Assembly (NCBI RefSeq): GCF_003315245.1
Contig: NZ_QNRT01000003.1
Location: 124,001 to 188,000 of the forward strand
Length of the DNA stretch: 64,000 bases
Direction: 5' to 3'
Origin: Arenicella xantha
GTDB lineage: Bacteria > Pseudomonadota > Gammaproteobacteria > Arenicellales > Arenicellaceae
The notes beneath the pieces were generated by a model, which was given only the letters and a program-made list of their open reading frames with translations, did no database searches and was not told where the DNA came from. Within the stretch, counting starts at the first letter, position 1; the number at the start of each line of letters is the position of its first letter. Position numbers and translations under genes: made by a program. Below are positions 1 to 64,000 of the stretch, piece by piece.

Positions 1-973
1 AGAATCTGTTCATCAATTTTGCCATCAGGACCCCAGCGGCGGTACCGATACAAAATGCTACGGCGCCTAAACCGAGGATGCCAAGCGTTTCGAGATTTAA
101 GAACTTATCGGCACTCATTTTTGATCCGACCCCAAGTCCCAAGAAAATTGTGACCGTGTTGATTAACGCATTCTGAGTTGTGTTGCTCAGGCGATCGACT
201 ACTCCGCACTCTTTCATTAAGTTTCCAAAACAAAACATGCCGAGCAATGGCGCCGCGTCAGGCAGAATAAAAGCTACCAGTACTAATAAGGTTAGCGGAA
301 ATATGATTTTCTCTAGCTTACCAACCGGTCGTAGTTGTTCCATCTTAATTTCGCGCTCAGCTTGAGTGGTGAGTGCGCGCATAATCGGCGGTTGAATAAT
401 GGGTACTAGCGCCATATACGAATAAGCGGCAACGGCAACGGCACCTAATAACTCCGGCGACAGTTTGGAGGTTACAAAAATTGCTGTCGGTCCATCGGCT
501 CCGCCAATAATACCAATTGATGCGGCATCTCTGATTGAAAAATCAAGGATGCCGAAATGCCCTAAAGTTACTGCGCCAAGCACGGTGGTAAATATGCCGA
601 CCTGCGCGGCCGCACCGAGTAGCAAGGTGCGCGGGTTGGCTAATAGAGGGCCAAAATCCGTCATGGCACCGACGCCCATGAAAATCAGTAACGGAAACAG
701 GCCGGTCTCGATGCCGACGTGATAAATGTAATAAAGCAAGCCACCGGGGCTCTCCATATGGCCGACGGCATCATATACCGGAGCTAAATCGAATCCTGCG
801 CCGGGAATGTTGGCAAGCAAGGTGCCGAATCCAATTGGCACGAGCAGTAATGGCTCAAAGCGCTTATGAATTGCCAAATACAGCAAACCAAAGCCTACGA
901 GTAACATAAAGAGTTGGCCGATCTGAACTTGTGCAAGACCTGAACTCAACCAAAGGTTATTTAAGTGATCCAT
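1..973 (-). CDS. oadB: Oxaloacetate decarboxylase beta subunit (Na+ pump), 3' end cut off
   Basis: The minus-strand frame opens with ATG at 973 and runs off the left edge without a stop, so about 324 residues are present and the C-terminus is missing. The N-terminus reads [12 protein letters not shown], followed by hydrophobic segments and the family-typical stretches [12 protein letters not shown] and [10 protein letters not shown]. In this family the beta subunit is the polytopic inner-membrane part that decarboxylates carboxybiotin and exports Na+. It starts 11 bases after the oadA stop, so oadG-oadA-oadB is one operon. The related methylmalonyl-CoA and glutaconyl-CoA decarboxylases share this subunit; the identity of the adjacent alpha chain favours oxaloacetate. 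Confidence 0.93.
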
Positions 974-984
974 GAATGGCCCCG

Positions 985-2769
985 CTACGCGATGGTGACG
1001 AGCGGGTCACCTACGTTCACGGTGTCTCCCTGCTTGACAGATATTTCAGTGATTTGTCCATCTTGTGGCGCTGAAATATTGGTTTCCATTTTCATGGCCT
1101 CGAGTATCAAAACGGTGTCGCCACTGGTAACTTGTTGGCCAACCTTAACCGGAATATTAATGACATTGCCTGCCAGCGGAGCATTGACTGGTGTGCCGCC
1201 CGTGGCAACAGGTGCCGGCGTGCTCGTGCTGGTTTGTGGCTGGGCACCTATCTCTACCAAGCCAGTGATGTCACCGCCATCGGTGACGGTTACGGTAAAC
1301 TGCTGACCGTCTACTTCGACTGTGTAGACCCCCTCACCGCCATCGGTGGTTGGTGCTGCGGCGCTGATTTTGCCGGTTGGAACCGGTTCAAATGCCGACG
1401 GGTTGTCGCGATTCTGCAGAAATTTAAGGCCTACCTGCGGGAATAGCGCATAAGTCAGGACGTCGTCTACTAATTGCTCACCTTGCTTGGTTTTCAGCGC
1501 GTGCTGCTTAGCAAGGTCAGTGAACTCTTGTGTAAGTGAATCCATTTCAGCGTCGATTAAATCAGCTGGTCGGCAGGTAATCGGTGACTCGCCAGGTTCT
1601 AGCACTCGTGCTTGCAGTTGCTGATTAACCGGCGCTGGTGTGGCACCGTATTCGCCACGTAAAACACCAGCAGTTTCTTTTGCAATATTTTTGTAGCGTT
1701 CGCCCATCAGCACATTTATTACTGATTGCGTCCCAACAATTTGTGAGGTTGGTGTGACCAATGGAATAAATCCAAGATCTTCACGAACGCGTGGAATTTC
1801 TGCTAATACGTCATCTAGTTTGTCTTCGGCACCTTGTTGGCGTAACTGGCTTTCCATATTAGTGAGCATGCCGCCAGGTACTTGTGCTACCAAAATACGT
1901 GAGTCTACGCCTCGCAATGAGCCTTCAAATTCGGCGTATTTTTTACGTACGTCACGGAAATAAGCAGCAATAGTCTCGAGCTTGGTAATATCTAGGCCGG
2001 TCGCACGATCGCTGTCTTCAAAGATGGCCACTACCGATTCGGTTGGTGAATGACCATAGGTCATCGACATTGACGAAATCGAGGTGTCAACTGTATCAAT
2101 ACCGGCCTCAACGCATTTAGTGATGGTGGCGGTGCTTAAGCCAGTTGTCGCATGGGCATGCAATTGAATCGGAATGTCGACGCATTTTTTGAGCTCTGTA
2201 ACCAGCTCATAGCCCACGTAGGGCTTGAGTAGGCCCGCCATATCTTTAATGCAAATCGAGTCTGCACCAGCGTCTTCGAGTTGTTTGGCTAAGTCTAGCC
2301 ATAACTGAATGTTGTGCACCGGGCTGACCGTGTAACTCAGTGTACCTTGTGCATGTTTGCCGACTTTACTAACCGCCTTGAGTGCGGTCGTCATATTGCG
2401 CATGTCGTTCATAGCATCGAATACACGGAACACATCGATACCATTTATAGCGCAACGTTCAACAAATTTGGTCACTACATCGTCGGCGTAGTGTCGATAG
2501 CCCAAAATATTTTGCCCGCGGAACAGCATTTGCTGAGGGGTATTGGGCATGGCTTTTTTGATTTCACGAATGCGGTCCCAAGGATCCTCTCCAAGATAGC
2601 GAATGCAGGAGTCAAACGTGGCGCCGCCCCAAGATTCCATTGACCAGAAGCCGATCGAGTCGAGTGCTTCGGCGATCGGTAACATGTCGTCAATACGCAT
2701 GCGTGTAGCGAGTAAGCTTTGATGAGCGTCGCGAAAAACGACTTCAGTAATTCCTAATTTCTTTGACAT
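985..2769 (-). CDS. oadA: Oxaloacetate decarboxylase alpha subunit, biotin-dependent
   Basis: A 594-residue protein of the usual length for OadA. The first ~300 residues form the carboxyltransferase TIM barrel ([15 protein letters not shown] near residue 10, WGGATFDSC near 47). A conserved carboxylase domain follows, then a Pro/Ala/Thr-rich linker around 505-525 and a C-terminal biotinyl domain. The biotin-accepting lysine is K560 in EAMKMET. The enzyme transfers the carboxyl group of oxaloacetate to biotin; OadB then releases CO2 and pumps Na+. The start is ATG at 2769. It lies between oadG, 29 bases upstream, and oadB, 11 bases downstream. Pyruvate carboxylase subunit B is the nearest alternative, but the oadG/oadB neighbours decide it. 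Confidence 0.95.
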
Positions 2770-2798
2770 AGTGCTGAGCGAAAGTAAGTCGATGTGGT

Positions 2799-3053
2799 TT
2801 AGCGTTGACGATGAGCAGCAATGGCCTTTTCAATGGCTCTAAGCTGTTGCTGGGAGGGCATCGACGTTGATGCGCTGCCGGACGGCGTGCTGGGAATGTT
2901 GGTCGTAACTTTAGGTACTTCGGGGGCGGCTAGTCGCCCCACTATTTTTGACATTAGACTGGTAGCAAAAACGAGTATCGTAAGGAATACGAACACGGTC
3001 CCCATACCGAAAAGCATGAGGCTTACGCCTTGATCGATCAGTGTGTCCTGCAT
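2799..3053 (-). CDS. oadG: Oxaloacetate decarboxylase gamma subunit
   Basis: An 84-residue protein with one N-terminal membrane helix (about residues 12-34, [20 protein letters not shown]) and a short polar tail rich in Pro and Ser, which is the layout of OadG. In the family this subunit anchors the complex and helps assemble alpha with beta. The C-terminus ends AIAAHRQR, including the histidine common near OadG tails. It is the first gene of the oad operon; the next gene upstream, the M18 peptidase on the same strand, ends 104 bases away. The sequence is short and poorly conserved, so the call rests on topology plus position. Confidence 0.85.
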
Positions 3054-3157
3054 GGATCTAGAGGTTGTAAATCGGAGTGTGCTTACTATTCTACCGTAAT
3101 TCGTTCAATCTGTGTGCTGATCTCTTTGTATGACCGAATGATCTGCGATTGCTGTGT

Positions 3158-4408
3158 TTAGCGCAAAAACGCACAGGCGGCTTTATATAAGTATTCACAG
3201 TCCTGTGTGCCAGCAGTTTCTCGTATCGAGTGCATTCCCCATTGCGGTGCGCCTACATCGAGAGTTTCGATGCCGATTTGACTGGAGGTGATCGGCCCAA
3301 TGGTGCTGCCGCAGGCCATGTCACTGCGTGTTACAAATTTCTGCAGCGGCACTCCTGCTTCTGCGCAACGCGCTTGAAATTTAGCCGAACTAACACTGGT
3401 GCTGGCGTAACGCTGATTGCTATTAATTTTGATGACGGGTCCGGCGTTTAGGATTGGCCCATGATTTTTATCATGTTTGTCACTGTAATTTGGATGTATG
3501 CCGTGTGCGTTGTCGCAAGACAGCAACAGCGACCGGCTCAATGTTTGAGTGAGTTCGGTGGGGTTATTAGTGATGCGCTCCAATACCGATTTCAAGAACG
3601 GGCCATTTGCGCCGTAGGCTGAACTTGAGCCGACTTCTTCGTGGTCAGTCGAAATGTATAGTGCCGCTTGGTCTGACTCGGTGTCGACTAAGGCGCGAGC
3701 GCCAATGTACGAACTCAATAGGTTGTCTAGTCGCGCGGCGCTAACGAACTCGTCGTGTAGCCCGGTGAGTTGCGGAACCTGTGTGTCATAGCAAGACAGT
3801 TCGTATTCAAGAATCTTCACCACACCATGACGGCACTGTTGCAGCAGCAGTTGCTCAAAGCTAGTGTCTTCTTGTTGTGTCAATATCAATGGCAAATTGT
3901 TTTGCGGGTTGATCACGCGTGAACTGTTTGCTTCTCGGTCTAAATGAATCGCTAGGTTCGGAATAATCGCGATAGGCCGTTTGAAATCGATGAGTTCGCT
4001 AACGATTTCACCGTTATCGTTTAGCCCACTCACGCGACCTGCTATAGACAGGTCGCGATCCAGCCATGGGTGTAACAGTGCACCACCATAAACTTCAACG
4101 CCAAGTTGTAAGTAGCCGTGTGTGCGAATTTCGGGGTTAGGTTTAATCTTCAAGCAAGGGCTGTCGGTATGTGCGCCGATCATTTGTATGCCTGATGTTA
4201 GGTCCGCCCCAGTACGAAATGCGATAATTGATGAGTCGTTGCGCGTTACGGCGTATGAGCTGTGAGGCTCGATGCTCCAGTCCTGACCTTCATGCAGTAC
4301 CTCAAAGCCTGCATCAGTAAACAGTTTCAGTAGGTTTTGGGTGGCGTGAAATGGGGTTGGCGACTCAGCGATGAAATCGCACAGCGACTGGGCAATAGGG
4401 TTTGACAT
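3158..4408 (-). CDS. apeB: M18 family aspartyl aminopeptidase
   Basis: A 416-residue cytosolic metallopeptidase of the M18 family, which removes N-terminal acidic residues from peptides. Metal-binding and catalytic motifs are visible: GAHTDSPCLKIKP, TDHEEVGSSSAYGANG with the tandem Glu of the active site, and CDNAHGIHPNYSDKHD. The C-terminal part holds SDMACGSTIGPI and the WGMHSIRET segment. The length fits bacterial M18 enzymes (about 420-430). The ATG at 4408 fits the family N-terminus (LCDFIAESPTPFHA). It is divergent from the J-protein gene at 4478; the 69-base gap must hold both promoters. The substrate is family knowledge, not visible here. Confidence 0.93.
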   Translation of the reverse strand: MSNPIAQSLCDFIAESPTPFHATQNLLKLFTDAGFEVLHEGQDWSIEPHSSYAVTRNDSSIIAFRTGADLTSGIQMIGAHTDSPCLKIKPNPEIRTHGYLQLGVEVYGGALLHPWLDRDLSIAGRVSGLNDNGEIVSELIDFKRPIAIIPNLAIHLDREANSSRVINPQNNLPLILTQQEDTSFEQLLLQQCRHGVVKILEYELSCYDTQVPQLTGLHDEFVSAARLDNLLSSYIGARALVDTESDQAALYISTDHEEVGSSSAYGANGPFLKSVLERITNNPTELTQTLSRSLLLSCDNAHGIHPNYSDKHDKNHGPILNAGPVIKINSNQRYASTSVSSAKFQARCAEAGVPLQKFVTRSDMACGSTIGPITSSQIGIETLDVGAPQWGMHSIRETAGTQDCEYLYKAACAFLR

Positions 4409-4477
4409 AGAGATTGGTTTAAAAGTTGTCTGATACGCTCTATTATAGCCGATAAACCTCGAAACCCCATTGCAGCT

Positions 4478-4963
4478 GTGTTTACCTCTATATTACTAGT
4501 TACCATTGTCGGTGTGGCAATCTATGGCATAAAGCGTTGGCAGACGTTGCCAGAGAGTGAGCGCAACGCTTTTGCTAAAAAAGCTCTTCTTTATGGGGGC
4601 GTGGCGGTTGTGCTGGGCTTAGTATTGGCGGGGCGTGCGCATTGGTTAATGGGTGTGTTGGCGGCACTGCTCGCTTTGGCGGCTCGCGTTGCGCAGTTTG
4701 CCCACTATGCTCCGGTATTCAAAAAATTCATGGGGCAGGAAGATCCGGTTAATGCTCAGCATGGAGGTAGTGCTAGTCCAGCCTCAAGCACGTCTATGTC
4801 ACGCGCGGAAGCCGCCGCGATTCTCGGTATTACAATTGATGCTAAACCTGATGCGGTACGTCAGGCGCATAAGCGCTTGATGCAGAAGTTGCATCCAGAT
4901 AGAGGTGGCTCTGACCCACTTGCCAAGCAGATCAATCAAGCCAAAGATGTATTGATGGGTTAG
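4478..4963 (+). CDS. Membrane-anchored J-domain protein (DnaJ/TIM14-like)
   Basis: A 161-residue protein starting with GTG at 4478. It has an N-terminal membrane helix (residues 3-18), a second hydrophobic region (about 37-70), a Ser/Ala-rich linker, and a C-terminal J domain (about residues 108-161). The J domain holds the HPD triad in KLHPDRGGSD, which stimulates the ATPase of DnaK-type chaperones. The layout matches small proteobacterial J-proteins that present the J domain to DnaK at the inner-membrane face. The client is unknown. There is no partner chaperone in the neighbourhood; the phasin-like gene follows 90 bases downstream with its own promoter. Confidence 0.85.
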   Translation: MFTSILLVTIVGVAIYGIKRWQTLPESERNAFAKKALLYGGVAVVLGLVLAGRAHWLMGVLAALLALAARVAQFAHYAPVFKKFMGQEDPVNAQHGGSASPASSTSMSRAEAAAILGITIDAKPDAVRQAHKRLMQKLHPDRGGSDPLAKQINQAKDVLMG

Positions 4964-4970
4964 AAACCTA

Positions 4971-5011
4971 ATTCTAATTAGGGAGCGGATTCTAAAATCG
5001 AGTCGTATTAT
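4971..5011 (+). promoter_or_regulatory. Paired ATTCTAA boxes and promoter of the small phasin gene
   Basis: ATTCTAA occurs at 4971-4977 and again at 4989-4995, an exact 18-base period, with TTAGGG(A)GCG between. Seventeen bases after position 4988 there is a -10-like TATTAT (5006-5011), while the matching -35 position (GAGCGG) is far from consensus. The same arrangement, with the same spacings, stands before the second phasin gene (27577-27617). This suggests a shared activator or repressor; which protein binds is unknown. Confidence 0.65.
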
Positions 5012-5052
5012 AAGTGCATCGAAACAAATCCACTTAATGTGTGAGGCCCAAC

Positions 5053-5514
5053 ATGCCAGCAAAAACCACAAAACAACCTAGTAAAGCCACCGTTAAAAAA
5101 GCATCTGCTAAAGCTAAAGTAGAAGTGAAAGAAGCAGTAGACGCGGTTGAAGAGGCTGTTGAAACAGCCGCAGATAGCGTATTTGCGACAGTAAACCAAA
5201 ATATTGGCAAGGCGCAGAATGTCGCTAAGCAAGTATGGTTCGCCTATTTAGGCGCGGTAGGTCGCACGTATGAAGAAGTTGTGACTCGCTATGATGCTAT
5301 CGGTGAAACGCTTCAAACTCGCTACACGAAGCTCAACAAAGAGCGTCAAGAACTTCTTGGTGATTTAGTTAGTCGTGGCGAGAAAGTTCAAGACCAAGCT
5401 GAGACGCGTTTAAAAGAAGGTCGTGCAACGCTTGAAGACAAGTTAGAAGCTGCAAAAGGTAAACTGGTTGGTCTTACTAAATCAGTAAGCAAAGACCTGA
5501 AAAAAGCGGCATAG
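5053..5514 (+). CDS. Small phasin-like PHA granule protein
   Basis: Translation most likely starts at ATG 5053, because GTGAGG (5041-5046) sits at ribosome-binding distance before it; an in-frame GTG at 5041 is the alternative. The 153-residue product has a short Lys/Ala-rich head (1-30), then a helical, charged body with AKQVWFAYLGAVGRTYEEVV (58-77), matching the AKNIWLAGLGAYSRAFEELS signature of the larger phasin at 27656. These features fit the poly(hydroxyalkanoate) granule-associated family (PhaF/PhaI type), amphipathic proteins that coat PHA inclusions. It has no signal peptide or membrane helix. It is a single gene ended by a terminator at 5603. The family call is by motif, not by a search. 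Confidence 0.75.
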   Translation: MPAKTTKQPSKATVKKASAKAKVEVKEAVDAVEEAVETAADSVFATVNQNIGKAQNVAKQVWFAYLGAVGRTYEEVVTRYDAIGETLQTRYTKLNKERQELLGDLVSRGEKVQDQAETRLKEGRATLEDKLEAAKGKLVGLTKSVSKDLKKAA

Positions 5515-5602
5515 CATCTGATGCCGTCACCGTTTGGCAGTTTTAGCGTCAAATCGGTATAAAATTGTGAAGCAGTGTAGAAGCTGAGTCAGTGTTAGAA
5601 AG

Positions 5603-5628
5603 GCCCGCCAGAATTGGTGGGCTTTTTT
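5603..5628 (+). terminator. Rho-independent terminator after the small phasin gene
   Basis: An 8-base stem (GCCCGCCA with TGGTGGGC, one G-T pair) closes a four-base loop and is followed by TTTTTT. It lies 89 bases after the stop. The rest of the 5515-5843 gap shows no gene I can support. Confidence 0.85.
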
Positions 5629-5843
5629 ATGCTCTATCGCGGATTAGCTCTGCTTAGACCTAAATCGCTAATCCTAAGCAATGACGCCGATGCTCAGTTG
5701 TCAGTCTGGCTTTAATCTTGTCGACCAGTTTGATACAGTCGCCAAACCCTCAGAATTATCGATTTCACTCATCACTTTCACTGGGATTGCTTAGCTTCGT
5801 TTGCCTGCTCGCTGCACAAGCCGTTACCTTCTAAACAATTGGA

Positions 5844-7190
5844 ATGCTGGGCTTAGATATTTTGAAATTCGTTAACACGCACCTACGAACAAATCTCGCT
5901 TTGGCTTGGCCGCTAGCTATTAATGTGTTGCTGGTTCAGTCGATGCTGATGATTGACACATTATTAGTGGCACCGCTCGGTGAAGTGCCGGTTGCGGCCA
6001 TGGGCATTGCGGCAGCCATTTTGGCGTTCGCGCTTGGCATCGAGTTGGCGATTGGCAATGGTATTCAACTGTTAGTTGGCCGAGCGTATGGTGCGAATAA
6101 ATCGGCCGATTTGGTCGTAGCATTTTGGGTCGGCTTATTTGTTAACTTATTCACAGCAGTGGCGTTTTTCGCGATTTTAAGCGGTTTCGATGACGATATC
6201 GTCGCAGCGCTTACTAGTAACCCTGCTGTTGAGCAGCGCGTGCTGTCATACCTAGGTATCACTAAGTACATCGTTATCATTACTGCCTTTACTCAGGTAT
6301 GCACCGCTTTCTATAACGGGCGAGGTGACACTAAAGTAACCCTTAAGGGTTACTTGATAGAGATTCCGCTTAACGCTATTTTGAGCTATTTTCTCATCTA
6401 CGGAGTCGGCGGGAATGCTGGCTTAGGTTTGGAAGGCGCCGCGTTGGGAAGCTTGACGGCTGTGTTTTTGCGGGCGACCTATTTTACCGGAGTCTTGCTG
6501 CTCGATAAGCGTGTGCATTTGCGGTATCCGCGTGGGCGTCCTTTGCATGCCGAAATGGGCCCTCAGCTCGCTGAAATATTGCCTATTGCCGCCAATTTTT
6601 TTGTGCTCTTTATTGGCGCTTCGGTGTATCAATTGCTATTCGCGCAGCTTGCGCTATCGTCATTTGTAGCGATCACTTTGATATTTCCGTGGCTGCGTAT
6701 TGGCACGCAAGTGATTTCAGCTTGGGCCCAGGCATCCGCAATCAATATTAGCCAGGCATTGGGAAATAATACAACGCAGCATTTAGCGGCATTTGTTTCT
6801 GTCTGTATTCGAACGGCGTTGGGGCTGTCCTTGGCCGTGGCTGTGTTGTTCTTTATATTTAGTCAATTTATTCAATTTATTTACCCAAATATTGAACCCG
6901 CCACATATGCGGCGCTGTCGGTTATTGCGCCGTTGTATATCTTATTGCCGATTGTGCGTGGCTACAATTCAGTTTCGGCCAACATTTTGCGTGCGCTGGG
7001 CGAGAGTAAACGGGTGCTAAAACTGCATTTTGTCACGCAGTGGTTGATCTCGTTACCGGTGTGCGCGGTGTTGATATTGTATTGTGATGTTTCTCTATTT
7101 TGGGCATTTGCGATCATGCCAATTGAGGAATTGCTTAAAACCTTTCATTTTTATCGCTACACCAGAATGAAGCTCGACTCTGAATATTAG
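5844..7190 (+). CDS. MATE family multidrug/Na+ antiporter (DinF-like)
   Basis: A 448-residue, almost wholly hydrophobic protein with about 12 membrane segments in two similar halves, the MATE layout. Typical features are the N-terminal LAWPLAINVLLVQSM, the PVAAMGIAAAI stretch, the cytoplasmic-loop motif YNGRGDTK, and RALGESKRVLK in the second half. MATE carriers export cationic drugs or metabolites in exchange for Na+ or H+. The substrate cannot be read from sequence. The start is ATG at 5844; no strong ribosome-binding site precedes it. It converges on the LacI gene at 7195 with only four bases between them and no visible terminator. Confidence 0.88.
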   Translation: MLGLDILKFVNTHLRTNLALAWPLAINVLLVQSMLMIDTLLVAPLGEVPVAAMGIAAAILAFALGIELAIGNGIQLLVGRAYGANKSADLVVAFWVGLFVNLFTAVAFFAILSGFDDDIVAALTSNPAVEQRVLSYLGITKYIVIITAFTQVCTAFYNGRGDTKVTLKGYLIEIPLNAILSYFLIYGVGGNAGLGLEGAALGSLTAVFLRATYFTGVLLLDKRVHLRYPRGRPLHAEMGPQLAEILPIAANFFVLFIGASVYQLLFAQLALSSFVAITLIFPWLRIGTQVISAWAQASAINISQALGNNTTQHLAAFVSVCIRTALGLSLAVAVLFFIFSQFIQFIYPNIEPATYAALSVIAPLYILLPIVRGYNSVSANILRALGESKRVLKLHFVTQWLISLPVCAVLILYCDVSLFWAFAIMPIEELLKTFHFYRYTRMKLDSEY

Positions 7191-7194
7191 GTTT

Positions 7195-8202
7195 TTAAAT
7201 GTGCTTACAGGAATCTCGTTCGACCAAAGTGCAAGGAACCATAATGCGCTGATTTGCGCTACCGGGATTTTCAAGTTGATGAATCAATAGTTTTGCCGAC
7301 TCATTTCCGATTTCATAGGGCTTCTGTTTAACCACAGTGATGGGGACTTTAAGTAAATCGGCCATGGGGAGTTCATCAAACCCTAATACTGAGACGTCAT
7401 CGGGTATGCATATATTGGCTTGGTTAAGCTCGGTAAGGAGCTGGCTGGTTATCGCCAAGTGTTGGGTAAACATCGCAGTCGGCGGGTTGTCCGCTGCCAG
7501 TAACTCGGCCGGTGCATTGTCAAAACCGCGATGCCGATGCCAATACTGAATAAGGCTAGAATCGAGCTCTAGCCCATGCGCGTTTAGTGCTGCAACATAT
7601 CCTTGGAAGCGCTCTTTTCGAGACTTAACCTTAGAAAATTCTTGCGTTAGAAAACAAATCCGCCGATGGCCTAGGCGAATTAAATACTCCGTTGCGTCGT
7701 ACGCGCCCTGCTTGTAATCCGACAGGATGATGTTGTTTGCATCGTCGTCTCGCTCCAGTTGAAATTGGACCACAGGACAACCTTTTTCAACAATTTCAGC
7801 AACTAAGAGACTGTTCATCCCGGATGGAACAATGATAATGCCATCGACACGCAACTGGGTTAACGAAGTAAGTGCGGTGGCCTCTGAGGCTGCATCGAAG
7901 TCGGTGTTATAGATAATCAGGTTGTAGCCATTTTTTTTACAATAATCGTCCATCCCCCGGATAGCGCGGCTGGTATAGGAGCCCGCAATGTCGCGTACTA
8001 TCACACCGATGATTCTTGTTTTATCTGTTTTAAGACTGCGCGCTATCGAGTTTGGCACGTAGTTAAGTTGGCTAATCGCCTGTTCGATGCGTGCCTTGGT
8101 GTCCTCTGACATGTAATTAAAGCGACCGTTTAAAAACTGTGAGACAGTGCTTTTTGACACGCCCGCTGCATGCGCAACATCGACTAGCTTTATTTTGTTC
8201 AC
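7195..8202 (-). CDS. LacI family regulator of the mannonate dehydratase operon
   Basis: A 335-residue LacI/GalR repressor. The N-terminal helix-turn-helix is clear (VDVAHAAGVSKSTVSQFLNG, residues 7-26), followed by the hinge helix (YVPNSIARSLK) and a periplasmic-binding-protein-like effector domain (GVIVRDIAG to the C-terminus). It is divergent from the manD operon, and the 117-base gap holds near-palindromic boxes at 8266-8300, so it most likely represses that operon and perhaps itself. The effector is probably a uronate-derived metabolite such as mannonate or KDG; this is inference from the neighbours. Confidence 0.92.
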   Translation of the reverse strand: MNKIKLVDVAHAAGVSKSTVSQFLNGRFNYMSEDTKARIEQAISQLNYVPNSIARSLKTDKTRIIGVIVRDIAGSYTSRAIRGMDDYCKKNGYNLIIYNTDFDAASEATALTSLTQLRVDGIIIVPSGMNSLLVAEIVEKGCPVVQFQLERDDDANNIILSDYKQGAYDATEYLIRLGHRRICFLTQEFSKVKSRKERFQGYVAALNAHGLELDSSLIQYWHRHRGFDNAPAELLAADNPPTAMFTQHLAITSQLLTELNQANICIPDDVSVLGFDELPMADLLKVPITVVKQKPYEIGNESAKLLIHQLENPGSANQRIMVPCTLVERDSCKHI

Positions 8203-8265
8203 GGCTTTTTTTCTCAGATTGGATGTGGCGGTGTTGAAGTATATCTCGATTGTGCTACTCTAGAA

Positions 8266-8300
8266 TACTAAATCGGTTTAGTAGAACGGTTTACTAAACC
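8266..8300. promoter_or_regulatory. Overlapping LacI-type operators
   Basis: TACTAAATCGGTTTAGTA (8266-8283) has perfect 7-base arms around a CG-containing centre. A second box follows directly: GGTTTACTAAACC (8288-8300) with perfect 6-base arms. TACTAAA recurs at 8292-8298, 26 bases from its first copy. The site lies 20 to 54 bases before the manD start and 64 bases before the LacI start, where a repressor would block both promoters. Assignment to the adjacent LacI protein is inference. Confidence 0.7.
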
Positions 8301-8319
8301 TCCACAACGAGTTAGAACA

Positions 8320-9537
8320 GTGAAGATAGAAGACATAAAAGTGATTGTGTGTAGTCCCGGGCGAAACTTTGTCACGGTGAAGATTGTTGCTGACTCGGGC
8401 GTCATCGGAGTCGGCGACGCGACGGTAAATGGTCGTGAAATGGCCGTGGTAGCGTATCTTGAGGAGCATGTTATACCGTGTCTGGTCGGGCGAGACCCGC
8501 AGGATATTGAAGATATTTGGCAGTATCTCTACAAAGGAGCGTATTGGCGTAAGGGGCCGATTACGATGGCTGCTATTGCGGGTATTGATATGGCTTTGTG
8601 GGATATTAAAGGCAAGTTAGCTAATTTGCCGGTGTATCAGTTGCTTGGTGGCAGGAGTCGAGCAGGTGTTAACCTATATGCTCATGCTGGCGGTTCGGAC
8701 ATTGACGACACCATCGATAAAGCGCAAACATTAGTCGATCAGGGATTTAAAGCGGTTCGCTTACAGTCTGCCGTAGCCGGGCTTAAAACCACCTACGGTG
8801 TGGTTGGTGACAAGAAGGACTACTATGAGTTGCAGGGTAATAGGCCGCTGCCTCCAGAAGAGCAATGGTGCACGCAAAAATACTTCAGCATGATCGAGGC
8901 GCTGTTTAGCGAGGCTCGACGTCGATTAGGCAGTGGCGTGCACTTACTGCATGACGTTCATAGTCGCTTAACGCCGATAGAGTCGGCTAGGTTGGGCAAG
9001 ATGTTGGAGCCTTACCATCTGCTATTTTTAGAAGATGCATCGATTGCTGAAAACCAACAAAGCTATGAGCTGATTCGCCAGCATACAACCACACCGCTGG
9101 CCATTGGAGAAACGTATAACAGTATTTGGGACTGCAAGGATTTGATTCAAAGTCAGCTAGTCGACTATATACGTGCTGCGGCAACCCACGCCGGTGGTAT
9201 TACCGCCATGCGTAGAATTGCCGATTTCGCCGGCCTTTATAATGTACGAACAGCACCGCATGGTGCGCCAGATTTATCTCCTATTTGTTTTTCGGCACAT
9301 CTACACCTCAACACCTGGACTCCTAATTTTGGCATACAAGAATTCGTCGGTTTAGGAAATGAGCAAATCCGAAGCGTATTTCAGCAGGACGTTATGATTA
9401 AAGATGGTATGGCGGTTGTCAGCGAGAAACCGGGCTTAGGTGTCGATTTTAACGAACAGGCCGCTCAACAATACCCATACAAACGATCATATCTGCCTGT
9501 CAGTCGATTGGAAGATGGGACCGTTTGGAATTGGTAG
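8320..9537 (+). CDS. manD: D-mannonate dehydratase, enolase superfamily (RspA/ManD type)
   Basis: A 405-residue enolase-superfamily enzyme, the usual length of the ManD subgroup, which dehydrates D-mannonate to 2-keto-3-deoxygluconate (KDG). Residues expected in ManD are present: R147 and Y159, metal ligands D212, E238 and E264, H214 in HDVHSRLTP, and H314/D318 in HGAPDLSP. The start is GTG at 8320. It is the first gene of an operon with a Gfo/Idh/MocA oxidoreductase, a Na+/solute symporter and a secreted protein, under the divergent LacI regulator. Some ManD-group proteins act on gluconate or have very low activity, so the exact substrate is a probable rather than certain call. Confidence 0.87.
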   Translation: MKIEDIKVIVCSPGRNFVTVKIVADSGVIGVGDATVNGREMAVVAYLEEHVIPCLVGRDPQDIEDIWQYLYKGAYWRKGPITMAAIAGIDMALWDIKGKLANLPVYQLLGGRSRAGVNLYAHAGGSDIDDTIDKAQTLVDQGFKAVRLQSAVAGLKTTYGVVGDKKDYYELQGNRPLPPEEQWCTQKYFSMIEALFSEARRRLGSGVHLLHDVHSRLTPIESARLGKMLEPYHLLFLEDASIAENQQSYELIRQHTTTPLAIGETYNSIWDCKDLIQSQLVDYIRAAATHAGGITAMRRIADFAGLYNVRTAPHGAPDLSPICFSAHLHLNTWTPNFGIQEFVGLGNEQIRSVFQQDVMIKDGMAVVSEKPGLGVDFNEQAAQQYPYKRSYLPVSRLEDGTVWNW

Positions 9538-9612
9538 AACACCGCGTGGTGGCTGGCGAACGGATTGGCTGCTGTGTGAAGACAAAGTAAACCTTTATAT
9601 TTGGTGTGAAAA

Positions 9613-10770
9613 ATGAACGATAAACTGAAAGTTTTAATACACGGAACCGGCTTTGCAGGGCAAGGTCACGCTGAGGCATTTAGATACGCTGGTGTTGATG
9701 TTGTGGGCATGGTCGGTAGAACCGAAGCCGTAGTCAAACAAGTGACTGAAGAAATGGGTATTCCCTATGCTGGTACAGATTGGCAGCAAGCGTTAGCCGA
9801 CTGCAAACCAGACATCGTTTCGATTGCGACACCGGGCGGTGCGCATGTGGAGCCGATCAAGCTGGCGATCGCGGCCGGGTGTCACGTTTTTTGCGATAAA
9901 CCTCTCACCGAAAGTGGTGAGACGTCAAAACAGTTATACCAATTAGCGCTACAAAAAGGTGTAAAAACGGCATTTGCAGCCAGCTTTCGTTATATGCCGC
10001 ATGTGATGCATGCCAAACAATTGGTGTCTCAAGGCGCAATTGGCGAACCGTTAGAAGTTGAATGCATTTCGCATTTTAATCTTGAGCGTGATATTCCGTT
10101 TGGATGGTCGCATCGCAAAGAAAACGGTGGCGGGCGTTTGAATAACAATTTCACGCATATGTTGTCGATTGTGACATCGGTAGTGGGCGAAAAAATTCTG
10201 TCTATTATGGGAGAGGTGCGCGACGATCTCGGCAGAGCCCCAATCGTGGACGGTGTGCATAATTTTAAAACTCGGCGCGAACATATTCCTAAAGATTTGA
10301 ATGATCCGTCATTACAATGGGGCGAATCAAATGTGGAGTGGACCTACACCGTGCTGGCGCAGCTTGAGAGTGAGTATGCCAAGAATCCTGTTTCGGTGCT
10401 GTTCAAACATGGTGGTTTGAATCCCAGGTTTAACGAAGATCACATTGTGTTCTATGGGAGCACTGGCGCCATTTACATCAAAGGCCATTACGGTAGCGGA
10501 CCGCTGTATTTAAACCAGGTAGGCAACGACGGTAGTAATGCTGACTGGCGCGAGCTGACGTTGCCGGCCGAGATTGCAGCGGACGTGCCTGATGTTGATG
10601 GTGATACAGAGCGAAATTGGCGTTACTTGATTCGTGAGTTGGTTAAGGATATTAATGGTGAGCCGGTTGCGCATTATCAGTCTTTCAAAGAGGGCAGTCA
10701 GTACCAGCAGCTTATCGATATTATCCGCAAAAATAATAATTGGGTCGATGTGAGTCACCTTCAACAATGA
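9613..10770 (+). CDS. Gfo/Idh/MocA family NAD(P)-dependent sugar oxidoreductase
   Basis: A 385-residue cytosolic dehydrogenase. The N-terminal Rossmann fold shows GTGFAGQGHAEAF near residue 10, and the family EKP-type motif appears as CDKPL near residue 97. The C-terminal alpha/beta domain includes SHRKENGGGRLNNNFTHM, where the family usually places substrate contacts. It has no signal peptide. It lies 75 bases after manD and 21 bases before the symporter, so co-transcription is likely. It may oxidise or reduce the sugar acid that ends as mannonate, replacing a UxuB-type reductase, since no uxuB or uxaC is in the window. The substrate is not visible from sequence. Confidence 0.82.
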   Translation: MNDKLKVLIHGTGFAGQGHAEAFRYAGVDVVGMVGRTEAVVKQVTEEMGIPYAGTDWQQALADCKPDIVSIATPGGAHVEPIKLAIAAGCHVFCDKPLTESGETSKQLYQLALQKGVKTAFAASFRYMPHVMHAKQLVSQGAIGEPLEVECISHFNLERDIPFGWSHRKENGGGRLNNNFTHMLSIVTSVVGEKILSIMGEVRDDLGRAPIVDGVHNFKTRREHIPKDLNDPSLQWGESNVEWTYTVLAQLESEYAKNPVSVLFKHGGLNPRFNEDHIVFYGSTGAIYIKGHYGSGPLYLNQVGNDGSNADWRELTLPAEIAADVPDVDGDTERNWRYLIRELVKDINGEPVAHYQSFKEGSQYQQLIDIIRKNNNWVDVSHLQQ

Positions 10771-10791
10771 TTCATACATCGGGGCACTATT

Positions 10792-12546
10792 ATGGTCTAT
10801 GAGTATCTAGTTATTGGCGGGTACTTCTTGCTGGTGTTAAGTATTGGCTTCACGTTCAAGAAAATGGCCAAACAGTCGACTAGTGACTACTTTCGTGGCG
10901 GTGGTCGTATGTTGTGGTGGATGGTCGGTTCGACTGCCTTCATGATGCAGTTCTCGGCATGGACCTTCACCGGCGCAGCAGGCAAAGCATTCACAGATGG
11001 CTTCGCTGTTTGCTTGGTGTTTTTTGCCAATACCTTTGCCTATTTCTGCGGCTGGGCATATTTCGCGCATCGATTCCGCCAGATGCGCGTCGATACTCCA
11101 ACCGAAGCAATTAAGCGTCGTTTTGGTCATCAAAACGAGTTGTTTTTCTCATGGGCGTTAATAATTTTTAGTTTGATTAACGCTGGTATTTGGCTGAATG
11201 CGCTAGGAGTTTTTTCCAGCGCCGTATTTGAAGCTGATATTGGTATGACCATTATTGTTACTGGGCTAACAGTTGTATTTGTCTCGGTATTAGCTGGCGC
11301 GTGGGGCGTCGTTGCGTCGGACTTCGTTCAAACATTGGTGGTCGCCGTGGTGTCTGTGGCATGTGCGATTGTGGCATTGGTAAAGGTTGGTGGCCCGATC
11401 GAACTAGTCAGTAATTTTCCGTCAGGCTTTGTTATGGGGCCAGACATGAATTACGGCTTATTGTTAGTCGGCACTTTTGTGTTTTTTCTCGCCAAGCAGA
11501 TGATTACCATCATGAATCTGCATGACTCGTTCCGATTTTTGAATGCAAAAGATTCAATTAATGCTCGTAAAGCCTCGTTATTAGCAATGGGCTTGATGGG
11601 CGTAGGCAGCATTATTTGGTTTATCCCGCCATGGGCTTCGGCAATTTTGTACCCGGATGCCGCAGCGGCCTATCCTGAGCTTGGTAACAAGGCTGGTGAT
11701 GCGGTGTATTTGGTCTTCACTCGAAATGCAATGCCGGTCGGCACTGTTGGCTTGTTGTTGGCGGGCTTATTTGCCGCATCGATGTCGTCGATGGACTCTG
11801 CGCTAAACAAAAATGCCGGTATTTTCGTGCGCAGTGTGTACCAGCCTTACTTGGAAAAAAGGGGTAAACCGGCTGATGATAAAAAGCTACTCAACTTAAG
11901 TATGGTGCTGAGTTTTTTTAGTGGGATCATTGTTATTACGATGGCGTTATTCTTTAAGTCTTTAACCGAACTTAGTCTGTTTGACTTAATGATGTCGGTT
12001 TCGGCGATGATTCAGGTGCCGCTATTGATTCCATTAATAGTCGGGCTATTAATTAAAAAGACACCTTCGTGGGCGCCCTGGGTTACCGTTTTACTCGGCT
12101 TATTTGTTTCCTGGTTTATGTCGGCGGTACTCACACCGCACGTTGTTGCTGAATGGATTGGAATCGAGCCATTTACCAATCGGGAAGCCGGCGATATGAA
12201 CTTAATCATGACGTTGGCGGCCCATGTTTTTGTAACCGCTGGTTTCTTTTGTCTTACTTCGTTGTTCTATAAAGAAGATAGTGATGCGCACAAAGCGCAG
12301 CGGGAAGCGTTTTTTGTGGACTTTGAAACTCCAGTCGTCGCCGATGCCGCTCAAGGTGAGTACGATCGCCAGCAACACAACAAGCTTGGGACCATGGTGA
12401 TGATAATGGGCAGCGGTGTAGCCTTGATGTCGCTGATTCCGAACCCCTGGTGGGGCCGGTTGGTGTTTATTTGCTGCGCGCTGGTGATACTGAGCATCGG
12501 GGGGCTGTTAAAGCGGAGCGCACGACTCGATCGCTGCACGACCTGA
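10792..12546 (+). CDS. Sodium:solute symporter (SSS family)
   Basis: A 584-residue membrane carrier with about 13-15 hydrophobic segments. The SSS signature is visible in the N-terminal third (TSDYFRGGGRMLWWMVGSTA) and in the core helix around SMSSMDSALNKNAGIFVR. SSS carriers import sugars, sugar acids or amino acids with Na+. Within the manD operon it is the expected inner-membrane importer for the uronate or sugar acid handled by the two preceding enzymes. The start at 10792 follows 21 bases after the oxidoreductase stop. The C-terminal extension after residue ~490 includes a soluble stretch and two more helices. The substrate is inferred from context. Confidence 0.88.
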   Translation: MVYEYLVIGGYFLLVLSIGFTFKKMAKQSTSDYFRGGGRMLWWMVGSTAFMMQFSAWTFTGAAGKAFTDGFAVCLVFFANTFAYFCGWAYFAHRFRQMRVDTPTEAIKRRFGHQNELFFSWALIIFSLINAGIWLNALGVFSSAVFEADIGMTIIVTGLTVVFVSVLAGAWGVVASDFVQTLVVAVVSVACAIVALVKVGGPIELVSNFPSGFVMGPDMNYGLLLVGTFVFFLAKQMITIMNLHDSFRFLNAKDSINARKASLLAMGLMGVGSIIWFIPPWASAILYPDAAAAYPELGNKAGDAVYLVFTRNAMPVGTVGLLLAGLFAASMSSMDSALNKNAGIFVRSVYQPYLEKRGKPADDKKLLNLSMVLSFFSGIIVITMALFFKSLTELSLFDLMMSVSAMIQVPLLIPLIVGLLIKKTPSWAPWVTVLLGLFVSWFMSAVLTPHVVAEWIGIEPFTNREAGDMNLIMTLAAHVFVTAGFFCLTSLFYKEDSDAHKAQREAFFVDFETPVVADAAQGEYDRQQHNKLGTMVMIMGSGVALMSLIPNPWWGRLVFICCALVILSIGGLLKRSARLDRCTT

Positions 12547-12587
12547 TGTTAAGCGTGTGTGTCAAAAGGTAACTAAGAGAAAAAATT

Positions 12588-13427
12588 ATGTTAAGAGCTA
12601 TTCCATTAAACGTATCTATTGTCATGTTACTAATCGTATTGCTGTTTGGCATAAGTTCGGTGCATGCGATTGGCGACGTGAAGCTAACACATGGCGTGGA
12701 TGAGTCTGCTGGTGGCGGGCTGTCTTATATTATTAGCTCGGCGTCGGCCACCTACTTTCTAGACAAAGAAGGCGGCGGGTTATCCAGTATGTTAGACAAA
12801 GACGGAGTCGACTGGTTAGGGTTTCATAATCAAAAAGGCTCAGGTTGGAAAGGTGAATACCGTGGCTTTCCAAACGCTGTACACAAGCAAGATGGTAATT
12901 TCTTTCATGCTATGAATGCAACAACAGAGCCATCCACCTCGGTGGTCAATGTAGCTTCTAGTGATCATGTTCAAATCGTGTTTACCTCCGCTAACGGTAA
13001 ATGGCAAGGACAGTGGGATTTCTATCCAGACCGTTGCGATTTCACTATGGTCAAGGTCAGTGACGGTTATAAGTACTGGGTGCTATACGAAGGAGTTCCG
13101 GGTGGCAGCATGGACGAGACTGACTTTTGGTATGCCTCGGTGAATGATCAGAAGCACTTAATCAATGAGTCGTTGCAGGGCGATTTCACCGGACCCGAGT
13201 GGATCGCATTCGGTGACGCTAAGTCTTCCCGTATGTTGTACGTTTTGAACCAGCAAGACGATGATGCGCCCGATGAATATGTCAGTCGACCGTACATGAC
13301 GGTATTAGGTTTTGGCCGTAGTAACAAAGATAAGTTTCTGACAGAACCGAAAACCTTCTCAATCGGCTTTGTCGAGTCCACTGAGTACTCTGATGTTAGG
13401 CGCGTCGTTACCGACCTCTTACAATAA
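12588..13427 (+). CDS. Secreted protein of unknown function in the manD operon
   Basis: A 279-residue protein with a clear Sec signal peptide (hydrophobic core about residues 9-24, cleavage expected after SSVHA near 29). I do not recognise its family. The mature part is rich in Gly, Asp, Trp and Tyr with many short beta-prone segments, for example WLGFHNQKGSGWKGEYRG, GKWQGQWDFYPDRCDF and YKYWVLYEGVPGG, as in secreted beta-sandwich carbohydrate-active or carbohydrate-binding proteins. It has no membrane anchor and no lipobox. It lies 41 bases after the symporter and is the last gene before the TonB-receptor promoter. Position suggests a periplasmic or exported enzyme acting on a uronate-containing glycan, but no catalytic motif proves this. 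Confidence 0.75.
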   Translation: MLRAIPLNVSIVMLLIVLLFGISSVHAIGDVKLTHGVDESAGGGLSYIISSASATYFLDKEGGGLSSMLDKDGVDWLGFHNQKGSGWKGEYRGFPNAVHKQDGNFFHAMNATTEPSTSVVNVASSDHVQIVFTSANGKWQGQWDFYPDRCDFTMVKVSDGYKYWVLYEGVPGGSMDETDFWYASVNDQKHLINESLQGDFTGPEWIAFGDAKSSRMLYVLNQQDDDAPDEYVSRPYMTVLGFGRSNKDKFLTEPKTFSIGFVESTEYSDVRRVVTDLLQ

Positions 13428-13741
13428 AAAATACCGCGCGCCGAATTCGAGGTGTTAACTGATGGGTAATATGCTTGCTGTCAGTTGGTTAACTTTTCGC
13501 TATTAGCAAACGTCTCAACGATATCCTCTAATTACCTTTAATCCGATGCCTTTGGTTTGGGCGCGTAGTAATTACGATTGCTGTCAGAGTTTTGCAGCCA
13601 GATTTTTCAGAGCCTTGTAAAACAATTTAACTTGCAGATATTCGATCAGGTATTACCAATTATCGTTGTTACTAGTTCTAGTGCAGCGCATAAAACCTTA
13701 TGCTGCGGCCTTTTTGGGCGTAAATAGTCTGTTTTTATGAA

Positions 13742-13820
13742 TTGGTCTTACCAAAAATACTTTTATTGTGTTGCCAAAAGTATTGCAATTGGTTGACAAG
13801 TTTGTAAATATTGGTAAACA
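13742..13820 (+). promoter_or_regulatory. FadR-type operator and promoter of the alginate TonB receptor
   Basis: TTGGTCTTACCAA (13742-13754) is a perfect 5-3-5 inverted repeat of the form used by FadR-subfamily GntR regulators. Further down, TTGACA (13793-13798) and TAAACA (13815-13820) with a 16-base spacer form a sigma-70 promoter, so the transcript would begin near 13827. This rules out the in-frame TTG at 13811 as the receptor start. The rest of the 13428-13870 gap shows no gene. Confidence 0.65.
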
Positions 13821-13870
13821 TCAAAGTTGATGGTGAAGTAACGACTAAACAAACCTATGAGAAAAATAAA

Positions 13871-16858
13871 ATGAAAAAAGTTGAGAGGAGCGAGGACGCA
13901 TTGTTGCGCCGACTAAGATACCGCAAGCTTGTGTTGGCTTGTTTGGCTACAACCACACTCGGTGTCACCGGCGCCGGACAGGCACAAACGGCATCGCCAA
14001 GTGCTAATACAGGCCCGCTAGAAGAAGTTGTTGTTACCGGTATACGACGATCTCTCGAGACTGCACTCGCAGAAAAGCGGGCCTCAGACAATCTGGTGGA
14101 AGTGATTATTGCTGAAGATATCGGCAAATTACCTGATCAAAACCTTGCCGAAGTTCTTGAGAACGTAACTGGGATTCAGATTACTCGAGAGGCCGGGGTT
14201 GGTACAGGCGTACAAATCCGCGGTACCAATGCAAATCGTACCGAGATCAATGGTGTGTCTACTGTTGGCTCTGGTTCTGGACGTAGTGGCATCAACTTTG
14301 AAGATGTTTCAGCGGGTATTATTGCTGCCGTAGAAGTAACTAAAGCGCCTGAGGCGAAAACGGTTGAAGGCTCTGTCGGTGGTACTATCAATTTAAGGAC
14401 TATACGTCCGCTTGACCTTAAGGAGCGTGTCGCATCAGTTCGCGTTCAAGGTGAAAACAGCAGTTTGTCGACAGATAGTAGTTTTACTCCTAGGTTGTCG
14501 GGAACTTATGGCGATAACTGGACCACTGATAGCGGCGATTTCGGCGTGGTGATAAGTGCGAGTTACGCCGAACAAGACGTTACCGCTTTTCGTCCTCGCG
14601 TCGACCGCGACAACTTTGTTGGCTCAGACAGTGGTGTCGCCAGTGCTCAAAGTTTCGACTTTTTACCAATTCAGTTTTTCGTTCAAGACTACGATAACTA
14701 TGAGTATGAGACGTCCAACCTTGCTGGTTCACTAGAGTGGGCGCCGAATGATAGCGTGAAATTCTATTTTGATGCGATCATCAATGATCAAGAGCGCAGG
14801 CAAGAAAGCTCAAGGGTGCAAGCCTCGGGCGTGTCTGATCTCAGAAATACAGCGATACCTACTGAATTTGAAACGGTCAACTTCGGTTCGCTCGATGGTT
14901 CTAACGGTGTGCAAAACCTTGGCTCTATTCAAGCGGCCGTTCGAGGCCTGATCCCAGTTGAGGAAGGCGATGCCGATCCAAACCTGCGCTTCAATACCGA
15001 TACAAATTCACGTTTGACCGACAGCGAAATATTTAGTTTAGGTGCCGAGTGGAATCGCGGAGCATTGTCAGGACGAGTTGAAGTGTCATCGTCAAGCTCT
15101 GATTCTAGTACTCCAAGCTTCAATACCACGCTTAACTTTATCAACCCAAATGTTGCGACTAACTCATCAAATGAGAACGGCACGCCATTTATCTATGATA
15201 TTACGGGCGGTTCTCTTGCCTTTGGTGTTGCGCAAAGTGAGGCTAATGGGCCATCGACTGCACAATTGCTCGATGCTGCTAACTACATGCTGCGTGATGT
15301 GCAGCAGTCACAAAGCCGTGCTGAAAACAGTGAAGATGCCTTTGTCGCTGATTTCACTTATGACTTAGACTGGTCAGCAATTACCTCTGTTGATTTTGGT
15401 TTTCGTCGCAACGAAACGTCGAGCTTGAGAGATGAAATTACTTCGAGTGTTGGCTTGCGAAGTTTTGACGAGAGCCCAACGGGTAACCTGTTTGCGAACG
15501 TGCTTACAGTAGGTCCGGATAATTTTAATGAGGCTGATGGCCGAACGCTTTATGTTCGTGATTTCCTAACGGTTGATCCAGAGCTAGTTGCTTCTTCTCC
15601 AGAAGCGGTATTAGACGCATTGAATGCGGCGATTGTTGCAAATAACGCTATCACCGGTTCTGATCGTGAGCCAATTAGTTCGCCAACATCAAGTACTAGC
15701 GCGTTCTTTGATATTTCAGAAGAAACCAATGCCTTGTATGCGCAAGCGAATTTTGAGGCCGGTATTTTCCGCGGTAATTTTGGCTTACGCTATTTAGAGA
15801 CCGACGTAACTTCACGAGCTAATTCTGAAGTTAACGGTGTAGTAACCCCGACTACGTCAACTAGTAGTTATGACTTCATGTTGCCGCGTATCAATTTGGC
15901 GGCAAGCGTAACAGATGATGTGGTTCTTCGCGCTGGTTGGGGAAAGGACATCAGGCGTCCAAACTTTGATGATCTGTCATCAGCCTATACGTTTAGCACT
16001 AGTCCGAATCCGGCTGTTGATTTAGGTAATCCTGGTTTAGAACCTGAAGAGGTTACGTCATTCGATCTTTCTGCTGAGTGGTATTTTGCACCGTCTAGTG
16101 TTGTAAGTATCGGTTACTTCAATAAGAAGCGTACCGGCCTATTTGCGCGCAATGATGAAAGCCCGTTCGAAGATCCGGTGACTGGTTTCCGCGACATTAC
16201 CGACCCTTGTGAGGCAGGCGGTATCTTTAATCCGATTGCTGATATCAATGTGTTTGGTCCTGTTGGCGTGGGGGTTTGTGTTCCTTCATCGCAGACCATC
16301 AACGGCGCTGGTGAAACCACGCAAGAAGGATTTGAACTTGCGTTTCAGTACGATCTTTCAGAATTTGAAGATCAGCTAGGCTGGGCGTCAGGCTTCGGAG
16401 TTATTGCTAACTATACTAAGCAAGAGTTCAGTGGTGGTGATTCATTCCTTGACCCTACAAGCCGTGCAGCCACTGTTTTTGAGTCCAACGGAGTTGTAGA
16501 TGCTAACTTGCGTGCGCAATTGTTAGACCTATCAGAAAATTCATACAACATCACAGTGTTCTATGAGAAGCATGGTCTTTCTGCTCGTATGCGTTATACA
16601 TGGCGTGAAGCGTATCGTTCTGATGATTTTGGTAGCACCAGTAGTTACCCTTGGGGTTTCCCAGTGGTTCAAGAAGATCGCGGACAGCTCAATGCGAGCA
16701 TTAGCTATGATGTAAGCGATAATTTGAATATCGGAATTGAGGCCGTGAACCTTACTGAAGAAGAAGTCCAACAGTCTTGTGTTAACGAGGGGGCGCTATT
16801 GTGCTTTCAAGGTCTTACTGATCGTCGTATCACCGTTGGGGCTAGCTATCGCTTCTAG
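13871..16858 (+). CDS. TonB-dependent receptor of the alginate locus
   Basis: A 995-residue outer-membrane receptor counted from ATG 13871. It has a signal peptide (hydrophobic run LVLACLATTTLGVTG ending near GQAQ), a TonB-box-like EEVVVTG, a plug domain (DIGKLPDQNLAEVLENVTGI, IRGTNANRTEINGV, GSVGGTINLRTIRPLDL) and a 22-strand-type barrel ending in VGASYRF with the C-terminal Phe needed for outer-membrane assembly. This is the large proteobacterial receptor class used for oligosaccharides. Its position before the GntR gene and the PL6/PL17 lyases, with shared operator-like boxes, suggests alginate oligosaccharides. A strong hairpin follows at 16914. Confidence 0.93.
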   Translation: MKKVERSEDALLRRLRYRKLVLACLATTTLGVTGAGQAQTASPSANTGPLEEVVVTGIRRSLETALAEKRASDNLVEVIIAEDIGKLPDQNLAEVLENVTGIQITREAGVGTGVQIRGTNANRTEINGVSTVGSGSGRSGINFEDVSAGIIAAVEVTKAPEAKTVEGSVGGTINLRTIRPLDLKERVASVRVQGENSSLSTDSSFTPRLSGTYGDNWTTDSGDFGVVISASYAEQDVTAFRPRVDRDNFVGSDSGVASAQSFDFLPIQFFVQDYDNYEYETSNLAGSLEWAPNDSVKFYFDAIINDQERRQESSRVQASGVSDLRNTAIPTEFETVNFGSLDGSNGVQNLGSIQAAVRGLIPVEEGDADPNLRFNTDTNSRLTDSEIFSLGAEWNRGALSGRVEVSSSSSDSSTPSFNTTLNFINPNVATNSSNENGTPFIYDITGGSLAFGVAQSEANGPSTAQLLDAANYMLRDVQQSQSRAENSEDAFVADFTYDLDWSAITSVDFGFRRNETSSLRDEITSSVGLRSFDESPTGNLFANVLTVGPDNFNEADGRTLYVRDFLTVDPELVASSPEAVLDALNAAIVANNAITGSDREPISSPTSSTSAFFDISEETNALYAQANFEAGIFRGNFGLRYLETDVTSRANSEVNGVVTPTTSTSSYDFMLPRINLAASVTDDVVLRAGWGKDIRRPNFDDLSSAYTFSTSPNPAVDLGNPGLEPEEVTSFDLSAEWYFAPSSVVSIGYFNKKRTGLFARNDESPFEDPVTGFRDITDPCEAGGIFNPIADINVFGPVGVGVCVPSSQTINGAGETTQEGFELAFQYDLSEFEDQLGWASGFGVIANYTKQEFSGGDSFLDPTSRAATVFESNGVVDANLRAQLLDLSENSYNITVFYEKHGLSARMRYTWREAYRSDDFGSTSSYPWGFPVVQEDRGQLNASISYDVSDNLNIGIEAVNLTEEEVQQSCVNEGALLCFQGLTDRRITVGASYRF

Positions 16859-16913
16859 CGGAGCGTGAAGGTCCAGTAAAGAGATGTTGTCGATGATGGC
16901 ATCTCTGAGCGTC

Positions 16914-16943
16914 AACAAACCCCAGTTTATGCTGGGGTTTGTT
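16914..16943 (+). terminator. Strong hairpin after the TonB receptor
   Basis: A perfect 12-base stem (AACAAACCCCAG with CTGGGGTTTGTT) encloses a six-base loop, 55 bases after the receptor stop. A clear U-tract is lacking, so it may act with Rho or stabilise the 3' end. Confidence 0.65.
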
Positions 16944-17136
16944 GTGTCTGCCGCGGCCGTGACTACCTTGATGGTATGAGTGGTGTCTTGATGTTGATGC
17001 ACAGGCAAGCTCAGCCAGCAGGCTGCTTTGGCTGTGTTAATGTCTAGTTAAGTGTGGAGTTAAAGAAAGAATGCCTTGCTCAGCGCGCTATTAGTCCGTT
17101 TCATTAGCGCCTCTTTAAGGCTTGAGGAATGCTCAC

Positions 17137-17898
17137 TCACTTTGATTGGGTTGACAGTTCGCTAACTGAAAAGCGTTTTCGCATTTGTGACACTTTAAGC
17201 TTTGCGGCTTCCACTGCCTGTGATTCAGACACGTCATGCATGGCTTCGAGTAGGTCTGAGAAATGGCCTCGCATCGCAATGCGGGCCGCGTTGGTATCTC
17301 CAGCTGCGATCGCGTCGTAGATAGCAACATGGTCAGCGATTCTGGTGCTACGATCTTCGTCAGCGCAGACTGCGTGATGTGCGGTACTGATGTGGTTTAG
17401 ATTTTCTTGGATGTTCCAAAGGAAATCGATTTGTTTTGCAATTACGCGATTGTGGGTTGCCTGGGCAATGATTGAATGGAACTGTCGATCCGCGCCGGAT
17501 GAGGACACGTCCTTAATGTCTTCGGACTTGATTTTTTCCAGCGCTTTTTCTAATTCAATTAGCTCTTCTTGCTTGATCATTCGTGCGGCTAGCGCGGCAG
17601 CTTCACCTTCAAGTAAGACCCGTGCTTCGAGTAATTCAAAGGCACTAATTTCCCGACTGAAGTCATCGTTTATTAGGTTGTTGCCGAGCACATAAACGCC
17701 GGAACCAGCTTTGACTGACACTTCTTCTTTTGCTTCTAGGGCAATAATTGCTTCACGCACGGTCGGTCGGCTAACACCAAAGCGTTCGGCAAGTTCACGT
17801 TCGGTGGGAAGTCGACTGCCCACAGGGAAATCGCCCGCCTTTATAAGGGCTGAGATTTCATTAAAAACGGTGACGTATAACCTTTCTTTGTTTGACAT
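17137..17898 (-). CDS. GntR family (FadR subfamily) regulator of the alginate locus
   Basis: A 253-residue regulator counted from ATG 17898, which has an AGGGAG ribosome-binding site directly before it; an in-frame start at 17937 would lack one. The N-terminal winged helix is typical GntR (GSRLPTERELAERFGVSRPTVREAI, about residues 27-51), and the all-helical C-terminal FCD domain follows (FELLEARVLLEGEAAALAARM onward, with metal-binding-type histidines in RQFHSIIAQATHN). Such proteins commonly repress uronate genes and respond to KDG-like or uronate ligands. It is divergent from the PL6-PL17 operon, and FadR-type boxes lie in the shared gap and before the TonB receptor. Confidence 0.92.
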   Translation of the reverse strand: MSNKERLYVTVFNEISALIKAGDFPVGSRLPTERELAERFGVSRPTVREAIIALEAKEEVSVKAGSGVYVLGNNLINDDFSREISAFELLEARVLLEGEAAALAARMIKQEELIELEKALEKIKSEDIKDVSSSGADRQFHSIIAQATHNRVIAKQIDFLWNIQENLNHISTAHHAVCADEDRSTRIADHVAIYDAIAAGDTNAARIAMRGHFSDLLEAMHDVSESQAVEAAKLKVSQMRKRFSVSELSTQSK

Positions 17899-17953
17899 TG
17901 TGCTCCCTAACCATAATCCAGTGACCCTGCCGGCCAATCTTAGACCGAAATAA

Positions 17954-18229
17954 TTTGTATTACAATTTTAATCGATGATTGCTGGTTGGGGCACGTGAGT
18001 GCAGCAGCTGATGCGCTTGAAGCCGCTTAGCTATGCCTCACAATACATTGGATTGTTGCCAATATTCCTTATTGCTTTACTTTGATTCGCGCTGTTTCGA
18101 GGTAGCCCAAGATTAAGTCAAAAAAGCAGACAAATATTTTGGTAATACAATTATGCCAGATAATGAGGGCGTTATTTTGCATATTGGTAATACATAGTGG
18201 TTGACATTGGGGTTGGTATTTGTTTGAAT
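17954..18229. promoter_or_regulatory. Divergent GntR/PL6 control region with three operator-like boxes
   Basis: TTTGTATTACAAT (17954-17966) contains a perfect TTGTA-T-TACAA palindrome, 56 bases before the GntR start. TTGGTAATACAAT (18139-18151) and TTGGTAATACATA (18184-18196) are degenerate copies of the perfect 13-base box before the TonB receptor and lie 45 bases apart. A promoter TTGACA (18201-18206) with TTGAAT (18224-18229) and a 17-base spacer sits directly after the last box and would drive the PL6 operon. No gene is seen in this gap. Confidence 0.6.
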
Positions 18230-18304
18230 TCAGTGGCCTATTGATGTCGTTGGGCTGCTACTTATTAATTTCAAGCGCTGTGATCAACCGGAGATACACT
18301 CTAA

Positions 18305-20623
18305 ATGAAGTCAATGCCCACTAGTAAAGCCGTCGTTTCGCGGTTCCGTCTAATTGCGAGTTTGATAGGTAGTGGTCTTGCCGTGCAATGTTACCAAACC
18401 GCTTACGCTGAAGACTTTCTTGTCAAAACTCAAGCGCAATACCTTGAGGTGAGCGATTCACTAAAGCCGGGCGATAAAGTGCTTCTAGCTAATGGGGTTT
18501 GGAATGACTTTGAAATATTGTTTCACGGCAAAGGTACAGAGGAACAACCTATCTCGCTGGTAGCTCAAGAAAAAGGTAAGGTGTTTATTGCGGGTCAGTC
18601 GAACCTACGCCTGCATGGAGAACACTTATTTGTATCAGGTTTGGTATTCAAAAACGGGTACACGCCAACCAGTGCGGTCATTTCATTTCGTAGCGACAAA
18701 GATAATTTTGCTAATAATTCGCGTGTAAGTGAAATCGTTATCGATAACTTTAATAATCCTGAGCGGTTTGATGGCGACTATTGGGTAGCCATGTATGGAA
18801 AGAACAATCGGTTTGACCACAATCACCTAGAAGGTAAGCGAAATCAGGGTGTCACCATGGCTGTGCGCCTCGACAGCGAAGAGAGTCGTGAGAATAATCA
18901 TCGGATCGACCACAATTATTTCGGGCCGCGTCCGATCTTGGGCTCCAATGGTGGTGAAAGTCTACGCATCGGAACCAGTCATCATTCTTTAACTAATTCA
19001 CGCACCGTCGTCGAGAATAATTATTTCGACCGTTGTGACGGCGAACTTGAAATTATTTCTAATAAGGCCGGCAGCAATGTGATTCGTGGCAATGTGTTTT
19101 TTGAGTCACGCGGCACCTTAACGCTGCGTCATGGCAACGACACGTTAGTCGAAAATAATGTGTTTTTTGGGAATGGCGTAGACCACACTGGTGGTATTCG
19201 TGTAATCAATAAACGTCAGACCATTCGCAACAACTACATGGAAGGTTTGGCTGGTTATCGTTTTGGCGGTGCCTTGGTTGTGATGAACGGCGTGCCAAAT
19301 TCTTCTATCAATCGCTACCACCAGGTTGAAGATTCACTGATCACTAATAATTCATTGATCAATTCCAGTCATATCCAACTGGCGGCCGGTAGCGATCAAG
19401 AGCGATCAGCCGTTCCGATACGAACAGAGTTTAGTAATAACCTAATCTTTAATGACGATAGCAAAGACGTCTTTACCGTTTACGATGACATCGCCGGAAT
19501 CACTTTTTCTAATAATCTGGCAAGTGGCGTTGAGGAGCCTAAGATTAGTAAAGGTTTTTCGAATGCCGTGTTAACGGTGACTCGAGCTGATAATGGTTTA
19601 GTTTACCCTGTCACTGATGGCGCTGATGATGTTGGTGTATCACGTGATTTGATGCCGATCAAAAAGCAACAGACGGGTGTTTCGTGGTATCCGAAGCCAG
19701 AGAAAGACGCTGTTTTCGGTGGTGGGTCAACGGTAGAGGTTAAACCTGGCCAAGGTGCTTTAGGCGAGGCTATTCGATCAGCCAAGGCTGGCGACATCAT
19801 TAATTTATCAGCCGGTGAATATATTGAGCCAAAGCTAATCGTGATTGATAAGCCGTTGCTTATTCGAGGTGCTGACTATGGCTCTAAAGCGTACCGGGAA
19901 GGTTCAGTTAAGCTCTATTTTGAGAAGACCGCCTTATTTGAATTGCAAGACGGCGGCAGTCTGTCGTTACAGGGATTGACGATATCTGGTGCATTGTCTC
20001 CAGATAGTGCCGGGAACTCGGTGATCAGAACTCAGCGACGGTCGATGCTAAGCAACTATCAGCTTTTAGTAGAGCAAGTCCGAGTGAGTGATCTGGATGT
20101 GAATCATTCATTCAATTTTTTGACTCCGTCGAAGGCGAGCTTTGCTGATCGAATTGAGATCATTGATTCGTCGTTTAGCAATGTAACCGGTGCAATTTTG
20201 GCGCTCGATAAAGAAACCGATGACTACGGCATCTACAACGCAGAGTATGTAACGATTAGTGGTTCTTCCTTCGATAATGTCGAAGGTGATCTGGTCGATT
20301 TTTATCGCGGAGGAACCGACGAGAGTACGTTTGGTCCGCACTTCGATCTATCCAATTCAAGTCTTAATAATGTTGGTGCAGGAAAGCGTAATAAATCCAA
20401 AAGTTCAATTTTGTTACACGGCGTTCAAGTTTCGAATGTGCATGATAATAAAATTGTTGGTAGTCCTAACATTACGGTGAAGCATACGGTCGGCGAGCCG
20501 GTAACGAAAATCGTTAATAACCGATTTATCGATACTCCAGAAATTACTGTAACTGAGCTCAATAGCGATAAGAAAAATACCGCGATTATCTCTGACAATA
20601 GCTATACCACGGAGCAAAAGTAA
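18305..20623 (+). CDS. Two-domain PL6 alginate lyase
   Basis: A 772-residue secreted lyase with an N-terminal signal sequence (hydrophobic run about residues 16-34, cleavage near AYAED). The first ~400 residues form a right-handed parallel beta-helix of polysaccharide lyase family 6: NGGESLRIGTS, ELEIISNKAGSN and RGTLTLRHGN. The catalytic base and acid are K254 and R275, 21 residues apart, as in chondroitinase B and AlyGC. A second beta-helix domain starts near residue 470 (GSTVEVKPGQGALGEAI). Two-domain PL6 enzymes of this size include exolytic, guluronate-preferring alginate lyases; exo action here is inference. It is first in the operon, with PL17 starting three bases after its stop. Confidence 0.93.
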   Translation: MKSMPTSKAVVSRFRLIASLIGSGLAVQCYQTAYAEDFLVKTQAQYLEVSDSLKPGDKVLLANGVWNDFEILFHGKGTEEQPISLVAQEKGKVFIAGQSNLRLHGEHLFVSGLVFKNGYTPTSAVISFRSDKDNFANNSRVSEIVIDNFNNPERFDGDYWVAMYGKNNRFDHNHLEGKRNQGVTMAVRLDSEESRENNHRIDHNYFGPRPILGSNGGESLRIGTSHHSLTNSRTVVENNYFDRCDGELEIISNKAGSNVIRGNVFFESRGTLTLRHGNDTLVENNVFFGNGVDHTGGIRVINKRQTIRNNYMEGLAGYRFGGALVVMNGVPNSSINRYHQVEDSLITNNSLINSSHIQLAAGSDQERSAVPIRTEFSNNLIFNDDSKDVFTVYDDIAGITFSNNLASGVEEPKISKGFSNAVLTVTRADNGLVYPVTDGADDVGVSRDLMPIKKQQTGVSWYPKPEKDAVFGGGSTVEVKPGQGALGEAIRSAKAGDIINLSAGEYIEPKLIVIDKPLLIRGADYGSKAYREGSVKLYFEKTALFELQDGGSLSLQGLTISGALSPDSAGNSVIRTQRRSMLSNYQLLVEQVRVSDLDVNHSFNFLTPSKASFADRIEIIDSSFSNVTGAILALDKETDDYGIYNAEYVTISGSSFDNVEGDLVDFYRGGTDESTFGPHFDLSNSSLNNVGAGKRNKSKSSILLHGVQVSNVHDNKIVGSPNITVKHTVGEPVTKIVNNRFIDTPEITVTELNSDKKNTAIISDNSYTTEQK

Positions 20624-20626
20624 ACC

Positions 20627-22873
20627 ATGACGCATCTCACTTCACAGGCGGGTCTACATTCTTTATTGAAAACGGTTACCTGCAGTTTGCTGGTGTTAAT
20701 TGGCGCGTCGGCTCTGCAAGTTGCTTATGCGCAAAACGTGGCACATCCAAACCTCACCGTTACTCAGGCAGATATCGAGGCAATTAGAACTCAGCTCTCT
20801 GAAGTTCCGGGTGCCCAAGCGGCACTCACTAGCTTAAGAAAAAAAATTGATGCGGTGATTGCACTGCCGATGGATGTCCCTGTCCCGCAAGATGCTGGCG
20901 GCGGCTATACTCATGAGCAGCATAAGCGGAACTATCAGGCGATGTATGAAGCCGGATTACTATTCCAAGTGACGCAAGACACAACCTACCTAAATTTTGT
21001 TCGCAAGATGTTGTTGGCTTATGCTGACTTGTATCCAACTCTGGGGATACATCCAAAGCCAAAAGAGCAGACGCCGGGAAAATTATTTTGGCAAAGTCTG
21101 AATGAGGCAATGTGGCTGGTTTACACAATTCAAGCTTACGATTCAGTCGCTTCGCAGTTGAGTGCAGAAGATCGTACGTTGATAGAGACTAATCTATTGC
21201 GTCCGGCAGCAAGCTATTTGTCGGCTGGGCAACCTCAAACGTTTAATAAAATTCATAACCATGGTACTTGGGCGGCGGCTGCGGTGGGAATGACTGGTTA
21301 TGTATTGAACGATCAGACGTTAGTTAAACAAGCATTATACGGTCTCGATATGTCGGGCGACGCTGGCTTTCTCCAGCAGATCACGCAGCTGTTTTCACCG
21401 GACGGCTACTACGCCGAAGGGCCGTATTATCAGCGCTTCGCATTGATGCCATTCGTGCTATTTGCCAAAGCAATTGATGTGAATCAGCCCGAGTTGAAAA
21501 TATTTGAATATCAAGACCAAGCGTTGTTGAAGGCGGTTCGTACCTCGATTCAGCTAAGTTACAACAAACTGTTCTTTGGTATCAATGATGCAATTAAAGA
21601 TAAGGGCATTGATACGATCGAGTTAGTTCACGGCATTGCGATTGCTTATGACATAACCAGCGACCCGGCATTGCTTGCGATTGCGCAGCGACAAAATAAT
21701 ATCTTGTTGACTGGTTACGGCTTTCGAGTCGCTCAAGGGTTAGATCAAGGTCTTGCGCAACCGTTTCAATATCAGTCCATGCAGCTTCGAGACGGACAGG
21801 CCGGAGATCAAGGAGCGTTGGCAATCTTTCGCAACGGTATCGACCATGGGCATCAAGCCTTGGTTATGAAGAATACCTCGCAGGGCTTAGGTCACGGTCA
21901 TTTCGATAAGCTTCACTGGCTGTATTTTGACAATGGCAATGAGATCGTTAGCGATTATGGTGCGGCAAGATTTCTTAATATAGAAGCAAAGTATGGTGGC
22001 CACTATTTGCCTGAGAACAATACATGGGCAAAACAAACGGTTGCGCATAACACCGTGGTGGTTGATGAGCAAAGTCACTTTGACGGCGACTGGCAAGTTG
22101 GTCAGAAGTCGGCTCCAGAGGTTCGTTTTTTTGCGGTAAGCGACGATATTCAAATAACCTCGGCGTCAATAGCGCAAGCATATCCTGGAACGAACTTGAC
22201 CCGCACGATGGCGATGGTTAAGTCCGCCAGCTTAGAGCATCCGTTGATCGTGGATATCTTTAAAGTGACAAGCAAGTCTAAGCATCAATACGACCTGCCG
22301 CTACACTTTCAAGGGCAATTAATTTCGCACACTATTTCAGCAACAGCGCATACCAGCAAGCTGGAACCACTGGGCAAAAATAATGGCTATCAGTATCTTT
22401 GGGCGCGCGCGCAAGGTCCTATTAAACCCGGAATGTCGCAAGTTACTTGGCTTAATGAAAACCGTTTTTATACTTACAGTGTACTGGGCGGTGACGACCA
22501 GCAAATGATTTTCACTCAACTGGGAGCCAATGATCCTAATTTCAACCTTCGATCAGAGAGCGCGTTAATACGACGGGTGAAGTCAGCCAAACAGCATACC
22601 TATGTCTCAGTGTTGGAGACGCATGGAGAATATAACGGCACCTCAGAATACACCAAAAATGCGCGAAGTAGCGTGGTCGAGCTAGTCGCTAGTTCAGCTG
22701 CTGGTGTTGATGAAAATATTGACGTGGTCACCGTCACGCTGGTCAGTGGCGAATCATTCAGCTTAGCGGTTGCCGAAGACAGCAGTTCGACAGCTGAGCA
22801 CACACTTGAGCTTAATGGCAAAACGTTTGTGTGGACTGGACCGTATTCGTTGCTAACAAACACTAAAAACTAA
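20627..22873 (+). CDS. PL17 oligoalginate lyase (heparinase II/III fold)
   Basis: A 748-residue lyase with a signal sequence (about residues 13-35, ending VAYAQ). An N-terminal alpha/alpha toroid carries the catalytic region: N211-H212 in NKIHNHGTW and Y268 in EGPYYQRFA, matching the Asn-His and Tyr of the PL17 enzyme Alg17c with a constant offset of ten. The C-terminal beta-sandwich of the heparinase II/III type contains LGHGHFDKLHW and HNTVVVDEQSHFDGDW. PL17 enzymes degrade alginate oligomers exolytically to the unsaturated monouronate that opens to DEH. The ATG lies three bases after the PL6 stop, so the two are translationally coupled. The location is probably periplasmic or outer-membrane. 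Confidence 0.94.
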   Translation: MTHLTSQAGLHSLLKTVTCSLLVLIGASALQVAYAQNVAHPNLTVTQADIEAIRTQLSEVPGAQAALTSLRKKIDAVIALPMDVPVPQDAGGGYTHEQHKRNYQAMYEAGLLFQVTQDTTYLNFVRKMLLAYADLYPTLGIHPKPKEQTPGKLFWQSLNEAMWLVYTIQAYDSVASQLSAEDRTLIETNLLRPAASYLSAGQPQTFNKIHNHGTWAAAAVGMTGYVLNDQTLVKQALYGLDMSGDAGFLQQITQLFSPDGYYAEGPYYQRFALMPFVLFAKAIDVNQPELKIFEYQDQALLKAVRTSIQLSYNKLFFGINDAIKDKGIDTIELVHGIAIAYDITSDPALLAIAQRQNNILLTGYGFRVAQGLDQGLAQPFQYQSMQLRDGQAGDQGALAIFRNGIDHGHQALVMKNTSQGLGHGHFDKLHWLYFDNGNEIVSDYGAARFLNIEAKYGGHYLPENNTWAKQTVAHNTVVVDEQSHFDGDWQVGQKSAPEVRFFAVSDDIQITSASIAQAYPGTNLTRTMAMVKSASLEHPLIVDIFKVTSKSKHQYDLPLHFQGQLISHTISATAHTSKLEPLGKNNGYQYLWARAQGPIKPGMSQVTWLNENRFYTYSVLGGDDQQMIFTQLGANDPNFNLRSESALIRRVKSAKQHTYVSVLETHGEYNGTSEYTKNARSSVVELVASSAAGVDENIDVVTVTLVSGESFSLAVAEDSSSTAEHTLELNGKTFVWTGPYSLLTNTKN

Positions 22874-22885
22874 GCGAAGAGAATA

Positions 22886-23236
22886 ATGATGAAAAACCAA
22901 AGTCCCCGTTTTGTGCTTGGCGCATCAGAGCCAATTGAGCAGGTTGCCGACGGCATCAAACGCCAGTTTTTGGGTTACGGTCCCGAACTAATGGCAGTCA
23001 AAGTTTGGTTTGAAGAAGGCGCTATTGGGTACGTTCACGATCATCCGCATACGCAGGTTAGCTATGTTGAGAGCGGAGAATTTGAGGCGACTATTGACGG
23101 GAAGACGCAACTATTAAAGGCCGGTGACTCGTTTTATGTTGCCCCTAACAAAAGCCACGGTGCGGTATGTAAGAAAGCTGGAGTGTTAATCGACATTTTC
23201 AGCCCATTGCGCGAAGACTTTTTATCAGAGCCATAG
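22886..23236 (+). CDS. kdgF: Cupin, KdgF-type uronate ketonisation enzyme
   Basis: A 116-residue single-domain cupin. The metal-binding set is H51, H53, Q57 and H91 (HDHPHTQVSYVESGEFEATI, then NKSHGAV), as expected for KdgF, which converts 4,5-unsaturated monouronates from lyases to the linear ketone form. It has no signal peptide, so it should act in the cytoplasm. It lies 12 bases after PL17 with GAAGAG before the tandem ATGATG start; the second ATG is equally possible. The lyase context supports the role. Confidence 0.88.
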   Translation: MMKNQSPRFVLGASEPIEQVADGIKRQFLGYGPELMAVKVWFEEGAIGYVHDHPHTQVSYVESGEFEATIDGKTQLLKAGDSFYVAPNKSHGAVCKKAGVLIDIFSPLREDFLSEP

Positions 23237-23282
23237 TCACCGCGATTATATAAAAAACTAAATAGAACAATAAAAGGAGACG

Positions 23283-24581
23283 ATGGTTATGCAAGTCAAG
23301 AATTTACGGTGGTGGGTTATCGCGCTAATTGCATTGGCGACGATTATCAACTACATCGATCGACAGACTCTCAGCGTGCTATGGCCGTTTATGGGAAAAG
23401 AGATTTACCCAGAAAAAAGCGCTATAGAGCTGAAAGAGATTTACGGAATTATAAGTATCGTCTTTCTGTTCTCGTATGCATTTGGTCAAGCATTGTTTGG
23501 CAAGATCTTTGATTGGATCGGAACCCGTCTAGGCTTTGTTTTGTCTATCGGTGTGTGGTCAGTCGCCACCGCTTTGCACGCGTTAGCTCAAGGAATTTTA
23601 ACGTTTAGCATCTTCCGCTCGATACTCGGGCTCTCCGAGGCCGGTAACTGGCCTGGCGCAGCAAAAGCCAACGCTGAATGGTTTCCAACCAAAGAGCGAG
23701 CTTTGGCGCAAGGAATCTTTAATTCAGGTGCGGCAATTGGTGGCATTATTTCAATTCCGTTGATCGCCTATCTAGCCGTCTTCTTTAGTTGGAAAGCAAT
23801 CTTCATCATCGTTGGCCTGATGGGTTTGTTGTGGTTGATACCTTGGTTGGTGCTAGTAAAAGCTCCGCCGAAAGAGCATCCATGGATTACCCCTGAAGAA
23901 CGTGAATACATTCTCACTGGGCAAAAAAATCAAGATGTGAACGCGCAAGATGACTATGTACCGACGACGCGTCAACTTCTGTCTCATAAACAAAGTTGGG
24001 GAGTCATTATTGCCACCGCGGCAATTGATCCAATTTGGTGGTTGTTTATCGTTTGGATACCGACCTATCTGGTTGAGGTTTTTAACATGGATGTCAAGAG
24101 TCTGGCGATCTATGGTTGGGTACCTTATGTGGGGGCTATGTTAGGAGCTTGGTTTGGCGGGTTGCTCGCGCAAAACCGTCTCAAAGCCGGTTGGTCTGTG
24201 AATAAAACTCGAAAATTTGTCATTACCTTGGGTTGCCTGATTATGCTGCCAACTTTGTTGGTGTTGGCTAACCCAGGCGGCCCTGTCGCAGCGGTTCTTA
24301 TCATGGCCACGATCCTATTTGGTTTTCAAACTTCGATTGGCAACGTGCAGACTTTGCCAAGTGATTTTCTTGCAGGTAAGAGCGTCGGTTCGTTATCCGG
24401 TTTTGCCGGTATGGCTGCGAAGTTGGCCGCTGGTGCTTTGATTTATACGGTGCCGTGGTTTACCGCCGATGGAAACTACACCGTTGTGTTCATTATCGGT
24501 GCCACTTTGGCGCTTGTTGCGATGGGCAGCGTCTGGTTGCTTTGTCCCGATATCTCACCTTTGAAATCTAAAAGCGAGTGA
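23283..24581 (+). CDS. MFS hexuronate-type transporter (anion:cation symporter family)
   Basis: A 432-residue, 12-helix MFS carrier. NYIDRQTLSVLWPFM in the first helix, DWIGTRLGFVLS in the 2-3 loop and LGLSEAGNWPGAAKANAEWFP in helix 4 are typical of the ExuT/GudP group of sugar-acid carriers. It follows kdgF by 46 bases with an AAGGAG site before ATG 23283. Within the operon it would import unsaturated uronate or DEH across the inner membrane. The exact substrate is inferred from the alginate context. Confidence 0.88.
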   Translation: MVMQVKNLRWWVIALIALATIINYIDRQTLSVLWPFMGKEIYPEKSAIELKEIYGIISIVFLFSYAFGQALFGKIFDWIGTRLGFVLSIGVWSVATALHALAQGILTFSIFRSILGLSEAGNWPGAAKANAEWFPTKERALAQGIFNSGAAIGGIISIPLIAYLAVFFSWKAIFIIVGLMGLLWLIPWLVLVKAPPKEHPWITPEEREYILTGQKNQDVNAQDDYVPTTRQLLSHKQSWGVIIATAAIDPIWWLFIVWIPTYLVEVFNMDVKSLAIYGWVPYVGAMLGAWFGGLLAQNRLKAGWSVNKTRKFVITLGCLIMLPTLLVLANPGGPVAAVLIMATILFGFQTSIGNVQTLPSDFLAGKSVGSLSGFAGMAAKLAAGALIYTVPWFTADGNYTVVFIIGATLALVAMGSVWLLCPDISPLKSKSE

Positions 24582-24745
24582 TGACAACAAATTTATTCAT
24601 GTTGAATGACTGCGGGTTTCGCCGAAAAAGCAGTGCAGGAGGCGACACACACATACAGTTAGTAGAGTTTAGACAGTCCGCGTAATTTGGGCTTAACATA
24701 ATTTTTAGATATAGGGCTTAGGCTCAAATAAAGTTAGGAAATAGT

Positions 24746-25495
24746 ATGAAATTTGAAAATAAAGTCGCCATCGTAAGTGGTGGTACACGAGACATCGGTA
24801 AGGCTGTTGTTTTAAAACTAGCGGCTGAAGGTGCCAAAGTGGTTATTAATTATTTTAATAACGATGAGAACGCTAAAGCCACGCAAGCCGAAGTTAAGGC
24901 TCTCGGTGCCGAGTCGATCTTGGTTCGAGGTGACATGGCTAATAAGGCAGATGTTGAATCTTTAGTTGCTCAAGCTAAGGAAGCATTTGGTGGCGTGGAT
25001 ATTTTGGTGAATGTCGCTGGCGGAATGGTTGCTCGAAAAACTATTACGGAAATGGACGAAGATTTCTTCAACCACGTTATGCGTCTTAATCTAAACAGCA
25101 CTTTCTTGCTAACCAAATACTGTGTGCCGCATATGAAAAAAGGCAGCGCAATTGTGAATCTTGCGTCGCTAGCGGGTCGTGATGGTGGTGGTCCTGGTGC
25201 GTCGGCTTATGCAACGTCGAAAGCAGCGGTTATGACTTTTACTCGTTCTATGGCCAAAGAGTTGGGCCCTCAAGGAATTCGCGTAAACGCTTTGTGTCCG
25301 GGTGTCATTAGTACCACTTTTCACGACACATTTAGTAAAGATGAAGTACGTAAAAATATCGCTAATGCTACGCCTTTACGTCGCGAAGGTAGTTCTCAAG
25401 AAATCGCCGATGCGGTTAGTTATTTAGTTAGCGAAGATGCCTCATTTATCACCGGTGCAAACCTTGATATTAACGGCGGCCTGTTCTTCTCGTAG
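24746..25495 (+). CDS. SDR family DEH reductase
   Basis: A 249-residue classical short-chain dehydrogenase. The cofactor loop is SGGTRDIGKA (11-20), the active site is S141, Y155 and K159 (YATSK), and the C-terminal part has CPGVISTTFHDTF. In alginate loci such an SDR reduces DEH (4-deoxy-L-erythro-5-hexoseulose uronate) to KDG; that role is inferred from its place between the uronate carrier and the KDG kinase. TTAGGAA precedes the ATG. The 164-base gap before it could hold its own promoter. No signal peptide. Confidence 0.87.
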   Translation: MKFENKVAIVSGGTRDIGKAVVLKLAAEGAKVVINYFNNDENAKATQAEVKALGAESILVRGDMANKADVESLVAQAKEAFGGVDILVNVAGGMVARKTITEMDEDFFNHVMRLNLNSTFLLTKYCVPHMKKGSAIVNLASLAGRDGGGPGASAYATSKAAVMTFTRSMAKELGPQGIRVNALCPGVISTTFHDTFSKDEVRKNIANATPLRREGSSQEIADAVSYLVSEDASFITGANLDINGGLFFS

Positions 25496-25511
25496 TATTA
25501 TTTTGCTTGGT

Positions 25512-25539
25512 CGATGCCGCGGCGGTGGTCGCGGCATCG
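25512..25539. other. GC-rich intercistronic hairpin
   Basis: A perfect 10-base inverted repeat (CGATGCCGCG with CGCGGCATCG) around an eight-base loop lies between the DEH reductase and kdgK. There is no U-tract, so it is more likely an mRNA-stability or partial-termination element than a full terminator. Confidence 0.6.
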
Positions 25540-25581
25540 TGCTAACAGTCATTCAATAACAGTAATAAATAGGGTCAGTCA

Positions 25582-26499
25582 ATGTCGGTATCTGTGTCGG
25601 TGATAGGGGAGTGTATGTTGGAATTGTCGCGAGCCGACTTCGCTAGCCGAGGCAACCCACAGCCTATGATGATGAGCTATGGCGGTGACACGCTTAATAC
25701 TTCGATCTATTTGGCTAGGAATGGCATTGCCACTAGTTACGTCACCGCGCTCGGTGATGACATTATGAGCGACTGGTTGTTGCAACAATGGCAAGACGAA
25801 GGCGTTGATTGTTCGTTAGTCAGGCGTATGCCGAACTCGGTTCCCGGGATGTATATGATTGACGTCGCCGAAGATGGCGAGCGTTCATTTCTTTACTGGC
25901 GTAAAAACTCTCCCGCTAGCCAGTTGTTTGATGACATTGATCAGACAACCAAACTTTTTCAAGCTCTGAACAATTCTGATTATCTCTATTTATCAGGCAT
26001 CAGTCTGGGAATACTCCCTGAACAGTCACTGCATGGCTTATTTGGCTATTTGAGGGCTTTTCGCGAAGCTGGCGGCAAGATTATTTTTGATGGAAATTAT
26101 CGCCCTAGTCTATGGTTGAATGTGGAAACTGCACAACAAGTTTATACGCAGATGTACGCGATTACTGATGTTGCTTTGCCGACCTTAGAGGATGAGTCGC
26201 TATTGTTTGGTTACGAGACTGCTGAACAACTCGTCGACGTGATAAGTGCGGCCGGCGTATCTGAAATCGTGGTGAAAATGGGGAGCGCGGGCTGTCTGTC
26301 TGTCTGTGATCGTGTGCATGAGTACGTTGCCGCCGTAGTGACTAAGCCTGTTGATACAACCGCCGCTGGTGACTCATTCAATGCGGGCTATTTGAGTGCT
26401 CGATTAACGGGCAGTAGTGCTGTTGATGCTTGTGCCGCGGGTCATGCTTTAGCTTCAAAAGTTATTCAGCACAAGGGTGCGATTATTCCCAAGGGCTAG
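25582..26499 (+). CDS. kdgK: 2-keto-3-deoxygluconate kinase (PfkB family)
   Basis: A 305-residue ribokinase/PfkB-type sugar kinase. The N-terminal substrate region reads GECMLELSRA and SYGGDTLNTSIYLAR, and the C-terminal PfkB signature DTTAAGDSFNAGYL carries the catalytic base D264. KdgK phosphorylates KDG to KDPG, the substrate of Eda at 59414. It completes the alginate route in this locus, following the DEH reductase by 86 bases. The GGDTLN pattern and the pathway context favour KDG over other sugars. Confidence 0.92.
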   Translation: MSVSVSVIGECMLELSRADFASRGNPQPMMMSYGGDTLNTSIYLARNGIATSYVTALGDDIMSDWLLQQWQDEGVDCSLVRRMPNSVPGMYMIDVAEDGERSFLYWRKNSPASQLFDDIDQTTKLFQALNNSDYLYLSGISLGILPEQSLHGLFGYLRAFREAGGKIIFDGNYRPSLWLNVETAQQVYTQMYAITDVALPTLEDESLLFGYETAEQLVDVISAAGVSEIVVKMGSAGCLSVCDRVHEYVAAVVTKPVDTTAAGDSFNAGYLSARLTGSSAVDACAAGHALASKVIQHKGAIIPKG

Positions 26500-26687
26500 T
26501 GCTACGCTAGTTTCGTTTGGTTGTTACCAGCTATACGCAAAAAAAACGTGATCAGTCTATGGATGATTGATAAGAGTCAATATGGTGGCCTCTAATGGCT
26601 CGCAAGAGGCAGTAACGTCGGGATTCGTGCGGTCTTTTTATTTCGCCTCTTATTGTGCTGATCTTAGCTTCGCCTTACACTCAAGAC

Positions 26688-27266
26688 ATGGCTAAAATGC
26701 GAACTCGCGACTTAATCTTAGATGTCGCCTTAGTTTTGTTGAACGAACGTGGTGAAAGCATCGTCACGAGCGTAGACCTCGCGCACGAAATGAATATTAG
26801 CCCCGGGAATTTGTATTACCACTTCAAAGGTAAGGAGCAAGTGGTAGAGGAGCTGTACGCACAATTTCACGCAAGAGTGTTAGTGGCTTTGCAACAAGTT
26901 ACTTCACAAGCTCGAGGCAACCCAAAGGACACCATTGCGGGGTTGACGGTGGTGTCTGATATCTTGTTGCAGTTCCAGTTTATTAGCCAAGATATTCGCG
27001 GAATACACGAACGATATGCGTCGCTACGAGCTTCAATATCTAAGTTATTTAGTTTGCTGTTTCAAACATTAACCGGCTTGGTCAAGTTGGTACTAGATAA
27101 GGCTGCGGTTCCAGATGCTTCCAATGTTGCCAAAATGATGGCTGGTAACTTATTGTATACATTGGTTAATTTTGGAGGTTATGATGACTTGCTGTATGCC
27201 GATAGCTCGCCGCCATCAATTGAAGAGCATCTTTATCTTCACTTTTTACCCTTTTTGGAAGACTGA
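26688..27266 (+). CDS. TetR family regulator next to PHA granule genes
   Basis: A 192-residue TetR-type regulator counted from ATG 26688; an in-frame GTG at 26655 and ATG at 26697 are alternatives. The N-terminal helix-turn-helix is TSVDLAHEMNISPGNLYYHFKGKEQVVEEL, and the rest is an all-helical ligand domain. It lies six bases before the PHA_gran_rgn gene, so the two form an operon, and it may control granule-protein or fatty-acid-linked genes. Neither the ligand nor the operator is visible. The 189-base gap before it contains no gene I can support. Confidence 0.87.
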   Translation: MAKMRTRDLILDVALVLLNERGESIVTSVDLAHEMNISPGNLYYHFKGKEQVVEELYAQFHARVLVALQQVTSQARGNPKDTIAGLTVVSDILLQFQFISQDIRGIHERYASLRASISKLFSLLFQTLTGLVKLVLDKAAVPDASNVAKMMAGNLLYTLVNFGGYDDLLYADSSPPSIEEHLYLHFLPFLED

Positions 27267-27272
27267 AATTTT

Positions 27273-27554
27273 ATGAGTCATGTACAAGTATGCCGAGAGG
27301 TAGATCTTAACGCGCAGGAATGTTCTGCTTTGGCGGAGACGCTACTAGATAAGTTGGTTGATAAGTTTGGCGGGAGCTATCGACCACAAGGTGACAACTA
27401 TCGATACCGACATACGGCCGGTGTCGACGCTACTGTAGAGCCCAAGCAAGGTACTCTTTTGGTCAACGTTAAGTTGGGGTTTATGACGCGCGCGCTGGCT
27501 CCTCAGTTAGAGGCCGAGATGAATAGAGTGCTGGATGAGTACCTTGATGTTTAA
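27273..27554 (+). CDS. Polyhydroxyalkanoic acid system family protein (PHA_gran_rgn)
   Basis: A 93-residue soluble protein with the pattern of the PHA_gran_rgn family: an alpha/beta fold beginning with a basic strand, GDNYRYRHTAGVDATV in the middle (GV and a following small strand), and LLVNVKLGFMTRALAPQLEAEMNRVLDEYL at the end. Members are found next to phasins and PHA synthases, but their biochemical role is unclear. It follows the TetR gene by six bases and precedes the Lys-rich phasin by about 100 bases, which supports the assignment. Confidence 0.82.
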   Translation: MSHVQVCREVDLNAQECSALAETLLDKLVDKFGGSYRPQGDNYRYRHTAGVDATVEPKQGTLLVNVKLGFMTRALAPQLEAEMNRVLDEYLDV

Positions 27555-27576
27555 CCTGAGCTTGATTAGAAGACTG

Positions 27577-27617
27577 ATTCTAATTAGGGCGCGCATTCTA
27601 AACCTTGGCGCTAGAAT
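27577..27617 (+). promoter_or_regulatory. Paired ATTCTAA boxes and promoter of the large phasin gene
   Basis: ATTCTAA stands at 27577-27583 and 27595-27601, an 18-base period, with TTAGGGCGCGC between; TAGAAT (27612-27617) follows 17 bases after position 27594 as a -10 element. Spacing and sequence match the element before the small phasin gene at 4971-5011. The -35 position (GCGCGC) is non-consensus, as in the other copy, which suggests dependence on a regulator. Confidence 0.65.
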
Positions 27618-27655
27618 CTGCCTCAACTAATACAATCTACTCACAGGTGAGTATC

Positions 27656-28405
27656 ATGGCAGACGAAAAAAACCCAGTTGTTGCAGCAGCCGATAAAGCC
27701 GTTGCAGTTGAAAAAGAAGTTAACCAGACAGCTAAAAAAGCAGCTAAGAAAGTGACAAAAGTTGCTAAGAAGGCGACTAAAAAAACGGCTTCAACAGCCA
27801 AAGCAGCAGATAAAACGGCAAAAAAAGTTACCAAAAAGGTAACTAAGAAAGCGACTACTGCGAAAAAAGCAGTGACTAAAAAAGCGACGACAGCGACGAA
27901 GGCCGTGAATAAAAAAGCCACGGAAGCAAAGCAAACGGTAGCTAAAAAAACGACCCGAGCTAAAAAGGTTGCTAAGACTGAAGCCGAAAAAGTAGAAGGC
28001 CGTATCGAGCAGTTACAAGCCATGCTAAAAGATAACTTGTCCGGTTTGAGCGGCGATAAAGCTGAAGTAATGGCTAAAAATATTTGGCTGGCAGGTCTTG
28101 GTGCCTATTCTCGAGCGTTTGAAGAGTTGTCAGAGCGCTATGAAGATGTGCAAGGTAAGTACGAAGAAATTAATGCCGAAGGTCAAAAGGTGTTTGCTGA
28201 CTTAGTTCAGCGTGGCCAGTCGATGCAAGGTGAGCTAGAAGATAACGTGAGTAAAGGGCGAGAGTCTTTAGAGGATCGCGTTGAAGAGTTTAAACAGCGA
28301 TTCGGTGGCGGCTTGTCATCATTTGTTGATATTCCAGAGCGTCTGCGTGAAGCGGCTGAAAAGGTTGAAGAAATCAGTAAGCGTTTACGTGGCAAGAAGA
28401 AATAG
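27656..28405 (+). CDS. Lys/Ala-rich PHA granule-associated phasin (PhaF/PhaI type)
   Basis: A 249-residue protein counted from ATG 27656, preceded by AGGTGA; an in-frame TTG at 27605 lies within the promoter and is rejected. Residues 25-112 are a low-complexity, histone-H1-like run of Lys, Ala, Thr and Val (TAKKAAKKVTK units). Residues ~113-215 are a helical, coiled-coil-prone phasin body with MAKNIWLAGLGAYSRAFEEL, and the tail 225-249 is basic again (SKRLRGKKK). In Pseudomonas PhaF the phasin domain comes first and the DNA-binding Lys/Ala tail last; here the order is reversed. It would coat PHA granules and could bind DNA to distribute them. A terminator follows. Confidence 0.85.
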   Translation: MADEKNPVVAAADKAVAVEKEVNQTAKKAAKKVTKVAKKATKKTASTAKAADKTAKKVTKKVTKKATTAKKAVTKKATTATKAVNKKATEAKQTVAKKTTRAKKVAKTEAEKVEGRIEQLQAMLKDNLSGLSGDKAEVMAKNIWLAGLGAYSRAFEELSERYEDVQGKYEEINAEGQKVFADLVQRGQSMQGELEDNVSKGRESLEDRVEEFKQRFGGGLSSFVDIPERLREAAEKVEEISKRLRGKKK

Positions 28406-28442
28406 TCTAAGCTTGTACGCCGAGGCGGCTTAAGTCTAGACC

Positions 28443-28475
28443 AAAGTGACTCACTTGGCTGTGAGTCACTTTTTT
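28443..28475 (+). terminator. Rho-independent terminator after the large phasin
   Basis: A perfect 12-base stem (AAAGTGACTCAC with GTGAGTCACTTT) with a six-base loop, running into TTTTTT. Confidence 0.92.
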
Positions 28476-28497
28476 ATTGCTTAAGATTTATGGTTGA

Positions 28498-28523
28498 TAT
28501 ATCATTGACCAGTCAAATATATA
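28498..28523. promoter_or_regulatory. Palindromic MarR-type operator
   Basis: TTGACCAGTCAA (28505-28516) is a near-perfect inverted repeat, flanked on both sides by TATAT runs to give a 26-base quasi-palindrome. It ends 12 bases before the MarR start. Such AT-flanked palindromes are usual for MarR autoregulation; binding is inferred. Confidence 0.5.
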
Positions 28524-28535
28524 GCAGGTAATAAA

Positions 28536-28958
28536 ATGTCTAGCCAATCAGATAATATGTTGTTCCTCATGGAGCTTTCGGTATTGCAGTCAAAACTCGA
28601 TAAGCGGCTAAGCTTGGCGTTGTCCATTCATGGTGTCAGTCTTAGTGAGTTCATGGTTTTGCACCAACTAGCTAATGCTCCTGACCACTGTCTGAGCCGG
28701 GTTGTACTCGCAAGTGCTGTGCATTTGACTGCGTCTGGAGTGACTCGATTACTTAACCCGTTAGAAAAGCTGCATATCGTCGAAAAGCAAAAGAATAGCC
28801 GAGATGCACGTGTAAGCTTAGTCCACCTTACGGAGGTTGGCTTGGAGACTTATGTGAACGCTAAGCAAACTTACAGCGAAACGGCCGATGCGCTGTTAGA
28901 CAAAGTTGATACTAACGAGCTCAGTGAGATGTTGAATTCAATGCGAGTCGCGATCTAG
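28536..28958 (+). CDS. MarR family regulator
   Basis: A 140-residue winged-helix regulator. The DNA-binding part is visible as LSRVVLASAVHLTASGVTRLLNPLEKLHIVEKQ, followed by the wing KNSRDARVSLVHLTEVG, which carries the conserved DxR of MarR proteins. The flanking helices form the dimer domain. The target is unknown; a palindrome directly upstream suggests autoregulation. It lies between the PHA granule block and the convergent patatin gene, with a shared terminator at 29024. Confidence 0.9.
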   Translation: MSSQSDNMLFLMELSVLQSKLDKRLSLALSIHGVSLSEFMVLHQLANAPDHCLSRVVLASAVHLTASGVTRLLNPLEKLHIVEKQKNSRDARVSLVHLTEVGLETYVNAKQTYSETADALLDKVDTNELSEMLNSMRVAI

Positions 28959-29023
28959 CGTTTAAATAGTGGCCAGAGTTGTATGCGGCTAAAATTGAAC
29001 CAAACGCAAATTACTGAGTTAGG

Positions 29024-29051
29024 AAAACCGCTATTAGTTAGCGGTTTTTTT
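29024..29051. terminator. Bidirectional terminator between MarR and patatin genes
   Basis: AAAACCGCTA pairs with TAGCGGTTTT around a five-base loop, with a T-run on the plus strand and an A-run before the stem. It overlaps the last codons of the convergent patatin gene. Confidence 0.85.
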
Positions 29052-30560
29052 GTCAGCGACTAACTCCAATTTTTTCTTGGCGCTAGTGATCTTGCGACGT
29101 GGATGAGCGGCCCGTCTGCCGCCATTGATCACGCGTTCGTCAAGTCCTTCGATAAGTCGGTTTAACGTGCGGCTGATATGCGTTTGAATTCGAATCCGTT
29201 CCATATTCGGCCATGTGGCACGTTGGCCTTCGTTCATTAGCTCGATAACTTCTTCTGATGACCGAGCAGCCATTACTTGGGTCGGGCTGAGGAATCGCTT
29301 CGATGGTAATAGATTGATGTCGCCAGTATAGGTTTGTGATACCACTGAAATATAGCCGTTAATCAGCTTGCTCAAATAGGAATCGGCTTTAAGTGGTCGT
29401 TGCACCAAGTGTGATGCCGCTAAGCCCCAATCTTTCATGGTTTTGAGTGCAGTCTCGCTAACGGTTGATAAGATTCCTTTGTCGCTTTTTTCGGCACTCA
29501 AAAATGGTAATGCTAGCGGGTTAGTCTGGCTGACAATAAAGTGATTTACTCCATACAGCCTCGATAACCGCTTCATTGGTAAGTCGTCACTCAATGAGCC
29601 GTCAACCCACTTTCTAGAAGGTAGGTAAGGTACCCGATTACCTTTGACGTCGCGTGCTGCCAGTGACACTGGTGGGAAGACGCCCGGTATACAGCAGGAG
29701 GCTAGAACGGCTTCTCTGAGCATAACATTCGGTGATGTTATGGCATTCATTAGACGCGATTTCTGATGGTGCTCGTAGGGGGCAACCGAGATATTTATCT
29801 TAAGCCCCGAAATTTGATACGCCTCTTCAAAGGTGACGTCGGGAATGATTCGTTCAATAATATTGACCAAATCATTTTTTCTTAGATTGCGTTTTTTTCC
29901 AGGTGCTAAGTTTCGCAGAATAGATTTAATATCTTCCTCGAACTCCAAAAATTCTGGCTCAAAGATGCCACCTAGCTCTTCGGGTGTACGAGTGCCTGCT
30001 ACCGCAGCGATCAAGGCACCACCACTGGAGCCTGAAATGACGTCAGGAATTAGGTTCTGTTCCCATAGCGATTTTAGAACGCCGACATGGAAAAACAGGA
30101 ATGTGCCTGAGCCACTAAACATCAACGCCGACTGTCCAAAACATAAGTGGGCGCGGTGAAAAAAGTCAATTTTTTCGCGCAGGCTAACGCCTTTAACGGA
30201 TGGCTGGGCAAGATGCTGCAGCGCTGAAGAAACCTCTTCTGTGTAGTCGACGATCAGTTGCTTGGTTCCGAACTTGGCTTTTTTATAAAGACTAGATCGG
30301 CCCATTCCGCCTAAGTTGCCGTGGATGCCTTCATTAAGGGTGAATAGTAGGCCGTGATTGTCATTAGCACGCCGCATGATTTGCAGGGCATCGAGCCGTC
30401 GGCGAATAGATGCGTAGTCGTAGCGGCGACTTTTTTCAGTTTCTTTCCATCTCTGGAGACCGCTTCGTTCGTCGAACGCAATGGCTGCTTCTTGCCATTC
30501 TTCGTAGGTTTCGGCTTCCGCCATTTTTCGCTCAAGCGCTTTTGACATAGTAATAATCAC
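29034..30560 (-). CDS. Patatin-like lipase with DUF3336 N-terminal domain
   Basis: A 508-residue serine lipase of the patatin family. An N-terminal helical DUF3336-type region (about 1-140) precedes the patatin fold. The oxyanion stretch and nucleophile are MFSGSGTFLFFHVGVL and SGSSGGALIAA (GxSxG), and the catalytic Asp is in WVDGSLSDDLPM. The layout resembles TGL3/SDP1-type triacylglycerol lipases; some patatin proteins elsewhere are intracellular PHA depolymerases. GTG at 30560 is the best start, with AGGA seven bases before it; an ATG at 30548 has none. Lipid storage, membrane turnover or PHA mobilisation all remain possible; the nearby phasin block makes PHA or neutral lipid plausible. 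Confidence 0.88.
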   Translation of the reverse strand: MIITMSKALERKMAEAETYEEWQEAAIAFDERSGLQRWKETEKSRRYDYASIRRRLDALQIMRRANDNHGLLFTLNEGIHGNLGGMGRSSLYKKAKFGTKQLIVDYTEEVSSALQHLAQPSVKGVSLREKIDFFHRAHLCFGQSALMFSGSGTFLFFHVGVLKSLWEQNLIPDVISGSSGGALIAAVAGTRTPEELGGIFEPEFLEFEEDIKSILRNLAPGKKRNLRKNDLVNIIERIIPDVTFEEAYQISGLKINISVAPYEHHQKSRLMNAITSPNVMLREAVLASCCIPGVFPPVSLAARDVKGNRVPYLPSRKWVDGSLSDDLPMKRLSRLYGVNHFIVSQTNPLALPFLSAEKSDKGILSTVSETALKTMKDWGLAASHLVQRPLKADSYLSKLINGYISVVSQTYTGDINLLPSKRFLSPTQVMAARSSEEVIELMNEGQRATWPNMERIRIQTHISRTLNRLIEGLDERVINGGRRAAHPRRKITSAKKKLELVADKKTAN

Positions 30561-30717
30561 GTTGTTTTCCTCGTCTTTGGTGCTTTTCTATTTGCCTCTT
30601 AATGGGCTGCATCAATAATAATGAATAGTCTAGACGATAGTTTTTTATGGTTGACCCAATTTCACCAGAATAGTGAAGGTTTGACCCGCTCGCATCGCTA
30701 ATCTGATGAACTCATTG

Positions 30718-31503
30718 CTAAGTTTTCTTAGCGCGCGGTTTGCGACTAATCGCTTTGTATAATTCGACAAATTCCTGAGTTACTTTATGGCTCGGGTCTA
30801 AGTAAATTAACGGTGTGTGTAGCGCGTGCGACTCTTTGACTTTGACTGATGATGAGATATACGGCTTCAAGAGTTTGAAGTCCTCTTTTTCTAGCTCATC
30901 TACGGCTTGTTGAGGCAACCTCGCACGCGACTGAAATTGATTAACCACTACGCCCTCGATCTGCAATTGAGGATTATGATCCTCAATAATTTCTTCTAGT
31001 TCCTCCATTAGGTCAATCATGGCATCGCGAGCGAACACATCGCAGTCGTAGGGAAGAATGCATCGATCCGCACTTATTAATGCTGACAGAGTGAAGAAGT
31101 TTAGGGCTGGTGGTGTGTCGATGTAGATTTCATCGTAATCCTCGTGCAGATTGTTTAGAAAGTCACGAAGTTTATAAATCTTATGTTTGGCTTCAAGTTT
31201 GGCTTCCAAATCAACCAAGGTATAGCTGGCTGAAATGAGCGACAAATTCTCAAATTGAGTTTTTCGAATGTAGTCTTCCGAAGTGAAGTCGCGATAATTG
31301 CGACTTATGGTCGACTCCATGAATTCGGCGATACCAACTACATTGTCCTTGCCGTCATGGCCGAGGTAACTAGTGGTATTCGCCTGCGGATCCAAATCAA
31401 CGACCAATACCTTCTTGCCTTGACTAGCCGCGATGGCTGCCAAGTTACAGGTGATTGTTGATTTACCGACCCCACCTTTGCGATTAAAGACGACTCTTTT
31501 CAT
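30718..31503 (-). CDS. Orphan ParA/Soj family ATPase
   Basis: A 261-residue P-loop ATPase with the deviant Walker A motif NRKGGVGKST at residues 7-16, the A' motif VDLDPQANTT near 37, and the Walker B-type strand YIDTPPAL. ParA-like ATPases position DNA, protein clusters or organelles by patterning on the nucleoid. No parB, replication gene or second partition gene is nearby, so this is not a plasmid partition cassette. The basic C-terminus (RKPRAKKT) could bind DNA. It lies 157 bases upstream of the patatin gene on the same strand and about 2.3 kb from the phasin, so a role in granule placement is conceivable but unproven. Confidence 0.88.
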   Translation of the reverse strand: MKRVVFNRKGGVGKSTITCNLAAIAASQGKKVLVVDLDPQANTTSYLGHDGKDNVVGIAEFMESTISRNYRDFTSEDYIRKTQFENLSLISASYTLVDLEAKLEAKHKIYKLRDFLNNLHEDYDEIYIDTPPALNFFTLSALISADRCILPYDCDVFARDAMIDLMEELEEIIEDHNPQLQIEGVVVNQFQSRARLPQQAVDELEKEDFKLLKPYISSSVKVKESHALHTPLIYLDPSHKVTQEFVELYKAISRKPRAKKT

Positions 31504-31625
31504 AAAATCATTCTATATCAATCTGCGGTTAGGTTTGTTGCGGAGTCGGTAAATTTAGAATCCAATTTCAAATAGAGTTGGTTGTTTGTCGTTTGTCTAT
31601 CTGCCGATAAAGCTGTTTGTTTGAC

Positions 31626-32723
31626 CTATAGTGCAGCCAACATCTTCTTATTGAATGGCGTCATTTCAGCAAGCGCATTATCGCGAACCTTGTGAGCCCA
31701 GTCTGGGTTCGCAATCAGCGCTCGACCAACAGCAACTAAATCAAATTCTTGCGCGTCGAGTCGCTGAATCAAGTTATCTAAGCTTGCAATTTCGCCATCT
31801 TTGAATGCTTGATCGCCGGGTTCCGGTAAAAAGTCAGCATTTAGGCTAACACTTCCGACCGTGATTGTCGGTTTGCCGGTCAGTTGCTTGGTCCAGCCAG
31901 CTAAGTTCAAATCGCTGCCTTCAAATTCAGGTTCCCAAAAGCGTCGAGTTGAGCAGTGAAAAATGTCGACGCCAGCATCCACTAAAGGTTGTAGAAAGGC
32001 TTTTAATTCGTCAGGTGACTCGGCCAGCTTTGCTGTGTAATCTTGCTGTTTCCATTGCGAGAAGCGAAAAATAATCGGAAAGTCTGCGGCGACTTTGGCG
32101 CGAATGCCTCGCACAATTTCGCAGGCAAAGCGACTACGGTTTTCTAAGCTGCCACCGTATTCATCATCACGATGATTGGTGCCAGGCCAAAAGAATTGAT
32201 CGAGCAAATACCCGTGTGCGCCGTGAATTTCAATTGCATCAAAGCCGATTCGTTCGGCGTCAACCGCGGCTTGAACAAATGATTCAACTACTTCGTCGAT
32301 ATCTTGTTTAGTCATGGCGTGGCCGGTCACTTTGCCAGGAAATGCCATTCCGGATGGGCTGTACCCAGGGGTGTCGCCACCAGGCTCAACGCCGGGTCGA
32401 CGAATGCCGCCAACATGCCATAGTTGCGGTGCTATTTTTCCACCTTCAGCGTGCACAGCGTCGACTACTTTCTTCCAGCCTGCAAGCGCTTCTTCGCCTG
32501 CGATTAGAGGTACATCGGGGTAGCCGCTTGCCGATTTATGGCCAACGCAAGTGCCTTCGGTGATGATCAGACCAACGCCGCCTGCCGCACGTTGTCGGTA
32601 ATACTCCACCACATTATCTGTGGGTACGTTACCGGGGGACATATTGCGCGTCATGGGAGCCATAAGTACGCGATTGGATAGCTCTAAGCTGCCGATAGAG
32701 AACGGTGCAAGTATTGAATTCAT
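31626..32723 (-). CDS. Old yellow enzyme family NADH:flavin oxidoreductase
   Basis: Counted from ATG 32723, which has AGGA seven bases before it, the product has 365 residues; a longer frame reaching 32801 lacks support. It is an FMN-dependent TIM barrel of the OYE family: FSIGSLELSNRVLMAPMTRN at the N-terminus, AEGGKIAPQLWHVG, EIHGAHGYLLDQFFWPGTNHR carrying the substrate-binding H-x-x-H pair, and DLVAVGRALIANPDWAHKV binding the FMN phosphate. OYEs reduce activated C=C bonds using NAD(P)H. The physiological substrate is unknown. It lies 121 bases downstream of the APH-like kinase gene on the same strand. Confidence 0.92.
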   Translation of the reverse strand: MNSILAPFSIGSLELSNRVLMAPMTRNMSPGNVPTDNVVEYYRQRAAGGVGLIITEGTCVGHKSASGYPDVPLIAGEEALAGWKKVVDAVHAEGGKIAPQLWHVGGIRRPGVEPGGDTPGYSPSGMAFPGKVTGHAMTKQDIDEVVESFVQAAVDAERIGFDAIEIHGAHGYLLDQFFWPGTNHRDDEYGGSLENRSRFACEIVRGIRAKVAADFPIIFRFSQWKQQDYTAKLAESPDELKAFLQPLVDAGVDIFHCSTRRFWEPEFEGSDLNLAGWTKQLTGKPTITVGSVSLNADFLPEPGDQAFKDGEIASLDNLIQRLDAQEFDLVAVGRALIANPDWAHKVRDNALAEMTPFNKKMLAAL

Positions 32724-32844
32724 GGTTGTCCTAATTTTGTATTCTGAGTTTTTAATTCTTGTTTTAGACTTCGAATTTAAGTATCGATTTAATTTTTTCA
32801 ACTGTAGCGGTTTATCACGTGTTGCTACGCCACTGAATTGGAGC

Positions 32845-33855
32845 TTATTGCGTTAGATCAAGAGCAATACTTGCCAGTGGCTCGACTAGTTCGCCGTAGT
32901 TTGCAGCATTGTTGCTGGAGGCGTTACCTTGTTGAGCTCGCTTTGCTACACCTTGGCAAATCGCGGCCAATCGAAATAGGCTGAAAGCCAAGTAGAAGTT
33001 CCAATTAGGGATCGACGTGACCCCCGTGCGTTCACAGTACATGGCGATATATTCTTGTTCAGTGGGAATGCCGAGCTGCTCAAGGTCTGCGCCGCGTAAG
33101 CCGGGAAGACCTTTACCGTGCGGAATATGGTACTGCATGCACTGATATGCTAAATCAGCATAAGGATGCCCAATGGTTGAGAGTTCCCAGTCGAGAACTG
33201 CGATAGCCTGTGGTTCGCTGCGATGAAACATTAAATTATCCAGCCGGTAATCGCCGTGAACGATCGATACAAGGCCATCGTCTGCAGGCATATTTGCCGG
33301 TAACCATTCGATCAAAGAGTCTACCGCTGGGATCGGATCCATTTCTGAGGCTCGGTATTGCTTGGTCCAGGTATGCGTTTGTCGGGCAAAGTAATCGCTA
33401 TGTTTGCCAAAGTCGCTTAGTCCGACCGCATCAATGTTAACCATGTGCAAGGCACTCAGCACGCGGTTCATTTCCGTGTAAATGGCGCGTCGTTCTTGTG
33501 CGTCAGAATCCGGCAACACTGGGTCCCATAGAATCCGACCGTCAAGATATTCCATTACATAAAACATACTGCCGATCACTGCGTCGTCTTCGCACAGTGC
33601 AATAGGCGTGGCTACTGGTACCGCGCTGGACTGTAGTGCGGTGAGCATTCTGAACTCGCGGTCTACCGCATGCGCCCCTTTGAGCAACTGGCCGGGCGGT
33701 TTGCGTCGCAATACGTATTGCGCATTCGGGGTCGATAGCTTGAAAGTGGGGTTGGATTGGCCACCAGGGAATTTTTCGACCTCTAAAGGAAGTTCAAAAC
33801 CATCGACATATTGCTTCAGATAGTTTGAGAGGTTGTCGATGTTTAGATCGTGCAT
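32845..33855 (-). CDS. APH-fold phosphotransferase, ACAD10/11-kinase-like
   Basis: A 336-residue kinase of the aminoglycoside phosphotransferase fold. It shows the N-terminal lobe (FPGGQSNPTFKLST, YVLRRKPPG), the catalytic loop VHGDYRLDNLMFH, and the metal site VLDWELSTIGHPYADLAY. The sequence after that (CMQYHIPHGKGLPGLRG) is typical of the bacterial group related to the kinase domain of ACAD10/11, linked to the breakdown of hydroxylated fatty acids. It is probably not an antibiotic resistance gene. It sits beside the OYE and within 2 kb of alkB and its AraC regulator, which fits hydrocarbon or fatty-acid metabolism. Confidence 0.87.
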   Translation of the reverse strand: MHDLNIDNLSNYLKQYVDGFELPLEVEKFPGGQSNPTFKLSTPNAQYVLRRKPPGQLLKGAHAVDREFRMLTALQSSAVPVATPIALCEDDAVIGSMFYVMEYLDGRILWDPVLPDSDAQERRAIYTEMNRVLSALHMVNIDAVGLSDFGKHSDYFARQTHTWTKQYRASEMDPIPAVDSLIEWLPANMPADDGLVSIVHGDYRLDNLMFHRSEPQAIAVLDWELSTIGHPYADLAYQCMQYHIPHGKGLPGLRGADLEQLGIPTEQEYIAMYCERTGVTSIPNWNFYLAFSLFRLAAICQGVAKRAQQGNASSNNAANYGELVEPLASIALDLTQ

Positions 33856-33963
33856 AGTATTTCGGCGCTAATATTGTAAGTGCATGTCTAGTTAGAAGAC
33901 AAAGTGTACATCATAAATTACCGTTGAGGCGTGGCGGAGCCTAATTTGATTGCAGTGGGCAAC

Positions 33964-34995
33964 CTACTTGGACTCTGATTGGCCTCGCCGCCAACTTGTT
34001 GGGCTCATATTAAACCACGATTTGAACGCTCGAATGAAATTGGCGGGTTCTTGGTAGTTTAGAACAGCGGCGATATCAGCGATGGTAAGGTGAGTGTTCT
34101 GCAGCATATTGATCGCGTGTTGTTGTCGTACTTCGCACAATAATTTTTTATAGCTTTGCTGACGTTCATTGAGTTTGCGTGCCAAGGTTCGCTTAGATAC
34201 ATGGTGGTTATTTGATAGTTGTGCTAAATCGGGTAGCTCTGACGTATGGCAAGACCCATTTGCTCTGGCGCTAAAGTGCTGATCAAGCGATAAGCGAATG
34301 GACTCGGCTATATCTTGGTCGCCTAAATGTTTTAGTTTGATTTCTTGGCATTTTGCAAGGTTACTCTTAAACGTGTCAGGGTCTGATAGTGGCGAGACAA
34401 TTTGCGCCCAGGAGGCTGGGATGCTTAGCCGATTGTGCGGAGCATCGAATTCACAACGGACGCGATAAAACGTCTCGAGTTGTTTCGCATAGGCGGGTTT
34501 AGGGTATGCAAAGGAGATCACCGCATTGTTGCCGAGCGGATGTGCCATGATCGTTTCAATTAGGCGTTGTGCTACGCTAAAGCAGGTCTCGATAAGCCAT
34601 CGGCCAACTAAGGGATCTTCGGTCTGGTCAATGGATATGAAGTCAAGTCGATTATCATGCCGCCTCAGCTCACTTCGGTAGGTTGAGGTCCGAGTAATGG
34701 CGAAGTCAGTCAAGACGCGCAAGGCAACGTTAAGGTTGGGTGCGCTGAGTACGGCGAATCCTAACGGACCGTGGCTTCCAACCGAGATGTGGTCGCCATA
34801 GCGCAATACCCACGAGTCCAAACCATGCGCAGCGCACATCTCGAAGACCAACTTGATATCGTCTAATGTAACGTATTCAGAACTCAGTAGGGACGATGCC
34901 CGCTCGCCGAAGATGGTGTTGAGAACCCCCATTAAGTGGCTGTCGGCATGGAGTACACGCAAATAAGTTGAAGCCAGATAGGGAGGGGCGGACAT
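33964..34995 (-). CDS. AraC family regulator, divergent from alkB
   Basis: A 343-residue regulator with an N-terminal effector domain of the Arabinose_bd type (LGFAVLSAPNLNVALRVLTDF) and a C-terminal AraC DNA-binding domain with both helix-turn-helix units (VSKRTLARKLNERQQSYKKLL, and LTIADIAAVLNYQEPANFIRAFKSWFNMSPTSWR). This layout is shared with OruR and with regulators of alkane and lipid genes. It is divergent from alkB with a 119-base gap, so it probably activates alkB. The inducer is likely an alkane or fatty-acid derivative; this is inference. Confidence 0.9.
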   Translation of the reverse strand: MSAPPYLASTYLRVLHADSHLMGVLNTIFGERASSLLSSEYVTLDDIKLVFEMCAAHGLDSWVLRYGDHISVGSHGPLGFAVLSAPNLNVALRVLTDFAITRTSTYRSELRRHDNRLDFISIDQTEDPLVGRWLIETCFSVAQRLIETIMAHPLGNNAVISFAYPKPAYAKQLETFYRVRCEFDAPHNRLSIPASWAQIVSPLSDPDTFKSNLAKCQEIKLKHLGDQDIAESIRLSLDQHFSARANGSCHTSELPDLAQLSNNHHVSKRTLARKLNERQQSYKKLLCEVRQQHAINMLQNTHLTIADIAAVLNYQEPANFIRAFKSWFNMSPTSWRRGQSESK

Positions 34996-35114
34996 TCGAC
35001 TAAGATATCATCTCGCGCACATGCTTGGCAATTAATGACAATAAGATTGTCACTTAGTGAAATTCCGGTGATTCTGCAAGCGAGGTATAGTGATTCAACA
35101 CATTTGGAGGAGCT

Positions 35115-36308
35115 ATGACCGTTTATACAATTGATCACCCTGAAAAAGGTCGCATTGAGTTTCGTGATAAAAAGCGCTGGTTGTGGACTAGTGCAATTTT
35201 GTTCACATTGATGCCATTGCCGATTATTGCGGCTTACGTATGGACTGAGAATCCATGGGTTCTAGTACTACCGTTGGCCGTTTCGTTCGGCCTTATTCCC
35301 TTGGTGGACTTTTTGATGGGAACCGACCGCACTAACCCTCCTGAAGAGATTGTGCCGCAATTGGATGCCGATCCTTATTACCGCTATCTGTTGATCGCCT
35401 CGGTGCCAGCACATTTCATTGCGGTCATCGCTGGCGCTTGGTTAGTTGGAACGTATACGCTACCGCTTGGGTTCTTTATTGCGTTCTCGATTGTTATGGG
35501 TATGTACAGCGGAATGAGCATCAATACCGCACACGAGATCGGACACAAAAACACCAAATTAGAGCGTTTGTTATCTCGAATTACTTTAGCGGTGACAGGC
35601 TACGGTCATTTTTGCATCGAACACAATTTGGGGCATCATCGTGACGTGTCTACCCCCGAGGATCCTGCGAGTTCAAGAATGGGTGAATCGATCTATCGAT
35701 TCATGCTGCGTGAAATCCCTGGTGCGGCTAAGCGTGGTTGGAGAGCCGAAGCCGCGCGTTTAGAACGTCGCGGTAAGCGCGTTTGGAGCTTGGATAATCA
35801 CATTTTACAGTCGTACGCGTTGACGTTGGTTTATCAAGGCGCTTTGATACTTTTGTTCGGGCCGTTGTTAATCATCTTTTTTGTGTTACACAACGCCACT
35901 GCTTGGTTTCAATTAACCAGCGCTAACTATATTGAACATTACGGACTGCTTCGGGAGAAAAAGCCCAACGGTCGTTATGAGAGGTGCCAACCGCATCATT
36001 CTTGGAATGCCAATCACATTTTCAGTAATTTACTCTTGTTCCAACTGGAGCGTCATTCCGATCATCATGCGAATCCAAGTCGCAGCTACCAAAGTCTCCG
36101 CAGTTTTGAAAACTTACCAGAACTCCCATCTGGCTACTCAGGCATGTATGCATTAGCTTACTGGCCGCCACTTTGGTATCGCGTGATGGATAAACGCTTG
36201 ATGGCTATTGCGCATATCAATGGCGATTTGAGTAAGGTCAATATCGACCCTAAGAACGAAGCAAAGATACGAGCCCGATGGGCTAGCGCGGGTCCGACGA
36301 CGGCGTAG
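35115..36308 (+). CDS. alkB: Alkane 1-monooxygenase
   Basis: A 397-residue integral-membrane di-iron hydroxylase. The histidine motifs are all present: HEIGHK (140-145), EHNLGHH (169-175), the AlkB-specific NYIEHYGLLR (271-280) and LERHSDHH (311-318), followed by NPSRSYQ. Six hydrophobic segments flank them. It oxidises the terminal carbon of medium-chain alkanes using electrons from rubredoxin and rubredoxin reductase, neither of which is fused here or found in the window. The start at 35115 has an ideal GGAGG site. It is likely controlled by the divergent AraC gene and ends at a bidirectional terminator. Confidence 0.95.
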   Translation: MTVYTIDHPEKGRIEFRDKKRWLWTSAILFTLMPLPIIAAYVWTENPWVLVLPLAVSFGLIPLVDFLMGTDRTNPPEEIVPQLDADPYYRYLLIASVPAHFIAVIAGAWLVGTYTLPLGFFIAFSIVMGMYSGMSINTAHEIGHKNTKLERLLSRITLAVTGYGHFCIEHNLGHHRDVSTPEDPASSRMGESIYRFMLREIPGAAKRGWRAEAARLERRGKRVWSLDNHILQSYALTLVYQGALILLFGPLLIIFFVLHNATAWFQLTSANYIEHYGLLREKKPNGRYERCQPHHSWNANHIFSNLLLFQLERHSDHHANPSRSYQSLRSFENLPELPSGYSGMYALAYWPPLWYRVMDKRLMAIAHINGDLSKVNIDPKNEAKIRARWASAGPTTA

Positions 36309-36331
36309 TGCGATCGGACTCATTGCCAAAT

Positions 36332-36369
36332 AAAAAAAGCCCCGATTGATATCGGGGCTTTCTTTTTTT
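36332..36369. terminator. Bidirectional terminator between alkB and the CsgG-like gene
   Basis: GCCCCGAT (36339-36346) pairs with ATCGGGGC (36351-36358), with seven A before and TTTCTTTTTTT after, so it works for both convergent genes. Confidence 0.92.
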
Positions 36370-36403
36370 GCCTTCTTAATTCTATTCTTAGCCTTAGATG
36401 CTA

Positions 36404-37111
36404 CTAATCTAAGTCGATTCCTTTGCTCAAACCTTCTCTACGCTTGCGTTCTTTGGCTTCGTATTTTTTAAGGCATTTGCCTTTGGTGACCATTGAGCAT
36501 TCAAGGTATCCAGATATTTCTGCAATTACAGCTCGAATTGCTTTGCCTGCCGGAGTTTTCTTCTCGTTGGCCAGTGCGCCACCAAAACCGCCGCGGCTAA
36601 GGCCGATGCTCATGCCAAGACCGCCAGAGCGCGCCTCAACGGTACGTGTGTCGACAATCTCACCGGTGGTCGAATCTACGACGCGCAGATCCACCGCAAT
36701 ATATGCTTTTTTACTTTTTCCGCCGAGTGACACACCTTTAAAGGATATGCCGCCACCTGTTGAATTCACATTGGACTCAAATGAACTGACTGTGGCAGTA
36801 ACTAAGTATTGTGCGCCAACCATTTTGCCCATTTTAGCGGCTTGACCACCGCTAACTCGTCCCGAAGCAGCAAGGTCCTGTTCGCCTAATACAGATGCTA
36901 ATTTTTGGCGCTCGATCATGCGGAATTTCTTGCCGCTAGCGAGTTCGTTGGTGAGCATGCCGCCTAACTCTCGGCCAACACTGCTGCCCCACCAGCCGGC
37001 GTTAGTGTTATTACGAAAGTCTAATACGGCCATGGTTGGCTTGTCGGCGTGAGCGGCGTTGGTGAACAAGGTGGTGACCAGCAGCAACGCTAGTATCTTG
37101 ATAAATTTCAT
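36404..37111 (-). CDS. CsgG/HfaB-like exported protein without a lipobox
   Basis: A 235-residue exported protein with a Sec signal (MKFIKILALLLVTTLFTNAAHA). The mature part follows the CsgG/curli-assembly fold: MAVLDFRNNT, ELGGMLTNELASGKKFRMIERQKLASVLGEQDLAASGRV, KMGKMVGAQYLVTATVSSFE, then DLRVVDSTTGEIVDTRTVE. True CsgG is a lipoprotein with an N-terminal Cys; here no Cys follows the signal, and a Gly-rich loop plus a C-terminal Lys/Arg tail with two Cys (LECSMVTKGKCLKK) are present. No csgA, B, E or F genes are near. A periplasmic role is likely, but the function is unknown. Confidence 0.83.
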   Translation of the reverse strand: MKFIKILALLLVTTLFTNAAHADKPTMAVLDFRNNTNAGWWGSSVGRELGGMLTNELASGKKFRMIERQKLASVLGEQDLAASGRVSGGQAAKMGKMVGAQYLVTATVSSFESNVNSTGGGISFKGVSLGGKSKKAYIAVDLRVVDSTTGEIVDTRTVEARSGGLGMSIGLSRGGFGGALANEKKTPAGKAIRAVIAEISGYLECSMVTKGKCLKKYEAKERKRREGLSKGIDLD

Positions 37112-37327
37112 GGTTTGGTACTCCCCACTTTTTGTTTAGTGTTGATGGTGGATGCGGACCCGCTGCTATTGCTCGGGTGCGAGTCCGATGTGATTCTATA
37201 CTAGCAGCAGTTCTGTGCCTGCGATATCCCCTAGATAGATGATAGCGCTGCCAGTGATGAATGATCATTTCACCTAACGCTCCTGACTACAACGGGCCAA
37301 ATGGCCGTGTGTAATAGCTTAAGGGTG

Positions 37328-38044
37328 CTACTTAATATTCTTCTCCATGGCGGTTAGGATTCCGCGCAGAATGTTCAGTTCCAGAGCGTCAGGTTCCGCT
37401 CGTGTAACAAGGTGGCGAATGCGTTGCATGGTTTCGCCTTGATGCGGACGTAAGAACTGTATTTTTCGCAAAACTTGTTCAGTATGCTCAAAGAGCATCT
37501 CTACTTCAGCCGAAGTCGGCAGAGATTTCGCTGGCGTCTCCGGTGTGATTGACTGCTCGGTATGATGACGTTTATATATTTCGTAGCTAAGAGTTTGTAC
37601 CGCAGCAGCCATATTTAGTGAGCTGTATTCGGGGTTGGCTGGGATCGTGACCCGGTATTTTGCGTGACGGATATCATCATTATGTAAACCCATCCGCTCC
37701 GGTCCAAAGATTAATGCCACTGGGCTCTGCTGAGCCGCACTGGTTAGCATCTCAGCGGCGGCTTCAGGGTCAAGTTCAGGCAAGTCATAGCCACGTGGGC
37801 GGGCAGTGCTGGCAATCACGACAGTGCAATCAGCGACGGCTTCGGTAAGGCTATCCTTAATCGTTGCTGACGCCAATAAGTCGGTCGCACCAGCGGCCAT
37901 TTTTTCAGCCTCTTGAGCTGGAAAATCCCGTGGGTTAACCAGGCATAAATCGCTCAAACCCATGGTTTTCATGGAGCGAGCGGCTGACCCAATATTGCCC
38001 GGGTGAAATGTTCTTACCAATATGATTCTTACGTTTTTAAGCAT
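37328..38044 (-). CDS. trmJ: tRNA (cytidine/uridine-2'-O-)-methyltransferase TrmJ-like
   Basis: A 238-residue SPOUT methyltransferase counted from ATG 38044, chosen because the family starts with this strand (LKNVRIILVRTFHPGNIGSAARSMKTMGL); a GTG at 38128 would add 28 residues without homology support. The knot motifs are LVNPRDFP, ALIFGPERMGLHNDDI and IPANPEYSSLNMAAAVQTLSYE. TrmJ methylates the ribose at position 32 of tRNA. The C-terminal helical extension (PTSAEVEMLFEHTEQVLRKIQFLRP) is also typical. A terminator is not visible downstream. E. coli TrmJ is similar in length (246). Confidence 0.9.
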   Translation of the reverse strand: MLKNVRIILVRTFHPGNIGSAARSMKTMGLSDLCLVNPRDFPAQEAEKMAAGATDLLASATIKDSLTEAVADCTVVIASTARPRGYDLPELDPEAAAEMLTSAAQQSPVALIFGPERMGLHNDDIRHAKYRVTIPANPEYSSLNMAAAVQTLSYEIYKRHHTEQSITPETPAKSLPTSAEVEMLFEHTEQVLRKIQFLRPHQGETMQRIRHLVTRAEPDALELNILRGILTAMEKNIK

Positions 38045-38298
38045 GTTGTGCGGAGGTTCATTGGCTAAGTTGAAAGGGCGCTTCAGTGGTGATGATTCGC
38101 TAGTCGTGGTTGGATATTCACAGTCCACGTAGCGTATTATGCCGCCGTAAACGGGGATAGAGTATCAAATGTGTTCGCACAATACGCAATGCACTTCCTT
38201 TGACTCGCATCCTATATGCACGGTTATTGGCCTCTTTTAAGTCGATTTCTGCGTCGCTTTAGCGCTGTTTGTGTTGACTTGATGACACTCCATATTCC

Positions 38299-38344
38299 TG
38301 AATACGTATGCAGAATATTCCTTTGAGTCATGAATACGTATGCA
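38299..38344. promoter_or_regulatory. Paired TGAATACGTATGCA operators before the alpha-glucan TonB receptor
   Basis: TGAATACGTATGCA occurs at 38299-38312 and 38331-38344, 32 bases apart (about three helical turns). The core ATACGTAT is palindromic with a central CG, as in LacI-family operators. The same box, with TGTA instead of TGCA, is paired again at 47460-47504 before the GH13 genes. The LacI protein at 51297 is the obvious candidate. The rest of the 38045-38430 gap holds no gene. Confidence 0.7.
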
Positions 38345-38430
38345 GCTGCTTCCTTGGATTAGGGCATTCAAATACGATTGTTAAGCGATTATTACAAAAT
38401 CATTAAATTGAATTATAAAAGAGGAAGATC

Positions 38431-41223
38431 ATGAAAGTGACAAACCGGCTAAAAACAGCATTAGACAAGCAGCAAGCGTCTAGTGCTGGGGTGTTCTACC
38501 GAACCACCTTATCTGCGTGCATTGCGGCGGCGATCGCTGGGGTATCTGCACCTCAGGCATTCGCGCAAAGTGATGCGAGCAGTGATGCAGTTGATAATGT
38601 GTTGGAAGAGGTGGTTGTGACCGGCTTCCGTGCGAGCATCCGTGATTCGATCGATCAGAAGCGTTTTTCAAACGTCGTGGTTGAGTCTATTAGTGCTGAA
38701 GATATCGGTAAATTGCCAGACTCGAGCATTGCCGAATCAATTGCGCGCTTGCCCGGCCTCGCTGCGCAACGACTTGATGGTCGAGCTAGTTCGATCTCCG
38801 TGCGTGGTTTTAATGAAGACTTTTCAACTACTACGTTTAACGGTCGTGAACAAGTTTCAATCGACGACAATCGTGGCGTGCAGTTTGACTTATATCCATC
38901 CGAAATTATGTCGGCTGTTACGGTTTACAAAACGCCAACAGCATCGTTGGTAAATCAGGGCATAGCCGGAACTATTGACCTACAAACCGTACGTCCGCTT
39001 GATCGAACTGAAAGTGTTGCGGCAATAAATATTTCAGCGGAACAGAATAGCCTCAAGAACTTAAATGCTGATGGTGAAGACACAGGCTATCGTGGCACCT
39101 TCTCCTATATTGATCAATTCGCCGACAACACCGTTGGTGTAGCATTGGCATTGTCGACATTCGAATCACCTAATAATGAAGAGCGTTGGAACGCTTGGGG
39201 TTACCCGACTGATGATGCTGGTAACAGTGTGTTGGGCGGTGCTAAGCCATTTGTTCGGTCATCAAATTTGCAGCGCGACACCTTCATGGGTGTGGTGCAA
39301 TTTCAACCTAATGAAGCATTGTCGATCACCGCAGATGCGTTGTACATCGATTTCTTAGACGAAAAAATTCTGCGTGGTATCGAAATTCCTGGTGCAATTT
39401 GGGGCGGTGGATTCGGCACTGTTTACACGCCGGGCACGATTGATAATGGCTTTGTTACAAGTGGAACGTTGTCGAATGTGATGGGCGTTGTGCGAAATGA
39501 TTTCGAGCAACGTGACGCTACCTTGAAGAACTTTGGTGTCAACATCGAATATGCTCTGAGTGACTCGCTAACCCTTGAAGTGGATGCCAGTTCATCGCAG
39601 ACGGAACGAACGGTTTGGAGCCTTGAAAGCTACTCTGGAACCGGTCGAGGAACCGGCGTTGGCGCAACCGATACGCTTGGCTTCACCATGGACGGGCAAG
39701 AAGGTGTCACGTTCACCAATCAGTTGAACTACGCGGACCCAGCGTTGATCCAATTGGGCGGCCCACTTAGCTGGGGTAATGGCAATACGGTTCCTGCTGA
39801 TGGGCAAGATGGTTTTATTAATATTCCCGAAGTAGACGACGAGCTAAGTGCATTTCGTATTGATTTGTCGAAGGACTTTGATCAAGGATTTTTAACTCAA
39901 GTTTCGGTTGGCCTTAATTACACAGACCGTACCAAAGAGAAGCGCGATGCTGGCTTCTTTTTGACCTTGCGTGACTACCCAAATCGTTCTGGTGTTCCAA
40001 GTGGATATGAAGTTGCTCCAACGTCGCTTGAATTTCTTGGGCTTGGCAGCATGCTGTCCTATGACTCTTTCGGTTTATACAACGACGGCTTTTATGTCGA
40101 AACGGATGAGAGTTTAACGTCAAACAATCGCTTGATTAATAGTTGGAGCGTCACCGAGAAGATTACTACGGCATTTATTCAAGCTGACTTTGCGACTGAA
40201 CTAGCTGGCATGCCGTTGACCGGTAATCTCGGTCTTCAATACGTTGATACTGACCAAAGTTCGCGCGGTAATGCAGTGACAAGTGAGAATGGTTTTGCAG
40301 TAGCAACTCCACGTGAAGCGGGGGCGAATTACGACCACACTTTGCCAAGCTTAAACATGTCTCTTGAGCTATCCGACAATCAGAAATTACGTCTAGGTTT
40401 GGCGCGTACGATTTCACGCTCACGAATGGATCGAATGAATTCAGGTTTCGGTTATAACTTTAATTCAGCATTGAATGCCGTCGGACTACCTCCGTTCTCG
40501 GCTGAAGGCGGAAACCCAGAGTTACGCCCAAATGAGGCCGATCAATTTGACTTGAGCTACGAATGGTATTTCAGCGATGAAGGTTATGTGGCTGTTGCCT
40601 ATTTCTATAAGGACTTGAAAACGTGGCAAGAGCAGACTGAAATTCTAGAAGATTTCAGTGGCATTATTCCTCCCGGTGCTGACGGCGTAGTTAACAACAC
40701 GGGCGGTGTGGTTAAAGCTTGGGTTGATACTACAACTGGCAGCATAGATGGTTTTGAGTTGACTGGTGTCTTGCCTGGTAATGTGATTTCTGAAGCGCTA
40801 GATGGCTTTGGCGTCAGTGTCAGTGCGTCTTTTCTTGATAGCTCGTTAGACTCAGCCATTGATGGTGGTCCAATCGTGGTGCCAGGCTTGTCTGAGGAAA
40901 TTATCAACGCCACGGTTTTCTATGAGAAAAATGGTTTCAGTGCGCGTGCTAGTGTTCGAGATCGTCAAGACTTCCTTGGTGAGCGCTTCGGTATTTCGTT
41001 TAGCCGAGAGTTCACTACGGTCGAGGGCGCGACGATTTGGGACGCTCAAGTTGGTTACGATTTTGGGGAGGCTGGCATAGAGGCGCTTGAAGGATTGGCG
41101 CTCTCGTTCCAGGCTCAAAATTTGACGGATGAACCTTATTCAACCATTAACGGTGATGGGTTTGTCACTGACTTCCAACGCTATGGTCGTACTTACTTGA
41201 TTAATGCTCGTTATAAGTTTTAA
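38431..41223 (+). CDS. TonB-dependent receptor, probably for maltodextrins
   Basis: A 930-residue outer-membrane receptor. It has a long signal sequence ending near QAFAQ, a TonB-box-like EEVVVTGFRASI, a plug domain (EDIGKLPDSSIAESIARLPGLAAQR, ISVRGFNEDF, GIAGTIDLQTVRPLDR) and a beta-barrel ending in NARYKF. AGAGGAAG precedes the ATG. Receptors of this class import oligosaccharides. Two TGAATACGTATGCA boxes upstream are shared with the GH13 amylase region, which points to alpha-glucans; that substrate is inference. A terminator follows, then the halogenase-like gene, an arrangement common in related sugar loci. Confidence 0.92.
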   Translation: MKVTNRLKTALDKQQASSAGVFYRTTLSACIAAAIAGVSAPQAFAQSDASSDAVDNVLEEVVVTGFRASIRDSIDQKRFSNVVVESISAEDIGKLPDSSIAESIARLPGLAAQRLDGRASSISVRGFNEDFSTTTFNGREQVSIDDNRGVQFDLYPSEIMSAVTVYKTPTASLVNQGIAGTIDLQTVRPLDRTESVAAINISAEQNSLKNLNADGEDTGYRGTFSYIDQFADNTVGVALALSTFESPNNEERWNAWGYPTDDAGNSVLGGAKPFVRSSNLQRDTFMGVVQFQPNEALSITADALYIDFLDEKILRGIEIPGAIWGGGFGTVYTPGTIDNGFVTSGTLSNVMGVVRNDFEQRDATLKNFGVNIEYALSDSLTLEVDASSSQTERTVWSLESYSGTGRGTGVGATDTLGFTMDGQEGVTFTNQLNYADPALIQLGGPLSWGNGNTVPADGQDGFINIPEVDDELSAFRIDLSKDFDQGFLTQVSVGLNYTDRTKEKRDAGFFLTLRDYPNRSGVPSGYEVAPTSLEFLGLGSMLSYDSFGLYNDGFYVETDESLTSNNRLINSWSVTEKITTAFIQADFATELAGMPLTGNLGLQYVDTDQSSRGNAVTSENGFAVATPREAGANYDHTLPSLNMSLELSDNQKLRLGLARTISRSRMDRMNSGFGYNFNSALNAVGLPPFSAEGGNPELRPNEADQFDLSYEWYFSDEGYVAVAYFYKDLKTWQEQTEILEDFSGIIPPGADGVVNNTGGVVKAWVDTTTGSIDGFELTGVLPGNVISEALDGFGVSVSASFLDSSLDSAIDGGPIVVPGLSEEIINATVFYEKNGFSARASVRDRQDFLGERFGISFSREFTTVEGATIWDAQVGYDFGEAGIEALEGLALSFQAQNLTDEPYSTINGDGFVTDFQRYGRTYLINARYKF

Positions 41224-41301
41224 CCTATGATGATGCTGATGTTTGGTCGGTAGCTAGAGGCTTTGATGCGCTCGCGCAACCGCCAACTTTAATCAATAGA
41301 T

Positions 41302-41345
41302 AACCCCTGTGGACTTTGTTTGCAGGGGTTTTTTTACTTCGTTAT
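41302..41345 (+). terminator. Rho-independent terminator after the second TonB receptor
   Basis: AACCCCTG (41302-41309) pairs with CAGGGGTT (41333-41340) and runs into TTTTTTT. The loop is long at 23 bases. Confidence 0.8.
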
Positions 41346-41379
41346 GCTGCCTTAAAAACAGCGGCGATTGGGCAGATAC

Positions 41380-42882
41380 ATGACAGATAAAATCATTAAC
41401 AATGTTGTAATTGTGGGCGGTGGAACAGCTGGCTGGATAAGCGCTGCGCTGCTAGTACGCATGCTCGGTAAAACGCTGAATGTTACTCTAGTTGAGTCAG
41501 ATCAAATTGGCACTGTCGGGGTCGGAGAGGCAACTATTCCGCCGATTCTCACTTTGAATCAAGCGCTAGGTATTGATCAGGCGGATTTTATGGCTAAGAC
41601 AAATGCCACAATCAAGCTTGGTATAGAGTTTGAAAATTGGCGCAAACCGGGGCATAAATATATGCACGCGTTTGGAAAGCTTGGCAAAGACTTCCCATTT
41701 TGTGGTTTTGAGCAGCTTTGGTTGCGGGGTTTGAAGGCTGGCTACAGTAGTGACTTCTGGGACTATTCATTAAATTACCAAGCGGCCAAGCAGGGAAAAT
41801 TTGCGCTATTGGACAATATTCCCAAGACTGATATGCAAGGCTTGGTTTACGCCTTTCATTTTGATGCCGGCCTCTATGCTAACTATCTGCGAGAATTGAG
41901 TGAGCGAGCCGGTGTGACTCGTATAGAGGGCAAGGTTAAGCAAGTTGATCGGCATACCGCGAGTGGCGACATTACCAGCCTAGTGCTTGATGATGGGCGC
42001 ACTGTAGACGGCGATTTATTCATTGACTGTAGTGGTTTTCGAGCGTTGTTGATCGGTGAGACACTAGGTGTGGAGTACGAGGATTGGCGTCATTGGTTAC
42101 CGTGTGATTCAGCGCTGGCAGTGCAATCTGAGGCAAGCTTGCCAGTGCCGCCATATACGCAATCTATTGCGCATAGCGCTGGTTGGCGATGGCGTATTCC
42201 ATTAACCAAGCGCACCGGTAATGGCATTGTGTTCAGTAGCCAACATATGCACGAAGAAGAGGCTCGACAATACCTACTGGATAGTTTGGACGGAGCGGCT
42301 ATTACTGAGCCGCGACTGCTTAGATTTACCGCCGGTAGGCGCGCGTCACAGTGGCATAAGAACTGTGTCGCCATCGGCTTGTCGTCAGGGTTCTTAGAGC
42401 CGTTAGAGTCAACCAGTATCCACCTTATACAGACGGCGGTGATTCGGTTGTTAAAACTATTTCCACACGCTGGGATTAAAGCTACTGAAGTTGCCGAATA
42501 CAACCGACAAGCCGCTGAAGAGATAGAGCACGTTCGAGATTTTATCATTTTGCACTATCACGCGACCGAGCGGGAGGACAGTGAGTTTTGGCGTGCGTGC
42601 CGGAGTATGGATATTCCCGACGGCCTACGACACAAGATCGAGTTGTTTCGCCAATCGGGCAAGGTTTACAACCCGACCGAAGCGTTGTTTTCGGACGTGG
42701 CGTGGCAGCAGGTAATGCTGGGGCAGGGGATTGTGCCTAATGACTATCATCCATTGGCGGATGCGATGTCGGAGGCTCAATTAGCGGAGTATCACCGCAA
42801 TGTAAAGTCGATCATCAAGCAAGTTGTTGAAAAGCTTCCGCTGCATCAAGATTTTCTGGATGTAGTTCATCGCAAATCTTGA
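41380..42882 (+). CDS. Flavin-dependent (tryptophan) halogenase family protein
   Basis: A 500-residue FAD enzyme counted from ATG 41380. The FAD-binding loop GGGTAGW is at 13-19, the halogenase motif WxWxIP at 269-274, and the catalytic lysine lies in NATIKLGIEFENW at K79, the same position as in PrnA and RebH. The second key residue, Glu, is E340 in GFLEPLESTSIH. All hallmarks of an active enzyme that makes HOCl or HOBr for C-halogenation are therefore kept. The physiological substrate is unknown; relatives beside TonB receptors (for example BrvH) halogenate indole in vitro. It follows the receptor by 156 bases, after a terminator, and converges on hexR. Confidence 0.9.
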   Translation: MTDKIINNVVIVGGGTAGWISAALLVRMLGKTLNVTLVESDQIGTVGVGEATIPPILTLNQALGIDQADFMAKTNATIKLGIEFENWRKPGHKYMHAFGKLGKDFPFCGFEQLWLRGLKAGYSSDFWDYSLNYQAAKQGKFALLDNIPKTDMQGLVYAFHFDAGLYANYLRELSERAGVTRIEGKVKQVDRHTASGDITSLVLDDGRTVDGDLFIDCSGFRALLIGETLGVEYEDWRHWLPCDSALAVQSEASLPVPPYTQSIAHSAGWRWRIPLTKRTGNGIVFSSQHMHEEEARQYLLDSLDGAAITEPRLLRFTAGRRASQWHKNCVAIGLSSGFLEPLESTSIHLIQTAVIRLLKLFPHAGIKATEVAEYNRQAAEEIEHVRDFIILHYHATEREDSEFWRACRSMDIPDGLRHKIELFRQSGKVYNPTEALFSDVAWQQVMLGQGIVPNDYHPLADAMSEAQLAEYHRNVKSIIKQVVEKLPLHQDFLDVVHRKS

Positions 42883-42902
42883 CAAACTAGCGCTTTATTT
42901 TG

Positions 42903-43757
42903 TTAACGATCGGTTCGTGTTGCCGCCAAATTTTTCTTGATTGCTTTGATATTCCGTTCTACTCGGTCGCCGAGTTTGAGCGCGACGCTGGTTGCCAGCA
43001 TGTCGATGACCGCGAGATGGATGATTCTCGAGGTCATCGGCGTAAACAGGTCGGTGTCTTCAGCGGTAACGGCATTCAGGACATATTGGCATTGAGCTGC
43101 CAATACCGAAGTTTGAGCGGTTATGCCAATTACCACCGCGCCACATTGTTTGGCTAGTTCCGCGTTGATGATCATCGCATCGGTGCGACCGGTGTATGAA
43201 ATAAACACCGCGACATCATTGCTGTCCATCATCGAGCAAGCCATGCGTTGATTGATATAGTCGGTGTGTGCAATGACCGGCATACCGAAGCGAAAGAATT
43301 TATGCTGGGCATCTAAGGCCACTGAACTGGACGCGCCCATTCCAAAAAAGTGGACACTCTTACATTGAGCAATTGCCTCGGCCGATGCGTCTAAAACAGT
43401 CGGATCGATGGTATTCGCTAACGATTGAATGCTGCCTTGAATTGAGCTCATGATCTTCTTGATCACCATTGAGCTATCATCATCACGACTCAAATTATCG
43501 ACAAAAAGTTGGCCGTTGGATGATATTTCTTGGGCTAACCTCAGTTTAAAGTCAGGGTAGCCGTCGCAGCCAAGCTTATGGCAAAAGCGGTTGACGGTTG
43601 GTTCGCTAACATCGGCTGCTGTGGCCAGCACGGCGATCGATTGGTGAATAACCACTGCAGGGTCTGCTTGAATAATGGCGGCGAGTTTTTTATCCGATTT
43701 GCTTAACCGAATGGTGCTGCTATTCATTAGCTGCAATAGAGATGCTTTTGCTTGCAT
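42903..43757 (-). CDS. hexR: HexR, RpiR family regulator of Entner-Doudoroff genes
   Basis: A 284-residue regulator counted from ATG 43757, which has AGGGGA before it; the frame continues upstream to 43814 without a ribosome-binding site. The N-terminal RpiR helix-turn-helix (AADVSEPTVNRFCHKLGCDGYPDFKLRLAQEI) is followed by a SIS sugar-phosphate domain (SVHFFGMGASSSVALDAQHKFFRFGMP; VAVFISYTGRTDAMI). HexR-type proteins sense KDPG and control zwf, edd, eda and gap. Its expected palindromes occur upstream of itself, gap, the maltose-type lacI and glk/zwf in this window. It is divergent from gap. Confidence 0.93.
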   Translation of the reverse strand: MQAKASLLQLMNSSTIRLSKSDKKLAAIIQADPAVVIHQSIAVLATAADVSEPTVNRFCHKLGCDGYPDFKLRLAQEISSNGQLFVDNLSRDDDSSMVIKKIMSSIQGSIQSLANTIDPTVLDASAEAIAQCKSVHFFGMGASSSVALDAQHKFFRFGMPVIAHTDYINQRMACSMMDSNDVAVFISYTGRTDAMIINAELAKQCGAVVIGITAQTSVLAAQCQYVLNAVTAEDTDLFTPMTSRIIHLAVIDMLATSVALKLGDRVERNIKAIKKNLAATRTDR

Positions 43758-43798
43758 GCTGCTTCCCCTTTGAGTGCCTGTCTGCAATAGTTTGTTTT

Positions 43799-43813
43799 TG
43801 TAATTTAATTTCA
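43799..43813. promoter_or_regulatory. HexR-like site upstream of hexR
   Basis: TGTAATTTAATTTCA matches TGTAAT-N3-ATTACA except for one base in the right arm. It is centred 49 bases before the hexR start and suggests autoregulation. Confidence 0.6.
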
Positions 43814-43915
43814 ATAATAACGGAAAAGTCGACCTAACGCGTCAAAATTGAAAGTTTGCTCCCGTTCGAGCGCGCTTCAGCTGATTCAATTTATTTTGAT
43901 GAGAACTGCATGGAT

Positions 43916-43971
43916 TGTAGTTAGATTACAAAAAATAAGGATTTATCACTTTAAATTGTAATTATATTACA
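43916..43971. promoter_or_regulatory. Two HexR-like sites upstream of gap
   Basis: TGTAGTTAGATTACA (43916-43930) and TGTAATTATATTACA (43957-43971) are 41 bases apart. The second has perfect six-base arms and overlaps the -35 position of a promoter whose -10 would be TACTAT (43980-43985), so binding should repress gap. The remaining hexR-gap gap (43758-44148) shows no gene. Confidence 0.75.
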
Positions 43972-44148
43972 GGATGTGCTACTATTTTCAGGTAATTAGA
44001 ATGTTGGTAATCGATTGCTTTAGGTCGGTCTCTGACAAACGTTAAATTTAGCTGAGTGTCCGGTTAACAACGAAGTTCGACCCAACAGTCAAACTTTCTC
44101 TCGTTAATCTGAATGCCCAGCACTGATTGATTAAAAGTAGGAAGACGG

Positions 44149-45180
44149 ATGTACAAAATCGCTATTAATGGTTTCGGAAGAATTGGACGCAATGTGTTGC
44201 GTGCGATGTATGAATACCAAAAAAATGATCAGATAAAGGTTGTTGCGATCAATGATCTCGGTGAAGCGGCGATCAATGCGCATCTACTTAAATATGACAC
44301 AGTACATGGTGAGTTTGCGCAAGACGTCAGCGTTGACGGTGATCACCTTGTCGTTGCCGGTGATCGTATTAAAGTTCTTGCTGAGCGTGACCCAGCTAAC
44401 TTGCCATGGGCGGAGCTTGGTGTCGATCTAGTATTGGAGTGCACCGGCTTTTTTACTGCACGCGATGACGCTAGCGCGCATTTAACCGCTGGCGCTAGTA
44501 AGGTGCTGGTTTCGGCTCCGGGCAAAAACATGGATGCAACGGTCGTTTACGGCGTAAATGATGACGTTCTAACATCCGAGCACCAAATTGTATCCAATGC
44601 GTCATGCACCACTAACTGCCTGGCCCCTATCGCGAAGGCATTGCATGATGCTATTGGCATTGAGAAAGGTTTGGCCAATACGGTTCATTCATATACTAAT
44701 GATCAACGTTTGAATGACGTGTACCACACCGATTTGCGTCGTGCTCGTGCAGCAGCGCATTCGATGATTCCATCTAAAACTGGCGCCGCTGCGGCGATCG
44801 GTTTGGTAGTTCCAGCGTTAGCGGGCAAGCTCGATGGCTTATCAATTCGAGTACCTACGCTGAATGTGAGTTTACTCGACCTTACTGTGACACTTTCGCG
44901 TGATACCACAGTAGAAGAGGTCAACGAGATTCTGACAAATGCGGCTGAAGCATCTAAAGGCGGAATCTTCCGAGTTAACACTTTGCCATTGGTTTCAAGT
45001 GATTTTAATCACAACCCTGCCTCTAGCATTGCTGACGTAACTCAAACTCGCGTGTTTGGCGACATGGTTAAAGTGCTGGCGTGGTACGACAATGAATGGG
45101 GTTTTTCAAACCGCATGATTGATACGGCCGCGCGGATGCTCGAATTAGGTTCGGGTGTCGCTTTGTCAAAAGCGAGTTAG
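44149..45180 (+). CDS. gap: Type I glyceraldehyde-3-phosphate dehydrogenase
   Basis: A 343-residue enzyme. The NAD-binding N-terminus is [14 protein letters not shown], with an Asp in VVAINDLG that favours NAD over NADP. The catalytic Cys is C153 in [12 protein letters not shown], and H180 follows in [18 protein letters not shown] and [16 protein letters not shown] are typical of the proteobacterial Gap group found in HexR regulons, distinct from the GapA form of enterics. It converts the triose phosphate released by Eda. TAGGAAGAC precedes the ATG. Epd (erythrose-4-phosphate dehydrogenase) is a remote alternative. Confidence 0.94.
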
Positions 45181-45497
45181 CGACAAGTCAAGTTAGCGAC
45201 TTAATGTGGCTCGCTTGCAATCGGTGCAACCTTGCAATCGGTGCAACATTGATCTGATGCATCGTAGAAAAGTTATTGAATAGTTTCGTGGAATGGACGT
45301 GTTGTTAGCAAGGATGCTGTTTTTCTTTCCGTTCAGAATAAAAATTTCACTTAGTTTTATAAGAGTTTTATAAGAGTTTTACAAGCTCTGAGGGATGCCC
45401 CGTTCAGTGCGTGGTTGAATCCGCTTAGCCCGTTGATCTTATTCCTGTGGTTGCCTCGAGATAGAGTTGCCTCGAGATAGCGCCGGCTCCAGATAGC
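45175..45497. repeat. Cluster of four short tandem duplications in a non-coding gap
   Basis: The gap between gap and the alpha-glucosidase gene holds several independent head-to-tail repeats. AGTTAGCGAC recurs 16 bases apart (45175 and 45191), the first copy spanning the gap stop codon. CTTGCAATCGGTGCAAC is exactly duplicated (45214-45230, 45231-45247). TTTTATAAGAG occurs twice with a degenerate third copy (45355-45385). A 16-base GTTGCCTCGAGATAG(A/C) unit occurs twice plus a diverged third copy (45450-45497). No gene or clear terminator is seen here. Replication slippage is the simplest explanation. Confidence 0.85.
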
Positions 45498-45544
45498 GTC
45501 GACTTGAGGCTAAGATTTGTGACACCATCCGAACAACAACATCG

Positions 45545-47230
45545 CTAAGCAAAATATGCAAATCCGTATGGTGCAAACTGCACTATGTTGTTTTCGAGTG
45601 ACGTCTTTTCACCAAATTTGTATGTTCCTAATACGAGCTCTTGATCTAGTTTTTGCGGCTGCCAAATGATTGGCTGATCAGATAGATTAAAGCAGGCAAT
45701 CGTAGTTTGCTGGTCGTGGCTACGTTTAATAACTAATAAGTTATCGGGCGCATCAATAAAACAGATGTCGCCTTTAATTAAAGTTGTTTGCTCACTTCGC
45801 CAGCTCAGAAACGATTTATAAAAATTCAGCACCGAGCCCGGGTCATCAATTTGTACACTCACATTATTTTGCGCATGGTCAGGTGCCACAGGTAGCCATG
45901 CCGAACCTTGAGAGAAGCCAGCATTGGGTTCGGATTCATCCCAAGCGATAGGCGTGCGACATCCGTCGCGACCCTTAAATTCTGGCCAGAACTCAATGCC
46001 GAAGGGGTCTTTCAATTGATCTCGTTGTATTGGTGCTTCGGTAAAACCGAGTTCTTCGCCTTGATATACGCACAGAGTGCCACGAAGGCTCGCAGCTAAA
46101 GCCAGAGTCATTTTGGCGAACTCTTGATTCAGTTTGCCGTTGCCCCAGCGTGTAACCACACGTGTCACATCATGATTGCTAACCGCCCAACAGGGCCAGC
46201 CTTCGCCGATCACCGCCTCTAACGAGTTGACGGTTGTCTTTATATGGTCGACTGAAAACTCATCGGCGAGTAATTCAAAGTTATAACCCATATGCAGTCG
46301 TTTGCCGCCCTCGGTATACTCGGACAATGTTTTCAATGAATCCTCGGAGTTGATCTCACCGAGCGCAACGGTACCAGGATATTGATTTAGCAGGTCACGA
46401 ACCGATTCTAAGAAGCTCAAGTTTTCTATTTGAGTATTGTCAAAGTGGTGATACTGCGCCGCATAAGGGTTGTCTGGTGAGAAGCCGCGACCGGTTCGCT
46501 GTTCGCGTGGCTTAAATGGGTTATCGCGTAGTGATTGATCGTGATAACAAAAATTGATCGCATCAAGTCTAAATCCATCCACACCGCGCTTCAGCCAAAA
46601 TTCGAGCTCTTGAAGAATTTGTTGGCGTAATTCTGCGCAATGAAAGTTGAGATCGGGTTGTGATTTTAAGAAATTGTGCAGATAGTATTGTCCGCGCCCA
46701 GCATGCCATTCCCACGCAGAACCGCCGAATATCGAAATCCAGTTATTTGGCGCTGAGCCGTCCGCTTTTGGGTCAGCCCAAACGTACCAGTCGGCTTTAG
46801 CGTTGCTGCGCGATTCGCTGCTTTCGACAAACCAGTCATGTTGATCCGACGTGTGGCTAAGCACTTGGTCGATCATGACCTTGAGATTGCGTTGTTTCGC
46901 TTGATCAATGAGTTCATCAAAATCGCTGAGTGATCCGAATATCGGATCAACGTCACGATAATCGCTAATGTCGTAGCCGAAGTCTTTCATCGGTGATTTG
47001 AAAAATGGTGATACCCATACAGCATCAACGCCTAACTCGACGATGTAGTCGAGCTTGTTGATTATTCCTCGGATGTCACCAATGCCGTCGCCGCTGGTAT
47101 CACAAAAGCTGCGGGGATAGACTTGATAAATCACCGCGCCTCGCCACCAATCTTGATTGATCGAGTGCTGCTTCAAGCTGGTCGCGGATGAGTCGACGGT
47201 AACATTAGATTTTTCAACGGCTGATTTCAA
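45545..47230 (-). CDS. GH13 alpha-glucosidase (oligo-alpha-glucosidase type)
   Basis: A 561-residue cytosolic or periplasmic glycoside hydrolase of family 13. The four conserved regions are visible: DQVLSHTSDQH, GFRLDAINF with the nucleophile Asp, ALGEINSED with the acid Glu, and AVSNHDVTR. QVYPRSFCDTSGDGIGDIRGI near residue 35 is typical of alpha-glucosidase and oligo-1,6-glucosidase members. It has no signal peptide. The start is unclear: only TTG at 47230 is available before the conserved core, without a good ribosome-binding site. It would release glucose from maltodextrins. It is divergent from the secreted GH13 gene, with the shared operator pair between them. Confidence 0.9.
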   Translation of the reverse strand: MKSAVEKSNVTVDSSATSLKQHSINQDWWRGAVIYQVYPRSFCDTSGDGIGDIRGIINKLDYIVELGVDAVWVSPFFKSPMKDFGYDISDYRDVDPIFGSLSDFDELIDQAKQRNLKVMIDQVLSHTSDQHDWFVESSESRSNAKADWYVWADPKADGSAPNNWISIFGGSAWEWHAGRGQYYLHNFLKSQPDLNFHCAELRQQILQELEFWLKRGVDGFRLDAINFCYHDQSLRDNPFKPREQRTGRGFSPDNPYAAQYHHFDNTQIENLSFLESVRDLLNQYPGTVALGEINSEDSLKTLSEYTEGGKRLHMGYNFELLADEFSVDHIKTTVNSLEAVIGEGWPCWAVSNHDVTRVVTRWGNGKLNQEFAKMTLALAASLRGTLCVYQGEELGFTEAPIQRDQLKDPFGIEFWPEFKGRDGCRTPIAWDESEPNAGFSQGSAWLPVAPDHAQNNVSVQIDDPGSVLNFYKSFLSWRSEQTTLIKGDICFIDAPDNLLVIKRSHDQQTTIACFNLSDQPIIWQPQKLDQELVLGTYKFGEKTSLENNIVQFAPYGFAYFA

Positions 47231-47459
47231 AACGAATTTATATTGTTATTGTCTGCAAGGTTTCTTATTTACATTTGGTTGTAGGCCGCTGTCATTTACG
47301 TTCGAGCGTGTCCGAACTACTGCGCTTGGTTCGATAAGAACTGTATGTTTTGCGCCATGGCACGCTTGCAATTTCCGCCCCACAGCAACTCGACATCCAA
47401 ATATTTTTTCAGATTGCATAGTAGTGGGATATTGCGTGATTGGGGAGTCACCTAAGCTC

Positions 47460-47504
47460 TGAATACGTATGTAAAGAGGTTGATGCTTTATGAATACGTA
47501 TGTA
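47460..47504. promoter_or_regulatory. Paired TGAATACGTATGTA operators between the two GH13 genes
   Basis: TGAATACGTATGTA is at 47460-47473 and 47491-47504, 31 bases apart. These copies nearly match the pair before the TonB receptor at 38299. The site lies 230 bases before the alpha-glucosidase start and about 325 bases before the maltodextrinase start. Confidence 0.7.
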
Positions 47505-47693
47505 ATCGCTTCCTGCGCTGGCAAGCTGTGAGTAGCATGTGACTATGTTATTGGTAGCGGTACTTCCACCGGGCTTGAATTTATGTGCAGCGTCTCTCAA
47601 CTTGCCGTACTGTTTAGTGTAAATCTCGATGGAGCAACCGCTACTATGAAACATAATTCATATCGTATGATTTGAATCTCCCTTTAAAATTTG

Positions 47694-47729
47694 ATCCCGT
47701 TGGCTGGTTTTGGTCGCGGGATTTTTTTT
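47694..47729 (+). terminator. Terminator-like hairpin upstream of the secreted GH13 gene
   Basis: ATCCCG (47694-47699) pairs with CGGGAT (47717-47722) and runs into eight T. It stands between the operator pair and the GH13 start at 47830, so it either ends a short leader or small RNA, or attenuates the gene. The best small frame before it is a 30-codon ATG frame at 47583 with no ribosome-binding site, which I do not call. Nothing else is seen in the 47231-47829 gap. Confidence 0.6.
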
Positions 47730-47829
47730 GATAGTGGTGTGACTCAAGCATTGAGCTTGCCGGTAGAGCAGGCGCCGACATTTAATAACATTGATTCATA
47801 TTGTGGATCGACGTGGAGTGAGAACAAGC

Positions 47830-49716
47830 ATGTATGACCTAATCAAAACGGCAGTTAGTGGCGGTAAAACGATTCTATTATTGACCCTGCTTATTTTGCC
47901 GTTACAAACCTCAGCGGCAAGTGTTGAACGCATAGAGCCCCCGTTTTGGTGGGCCGGTATGGTGAGCAACAAATTACAGTTGATGGTTTCGGGGCCTAAT
48001 GTTGGCAAAATGCGTGTGTCCACCGCGGCGCCGTTTGTGAAAATTAGTCGACAGTCCGAAGCGCAGAGCCCTAACTATTTGTTTGTCGATCTGGAATTGC
48101 TTAACGGTCACACAGCCGGACGTGTAGCATTTGAATTTACTGCAACCGATGGTTCTGTCAGCACGCATGAATATGAATTCAAGCAGCGACGAAAGGACTC
48201 TGCGAATCGTACGGGTTTTTCTGCGAAGGATGTTATTTATCTTGTCACGCCAGACCGCTTTGCTAACGGTGATCTGGCTAATGATTCGGTTGCTAGCTTG
48301 CGTGAAGCGGCCGATCGAGGTAACCCTGATGGTCGACACGGAGGAGATCTAATCGGATTGGCTGACAATTTGGAGTATCTAAATCAACTCGGTATAACGC
48401 AGATTTGGCTAAATCCCCTGCAAGAAAATGATCAAGAGCGTTATTCTTATCATGGTTACTCTGTCAGTGATCTATACAATATTGATGCGCGGCTAGGTGG
48501 CAATGCGGCATTACTCGCGGTTACGGCTAAGGCGAAAAGCTTGGGTATCGGTCTGATTATGGATACCATTCCCAATCACATAGGTCTTAATCATTGGTGG
48601 ATGAATGACTTGCCAAGTAGTGATTGGGTCAATAACGATGGCGAATTTTTTCAAACTTCGCATCGTCATGAAATGGTGCAGGACCCGTACGCGCCGGCCA
48701 GTGATAAGCGGGAGTTTAGTGATGGTTGGTTTGTGCCGACTATGCCCGATTTAAATCAACGTAATCCCTACCTTGCAAATTATCTTATTCAAAACAATAT
48801 CTGGTGGGTTGAATATGCCGACTTAACGGGCCTTAGAGTCGACACTCTGCCCTATGCTGACAAACACTTTACACAAGAATTCAGCAATCGCTTGTTGAGT
48901 GAGTATCCCGATTTCAATATCGTCGGTGAGGAATGGTCTACCAATATAAGCTTGGTGTCTTACTGGCAAAGAGGTAAGCGCAATCAAGACGGGTTCGACG
49001 CAAATATTCCGAGTTTGATGGATTTTCCATTGCAAGACGCGTTAATTAAAGCGCTGACCGAACCCGCTACTGAACCTAACTCTGCGACGACTGGACTGCT
49101 TCGCATACACGGCGTTCTGGCTAATGATTTTCAATACCCAAAGGCTGATGATCTTGTTGTCATTGGTGACAACCATGATATGAGCCGACTCTACACTTGG
49201 CTCCACGAAGATATTCGTTTGTACAAAATGGCACTCAGTTTTTTAATGACAACGCGAGGTGTTCCACAGTTATTTTACGGTACTGAGATTTTGATGAAAA
49301 ACCCCGGCACCGAGGAACACGGTATTATTCGCAGCGATTTCCCTGGTGGATGGCCGGATGATCAGCGCAATGCGTTCACCGGTGAAGGTATGGCCGAGTC
49401 TGAGTTGCAGGCCCAAGCGTTTGTTCGAAAGCTACTTAATTGGCGTAAACAAAGTGCAGCGGTTCATTCCGGCGCGCTGGTGCACTACTTACCACGCGAT
49501 GGTGTTTATACCTATTTTCGGCAAACAGCCGATGAATCTGTGATGGTGGTTATGAATAATAGTGAGCAAGTTAAAGAGCTTGAGACGCAACGTTTCTCGG
49601 AGTCGACCCGCGGTTATTCCAGTATGCGTGATGTGTTTATTGGCAGCCAGCAGCGTATCGCTTCGACTATTAAGGTGCCCGCAAAATCAGCACGTATCTT
49701 CGAGCTTATTAAATAG
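47830..49716 (+). CDS. Secreted GH13 cyclomaltodextrinase/neopullulanase-like amylase
   Basis: A 628-residue enzyme counted from ATG 47830, chosen because the signal peptide begins there (MYDLIKTAV, hydrophobic core LLLTLLILPL, cleavage near SAA); an in-frame ATG at 47791 is possible. An N-terminal Ig-like Cyc-maltodext_N domain (IEPPFWWAGMVSNKLQLMV) precedes the GH13 barrel: DTIPNHIG, GLRVDTLPYADK with the nucleophile, VGEEW with the acid, and IGDNHDMSRLY. A C-terminal beta domain follows residue ~520. Enzymes of this layout hydrolyse cyclodextrins, pullulan or maltodextrins in the periplasm or at the cell surface. The next gene, the MFS carrier, starts 41 bases downstream. Confidence 0.92.
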   Translation: MYDLIKTAVSGGKTILLLTLLILPLQTSAASVERIEPPFWWAGMVSNKLQLMVSGPNVGKMRVSTAAPFVKISRQSEAQSPNYLFVDLELLNGHTAGRVAFEFTATDGSVSTHEYEFKQRRKDSANRTGFSAKDVIYLVTPDRFANGDLANDSVASLREAADRGNPDGRHGGDLIGLADNLEYLNQLGITQIWLNPLQENDQERYSYHGYSVSDLYNIDARLGGNAALLAVTAKAKSLGIGLIMDTIPNHIGLNHWWMNDLPSSDWVNNDGEFFQTSHRHEMVQDPYAPASDKREFSDGWFVPTMPDLNQRNPYLANYLIQNNIWWVEYADLTGLRVDTLPYADKHFTQEFSNRLLSEYPDFNIVGEEWSTNISLVSYWQRGKRNQDGFDANIPSLMDFPLQDALIKALTEPATEPNSATTGLLRIHGVLANDFQYPKADDLVVIGDNHDMSRLYTWLHEDIRLYKMALSFLMTTRGVPQLFYGTEILMKNPGTEEHGIIRSDFPGGWPDDQRNAFTGEGMAESELQAQAFVRKLLNWRKQSAAVHSGALVHYLPRDGVYTYFRQTADESVMVVMNNSEQVKELETQRFSESTRGYSSMRDVFIGSQQRIASTIKVPAKSARIFELIK

Positions 49717-49757
49717 CTTGGCGCGATCTATTAAATACAATAATGACGAGACATTGA

Positions 49758-51278
49758 ATGAACGCACAATTAACGGCGAAGCCAACACTGAACTTTTGGC
49801 AAATATGGAATATGTGTTTTGGGTTTTTAGGAATTCAGTTTGGTTTTGCGCTGCAGAATTCCAATATTAGTCGAATTTTTCAAACACTCGGCGCTGACAT
49901 GAGCGCGATCCCAATATTATTCATCGCCGCGCCGCTAACGGGGTTGCTAGTGCAGCCGATAGTAGGGCACTTTAGTGATAAAACATGGAACCGTCTGGGG
50001 CGTAGACGGCCATATTTCTTATGGGGCGCTTTGCTCACGACCGGTGCGTTAATTTTTATGCCGAGTTCGCCAACTCTTTGGGTTGCCGCTGGTATGTTGT
50101 GGATTCTAGATGCTTCGATTAACGTCACTATGGAGCCGTTCCGTGCGTTTGTCGGCGATATGTTGCCAAGTAAGCAGCGTACGTTTGGTTATGTTATGCA
50201 AACCTTCTTTATTGGGGTTGGAGCGGTAGTAGCTTCGATGATGCCGTGGATATTCACCAATCTGTTAGACGTGTCGAATACGGCTCCGGCAGGGCAGATA
50301 CCAGACTCGGTAAAGTTTAGTTTTTATTTAGGGGCAGCCGCAGTGGCTTTGACTGTAGGTTGGACTATTTTGCGAACCAGAGAATACAGCCCCGATGAGT
50401 TGGCCTCATTTATTGAGCCGGAAATTGCGGCTCAGGCGAGTCAAACACAGCATGAATTGGATGGTAAATCGGTATTCAGTCAGACAGCCGCTTTTATATG
50501 GTGCGCTGTGGGTCTATTGGCAACGATTGCGGTTTACCTCGGTCGCTGGGACGCTCAGTTGTATATCCTTAGTGCCGGTGCGGTTTGCTACGGCCTCATT
50601 CAGTTATACGCCGCCACCATTGAAGCGCGTGGCGGCGCGGATAATGGATTTTACGAGGCCTGTCGGAATGTGGTGTTAATGCCAAGCACCATGCGTCAGC
50701 TGGCATTAGTTCAGTTCTTTTCATGGTTCCCGTTGTTTGCCATGTGGATTTACACCACACCGGCGGTTACGTCTTTTCACTACGCAAGCTCCGATCCACA
50801 GAGTGCGGCTTACAATACCGGTGCGGATTGGGTTGGCGTGCTATTTGCGGGCTACAATGGATTCTCGATTCTCGCTGCGCTGCTGATACCCGTAGCGGTA
50901 AAGCTGATCGGCCTAAAAGGCACTCATCAACTTAATTTGTTGTTGGGGGCAGCCGGCTTGGCGTCAATGTTAGTTATTCGCGACCCGCATTGGTTAATGC
51001 TTTCGATGGTCGGCGTTGGCTTTGCATGGGCATCGATTTTATCCGTGCCGTACGCCATTTTGTCGGATGCCTTGCCCTCTAACAAAATGGGCATTTACAT
51101 GGGCGTATTCAATTTCTTTATTGTGATTCCGCAACTGGTTGCGGCTAGTTTGCTGGGATTGGCATTAAAGTATTTGTTTGGTGGCGAACCGATACTGATT
51201 CTGGGCTTGGCCGCGGGTCTTTGGGTGGTTGCGGCGCTTGCTATGTTTTTCGTTAAGTATCAAGACCCAGTGGCGTGA
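49758..51278 (+). CDS. MFS sugar transporter, maltose/SLC45-like
   Basis: A 506-residue, 12-helix carrier. IWNMCFGFLGIQFGFALQNSN in the first helix, GHFSDKTWNRLGRRRPYFLWGA in the 2-3 loop and TMEPFRAFVGDMLPSKQRTFGY are typical of the GPH/SUT-like group that includes proteobacterial MalT-type maltose permeases. It lies 41 bases after the secreted maltodextrinase and would take its products, such as maltose, across the inner membrane. It converges on the LacI gene with 18 bases between the stops. The substrate is inferred from context. Confidence 0.88.
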   Translation: MNAQLTAKPTLNFWQIWNMCFGFLGIQFGFALQNSNISRIFQTLGADMSAIPILFIAAPLTGLLVQPIVGHFSDKTWNRLGRRRPYFLWGALLTTGALIFMPSSPTLWVAAGMLWILDASINVTMEPFRAFVGDMLPSKQRTFGYVMQTFFIGVGAVVASMMPWIFTNLLDVSNTAPAGQIPDSVKFSFYLGAAAVALTVGWTILRTREYSPDELASFIEPEIAAQASQTQHELDGKSVFSQTAAFIWCAVGLLATIAVYLGRWDAQLYILSAGAVCYGLIQLYAATIEARGGADNGFYEACRNVVLMPSTMRQLALVQFFSWFPLFAMWIYTTPAVTSFHYASSDPQSAAYNTGADWVGVLFAGYNGFSILAALLIPVAVKLIGLKGTHQLNLLLGAAGLASMLVIRDPHWLMLSMVGVGFAWASILSVPYAILSDALPSNKMGIYMGVFNFFIVIPQLVAASLLGLALKYLFGGEPILILGLAAGLWVVAALAMFFVKYQDPVA

Positions 51279-51296
51279 TTTGACGAAAAGATGGGC

Positions 51297-52337
51297 TTAG
51301 AGTGATATTTTCGCGCCGCTAGAGTCTCGAATGATCAGTCGAGTGGGCAATAATTTGGATTCACCTGTTTCGCCGTTGATTGAGCGAATCACGCTGTCGA
51401 CCAATGCTTGGCCGGCCGCAAAAGTGTCTTGCTGAATGGTGGTTAGTGATGGTGCCAAGTGTTCGGCGGTGGGAATGTCGTCAAAGCCCACAATTGCTTT
51501 GTCTCGAGGTACTTTGAGGCCATGCTCGCGTAGTGCTTTGATTGCACCAATAGCAATTAAGTCGCTGGCACAGGCAATGGCTGAGAATTCCACGCCGCTA
51601 GTAATTAAGGTGTGAGCTGCGCGATAACCGCATTCTTCGGAAAAGAATGCATTTACGCGAAGCCTAGGGTCTACCTCAAGGCCGTGTTTGGCATGGGCTC
51701 GACAATAACCTGCGTAGCGGTCTCGGAACTCTGGGTAGTCATTTGATTCATCACCGAGAAAGGCAATGCGGGTATGTTCCAGACGAATCAAGTGATCGGC
51801 GGCTAAGAACCCGCCGAGCTCGTTGTCACTGCCGACGAACAGTCCAGGTTGATCTTCAATGACTGGGCCCCAGGTGACAAAGTGAGCGCCTTCGTGATCG
51901 AGTTTGGAAATGCGTTTGATGTAGCTGGTGTAGTCGCCGTAACCGAGGAATATGATGCCGTCGGCTTTGTTGGCGTCTTCGTATTCAGCATTCCAGTCAT
52001 CACTGAGTTGTTGAAACGATATGAGTAAATCGTAGCCTTGTTGCGCTGATGCGCGGGTAATGCTGCCTAGCATCGATAAGAAGAAGGGGTTAATAAAGGC
52101 TTCGCGCTCACCGCTGTCTTCAAACAAAAGCAAGGCTAAGGTATTGGTACGTTGTGACCGTAAGTTGCGGGCATTAACATCGACTTTGTAATTCAAGTCA
52201 CGCGCAATTTGTTGTACTCGTTGGCGTGTCGCGAGACTCACCAGCGGGCTATTGCGCAAGGCACGCGACACCGTGGGCTGTGAAACGCCCGCTAAGTGTG
52301 CAATGTCGACCGATGTCGGTTTGTTCTTACCTTTCAT
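51297..52337 (-). CDS. LacI family regulator of the alpha-glucan genes
   Basis: A 346-residue LacI/GalR repressor with helix-turn-helix [21 protein letters not shown] (residues 9-29), a hinge ([13 protein letters not shown]) and a sugar-binding effector domain. Its position next to the maltose-type permease, and CG-centred boxes (TGAATACGTATG(C/T)A) before the TonB receptor and GH13 genes, make it the likely alpha-glucan regulator. A HexR-like site lies 15 bases before its start, so its own expression is probably tied to Entner-Doudoroff flux. The effector is likely maltose or a maltodextrin, by inference. Confidence 0.9.
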
Positions 52338-52351
52338 TAAAAATCTATTTA

Positions 52352-52366
52352 TGTAAATAAATTACA
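52352..52366. promoter_or_regulatory. HexR-like site upstream of the maltose-type lacI gene
   Basis: TGTAAATAAATTACA has TGTAA/TTACA arms like the sites before gap and zwf. It lies 15 bases before the LacI start and 330 bases before the permease start at 52696, so control of the LacI gene is more likely. The remaining gap to 52695 shows no gene, only a weak GTAAA-N5-TTTAC repeat at 52538-52552. Confidence 0.65.
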
Positions 52367-52695
52367 TTTTCATGACTGCTAGCTTGTAACTTAATGACCA
52401 TCTTATTATTCTCACAGGCGGAGAGAGGTGCTCGCTGACGCGAGTAAATACGGTATATCTGTGTGTTACTGCTGGACTTTATTATTGTTGCTCCAGAGTA
52501 ATGCTCAATACATCTGTAAGCAAGCATTGTAGCGTTAGTAAAGCGGGTTTACCCAGCACAATGTATAGGAGGCGGTGAATAGGGAGCGATCAAAATTCAA
52601 ATGATCGTTATTTGTTCGCCAAAATTGATCGGTTGTCAGTGACGGCGTGTCTGTCACCAATCAACGATAAAACTAATAACATAAGAGATCTAATA

Positions 52696-53949
52696 ATGGC
52701 TCAAGCACCTATTGCGGACACCTCCGCGAGCGCGACCGATGCGCATCAAAATAAGAACTACCTCGTTCCACTGATTATTTTAGCCACACTATTTTTCATG
52801 TGGGGCTTTTTGACGTCGCTAAACGATATCCTTATTCCTTACTTTAAGAAGTTATTTGAACTTAACTATACTCAGGCGTTATTGATTCAATTTTGTTTTT
52901 TTGCTGCTTATGGTGTTTGTAGTATTCCGTCAGGCACCTTGGTTAAGCGTATTGGCTATCAACGCGGTGCTGTGATTGGCCTTACAATTGCTGCGGTGGG
53001 TTGCTTTCTATTTGTGCCTGCTGCGAATCAGCTTAGCTACAATTTGTTTCTTGGCGCACTTTTCGTGTTGGCAGCGGGTATCACCTTATTGCAGGTATCG
53101 GCTAACCCGTACGTGGCTCAATTGGGCCCAGCAGCCACTGCTCCGCGACGCCTGACATTAACTCAAGCGTTTAACTCGCTAGGTGCCTTTTTAGGGCCTA
53201 AGACTGGCGCGGTATTGTTACTCGGCGCGGCGGCCACTCAACTTGAAATGAGTGCTGAAGCGGTGAAGATGCCGTATGTGCAATTGGGCGTTGCCTTGCT
53301 GGTTATGGCAGTGGTGTTCTTTTTTATTAAACTGCCTAAATTAAACGACGATGCAGAAAGCGGTTCGTATGTTGATTCGTTGAAATACCGTCATTTAGTA
53401 CTCGGTGTGATCGCTATTTTTGTCTATGTTGGTGCCGAGGTGTCAATTGGCAGTTTGATTATCAACTTTATGGCCGACCCGCTGATTGCTGGCATGCCAG
53501 AAGCAGAAGCCGCCAGTTTCGTGTCGTACTATTGGGGCTTGGCTCTGATCGGAAGATTCGTCGGTGTGGCGCTCATGTTCGTGATCTCCGGGAACCGCAT
53601 GTTGCTGATAAATGCGCTATGCGCGGTGGCGCTATTAGTGGTGGCCATTACCACTGAAGGGCAGTCTGCTTATATCGCATTGGTCGCTGTTGGCTTCTTT
53701 AACTCGCTAATGTTTCCAACCATCTTTAGTTTAGCGATTGCTAAGTTAGGCCCGCTTGCGAGTCGTGGTTCTGGTTTGTTGTGTACGGCTATTATCGGTG
53801 GTGCGCTGATTCCATTGGCGCAAGGTATCGTTGCTGATACTTCTGGTTTACAGATTTCGTTTGTTATTCCTGCGGTCTGCTATTTGTATATTGCGTTCTA
53901 TGGTGCGACTGGCTGGCAACCTAAAGGTCCAGCTCTTGAGCAAGGTTAG
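52696..53949 (+). CDS. gluP: FHS family glucose/galactose-type permease
   Basis: A 417-residue carrier counted from ATG 52696; a longer frame from 52612 is unsupported. It has 12 hydrophobic helices. LATLFFMWGFLTSLNDILIPYFK, FFAAYGVCSIPSGTLVKRIGYQRG and LLQVSANPYVAQLGP are hallmarks of the FHS (fucose permease/GluP) family of H+- or Na+-coupled hexose carriers. It lies between the alpha-glucan genes and glucokinase, which suggests glucose as substrate, either taken from outside or released by periplasmic hydrolysis. A strong terminator separates it from the convergent glk. Confidence 0.9.
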   Translation: MAQAPIADTSASATDAHQNKNYLVPLIILATLFFMWGFLTSLNDILIPYFKKLFELNYTQALLIQFCFFAAYGVCSIPSGTLVKRIGYQRGAVIGLTIAAVGCFLFVPAANQLSYNLFLGALFVLAAGITLLQVSANPYVAQLGPAATAPRRLTLTQAFNSLGAFLGPKTGAVLLLGAAATQLEMSAEAVKMPYVQLGVALLVMAVVFFFIKLPKLNDDAESGSYVDSLKYRHLVLGVIAIFVYVGAEVSIGSLIINFMADPLIAGMPEAEAASFVSYYWGLALIGRFVGVALMFVISGNRMLLINALCAVALLVVAITTEGQSAYIALVAVGFFNSLMFPTIFSLAIAKLGPLASRGSGLLCTAIIGGALIPLAQGIVADTSGLQISFVIPAVCYLYIAFYGATGWQPKGPALEQG

Positions 53950-53966
53950 GCGCAGACTGTTTATCT

Positions 53967-54003
53967 AAAAAGGCCTCGTCGTGATGAACGCCGAGGCCTT
54001 TTT
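53967..54003. terminator. Bidirectional terminator between the FHS permease and glk
   Basis: A 12-base perfect inverted repeat (AAAAAGGCCTCG with CGAGGCCTTTTT) works for both convergent genes. Confidence 0.92.
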
Positions 54004-54028
54004 AGTTTGAAGGAATGCGGTGCCTGCG

Positions 54029-55000
54029 TTAAAGCAAGGTTTGGGCGTATACGCTGGCGCCAAGTAAGCCTGGATTTTTGTGCATTATTAACCAGGTTGG
54101 AATGTTGCGCATTAGATAGCTGTGGCGACCTTTGTTCTCGAACCCTTTGCGGAACCGACTCTCGATGAGTTGTTGTGGATAACGTTGGCATATCCCACCG
54201 CCGATAAACACGCCTTGGTCGGCGCCAAGTGCCAAGGCGATATCGCCTGCGACCTGCCCGAGCACTTCAAAGAATAAGTCGAATGTCTCTTCGCATATGG
54301 GGTCTGTTTTATTGATCCCGGCTACCGCAATGTCGGCAGCGATTAATCCGGGATTTTCCTGACCGTGTATTTCGCACAATGCTTCGTGAATGTTGACCAA
54401 GCCTGGGCCTGAGAGCAACCGTTCGCGGGAGATTCGGTCGTCAAATTTCTGATGTAGGTAAGCTAGAATCTCGCCTTGTAATTGATTCTCAGGTGAAAAA
54501 CCAGCGTGCCCACCTTCGGTGACTAACGGAATCAATCCGCCATTGCGTCGTAATAAACCCGACATACCCAATCCGCTACCAGGGCCTAGCGCACCAACCG
54601 TATAGTCGCCGTCAGGTAGGCCGTTCCACTCGCCGCCAATGTTGATCAGGTCATCTGCTCCGAGGCAACTAAGGCTGTATGAAATAGCCTCCCAGTCATT
54701 CAACAGCCTTACATGTTCGGTATTGTATCGGGCGCGCAAGTCCTTGCAGTCGATCGCCCAATGGCTGTTCGGGAAAGATACTTTGTCGTCGCGAATAGGG
54801 CCTGCTACCGCTAATGAAATGCCGTTAAGTTGCTTGACGTTATGCGAATGCAAATAGGTGTCGATGGCATCAGATACATGTTCAAATTCGGCGGCTTCTA
54901 AGGTTTGGGCCTGCATAAAGTAGCGCGGTGCGTCGGCGGTGAGTGCGAATCGTGCATTTGTTCCGCCAATATCGGCAATCAAAGTGGGGTTGTCGCTCAT
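54029..55000 (-). CDS. glk: Glucokinase
   Basis: A 323-residue ROK-unrelated bacterial glucokinase counted from ATG 55000, with GAGGACC before it. The phosphate-binding loop is ADIGGTNARFAL at the N-terminus. LAVAGPIRDDKVSFPNSHWAID, LLNDWEAISYSL, GALGPGSGLG and VTEGGHAGF carry the usual substrate and ATP contacts. It phosphorylates glucose from the permease and alpha-glucosidase to glucose-6-phosphate, the substrate of the divergent zwf. Two HexR-like sites lie in the shared upstream gap. Confidence 0.94.
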   Translation of the reverse strand: MSDNPTLIADIGGTNARFALTADAPRYFMQAQTLEAAEFEHVSDAIDTYLHSHNVKQLNGISLAVAGPIRDDKVSFPNSHWAIDCKDLRARYNTEHVRLLNDWEAISYSLSCLGADDLINIGGEWNGLPDGDYTVGALGPGSGLGMSGLLRRNGGLIPLVTEGGHAGFSPENQLQGEILAYLHQKFDDRISRERLLSGPGLVNIHEALCEIHGQENPGLIAADIAVAGINKTDPICEETFDLFFEVLGQVAGDIALALGADQGVFIGGGICQRYPQQLIESRFRKGFENKGRHSYLMRNIPTWLIMHKNPGLLGASVYAQTLL

Positions 55001-55096
55001 GGTCCTCGATCCTGTTCGCTGCAATCCTATTTTTGGTTACAGTCTGGGTATGGTTAGTGAGTGTTCGGGTTGGTGTGGCAATATCTATCGTAGAGT

Positions 55097-55111
55097 TTGA
55101 CCAACGGTCAA
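55097..55111. promoter_or_regulatory. Inverted repeat upstream of glk
   Basis: TTGACCAACGGTCAA has perfect six-base arms around AAC, 97 bases before the glk start. It differs from the HexR-like, LacI-like and FadR-like boxes of this window. The binder is unknown. Confidence 0.4.
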
Positions 55112-55197
55112 TGTCGCTTATCGTTAACCCGGTTTGAGTGTAGTCTATCGTTGCGGTACGCGAAATAAATGAAAATGTGCTACCAACAATCTCTTTT

Positions 55198-55263
55198 TGT
55201 AATTTAATAACATTAAGTTTGAATTAATCTAACATTATCCCTAAAATATGTAAATTAATTACA
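55198..55263. promoter_or_regulatory. Two HexR-like sites between glk and zwf
   Basis: TGTAATTTAATAACA (55198-55212, one arm mismatch) and TGTAAATTAATTACA (55249-55263, perfect TGTAA/TTACA arms) are 51 bases apart. The second lies just before a TATGAT -10-like box (55268-55273) for zwf. The gap holds no gene. Confidence 0.75.
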
Positions 55264-55342
55264 TATTTATGATCTACTCGGTGAGCAACCTTTACCTCTT
55301 GGTAAAAGCCCAAACTAGGTCGATAGTGGATCGGAGCTAAGC

Positions 55343-56803
55343 ATGCTAAAAACCTGTAATATCGTGATCGTTGGAGGGGAAGGCGATCTCGCGTTTAGAA
55401 AGCTATATCCTGCTCTTTATAGTCTACACAAGGAGTCTCTGCTCGCAGAGAGCTCAAAAATAGTTGGCTTTGGTCGAGGCAAGTTTACGCCAGAAAAATT
55501 TATCGCAAATATGCGAAAGTGGACCGAAGAGAGTGATTATGTCAACAATGTCGATGATGAGTCATGGGCTAGCTTTAGCGAGCGCGTACTACATTTCGTG
55601 GGAGATGCCACCGACCCTAAGGATATTAAAAAGCTCCAAAAGGAAATGGGTGATGGCGAGATAGTGTTCTACTTGTCGACGCCGCCGTCGATTTTTGCGC
55701 CGATCTGTAAAGCAATGGGCGAGGCTGGCGCGGTCGCTGACACTACACGATTGGTGGTGGAAAAGCCGTTGGGTTCATCACGTGAGTCGTTTAACGACAT
55801 AAATAATACGCTGTTCGAGACCTTCGAGGAGCACCAGATCTACCGCATCGATCATTACCTTGGTAAAGAGACGGTACAGAACTTACTCGCGTTGCGCTTT
55901 TCCAATATCTTTTTTGAGCCATTGTGGAATCGTCACTATATCGACCATGTGCAAGTCACCGTGGCTGAGAGCGTTGGTGCTGGCGGGCGTTGGTCGTACT
56001 ACAATGAGTCTGGCGCGCTTCGCGATATGGTGCAGAATCATTTGTTGCAGCTTGTGTGCTTGGTTGCCATGGAATTTCCATCGCGCAATAAAGCGGACGA
56101 TATTCGTGACGAAAAGCTCAAGGTGATTCGTAGCCTCAAGCCGATTGACGCCTCGAATGTTCAAACCTTGACGGTCCGTGGGCAATACACTGAGGGTTCT
56201 GTCAGTCAGAAGCTCGTGCCAGGCTATCTGCAAGAAAAAGATGCGCTACCGGCGTCCGACACTGAAACGTTTGTTGCGATCAAGGCTGAGATTCAGAATA
56301 ACCGTTGGCAGGGAGTGCCGTTTTATCTGCGCACTGGCAAGCGGATGGCGGAGCGTTATTCAGAAATCGTTATTCAGTTTAAGCCGGTAATTTTTAAATT
56401 CATCGACATTGACCCAAATGCAATTAATAACAATCAATTAGTTATTCGTTTGCAGCCTAATGAAGGTGTTGAAATGAAGTTGATGAATAAAGTGCCTGGT
56501 TTGAGTGAAAAAACCACCTTACAAAACGTCGGCTTAAACTTGTCGTTTGAAGAGGCGTTTGAAGAGCATCGCAGCCCGAGTGCTTACGAGCGCTTAATTT
56601 TGGATGTGACGCGCGGTGACCAAACCTTGTTTATGCGGTCAGATGAGTTACGCGGCGCCTGGCGTTGGGTCGACGGCATGATCGACGGATGGGAAACCGT
56701 CCAGCAAAAACCACAGAAGTATAAATCTGGATCCGCGGGTCCAGACGACGCACTCGGCTTACTGATTAAAGATGGCCGCAAGTGGCAGGATTACGAGGGA
56801 TAA
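55343..56803 (+). CDS. zwf: Glucose-6-phosphate 1-dehydrogenase
   Basis: A 486-residue enzyme. The nucleotide-binding loop reads GGEGDLAFRKL near residue 11 (more often GASGDLAKRKL), the active site RIDHYLGKE is intact, and FYLRTGKRM follows near 330. It oxidises glucose-6-phosphate to 6-phosphogluconolactone. It is first in the tight zwf-pgl-edd operon (gaps of 3 and 18 bases), preceded by two HexR-like sites. No odd codon use or truncation is seen. Confidence 0.96.
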   Translation: MLKTCNIVIVGGEGDLAFRKLYPALYSLHKESLLAESSKIVGFGRGKFTPEKFIANMRKWTEESDYVNNVDDESWASFSERVLHFVGDATDPKDIKKLQKEMGDGEIVFYLSTPPSIFAPICKAMGEAGAVADTTRLVVEKPLGSSRESFNDINNTLFETFEEHQIYRIDHYLGKETVQNLLALRFSNIFFEPLWNRHYIDHVQVTVAESVGAGGRWSYYNESGALRDMVQNHLLQLVCLVAMEFPSRNKADDIRDEKLKVIRSLKPIDASNVQTLTVRGQYTEGSVSQKLVPGYLQEKDALPASDTETFVAIKAEIQNNRWQGVPFYLRTGKRMAERYSEIVIQFKPVIFKFIDIDPNAINNNQLVIRLQPNEGVEMKLMNKVPGLSEKTTLQNVGLNLSFEEAFEEHRSPSAYERLILDVTRGDQTLFMRSDELRGAWRWVDGMIDGWETVQQKPQKYKSGSAGPDDALGLLIKDGRKWQDYEG

Positions 56804-56806
56804 ATA

Positions 56807-57532
56807 GTGGAACCGAATTATCAATGGCATGAGGGCAGTGACGCACAGAGCTTGGCCGAAAACCTAGCCGGCGAGCTGGTGATTAAAATTGGCGACGCGA
56901 TTTCAGAACGTGGTCTGGCGGTGTTGGCGTTGTCTGGTGGGTCAACGCCCAAGCCGCTGTTTAAGGCGCTAGCCGAGCACGATATTGAGTGGTCTAAGGT
57001 GATTATCACCTTGGTCGATGAGCGTTGGGTAGCGCCGAGTCATGAATTGTCTAACGCGGCGTTTATGCATCGGTTCTTGCTTGATGCGTTACCGGATACC
57101 GTTCGGTTTGTGCCGCTTTATCAGGCCGCGGAATCTGTGCAAGAGTCATTGTCTTCAGTGCTTGGCAATTACTGCCATGTTACTCGTTCGACTATGGATC
57201 AACCGCGGCCATTTGATATTGTGATTTTAGGTATGGGCGAAGATGGGCACACCGCCTCGTTTTTTCCCGATGCTGACAATATTGCGCAACTGGTCGACCC
57301 ACTCAGCGATGAGTTCTTAATGTGCTGTAGCAGTCCTAGTACGCAGGTTCCTCGAGTGACTTGGAGTTTGCCGCAACTGTTAACTGCCCCCTTTTTAGCA
57401 TTGCATTTCACAGGTGAATCAAAGCGCGCTGTATTTGAGCGTGCTTGTGGCGATAGTGATGCCACTACGTTACCAATTCGCAGTGCCATTTTTCAAACAC
57501 GCGTTCCTTTGAATGTGTACTACGCCGCCTAA
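56807..57532 (+). CDS. pgl: 6-phosphogluconolactonase
   Basis: A 241-residue protein of the SOL/DevB type. ALSGGSTPKPLFKAL near the N-terminus, VTLVDERWV-like IITLVDERWVAPSHELSN, and ILGMGEDGHTASFFPD are the family motifs. It hydrolyses the lactone made by Zwf to 6-phosphogluconate. GTG at 56807 follows GAGGGA, three bases after the zwf stop, so translation is coupled. It sits in the Entner-Doudoroff operon. Confidence 0.95.
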   Translation: MEPNYQWHEGSDAQSLAENLAGELVIKIGDAISERGLAVLALSGGSTPKPLFKALAEHDIEWSKVIITLVDERWVAPSHELSNAAFMHRFLLDALPDTVRFVPLYQAAESVQESLSSVLGNYCHVTRSTMDQPRPFDIVILGMGEDGHTASFFPDADNIAQLVDPLSDEFLMCCSSPSTQVPRVTWSLPQLLTAPFLALHFTGESKRAVFERACGDSDATTLPIRSAIFQTRVPLNVYYAA

Positions 57533-57550
57533 GCGTGAGCGCAACCAACT

Positions 57551-59353
57551 ATGACCATTAAGCAAATTACCGACAAGATTATTGAACGAAGCAAGGCTAG
57601 TCGCGCTGAGTATCTCGCGATGGTGGACGAAATGCGCAATGCGCCGCCAGCACCAGATCGACTGTCATGCAGCAACTGGGCGCATGTGGTGGCGGCTGAA
57701 TCGGAAGCGGATAAGAAATCAATGCCAGCCGGTCAAGGAGCTAACATTGGTATCGTCACGGCTTATAATGACATGTTGTCGGCTCATCAGCCGTTTGCGA
57801 ATTATCCTAATGTCATCAAATTGACCGCTCGAGACATGGGCGCTACCGCACAAGTGGCGGGCGGTGTTCCTGCTATGTGCGATGGCGTGACCCAAGGCCA
57901 GCCCGGCATGGAATTAAGCTTATTTAGTCGAGACGTTATCGCGTTAGCGACAGCGGTGTCTCTGTCGCATGATGTCTATGATGGAATCATGTGCCTCGGT
58001 GTTTGTGACAAAATTGTGCCTGGTTTAGTGATAGGTGCGTTGCAATTCGGGCATTTACCGGCGATGTTTGTGCCAGCTGGACCAATGCCTTCGGGCATTC
58101 CTAATAAGGAAAAAGCGCTTGCTCGGCAAAAGTTCGCGACTGGAGAAATTGATAAAGCCAAGCTGTTGGAATCCGAGTCAGCTTCGTATCACAGTGCCGG
58201 CACCTGTACTTTTTATGGAACAGCCAATACCAATCAAACCTTGATGGAAGCGCTGGGACTACAGCTGGCCGGCACATCGTTTGTTAACCCTGGTACGGCT
58301 TTGCGAACGGAGCTCACCAAAGAGTCGGTCCGACGCCTTCTTGATCAAACTGGTAAGGGGTCTAACTATCGTCCATTGGCTGAAGTGGTGACTGAAAAGT
58401 CTATTGTGAATGCCATGGTGATGATGATGGCCACCGGCGGGTCTACCAATCTAACCCTGCATCTAATTGCTATGGCTGCCGCGGCAGGTATCCAGATTAA
58501 TTGGCACGACATGGATGAGATCTCGCGTATTACACCCTTGTTAGCGCGGGTCTACCCGAATGGGCAGGCCGATGTGAATCATTTTGAGCGAGCTGGTGGC
58601 TTAGCGTTTCTGGTAAATCAATTGCGATCTAATGGCTTGCTGAATGAAGACGTCGTAAACGTAATGGGCGAAGGGCTGGATGCTTATGCGCGTAAGCCTG
58701 CGCTCAATGATCAAGGCTCAATTGAGTGGGGCAACACCGTCACGGAAAATGGTGACGCTACAATTCTGTCGACAGTGGAAGAACCTTTCGCTGCTGAGGG
58801 AGGTATGCGTACCGTTACCGGCAACATTGGAACTGGTGTGGTAAAAATCTCTGCGGTTGATGAGCAGTACCAGGTAATAGAAGCACCTTGCAAGATTTTT
58901 GAGACACAAGAAGCGTTGAAAAATGCCTTCGATGCAGGTGAATTAGCCAGTGATCATATAGCCGTGGTTAGGTTTCAAGGACCGTCAGCCAATGGCATGC
59001 CCGAGCTGCATAAGCTGACCCCGTATTTAGGGATTTTACAAGATCGAGGATTTAAGGTGGCATTGGTCACTGATGGGCGGATGTCTGGTGCGTCAGGTAA
59101 GGTATTAACCGCCATGCACGTTAGCCCTGAAGCTAAGAATGGCGGCTTATTGGCCTATTTGCGCGAGGGCGATGTAATCAGAGTGAATTGTCACACTGGC
59201 GAGTTGCAGGCATTGGTAGAAGAGTCTGTGCTTAGTGCGCGTGAGCCCGCTGCAGAGCCAGTGACTCCAAATACCTTGGGGCGTGGTCTATTTGAGAAAA
59301 TGCGTGCCGTAGTAGGAGACTCTACGCATGGCGCTTCGTTTATTGGAAAGTAG
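57551..59353 (+). CDS. edd: Phosphogluconate dehydratase
   Basis: A 600-residue [4Fe-4S] dehydratase of the IlvD/Edd family, the usual length for Edd. The cluster ligands are expected in [18 protein letters not shown] and [13 protein letters not shown], and [14 protein letters not shown] is Edd-specific. It converts 6-phosphogluconate to KDPG, the committed step of the Entner-Doudoroff route. It lies 18 bases after pgl and 60 before eda in one operon. The C-terminal domain includes [13 protein letters not shown]. Confidence 0.96.
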
Positions 59354-59413
59354 TAATACTCGAGTCGGTGTGGAGCCGGCTATGGAAGCAAGTAATTTAA
59401 TAGAGGAAAACAG

Positions 59414-60040
59414 GTGAAGAATCAACCAAGCGTCGGCGATTTGCTCGGCGATCAAAAAGTCGTGCCAGTGGTGGTGATTGATAACGAAGAGCAAGCTCAT
59501 GGCTTGGCGCAGGCGTTACTCGATGGTGGTGTTAAGGTGATTGAAATTACCTTACGTAATGCCTACGGTGTGCATGCCATCGAGCTAATTAAAAAGACTT
59601 ACCCTGAGATGATTGTGCTCGCCGGTACGGTCAATTCGGCAGCGCAATTAGTCGCTGTGGTACAGGCTGGCGTCGATGGCATTATCAGCCCGGGAATTAC
59701 CGCAAAGTTAGCTGAGGCGGCTCGAGAACAAGGCATACCTTATTTGCCTGGAGTAGCTACAGCGTCTGAAGTGCTGCTGGCTATTGAGTACGGCCTGCGT
59801 GAATGTAAATTATTTCCAGCAACGGTAGTTGGCGGAATTGGCGCATTGAAAGCTTTGGGAGGTCCATTTCCAGCAATGCGTTTTTGTCCTACCGGCGGTG
59901 TGAGTGAAAGTAATTATCAGGACTTTTTGGCGTTGCCGAATGTAATGTGTGTCGGTGGTAGTTGGATTGCGCCAACCAGTTTAGTAAATGCTGGGAAATG
60001 GAGCGAGATTACGGCGCTATGCAAAGCGGTCACCGCATAG
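59414..60040 (+). CDS. eda: KDPG aldolase (2-keto-3-deoxy-6-phosphogluconate aldolase)
   Basis: A 208-residue class I aldolase. The general base E44 is in VIEITLRN and the Schiff-base lysine K132 in ECKLFPA; the phosphate-binding CPTGGVSESN is near 165. It splits KDPG to pyruvate and glyceraldehyde-3-phosphate. GTG 59414 has GAGGAAAA before it. It is the only KDPG aldolase seen, so the alginate/KDG route at 18305-26499 also depends on it if no other copy exists elsewhere. Confidence 0.96.
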   Translation: MKNQPSVGDLLGDQKVVPVVVIDNEEQAHGLAQALLDGGVKVIEITLRNAYGVHAIELIKKTYPEMIVLAGTVNSAAQLVAVVQAGVDGIISPGITAKLAEAAREQGIPYLPGVATASEVLLAIEYGLRECKLFPATVVGGIGALKALGGPFPAMRFCPTGGVSESNYQDFLALPNVMCVGGSWIAPTSLVNAGKWSEITALCKAVTA

Positions 60041-60206
60041 GGCAAGTCTGAGCTGTGTTAGTGCTGTAAGTTAAGCTAGTTTGGCTATGATTAGTTCCTG
60101 AGCTGCTGCTTGTATTGGTCATTCGGCACCGTTAAACCTTGTTTTAATATTGCCGTTTGACTTGTAATTGTTCATGATGCTCTTATCTTTACTGTAGGTT
60201 AAAGTA

Positions 60207-60223
60207 GCAGGCGTTTTGCCTGC
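60207..60223 (+). other. Small hairpin in the leader of the DUF2333 gene
   Basis: GCAGGC pairs with GCCTGC around a five-base loop rich in T, 24 bases before the start codon. It could affect translation; it is too short to call a terminator. Confidence 0.4.
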
Positions 60224-60247
60224 CACTCGACAGTACTCGGAGCGAAT

Positions 60248-61219
60248 ATGGCCATTTTGAAAAACCCATTTGTGATCGGCATTGTGTCGATCTTAGTCTT
60301 TCTTCTACTCTTGGGCTGGTACCTAGATGACGAGCCAGATTTTATTCAGTTAAGTAGGGCAACGGCCGTTGAGCAACAGCCTGTCATCGGCGCGGCGACA
60401 ACTTCGATGTTGATTAAGACGGCTGAGACCTTGCTCAATAAGCGTGGTGGCTATATGACTAACGACAAGTTGCCGCCGACTACACTAATGGATAATGTGC
60501 CGAACTGGGAGTTCGGTGTGTTACAACAAATCCGTGATTTGGTTAAGGCAATGCGCAATGATTATAGTCGTTCACAGACTCAATCATTGGCGGATCCTGA
60601 TCTAGAGGTGGCCGAGCCAAAATTCAATGTTGACAGCGATGCGTGGATGTTTCCATCTGCCGAAGGTGAATATCAGAAAGGGATTGATGCGCTGGAAAAA
60701 TATTTAGTTCGGCTGAATGATGCCTCACAGCAAAATGCGCAATTTTATGCTCGGGCCGATAACTTAGGTGAATGGTTGGGGCTTGTCGAAAAACGTTTAG
60801 GTTCGTTGTCTCAACGTTTGAGTCAGGCACGTCCTCAAGTGCGTATTAATACTGACCTGGCCGGAGATGCTAATGCACAACAGTCCACGGCCGCTGCAAG
60901 TGAAATATTGTCGGAAGCCTCATGGTTTGAAATCGATGACAGCTTCTATGAAGCGCGCGGAACGGCTTGGGCCTTGATTCACTATCTTAGAGCTGCCGAA
61001 GTCGACTTTGGGCCGGTGTTGCGCGATAAAAATGCAATACCAACTCTACGGCAAGTGATTCGCGAGCTAGAGTCCACACAGCAAGAAGTTGATAGCCCAA
61101 TGATCCTCAACGGCAGTGGAATGGGAATGTTTGCTAACCACTCATTGGTTATGAGTTCGTACATAGGGCGAGCCAATTCTGCGATTGCTGACTTGCGGCG
61201 CTTGCTGGCCGATGGCTAA
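60248..61219 (+). CDS. DUF2333 family membrane-anchored protein
   Basis: A 323-residue protein with one N-terminal membrane helix (VIGIVSILVFLLLLGWYL, about residues 9-26) and a large, mostly helical periplasmic part with YMTNDKLPPTTLMDNVPNWEFG and DDSFYEARGTAWALIHYLRA, which I recognise as DUF2333. The function of the family is unknown. It stands alone: 207 bases after eda, with a terminator after it. No partner gene is evident. Confidence 0.85.
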   Translation: MAILKNPFVIGIVSILVFLLLLGWYLDDEPDFIQLSRATAVEQQPVIGAATTSMLIKTAETLLNKRGGYMTNDKLPPTTLMDNVPNWEFGVLQQIRDLVKAMRNDYSRSQTQSLADPDLEVAEPKFNVDSDAWMFPSAEGEYQKGIDALEKYLVRLNDASQQNAQFYARADNLGEWLGLVEKRLGSLSQRLSQARPQVRINTDLAGDANAQQSTAAASEILSEASWFEIDDSFYEARGTAWALIHYLRAAEVDFGPVLRDKNAIPTLRQVIRELESTQQEVDSPMILNGSGMGMFANHSLVMSSYIGRANSAIADLRRLLADG

Positions 61220-61254
61220 GCCATAACAGTGGACTTAACGTCCTAAAGCAATAA

Positions 61255-61282
61255 CAAAAAAGTCAGCCTAGGCTGACTTTTT
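61255..61282. terminator. Bidirectional terminator between DUF2333 and the sugar porter
   Basis: A 13-base perfect inverted repeat (AAAAAAGTCAGCC with GGCTGACTTTTTT) with a two-base loop serves both convergent genes. Confidence 0.92.
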
Positions 61283-61303
61283 TGTTGAGTGCGACACACC
61301 TCG

Positions 61304-62698
61304 TTAGCCGCGCATGTCTTCCAAACTGATTCCGCGTGTCTCTCGAATCATGCTTGCGACAAACCAAATGGATAGGGTGGCGAAAAACGCATAAATACCA
61401 TAAGTCGCTGCGAGCCCGATACCGGCAAGCATGTAGGGAAACGTCATGGTGACGGCGAAGTTAGAACCCCATTGGAATAAGCCGCTAACCGCCAAGCCAG
61501 TGCCTCGAATCTGATTTGGGAACATCTCACCTAACATGACCCACATCACAGGGCCCCATGAGAAGTTGAAGAATACGACGTAGGTGTTAGCAGCAATAAG
61601 CGCAACCACGCCCATCTGGTCACTCAACTGAAGCGTACCGTTTTGCAGACTGCCAGTAGCGAAGGCATAAGCAACAACGGCTAGCGTCGCTGCCATACCT
61701 ATTGAGCCAATCATTAACAAAGGCTTGCGCCCAATACGGTCAATCAGTAGCAGAGCGGCAACTACCGCGCCAATACTTAAAAGACCCGAGAGTACATTGA
61801 TTTGAAGTGCGTCATTTTCAGAGAAGCCGACCGATTGCCACAGTACAGATCCGTAATAGAACACCACATTGATGCCGACCAGTTGTTGAAAGGTTGCGAG
61901 TCCAATGCCAATCCAGACAATGCGCCGAACTTTGCCTGCTTGAAACAAGTCGCTAAGGCGTGGTGCATGATGATCATCGGCGAGCGAATCACTGATCTCT
62001 TGGATAAGTTTCGGCGCTTGGTCTGTGCCGGCTAGCCGATCGAGAACTTGGCGAGCTTTATCTTGTTGGCCTGTAAGTACTAAATAGCGTGGGCTTTCGG
62101 AAATCAGTAATAAGGTGATTGCGAATAATGCTGCCGGCACCAACTCAATCCAAAACATCCATCTCCAGGCCTCGTAGCCGAGCCAAAATACTGCTTTTGA
62201 TCCGCCTGCGGCATCGGCTAACAGGTAGTTCGAAAAGAAGGCGGCCGATAAGCCGCAGATTATCGCGACTTGTTGAACCGAGCTTAATCGACCGCGGTAT
62301 TCGGATGGTGCGATTTCACTGATATAGGCTGGTGCCATTACGCTAGCGGCGCCCACTGCGAGACCACCGAGTACGCGATACAAGATAAACCATGAGCCGG
62401 TATCGGCGATGCCTGATCCCCACGCGCTCACAATAAAAAATAATGCGGACACGATGAGTAGGGTTCGACGTCCAAACTTATCGGCTAACACGCCAGCAAA
62501 GAATGCACCAATGGCGCAACCAAGCAGCATTGAGGCAACATTAAAACCGGTGCCGATGCTGTTTGAGTTAAAAGCGCTTTGTAGTCCGTCGATGGTGCCG
62601 TTGATGACACCGCTGTCAAACCCAAACAAAAAGCCGCCGAGTGTCGCGACACAGCTGGTAGCAATAATGAGGGGTAAGTTATGTCCTGCTTGAGCCAT
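61304..62698 (-). CDS. Sugar porter family MFS transporter (XylE/GalP-like)
   Basis: A 464-residue, 12-helix carrier with the sugar-porter signatures: FGFDSGVINGTIDGLQ in helix 1, ADKFGRRTLL and IDRIGRKPLL in the two homologous loops, SESPRYLV after helix 6, and QQLVGINVVFYYGSVLWQ in helix 7. It imports a hexose or pentose with H+, or by facilitation. AGGAG precedes the ATG at 62698. The proximity to zwf-edd-eda suggests glucose. An AT-rich inverted repeat lies about 20 bases upstream. Confidence 0.92.
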   Translation of the reverse strand: MAQAGHNLPLIIATSCVATLGGFLFGFDSGVINGTIDGLQSAFNSNSIGTGFNVASMLLGCAIGAFFAGVLADKFGRRTLLIVSALFFIVSAWGSGIADTGSWFILYRVLGGLAVGAASVMAPAYISEIAPSEYRGRLSSVQQVAIICGLSAAFFSNYLLADAAGGSKAVFWLGYEAWRWMFWIELVPAALFAITLLLISESPRYLVLTGQQDKARQVLDRLAGTDQAPKLIQEISDSLADDHHAPRLSDLFQAGKVRRIVWIGIGLATFQQLVGINVVFYYGSVLWQSVGFSENDALQINVLSGLLSIGAVVAALLLIDRIGRKPLLMIGSIGMAATLAVVAYAFATGSLQNGTLQLSDQMGVVALIAANTYVVFFNFSWGPVMWVMLGEMFPNQIRGTGLAVSGLFQWGSNFAVTMTFPYMLAGIGLAATYGIYAFFATLSIWFVASMIRETRGISLEDMRG

Positions 62699-62717
62699 AC
62701 GAGCTCTCCTTTGAGGT

Positions 62718-62736
62718 AATAATTATCGGTATTATT
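62718..62736. promoter_or_regulatory. AT-rich inverted repeat upstream of the sugar porter
   Basis: AATAAT and ATTATT flank TATCGGT, with a CG near the centre as in LacI-type operators. It lies 20 bases before the start codon, so a bound protein would block transcription. The binder is not known. Confidence 0.35.
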
Positions 62737-62845
62737 TTTATGTTGAGCGTTTGCTCTTGCTGAGTTTAGCAAGAACTGATCGTTTGACGCGGCGATCTTG
62801 CAAATTTGCTCAGCCGATTCGTTGATTCGGTCAGTCATTATATAT

Positions 62846-62879
62846 AAAAAAAGCCCTCGCTCTGATTGAGCGAGGGCTT
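62846..62879 (-). terminator. Rho-independent terminator of the alanine symporter gene
   Basis: A perfect 12-base stem (AAGCCCTCGCTC with GAGCGAGGGCTT), read on the minus strand, is followed by TTTTT and lies 47 bases after the symporter stop. Confidence 0.88.
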
Positions 62880-62926
62880 CGGTCTTTGGGTCGCCGCAAT
62901 CCTTTGCCGTGACTCTACGCTACAGG

Positions 62927-64000
62927 CTACTTTTTATGTCGTTTAACCCAGTAGTCGGCATTCTTAATGCCGAGCGATTCTGGGTCGAAGGTGTAATGCT
63001 CGACGCCTTGCTTGCGTTGGCGCTCATAATCTTTGAGTGCCTTGAGCGCGGGCTTGCCCATAAAGAAGATAATCAATATACCGATAATGTTGATCCATGC
63101 CATCAGGCCAACCCCGATGTCACCGAGTGCCCAAGCGAGACTGGCTGCTTTCACCGTGCCGTAAAATACCGCGGCGATTAACGCAAACTTTAGCAAGGTT
63201 ACGGCGCCGGGAATGTTGATAGAGCGTTTGATGTACGCAACGTTGCTTTCGGCAATATAGTAGTAGGCCATTAGCGTGGTAAACGAGAAGAAGAACAAAG
63301 CAATCGCCACGAATGGGTTGCCAATGCCTGGCATAACGCTTTCAATCGCCATTTGAGTAAACGCTGGGCTGCTGATTTCGGTAGCGGCTGCAACATTCTG
63401 CACGATTAGCGTATCGCCGGGGCCGGCTACGTTATACATGCCGGTGATCAGAATCATAAATGCCGTGGCGGTACACACGAACAAGGTATCAATGTAGATC
63501 GAAAAAGACTGCACTAAGCCTTGCTGTGCAGGATGCTCAACTTCGGCAGCTGCCGCCGCGTGTGGAGCGGTACCTTGGCCAGCTTCATTGGAATACACGC
63601 CGCGTTTCACGCCCCAACCAATCGCCGCACCAAAGCCAGCCATGGGGGTAAATGCATCACCGACGATCAACATGAAGATACGTGGTAATTCAGTTAGGTT
63701 GAGTGCGATGATCGATAGAGCAAAGATCACATATGCTAACGCCATAAATGGCACGACAATTTGCGCAAAGTTGGCGATACGTTTGACGCCGCCGAAAATA
63801 ATGAAGCCCAGTACTAGAACGATGATTGATCCAGTAATGATTTTAGTTGAGCTGAGTGTACCCATGGCGGTTTCCACCATGGTGCCTTCTCCTAGCGTTT
63901 GCACTACTGCATTGCCAATCGCGTTTGACTGTACTGTCGGTAATAACACGCCACAAGCAAGAATAGTGGCAAGCGCGAATACCCAGGCGTACCATGTCTG
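62927..64000 (-). CDS. Alanine/glycine:sodium symporter (AGCS family), 5' end cut off
   Basis: The frame is open to the right edge; 357 residues of the C-terminal part are present, starting QTWYAWVFALATILACG. AGCS features are LLPTVQSNAIGNAV, AAIGWGVKRGVYSNEAGQGTAPHAAAAAEVEHP and AYYYIAESNVAYIKR. These carriers take up alanine or glycine with Na+. The soluble C-terminal tail (KALKDYERQRKQG, then NADYWVKRHKK) is complete. The N-terminal third and the start lie outside the window. Confidence 0.93.
   Translation of the reverse strand, partial: QTWYAWVFALATILACGVLLPTVQSNAIGNAVVQTLGEGTMVETAMGTLSSTKIITGSIIVLVLGFIIFGGVKRIANFAQIVVPFMALAYVIFALSIIALNLTELPRIFMLIVGDAFTPMAGFGAAIGWGVKRGVYSNEAGQGTAPHAAAAAEVEHPAQQGLVQSFSIYIDTLFVCTATAFMILITGMYNVAGPGDTLIVQNVAAATEISSPAFTQMAIESVMPGIGNPFVAIALFFFSFTTLMAYYYIAESNVAYIKRSINIPGAVTLLKFALIAAVFYGTVKAASLAWALGDIGVGLMAWINIIGILIIFFMGKPALKALKDYERQRKQGVEHYTFDPESLGIKNADYWVKRHKK

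Follow-up and report, generated by a model that had tools for sequence, protein, structure and literature searches.

The window analyzed here, a 64-kb stretch of Arenicella xantha DNA, carries at positions 12588–13427 of the forward strand a gene of 279 codons that begins with an ATG start codon and encodes a protein that we refer to as X279. Because only ~0.002 open reading frames (ORFs) of this length are expected by chance in 64 kb and six frames under a simple base-composition model, and because relatives at 58–69% identity are encoded at 23 loci elsewhere, this ORF is a real gene. An earlier note on this DNA had described a 279-residue ORF with a signal peptide, and our reading of the ORF agrees. 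The N-terminus reads MLRAIPLNVS, IVMLLIVLLFGIS and SVHA, followed by IG, which by eye places the end of the signal peptide after residue 27 (residues 1–27; 12588–12668, forward strand), with no lipoprotein cysteine. The mature part of 252 amino acids contains 10.7% G, 6.0% F, 4.8% Y and 2.8% W, in keeping with the Trp/Tyr/Gly-rich composition noted earlier.

Three genes upstream of X279 on the same strand encode a mannonate dehydratase, an oxidoreductase and a Na+ symporter, as the earlier note had read them. The D-mannonate dehydratase (ManD; 8320–9537) scores 668 bits against the curated equivalog model NF043051, above its cut-off of 550, and residues R147, Y159, D212, H214, E238, E264 and H314, to which we presume catalytic roles belong, were found in it by motif. 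The Gfo/Idh/MocA oxidoreductase (9613–10770; PF01408, E 2.4e-21), a candidate D-mannuronate reductase, has as its nearest solved sequences NAD-binding oxidoreductases and a scyllo-inositol/L-glucose dehydrogenase (E 1e-23 to 1e-22). The third gene encodes an SSS-family Na+ symporter (10792–12546; PF00474, E 7.8e-28), whose closest solved sequence is 5nv9 (E 5.3e-23), which we take to be the sialic acid symporter SiaT. Only 41 bp separate the symporter stop codon from the X279 start codon; "operon" is used here as inferred from gene spacing and common strand. A LacI-family regulator (7195–8202, reverse strand; PF00356 and PF13377) lies divergently ahead of ManD, and a LacI1-like gene adjoins the module in many of the close loci described below.

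Directly downstream of X279, an alginate locus spans 13811–26499, with all of its genes on the forward strand. It comprises a TonB-dependent receptor (13811–16858, assigned by eye), a PL6-type lyase (18305–20623; PF14592, E 2e-115), a PL17-type oligoalginate lyase (20627–22873; PF07940 and PF05426), a KdgF-like cupin of 116 amino acids (22886–23236, by eye), and an MFS transporter, a DehR-like SDR and a KdgK-like sugar kinase (23283–26499, by eye). The PL17-type enzyme scores 904 bits against NF042990, and since no match in this study attains the 1400-bit equivalog cut-off of that model, "PL17-type" is a family-level statement only. The window thus holds a set like that of known alginate utilization loci (PL6, PL17, KdgF, DehR, KdgK). 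The earlier note had supposed that X279 might define the glycan target of its operon; this was not borne out, since the PL6 and PL17 enzymes of the same window already do that.

X279 belongs to a family without matches in the searched databases

Searches of Pfam, NCBIfam and PDB sequences with X279 returned nothing significant, in line with the earlier observation that no family could be named for it, and neither did searches of Pfam and PDB sequences with 26 of its relatives. The best matches, all insignificant, were MDD_C (E 0.19), FeaR (E 0.12), DUF2380 (E 0.013, in 3 of 26 members) and two PDB chains (E 0.83 and 1.3); the relative at locus L001 has a weak match to a beta-propeller lectin (E 0.0082) that falls far under the cut-off of that model. 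The aldose 1-epimerase model PF01263 matched none of 26 members, and the alginate lyase models PF05426, PF08787 and PF14592 gave no match up to E 1 with X279 and 25 relatives. Kinship to aldose epimerases was also sought by profile-profile comparison and rejected: from 25 ORFs of nine genomes with PF01263 genes, 22 were compared with hhalign (L067 and L075, plainly other genes, and the frameshifted L058 were left out), and the best probability was 6.4%. A tblastn search of a plasmid collection, with X279 and with the domain of a distant relative fused to a PL10 lyase, found no match.

A scan of genome contigs located the 23 close loci in Gammaproteobacteria, Bacteroidota and Verrucomicrobiota, the hosts being Alteromonadales, Cellvibrionales-type Gammaproteobacteria, Flavobacteriaceae, a Saprospiraceae MAG and an Opitutales MAG; two further loci lie in the window's own genus. 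By eye, the signal sequence of 24 of 26 members ends in a cysteine, and a strict pattern finds 19 of 26; most members are therefore lipoproteins, the exceptions by eye being the window's copy and that of L026. In a quick tree of 46 members, about half of whose inner branches are weak, the close group forms one clade (SH-aLRT 98). Seven Bacteroidota rows fall together (SH-aLRT 95) inside a looser group (85) with two gammaproteobacterial rows, a placement that suggests that the family has passed between phyla.

The X279 gene travels with a uronate module

To describe the gene neighborhood, we considered 26 close loci, namely the window, the 23 loci and the two same-genus loci, the last two read with longer flanks. 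The Gfo/Idh gene is present in 24 of these loci, the symporter in 24 and ManD in 22, and the symporter immediately precedes X279 on the same strand in 19 of the 26. Receptors related to the TonB-dependent receptor of the window also occur near the module in several loci. Two genes, the Gfo/Idh gene at L019:3214–4354 and the symporter gene at L017:6030–7807, are each split over two overlapping ORFs, through sequencing error or decay. At the usual position of ManD, locus L115 of genome G226 carries D-2-hydroxyacid dehydrogenase-like and RraA-family genes (13245–15103, reverse strand). Replacement of a non-adjacent ManD by another dehydratase was entertained for these genes and discarded, as a true ManD lies elsewhere in the genome, ~10 kb off and beside a PL17-type gene.

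Co-occurrence was followed, as plain counts, in 38 hand-chosen genomes, 19 with and 19 without X279. The positives were G000, G001, G008, G226 and G1196, together with the genomes that carry 14 of the 23 loci (9 loci were left out); the negatives were G002–G007, G009–G020 and G204. An ortholog of the Gfo/Idh enzyme (73–82% identity) was found in 18 of the 19 genomes with X279, that of G342 being split over two frames, and in none of the 19 without. ManD scores above the curated cut-off in 18 of the 19 X279 genomes. The Opitutales MAG G343 carries X279 without the Gfo/Idh gene, a ManD above the cut-off or a PL17-type lyase. In G338, X279 lies on a separate contig and the partner genes are retained in a run of MFS, SDR, KdgK, PL17, TonB receptor, ManD, Gfo/Idh, symporter and one further gene.

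A PL17-type lyase is encoded in 16 of the 19 X279 genomes, the exceptions being G008 (78% complete), G342 and G343; across the window's class it was found in 5 of 274 genomes. Two of these five (G000 and G226) have X279, and the other three (G006, G015 and G204) lack both X279 and the Gfo/Idh gene. Therefore, X279 tracks the module rather than alginate lyases generally, and alginate use does not need the module. Five Bacteroidota loci (L016, L019, L021, L023 and L106) have the module beside PL6, PL7-type or PL17-type genes, and in L118 it sits inside an alginate cluster; no such lyase genes were seen in the stretches read of L004 and L009. Together, these results show that the module of ManD, Gfo/Idh enzyme, SSS symporter and X279, which lies in or near alginate utilization loci in several genomes, is alginate-linked. 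The carbohydrate setting and the uronate operon of the earlier note thus stand, refined to alginate and to a widespread family that follows its operon partners. Although Pfam, NCBIfam and PDB sequences, as searched, contain nothing that matches the X279 family, its members regularly accompany the same defined uronate enzymes in bacteria that also encode alginate lyases. As a set, ManD, Gfo/Idh, SSS and X279 are not mentioned in the portions of PMC8286568 and PMC13274419 that were available, and no title in the open-access literature searched names such a module.

X279 is predicted to adopt a galactose-mutarotase-like fold

AlphaFold models were obtained for X279 (26 alignment rows; pLDDT 77.4, pTM 0.77) and for its Opitutales relative (24 rows; pLDDT 75.8, pTM 0.79). 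Both are beta-sandwiches, consistent with the beta-rich character proposed earlier, and both match galactose-mutarotase-like structures best. The fold comparison from a predicted structure that the earlier note had called for thus leads to 3mwx and 1jov: VIA-align of the X279 model with 3mwx gave Z 18.2 at 2.7 Å over 205 residues, and of the second model Z 14.7 at 3.5 Å over 207 residues, and Foldseek matched 1jov with E 5.8e-7 and 6.4e-5 for the two models (TM 0.49 by query length). PL26, rhamnogalacturonan lyase, GH174 and GH38 domains and YidC come next, no more than a few Z units lower; the rows for PL26, rhamnogalacturonan lyase (1nkg) and GH174 have Z 13–16, with their sequences compared via Pfam only. 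With these proteins so close behind, the match indicates fold and not function. X279 is thus probably a galactose-mutarotase-like beta-sandwich, as judged from the models. The earlier note had named placement in a known non-carbohydrate family as an outcome that would count against it; no such placement emerged, though the fold includes the non-enzymatic periplasmic domain of YidC.

All 28 close and 18 distant rows keep D70, D75, W76, R92, G93, P95, N96, H107, E168, G173, M237, G243 and R244 unchanged, and D229 is kept in all rows but one distant row. The stretch that holds the superfamily-wide polar residues R92, N96, H107, E168, D229 and R244 corresponds to 12861–13319 on the forward strand. 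As this invariant set is kept in settings with different sugars, its conservation suggests a site for catalysis or for very specific binding, with the invariant H107 and E168 as candidates for a catalytic His and Glu. The region of R92, N96 and H107 has low confidence in both models, the H107 loop having low pLDDT.

In comparison with the aldose 1-epimerases and galactose-mutarotase-like proteins (3mwx, 4bze, 1jov; PF01263), residues 28–279 of X279 are predicted in two models to form a similar beta-sandwich, and the conserved Arg and His of X279 precede a conserved acid in what we take to be the order of aldose 1-epimerases. X279 differs from these enzymes in being exported, in lacking a Pfam match and profile-profile similarity, and in that E263, which by our reading occupies the place of their catalytic Glu on the last strand, is not invariant. 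The present evidence neither confirms nor refutes the new lyase, epimerase or binding protein that the earlier note had suggested.

Distant relatives occur in varied domain settings

Profile searches detected the wider superfamily in 2 of the 345 genomes sampled across Bacteroidota (a count that includes the close-group genome G340), in 10 of 299 genomes of one family (including G340, G345 and G1196 of the close group), and in 5 of 337 genomes of the phylum of G343 (including G343, itself of the close group). One distant relative is the N-terminal domain of a PL10 pectate lyase, whose lyase part matches Pfam with E 1.8e-99 and which a GH28 gene adjoins. This fusion is encoded in a Bacteroidota genome (L107:8806–11616, reverse strand), with the same gene in L043 and L050, and a second X279-like gene lies beside it in L107 (6983–8803). 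In other distant relatives the X279-like domain lies at the C-terminus of a protein of ~1070 residues that by eye has FG-GAP-like repeats, and some relatives carry fn3 or T9SS parts. Proteins of this FG-GAP-like architecture (~960–1090 residues), with the C-terminal X279-like domain, are encoded at L101:5445–8708, L103:5177–8398, L104:8060–11263 and L102:10230–13118, and in L101, L103 and L104 the neighboring gene also encodes an FG-GAP protein.

Three verrucomicrobial relatives (L110:974–1816, L112:4938–6011 and L113:594–1340) stand alone and have no clear signal peptide, their start codons being uncertain. Each precedes a gene for a DAO-type FAD oxidoreductase, after which two of the three loci have a nucleotidyltransferase or a C-methyltransferase gene. 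In these three proteins, the X279-like domain may have a biosynthetic role.

A possible role for X279 in a proposed side branch of alginate catabolism

The evidence supports well that X279 is exported, probably of mutarotase fold, and a member of the alginate-linked uronate module; it probably acts on a sugar acid, perhaps mannuronate, ahead of uptake into the cell. For its precise role we favor, tentatively, a side branch of alginate catabolism in which X279 would be a mutarotase-like extracytoplasmic sugar-acid protein. X279 would meet its substrate outside the inner membrane and act on the anomeric center of the uronate, with a putative site built of R92, N96, H107, E168, D229 and R244. The symporter would then import saturated D-mannuronate, and the Gfo/Idh enzyme would reduce it at C1 to D-mannonate, the product expected because of the two-fold axis of the mannitol skeleton. 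ManD converts D-mannonate to KDG, so that in the proposed branch its product would enter the route through KdgK and KDPG aldolase, whose genes the window also carries. We infer the substrate and activity of X279 and the location of its site, as well as the Gfo/Idh reaction, for which gene context makes this enzyme the natural candidate D-mannuronate reductase, an activity that we take to be EC 1.1.1.131. Open-access literature searches found nothing on "mannuronate reductase", and their matches to EC 1.1.1.131 were unrelated by title.

The mutarotase-like reading is our first choice because X279 has this predicted fold, is linked to a symporter whose nearest solved sequence transports an acidic sugar, and has relatives in biosynthesis-like gene settings; the stand-alone verrucomicrobial relatives beside FAD-oxidoreductase and sugar-nucleotide-type genes fit better with a sugar-modifying than with a polymer-cleaving enzyme. 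NanM, a periplasmic sialic acid mutarotase, is a beta-propeller, and X279 differs from it in its predicted beta-sandwich; as an exported mutarotase for an acidic sugar, X279 would nonetheless work in a similar way, with an importer and a Gfo/Idh enzyme alongside it; NanM and the Gfo/Idh enzyme YjhC belong to one metabolism (PMC7315737). Several points weigh against this explanation: X279 has no sequence kinship to aldose epimerases, its conserved-loop residues R92, N96 and H107 sit in a model region of low confidence, it is not obvious why the PL10-fused and long extracellular relatives would need a mutarotase, X279 occurs in G343 without the partner set, and three PL17-positive genomes lack X279. 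Uronates, moreover, change anomer unaided, which counts against the need for a mutarotase. The mannuronate branch itself is weakest in its supply, as lyases yield saturated mannuronate from the original chain ends only.

A glycan-releasing exo-hydrolase or lyase that frees monomer for the symporter would ease this problem, since the saturated D-mannuronate of the module would come from a hydrolase acting on chains that end in mannuronate, and we regard such a role for X279 as unlikely but deserving of serious weight. Catalytic or core domains of PL26, rhamnogalacturonan lyase and GH174 fucanase are among the fold matches as well, one distant relative is fused to a PL10 lyase with a GH28 gene adjoining, and glycan-cleaving enzymes are often lipoproteins at the surface or in the periplasm. 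However, proteins with many different, unrelated functions share this fold, X279 has no sequence match among the known lyase and hydrolase families, and signal-less stand-alone relatives in biosynthesis-like loci would be odd for a polymer cleaver. No paper on the catalytic residues of GH174 was found in the open-access literature searched, and a search there for "alginate hydrolase" returned, by title, only work on seaweed extracts. In its boldest form, X279 would be the exo-beta-D-mannuronidase of a new glycoside hydrolase family that takes saturated mannuronate off alginate chains or oligomers and, with the SSS symporter, the Gfo/Idh mannuronate reductase and ManD, constitutes a lyase-independent hydrolytic branch exchanged as a unit by marine bacteria of more than one phylum; we consider this form improbable.

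Ranking just behind a glycan-releasing enzyme, and likewise unlikely but a serious rival, is a non-catalytic protein that binds uronates or oligouronates, either to pass them to the symporter or to dock substrate on the cell surface. The lipoprotein nature of most members, the tight link to the symporter, the same fold in the non-enzymatic YidC periplasmic domain and the fusions of relatives to a lyase and to long extracellular proteins are all in its favor, and we also count for it the description of ToaA as an SSF-family oligoalginate symporter in PMC13274419. Against a binding protein, the invariant R, N, H, E and R across sugar settings exceed what binding modules usually keep, and no SSS symporter is known to depend on a binding protein. 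We consider improbable a further reading, in which the common glucuronate/galacturonate route has the module as its lower half, the Gfo/Idh enzyme acts as a fructuronate reductase, and the alginate lyases accompany the module only because the hosts share a habitat. Mannonate does usually come from glucuronate, via UxaC and UxuB; UxaC is encoded in 11 of the 19 X279 genomes, the window's included, and a gene beside X279 in L003 is fructuronate-reductase-like. UxaC was, however, not found in the other 8 of the 19 (G226, 99% complete, two below 90% and five of unlisted quality), and because the glucuronate route to mannonate needs UxaC, these genomes count for the mannuronate branch. The PL17-type lyases of the X279 genomes and the position of the L118 module within an alginate cluster likewise speak against the glucuronate/galacturonate route.

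If the mannuronate branch exists, the module provides a candidate gene for D-mannuronate reductase and accounts for the fate of saturated mannuronate, which the lyase-centered pathway omits. Farther along the window, at 38431–60040, genes assigned by eye include a second TonB receptor, a tryptophan-halogenase-like gene, two GH13-like genes, an MFS transporter, a LacI regulator and an Entner-Doudoroff set; this region looks like a separate starch/maltose locus together with the lower route that KDPG would also enter.
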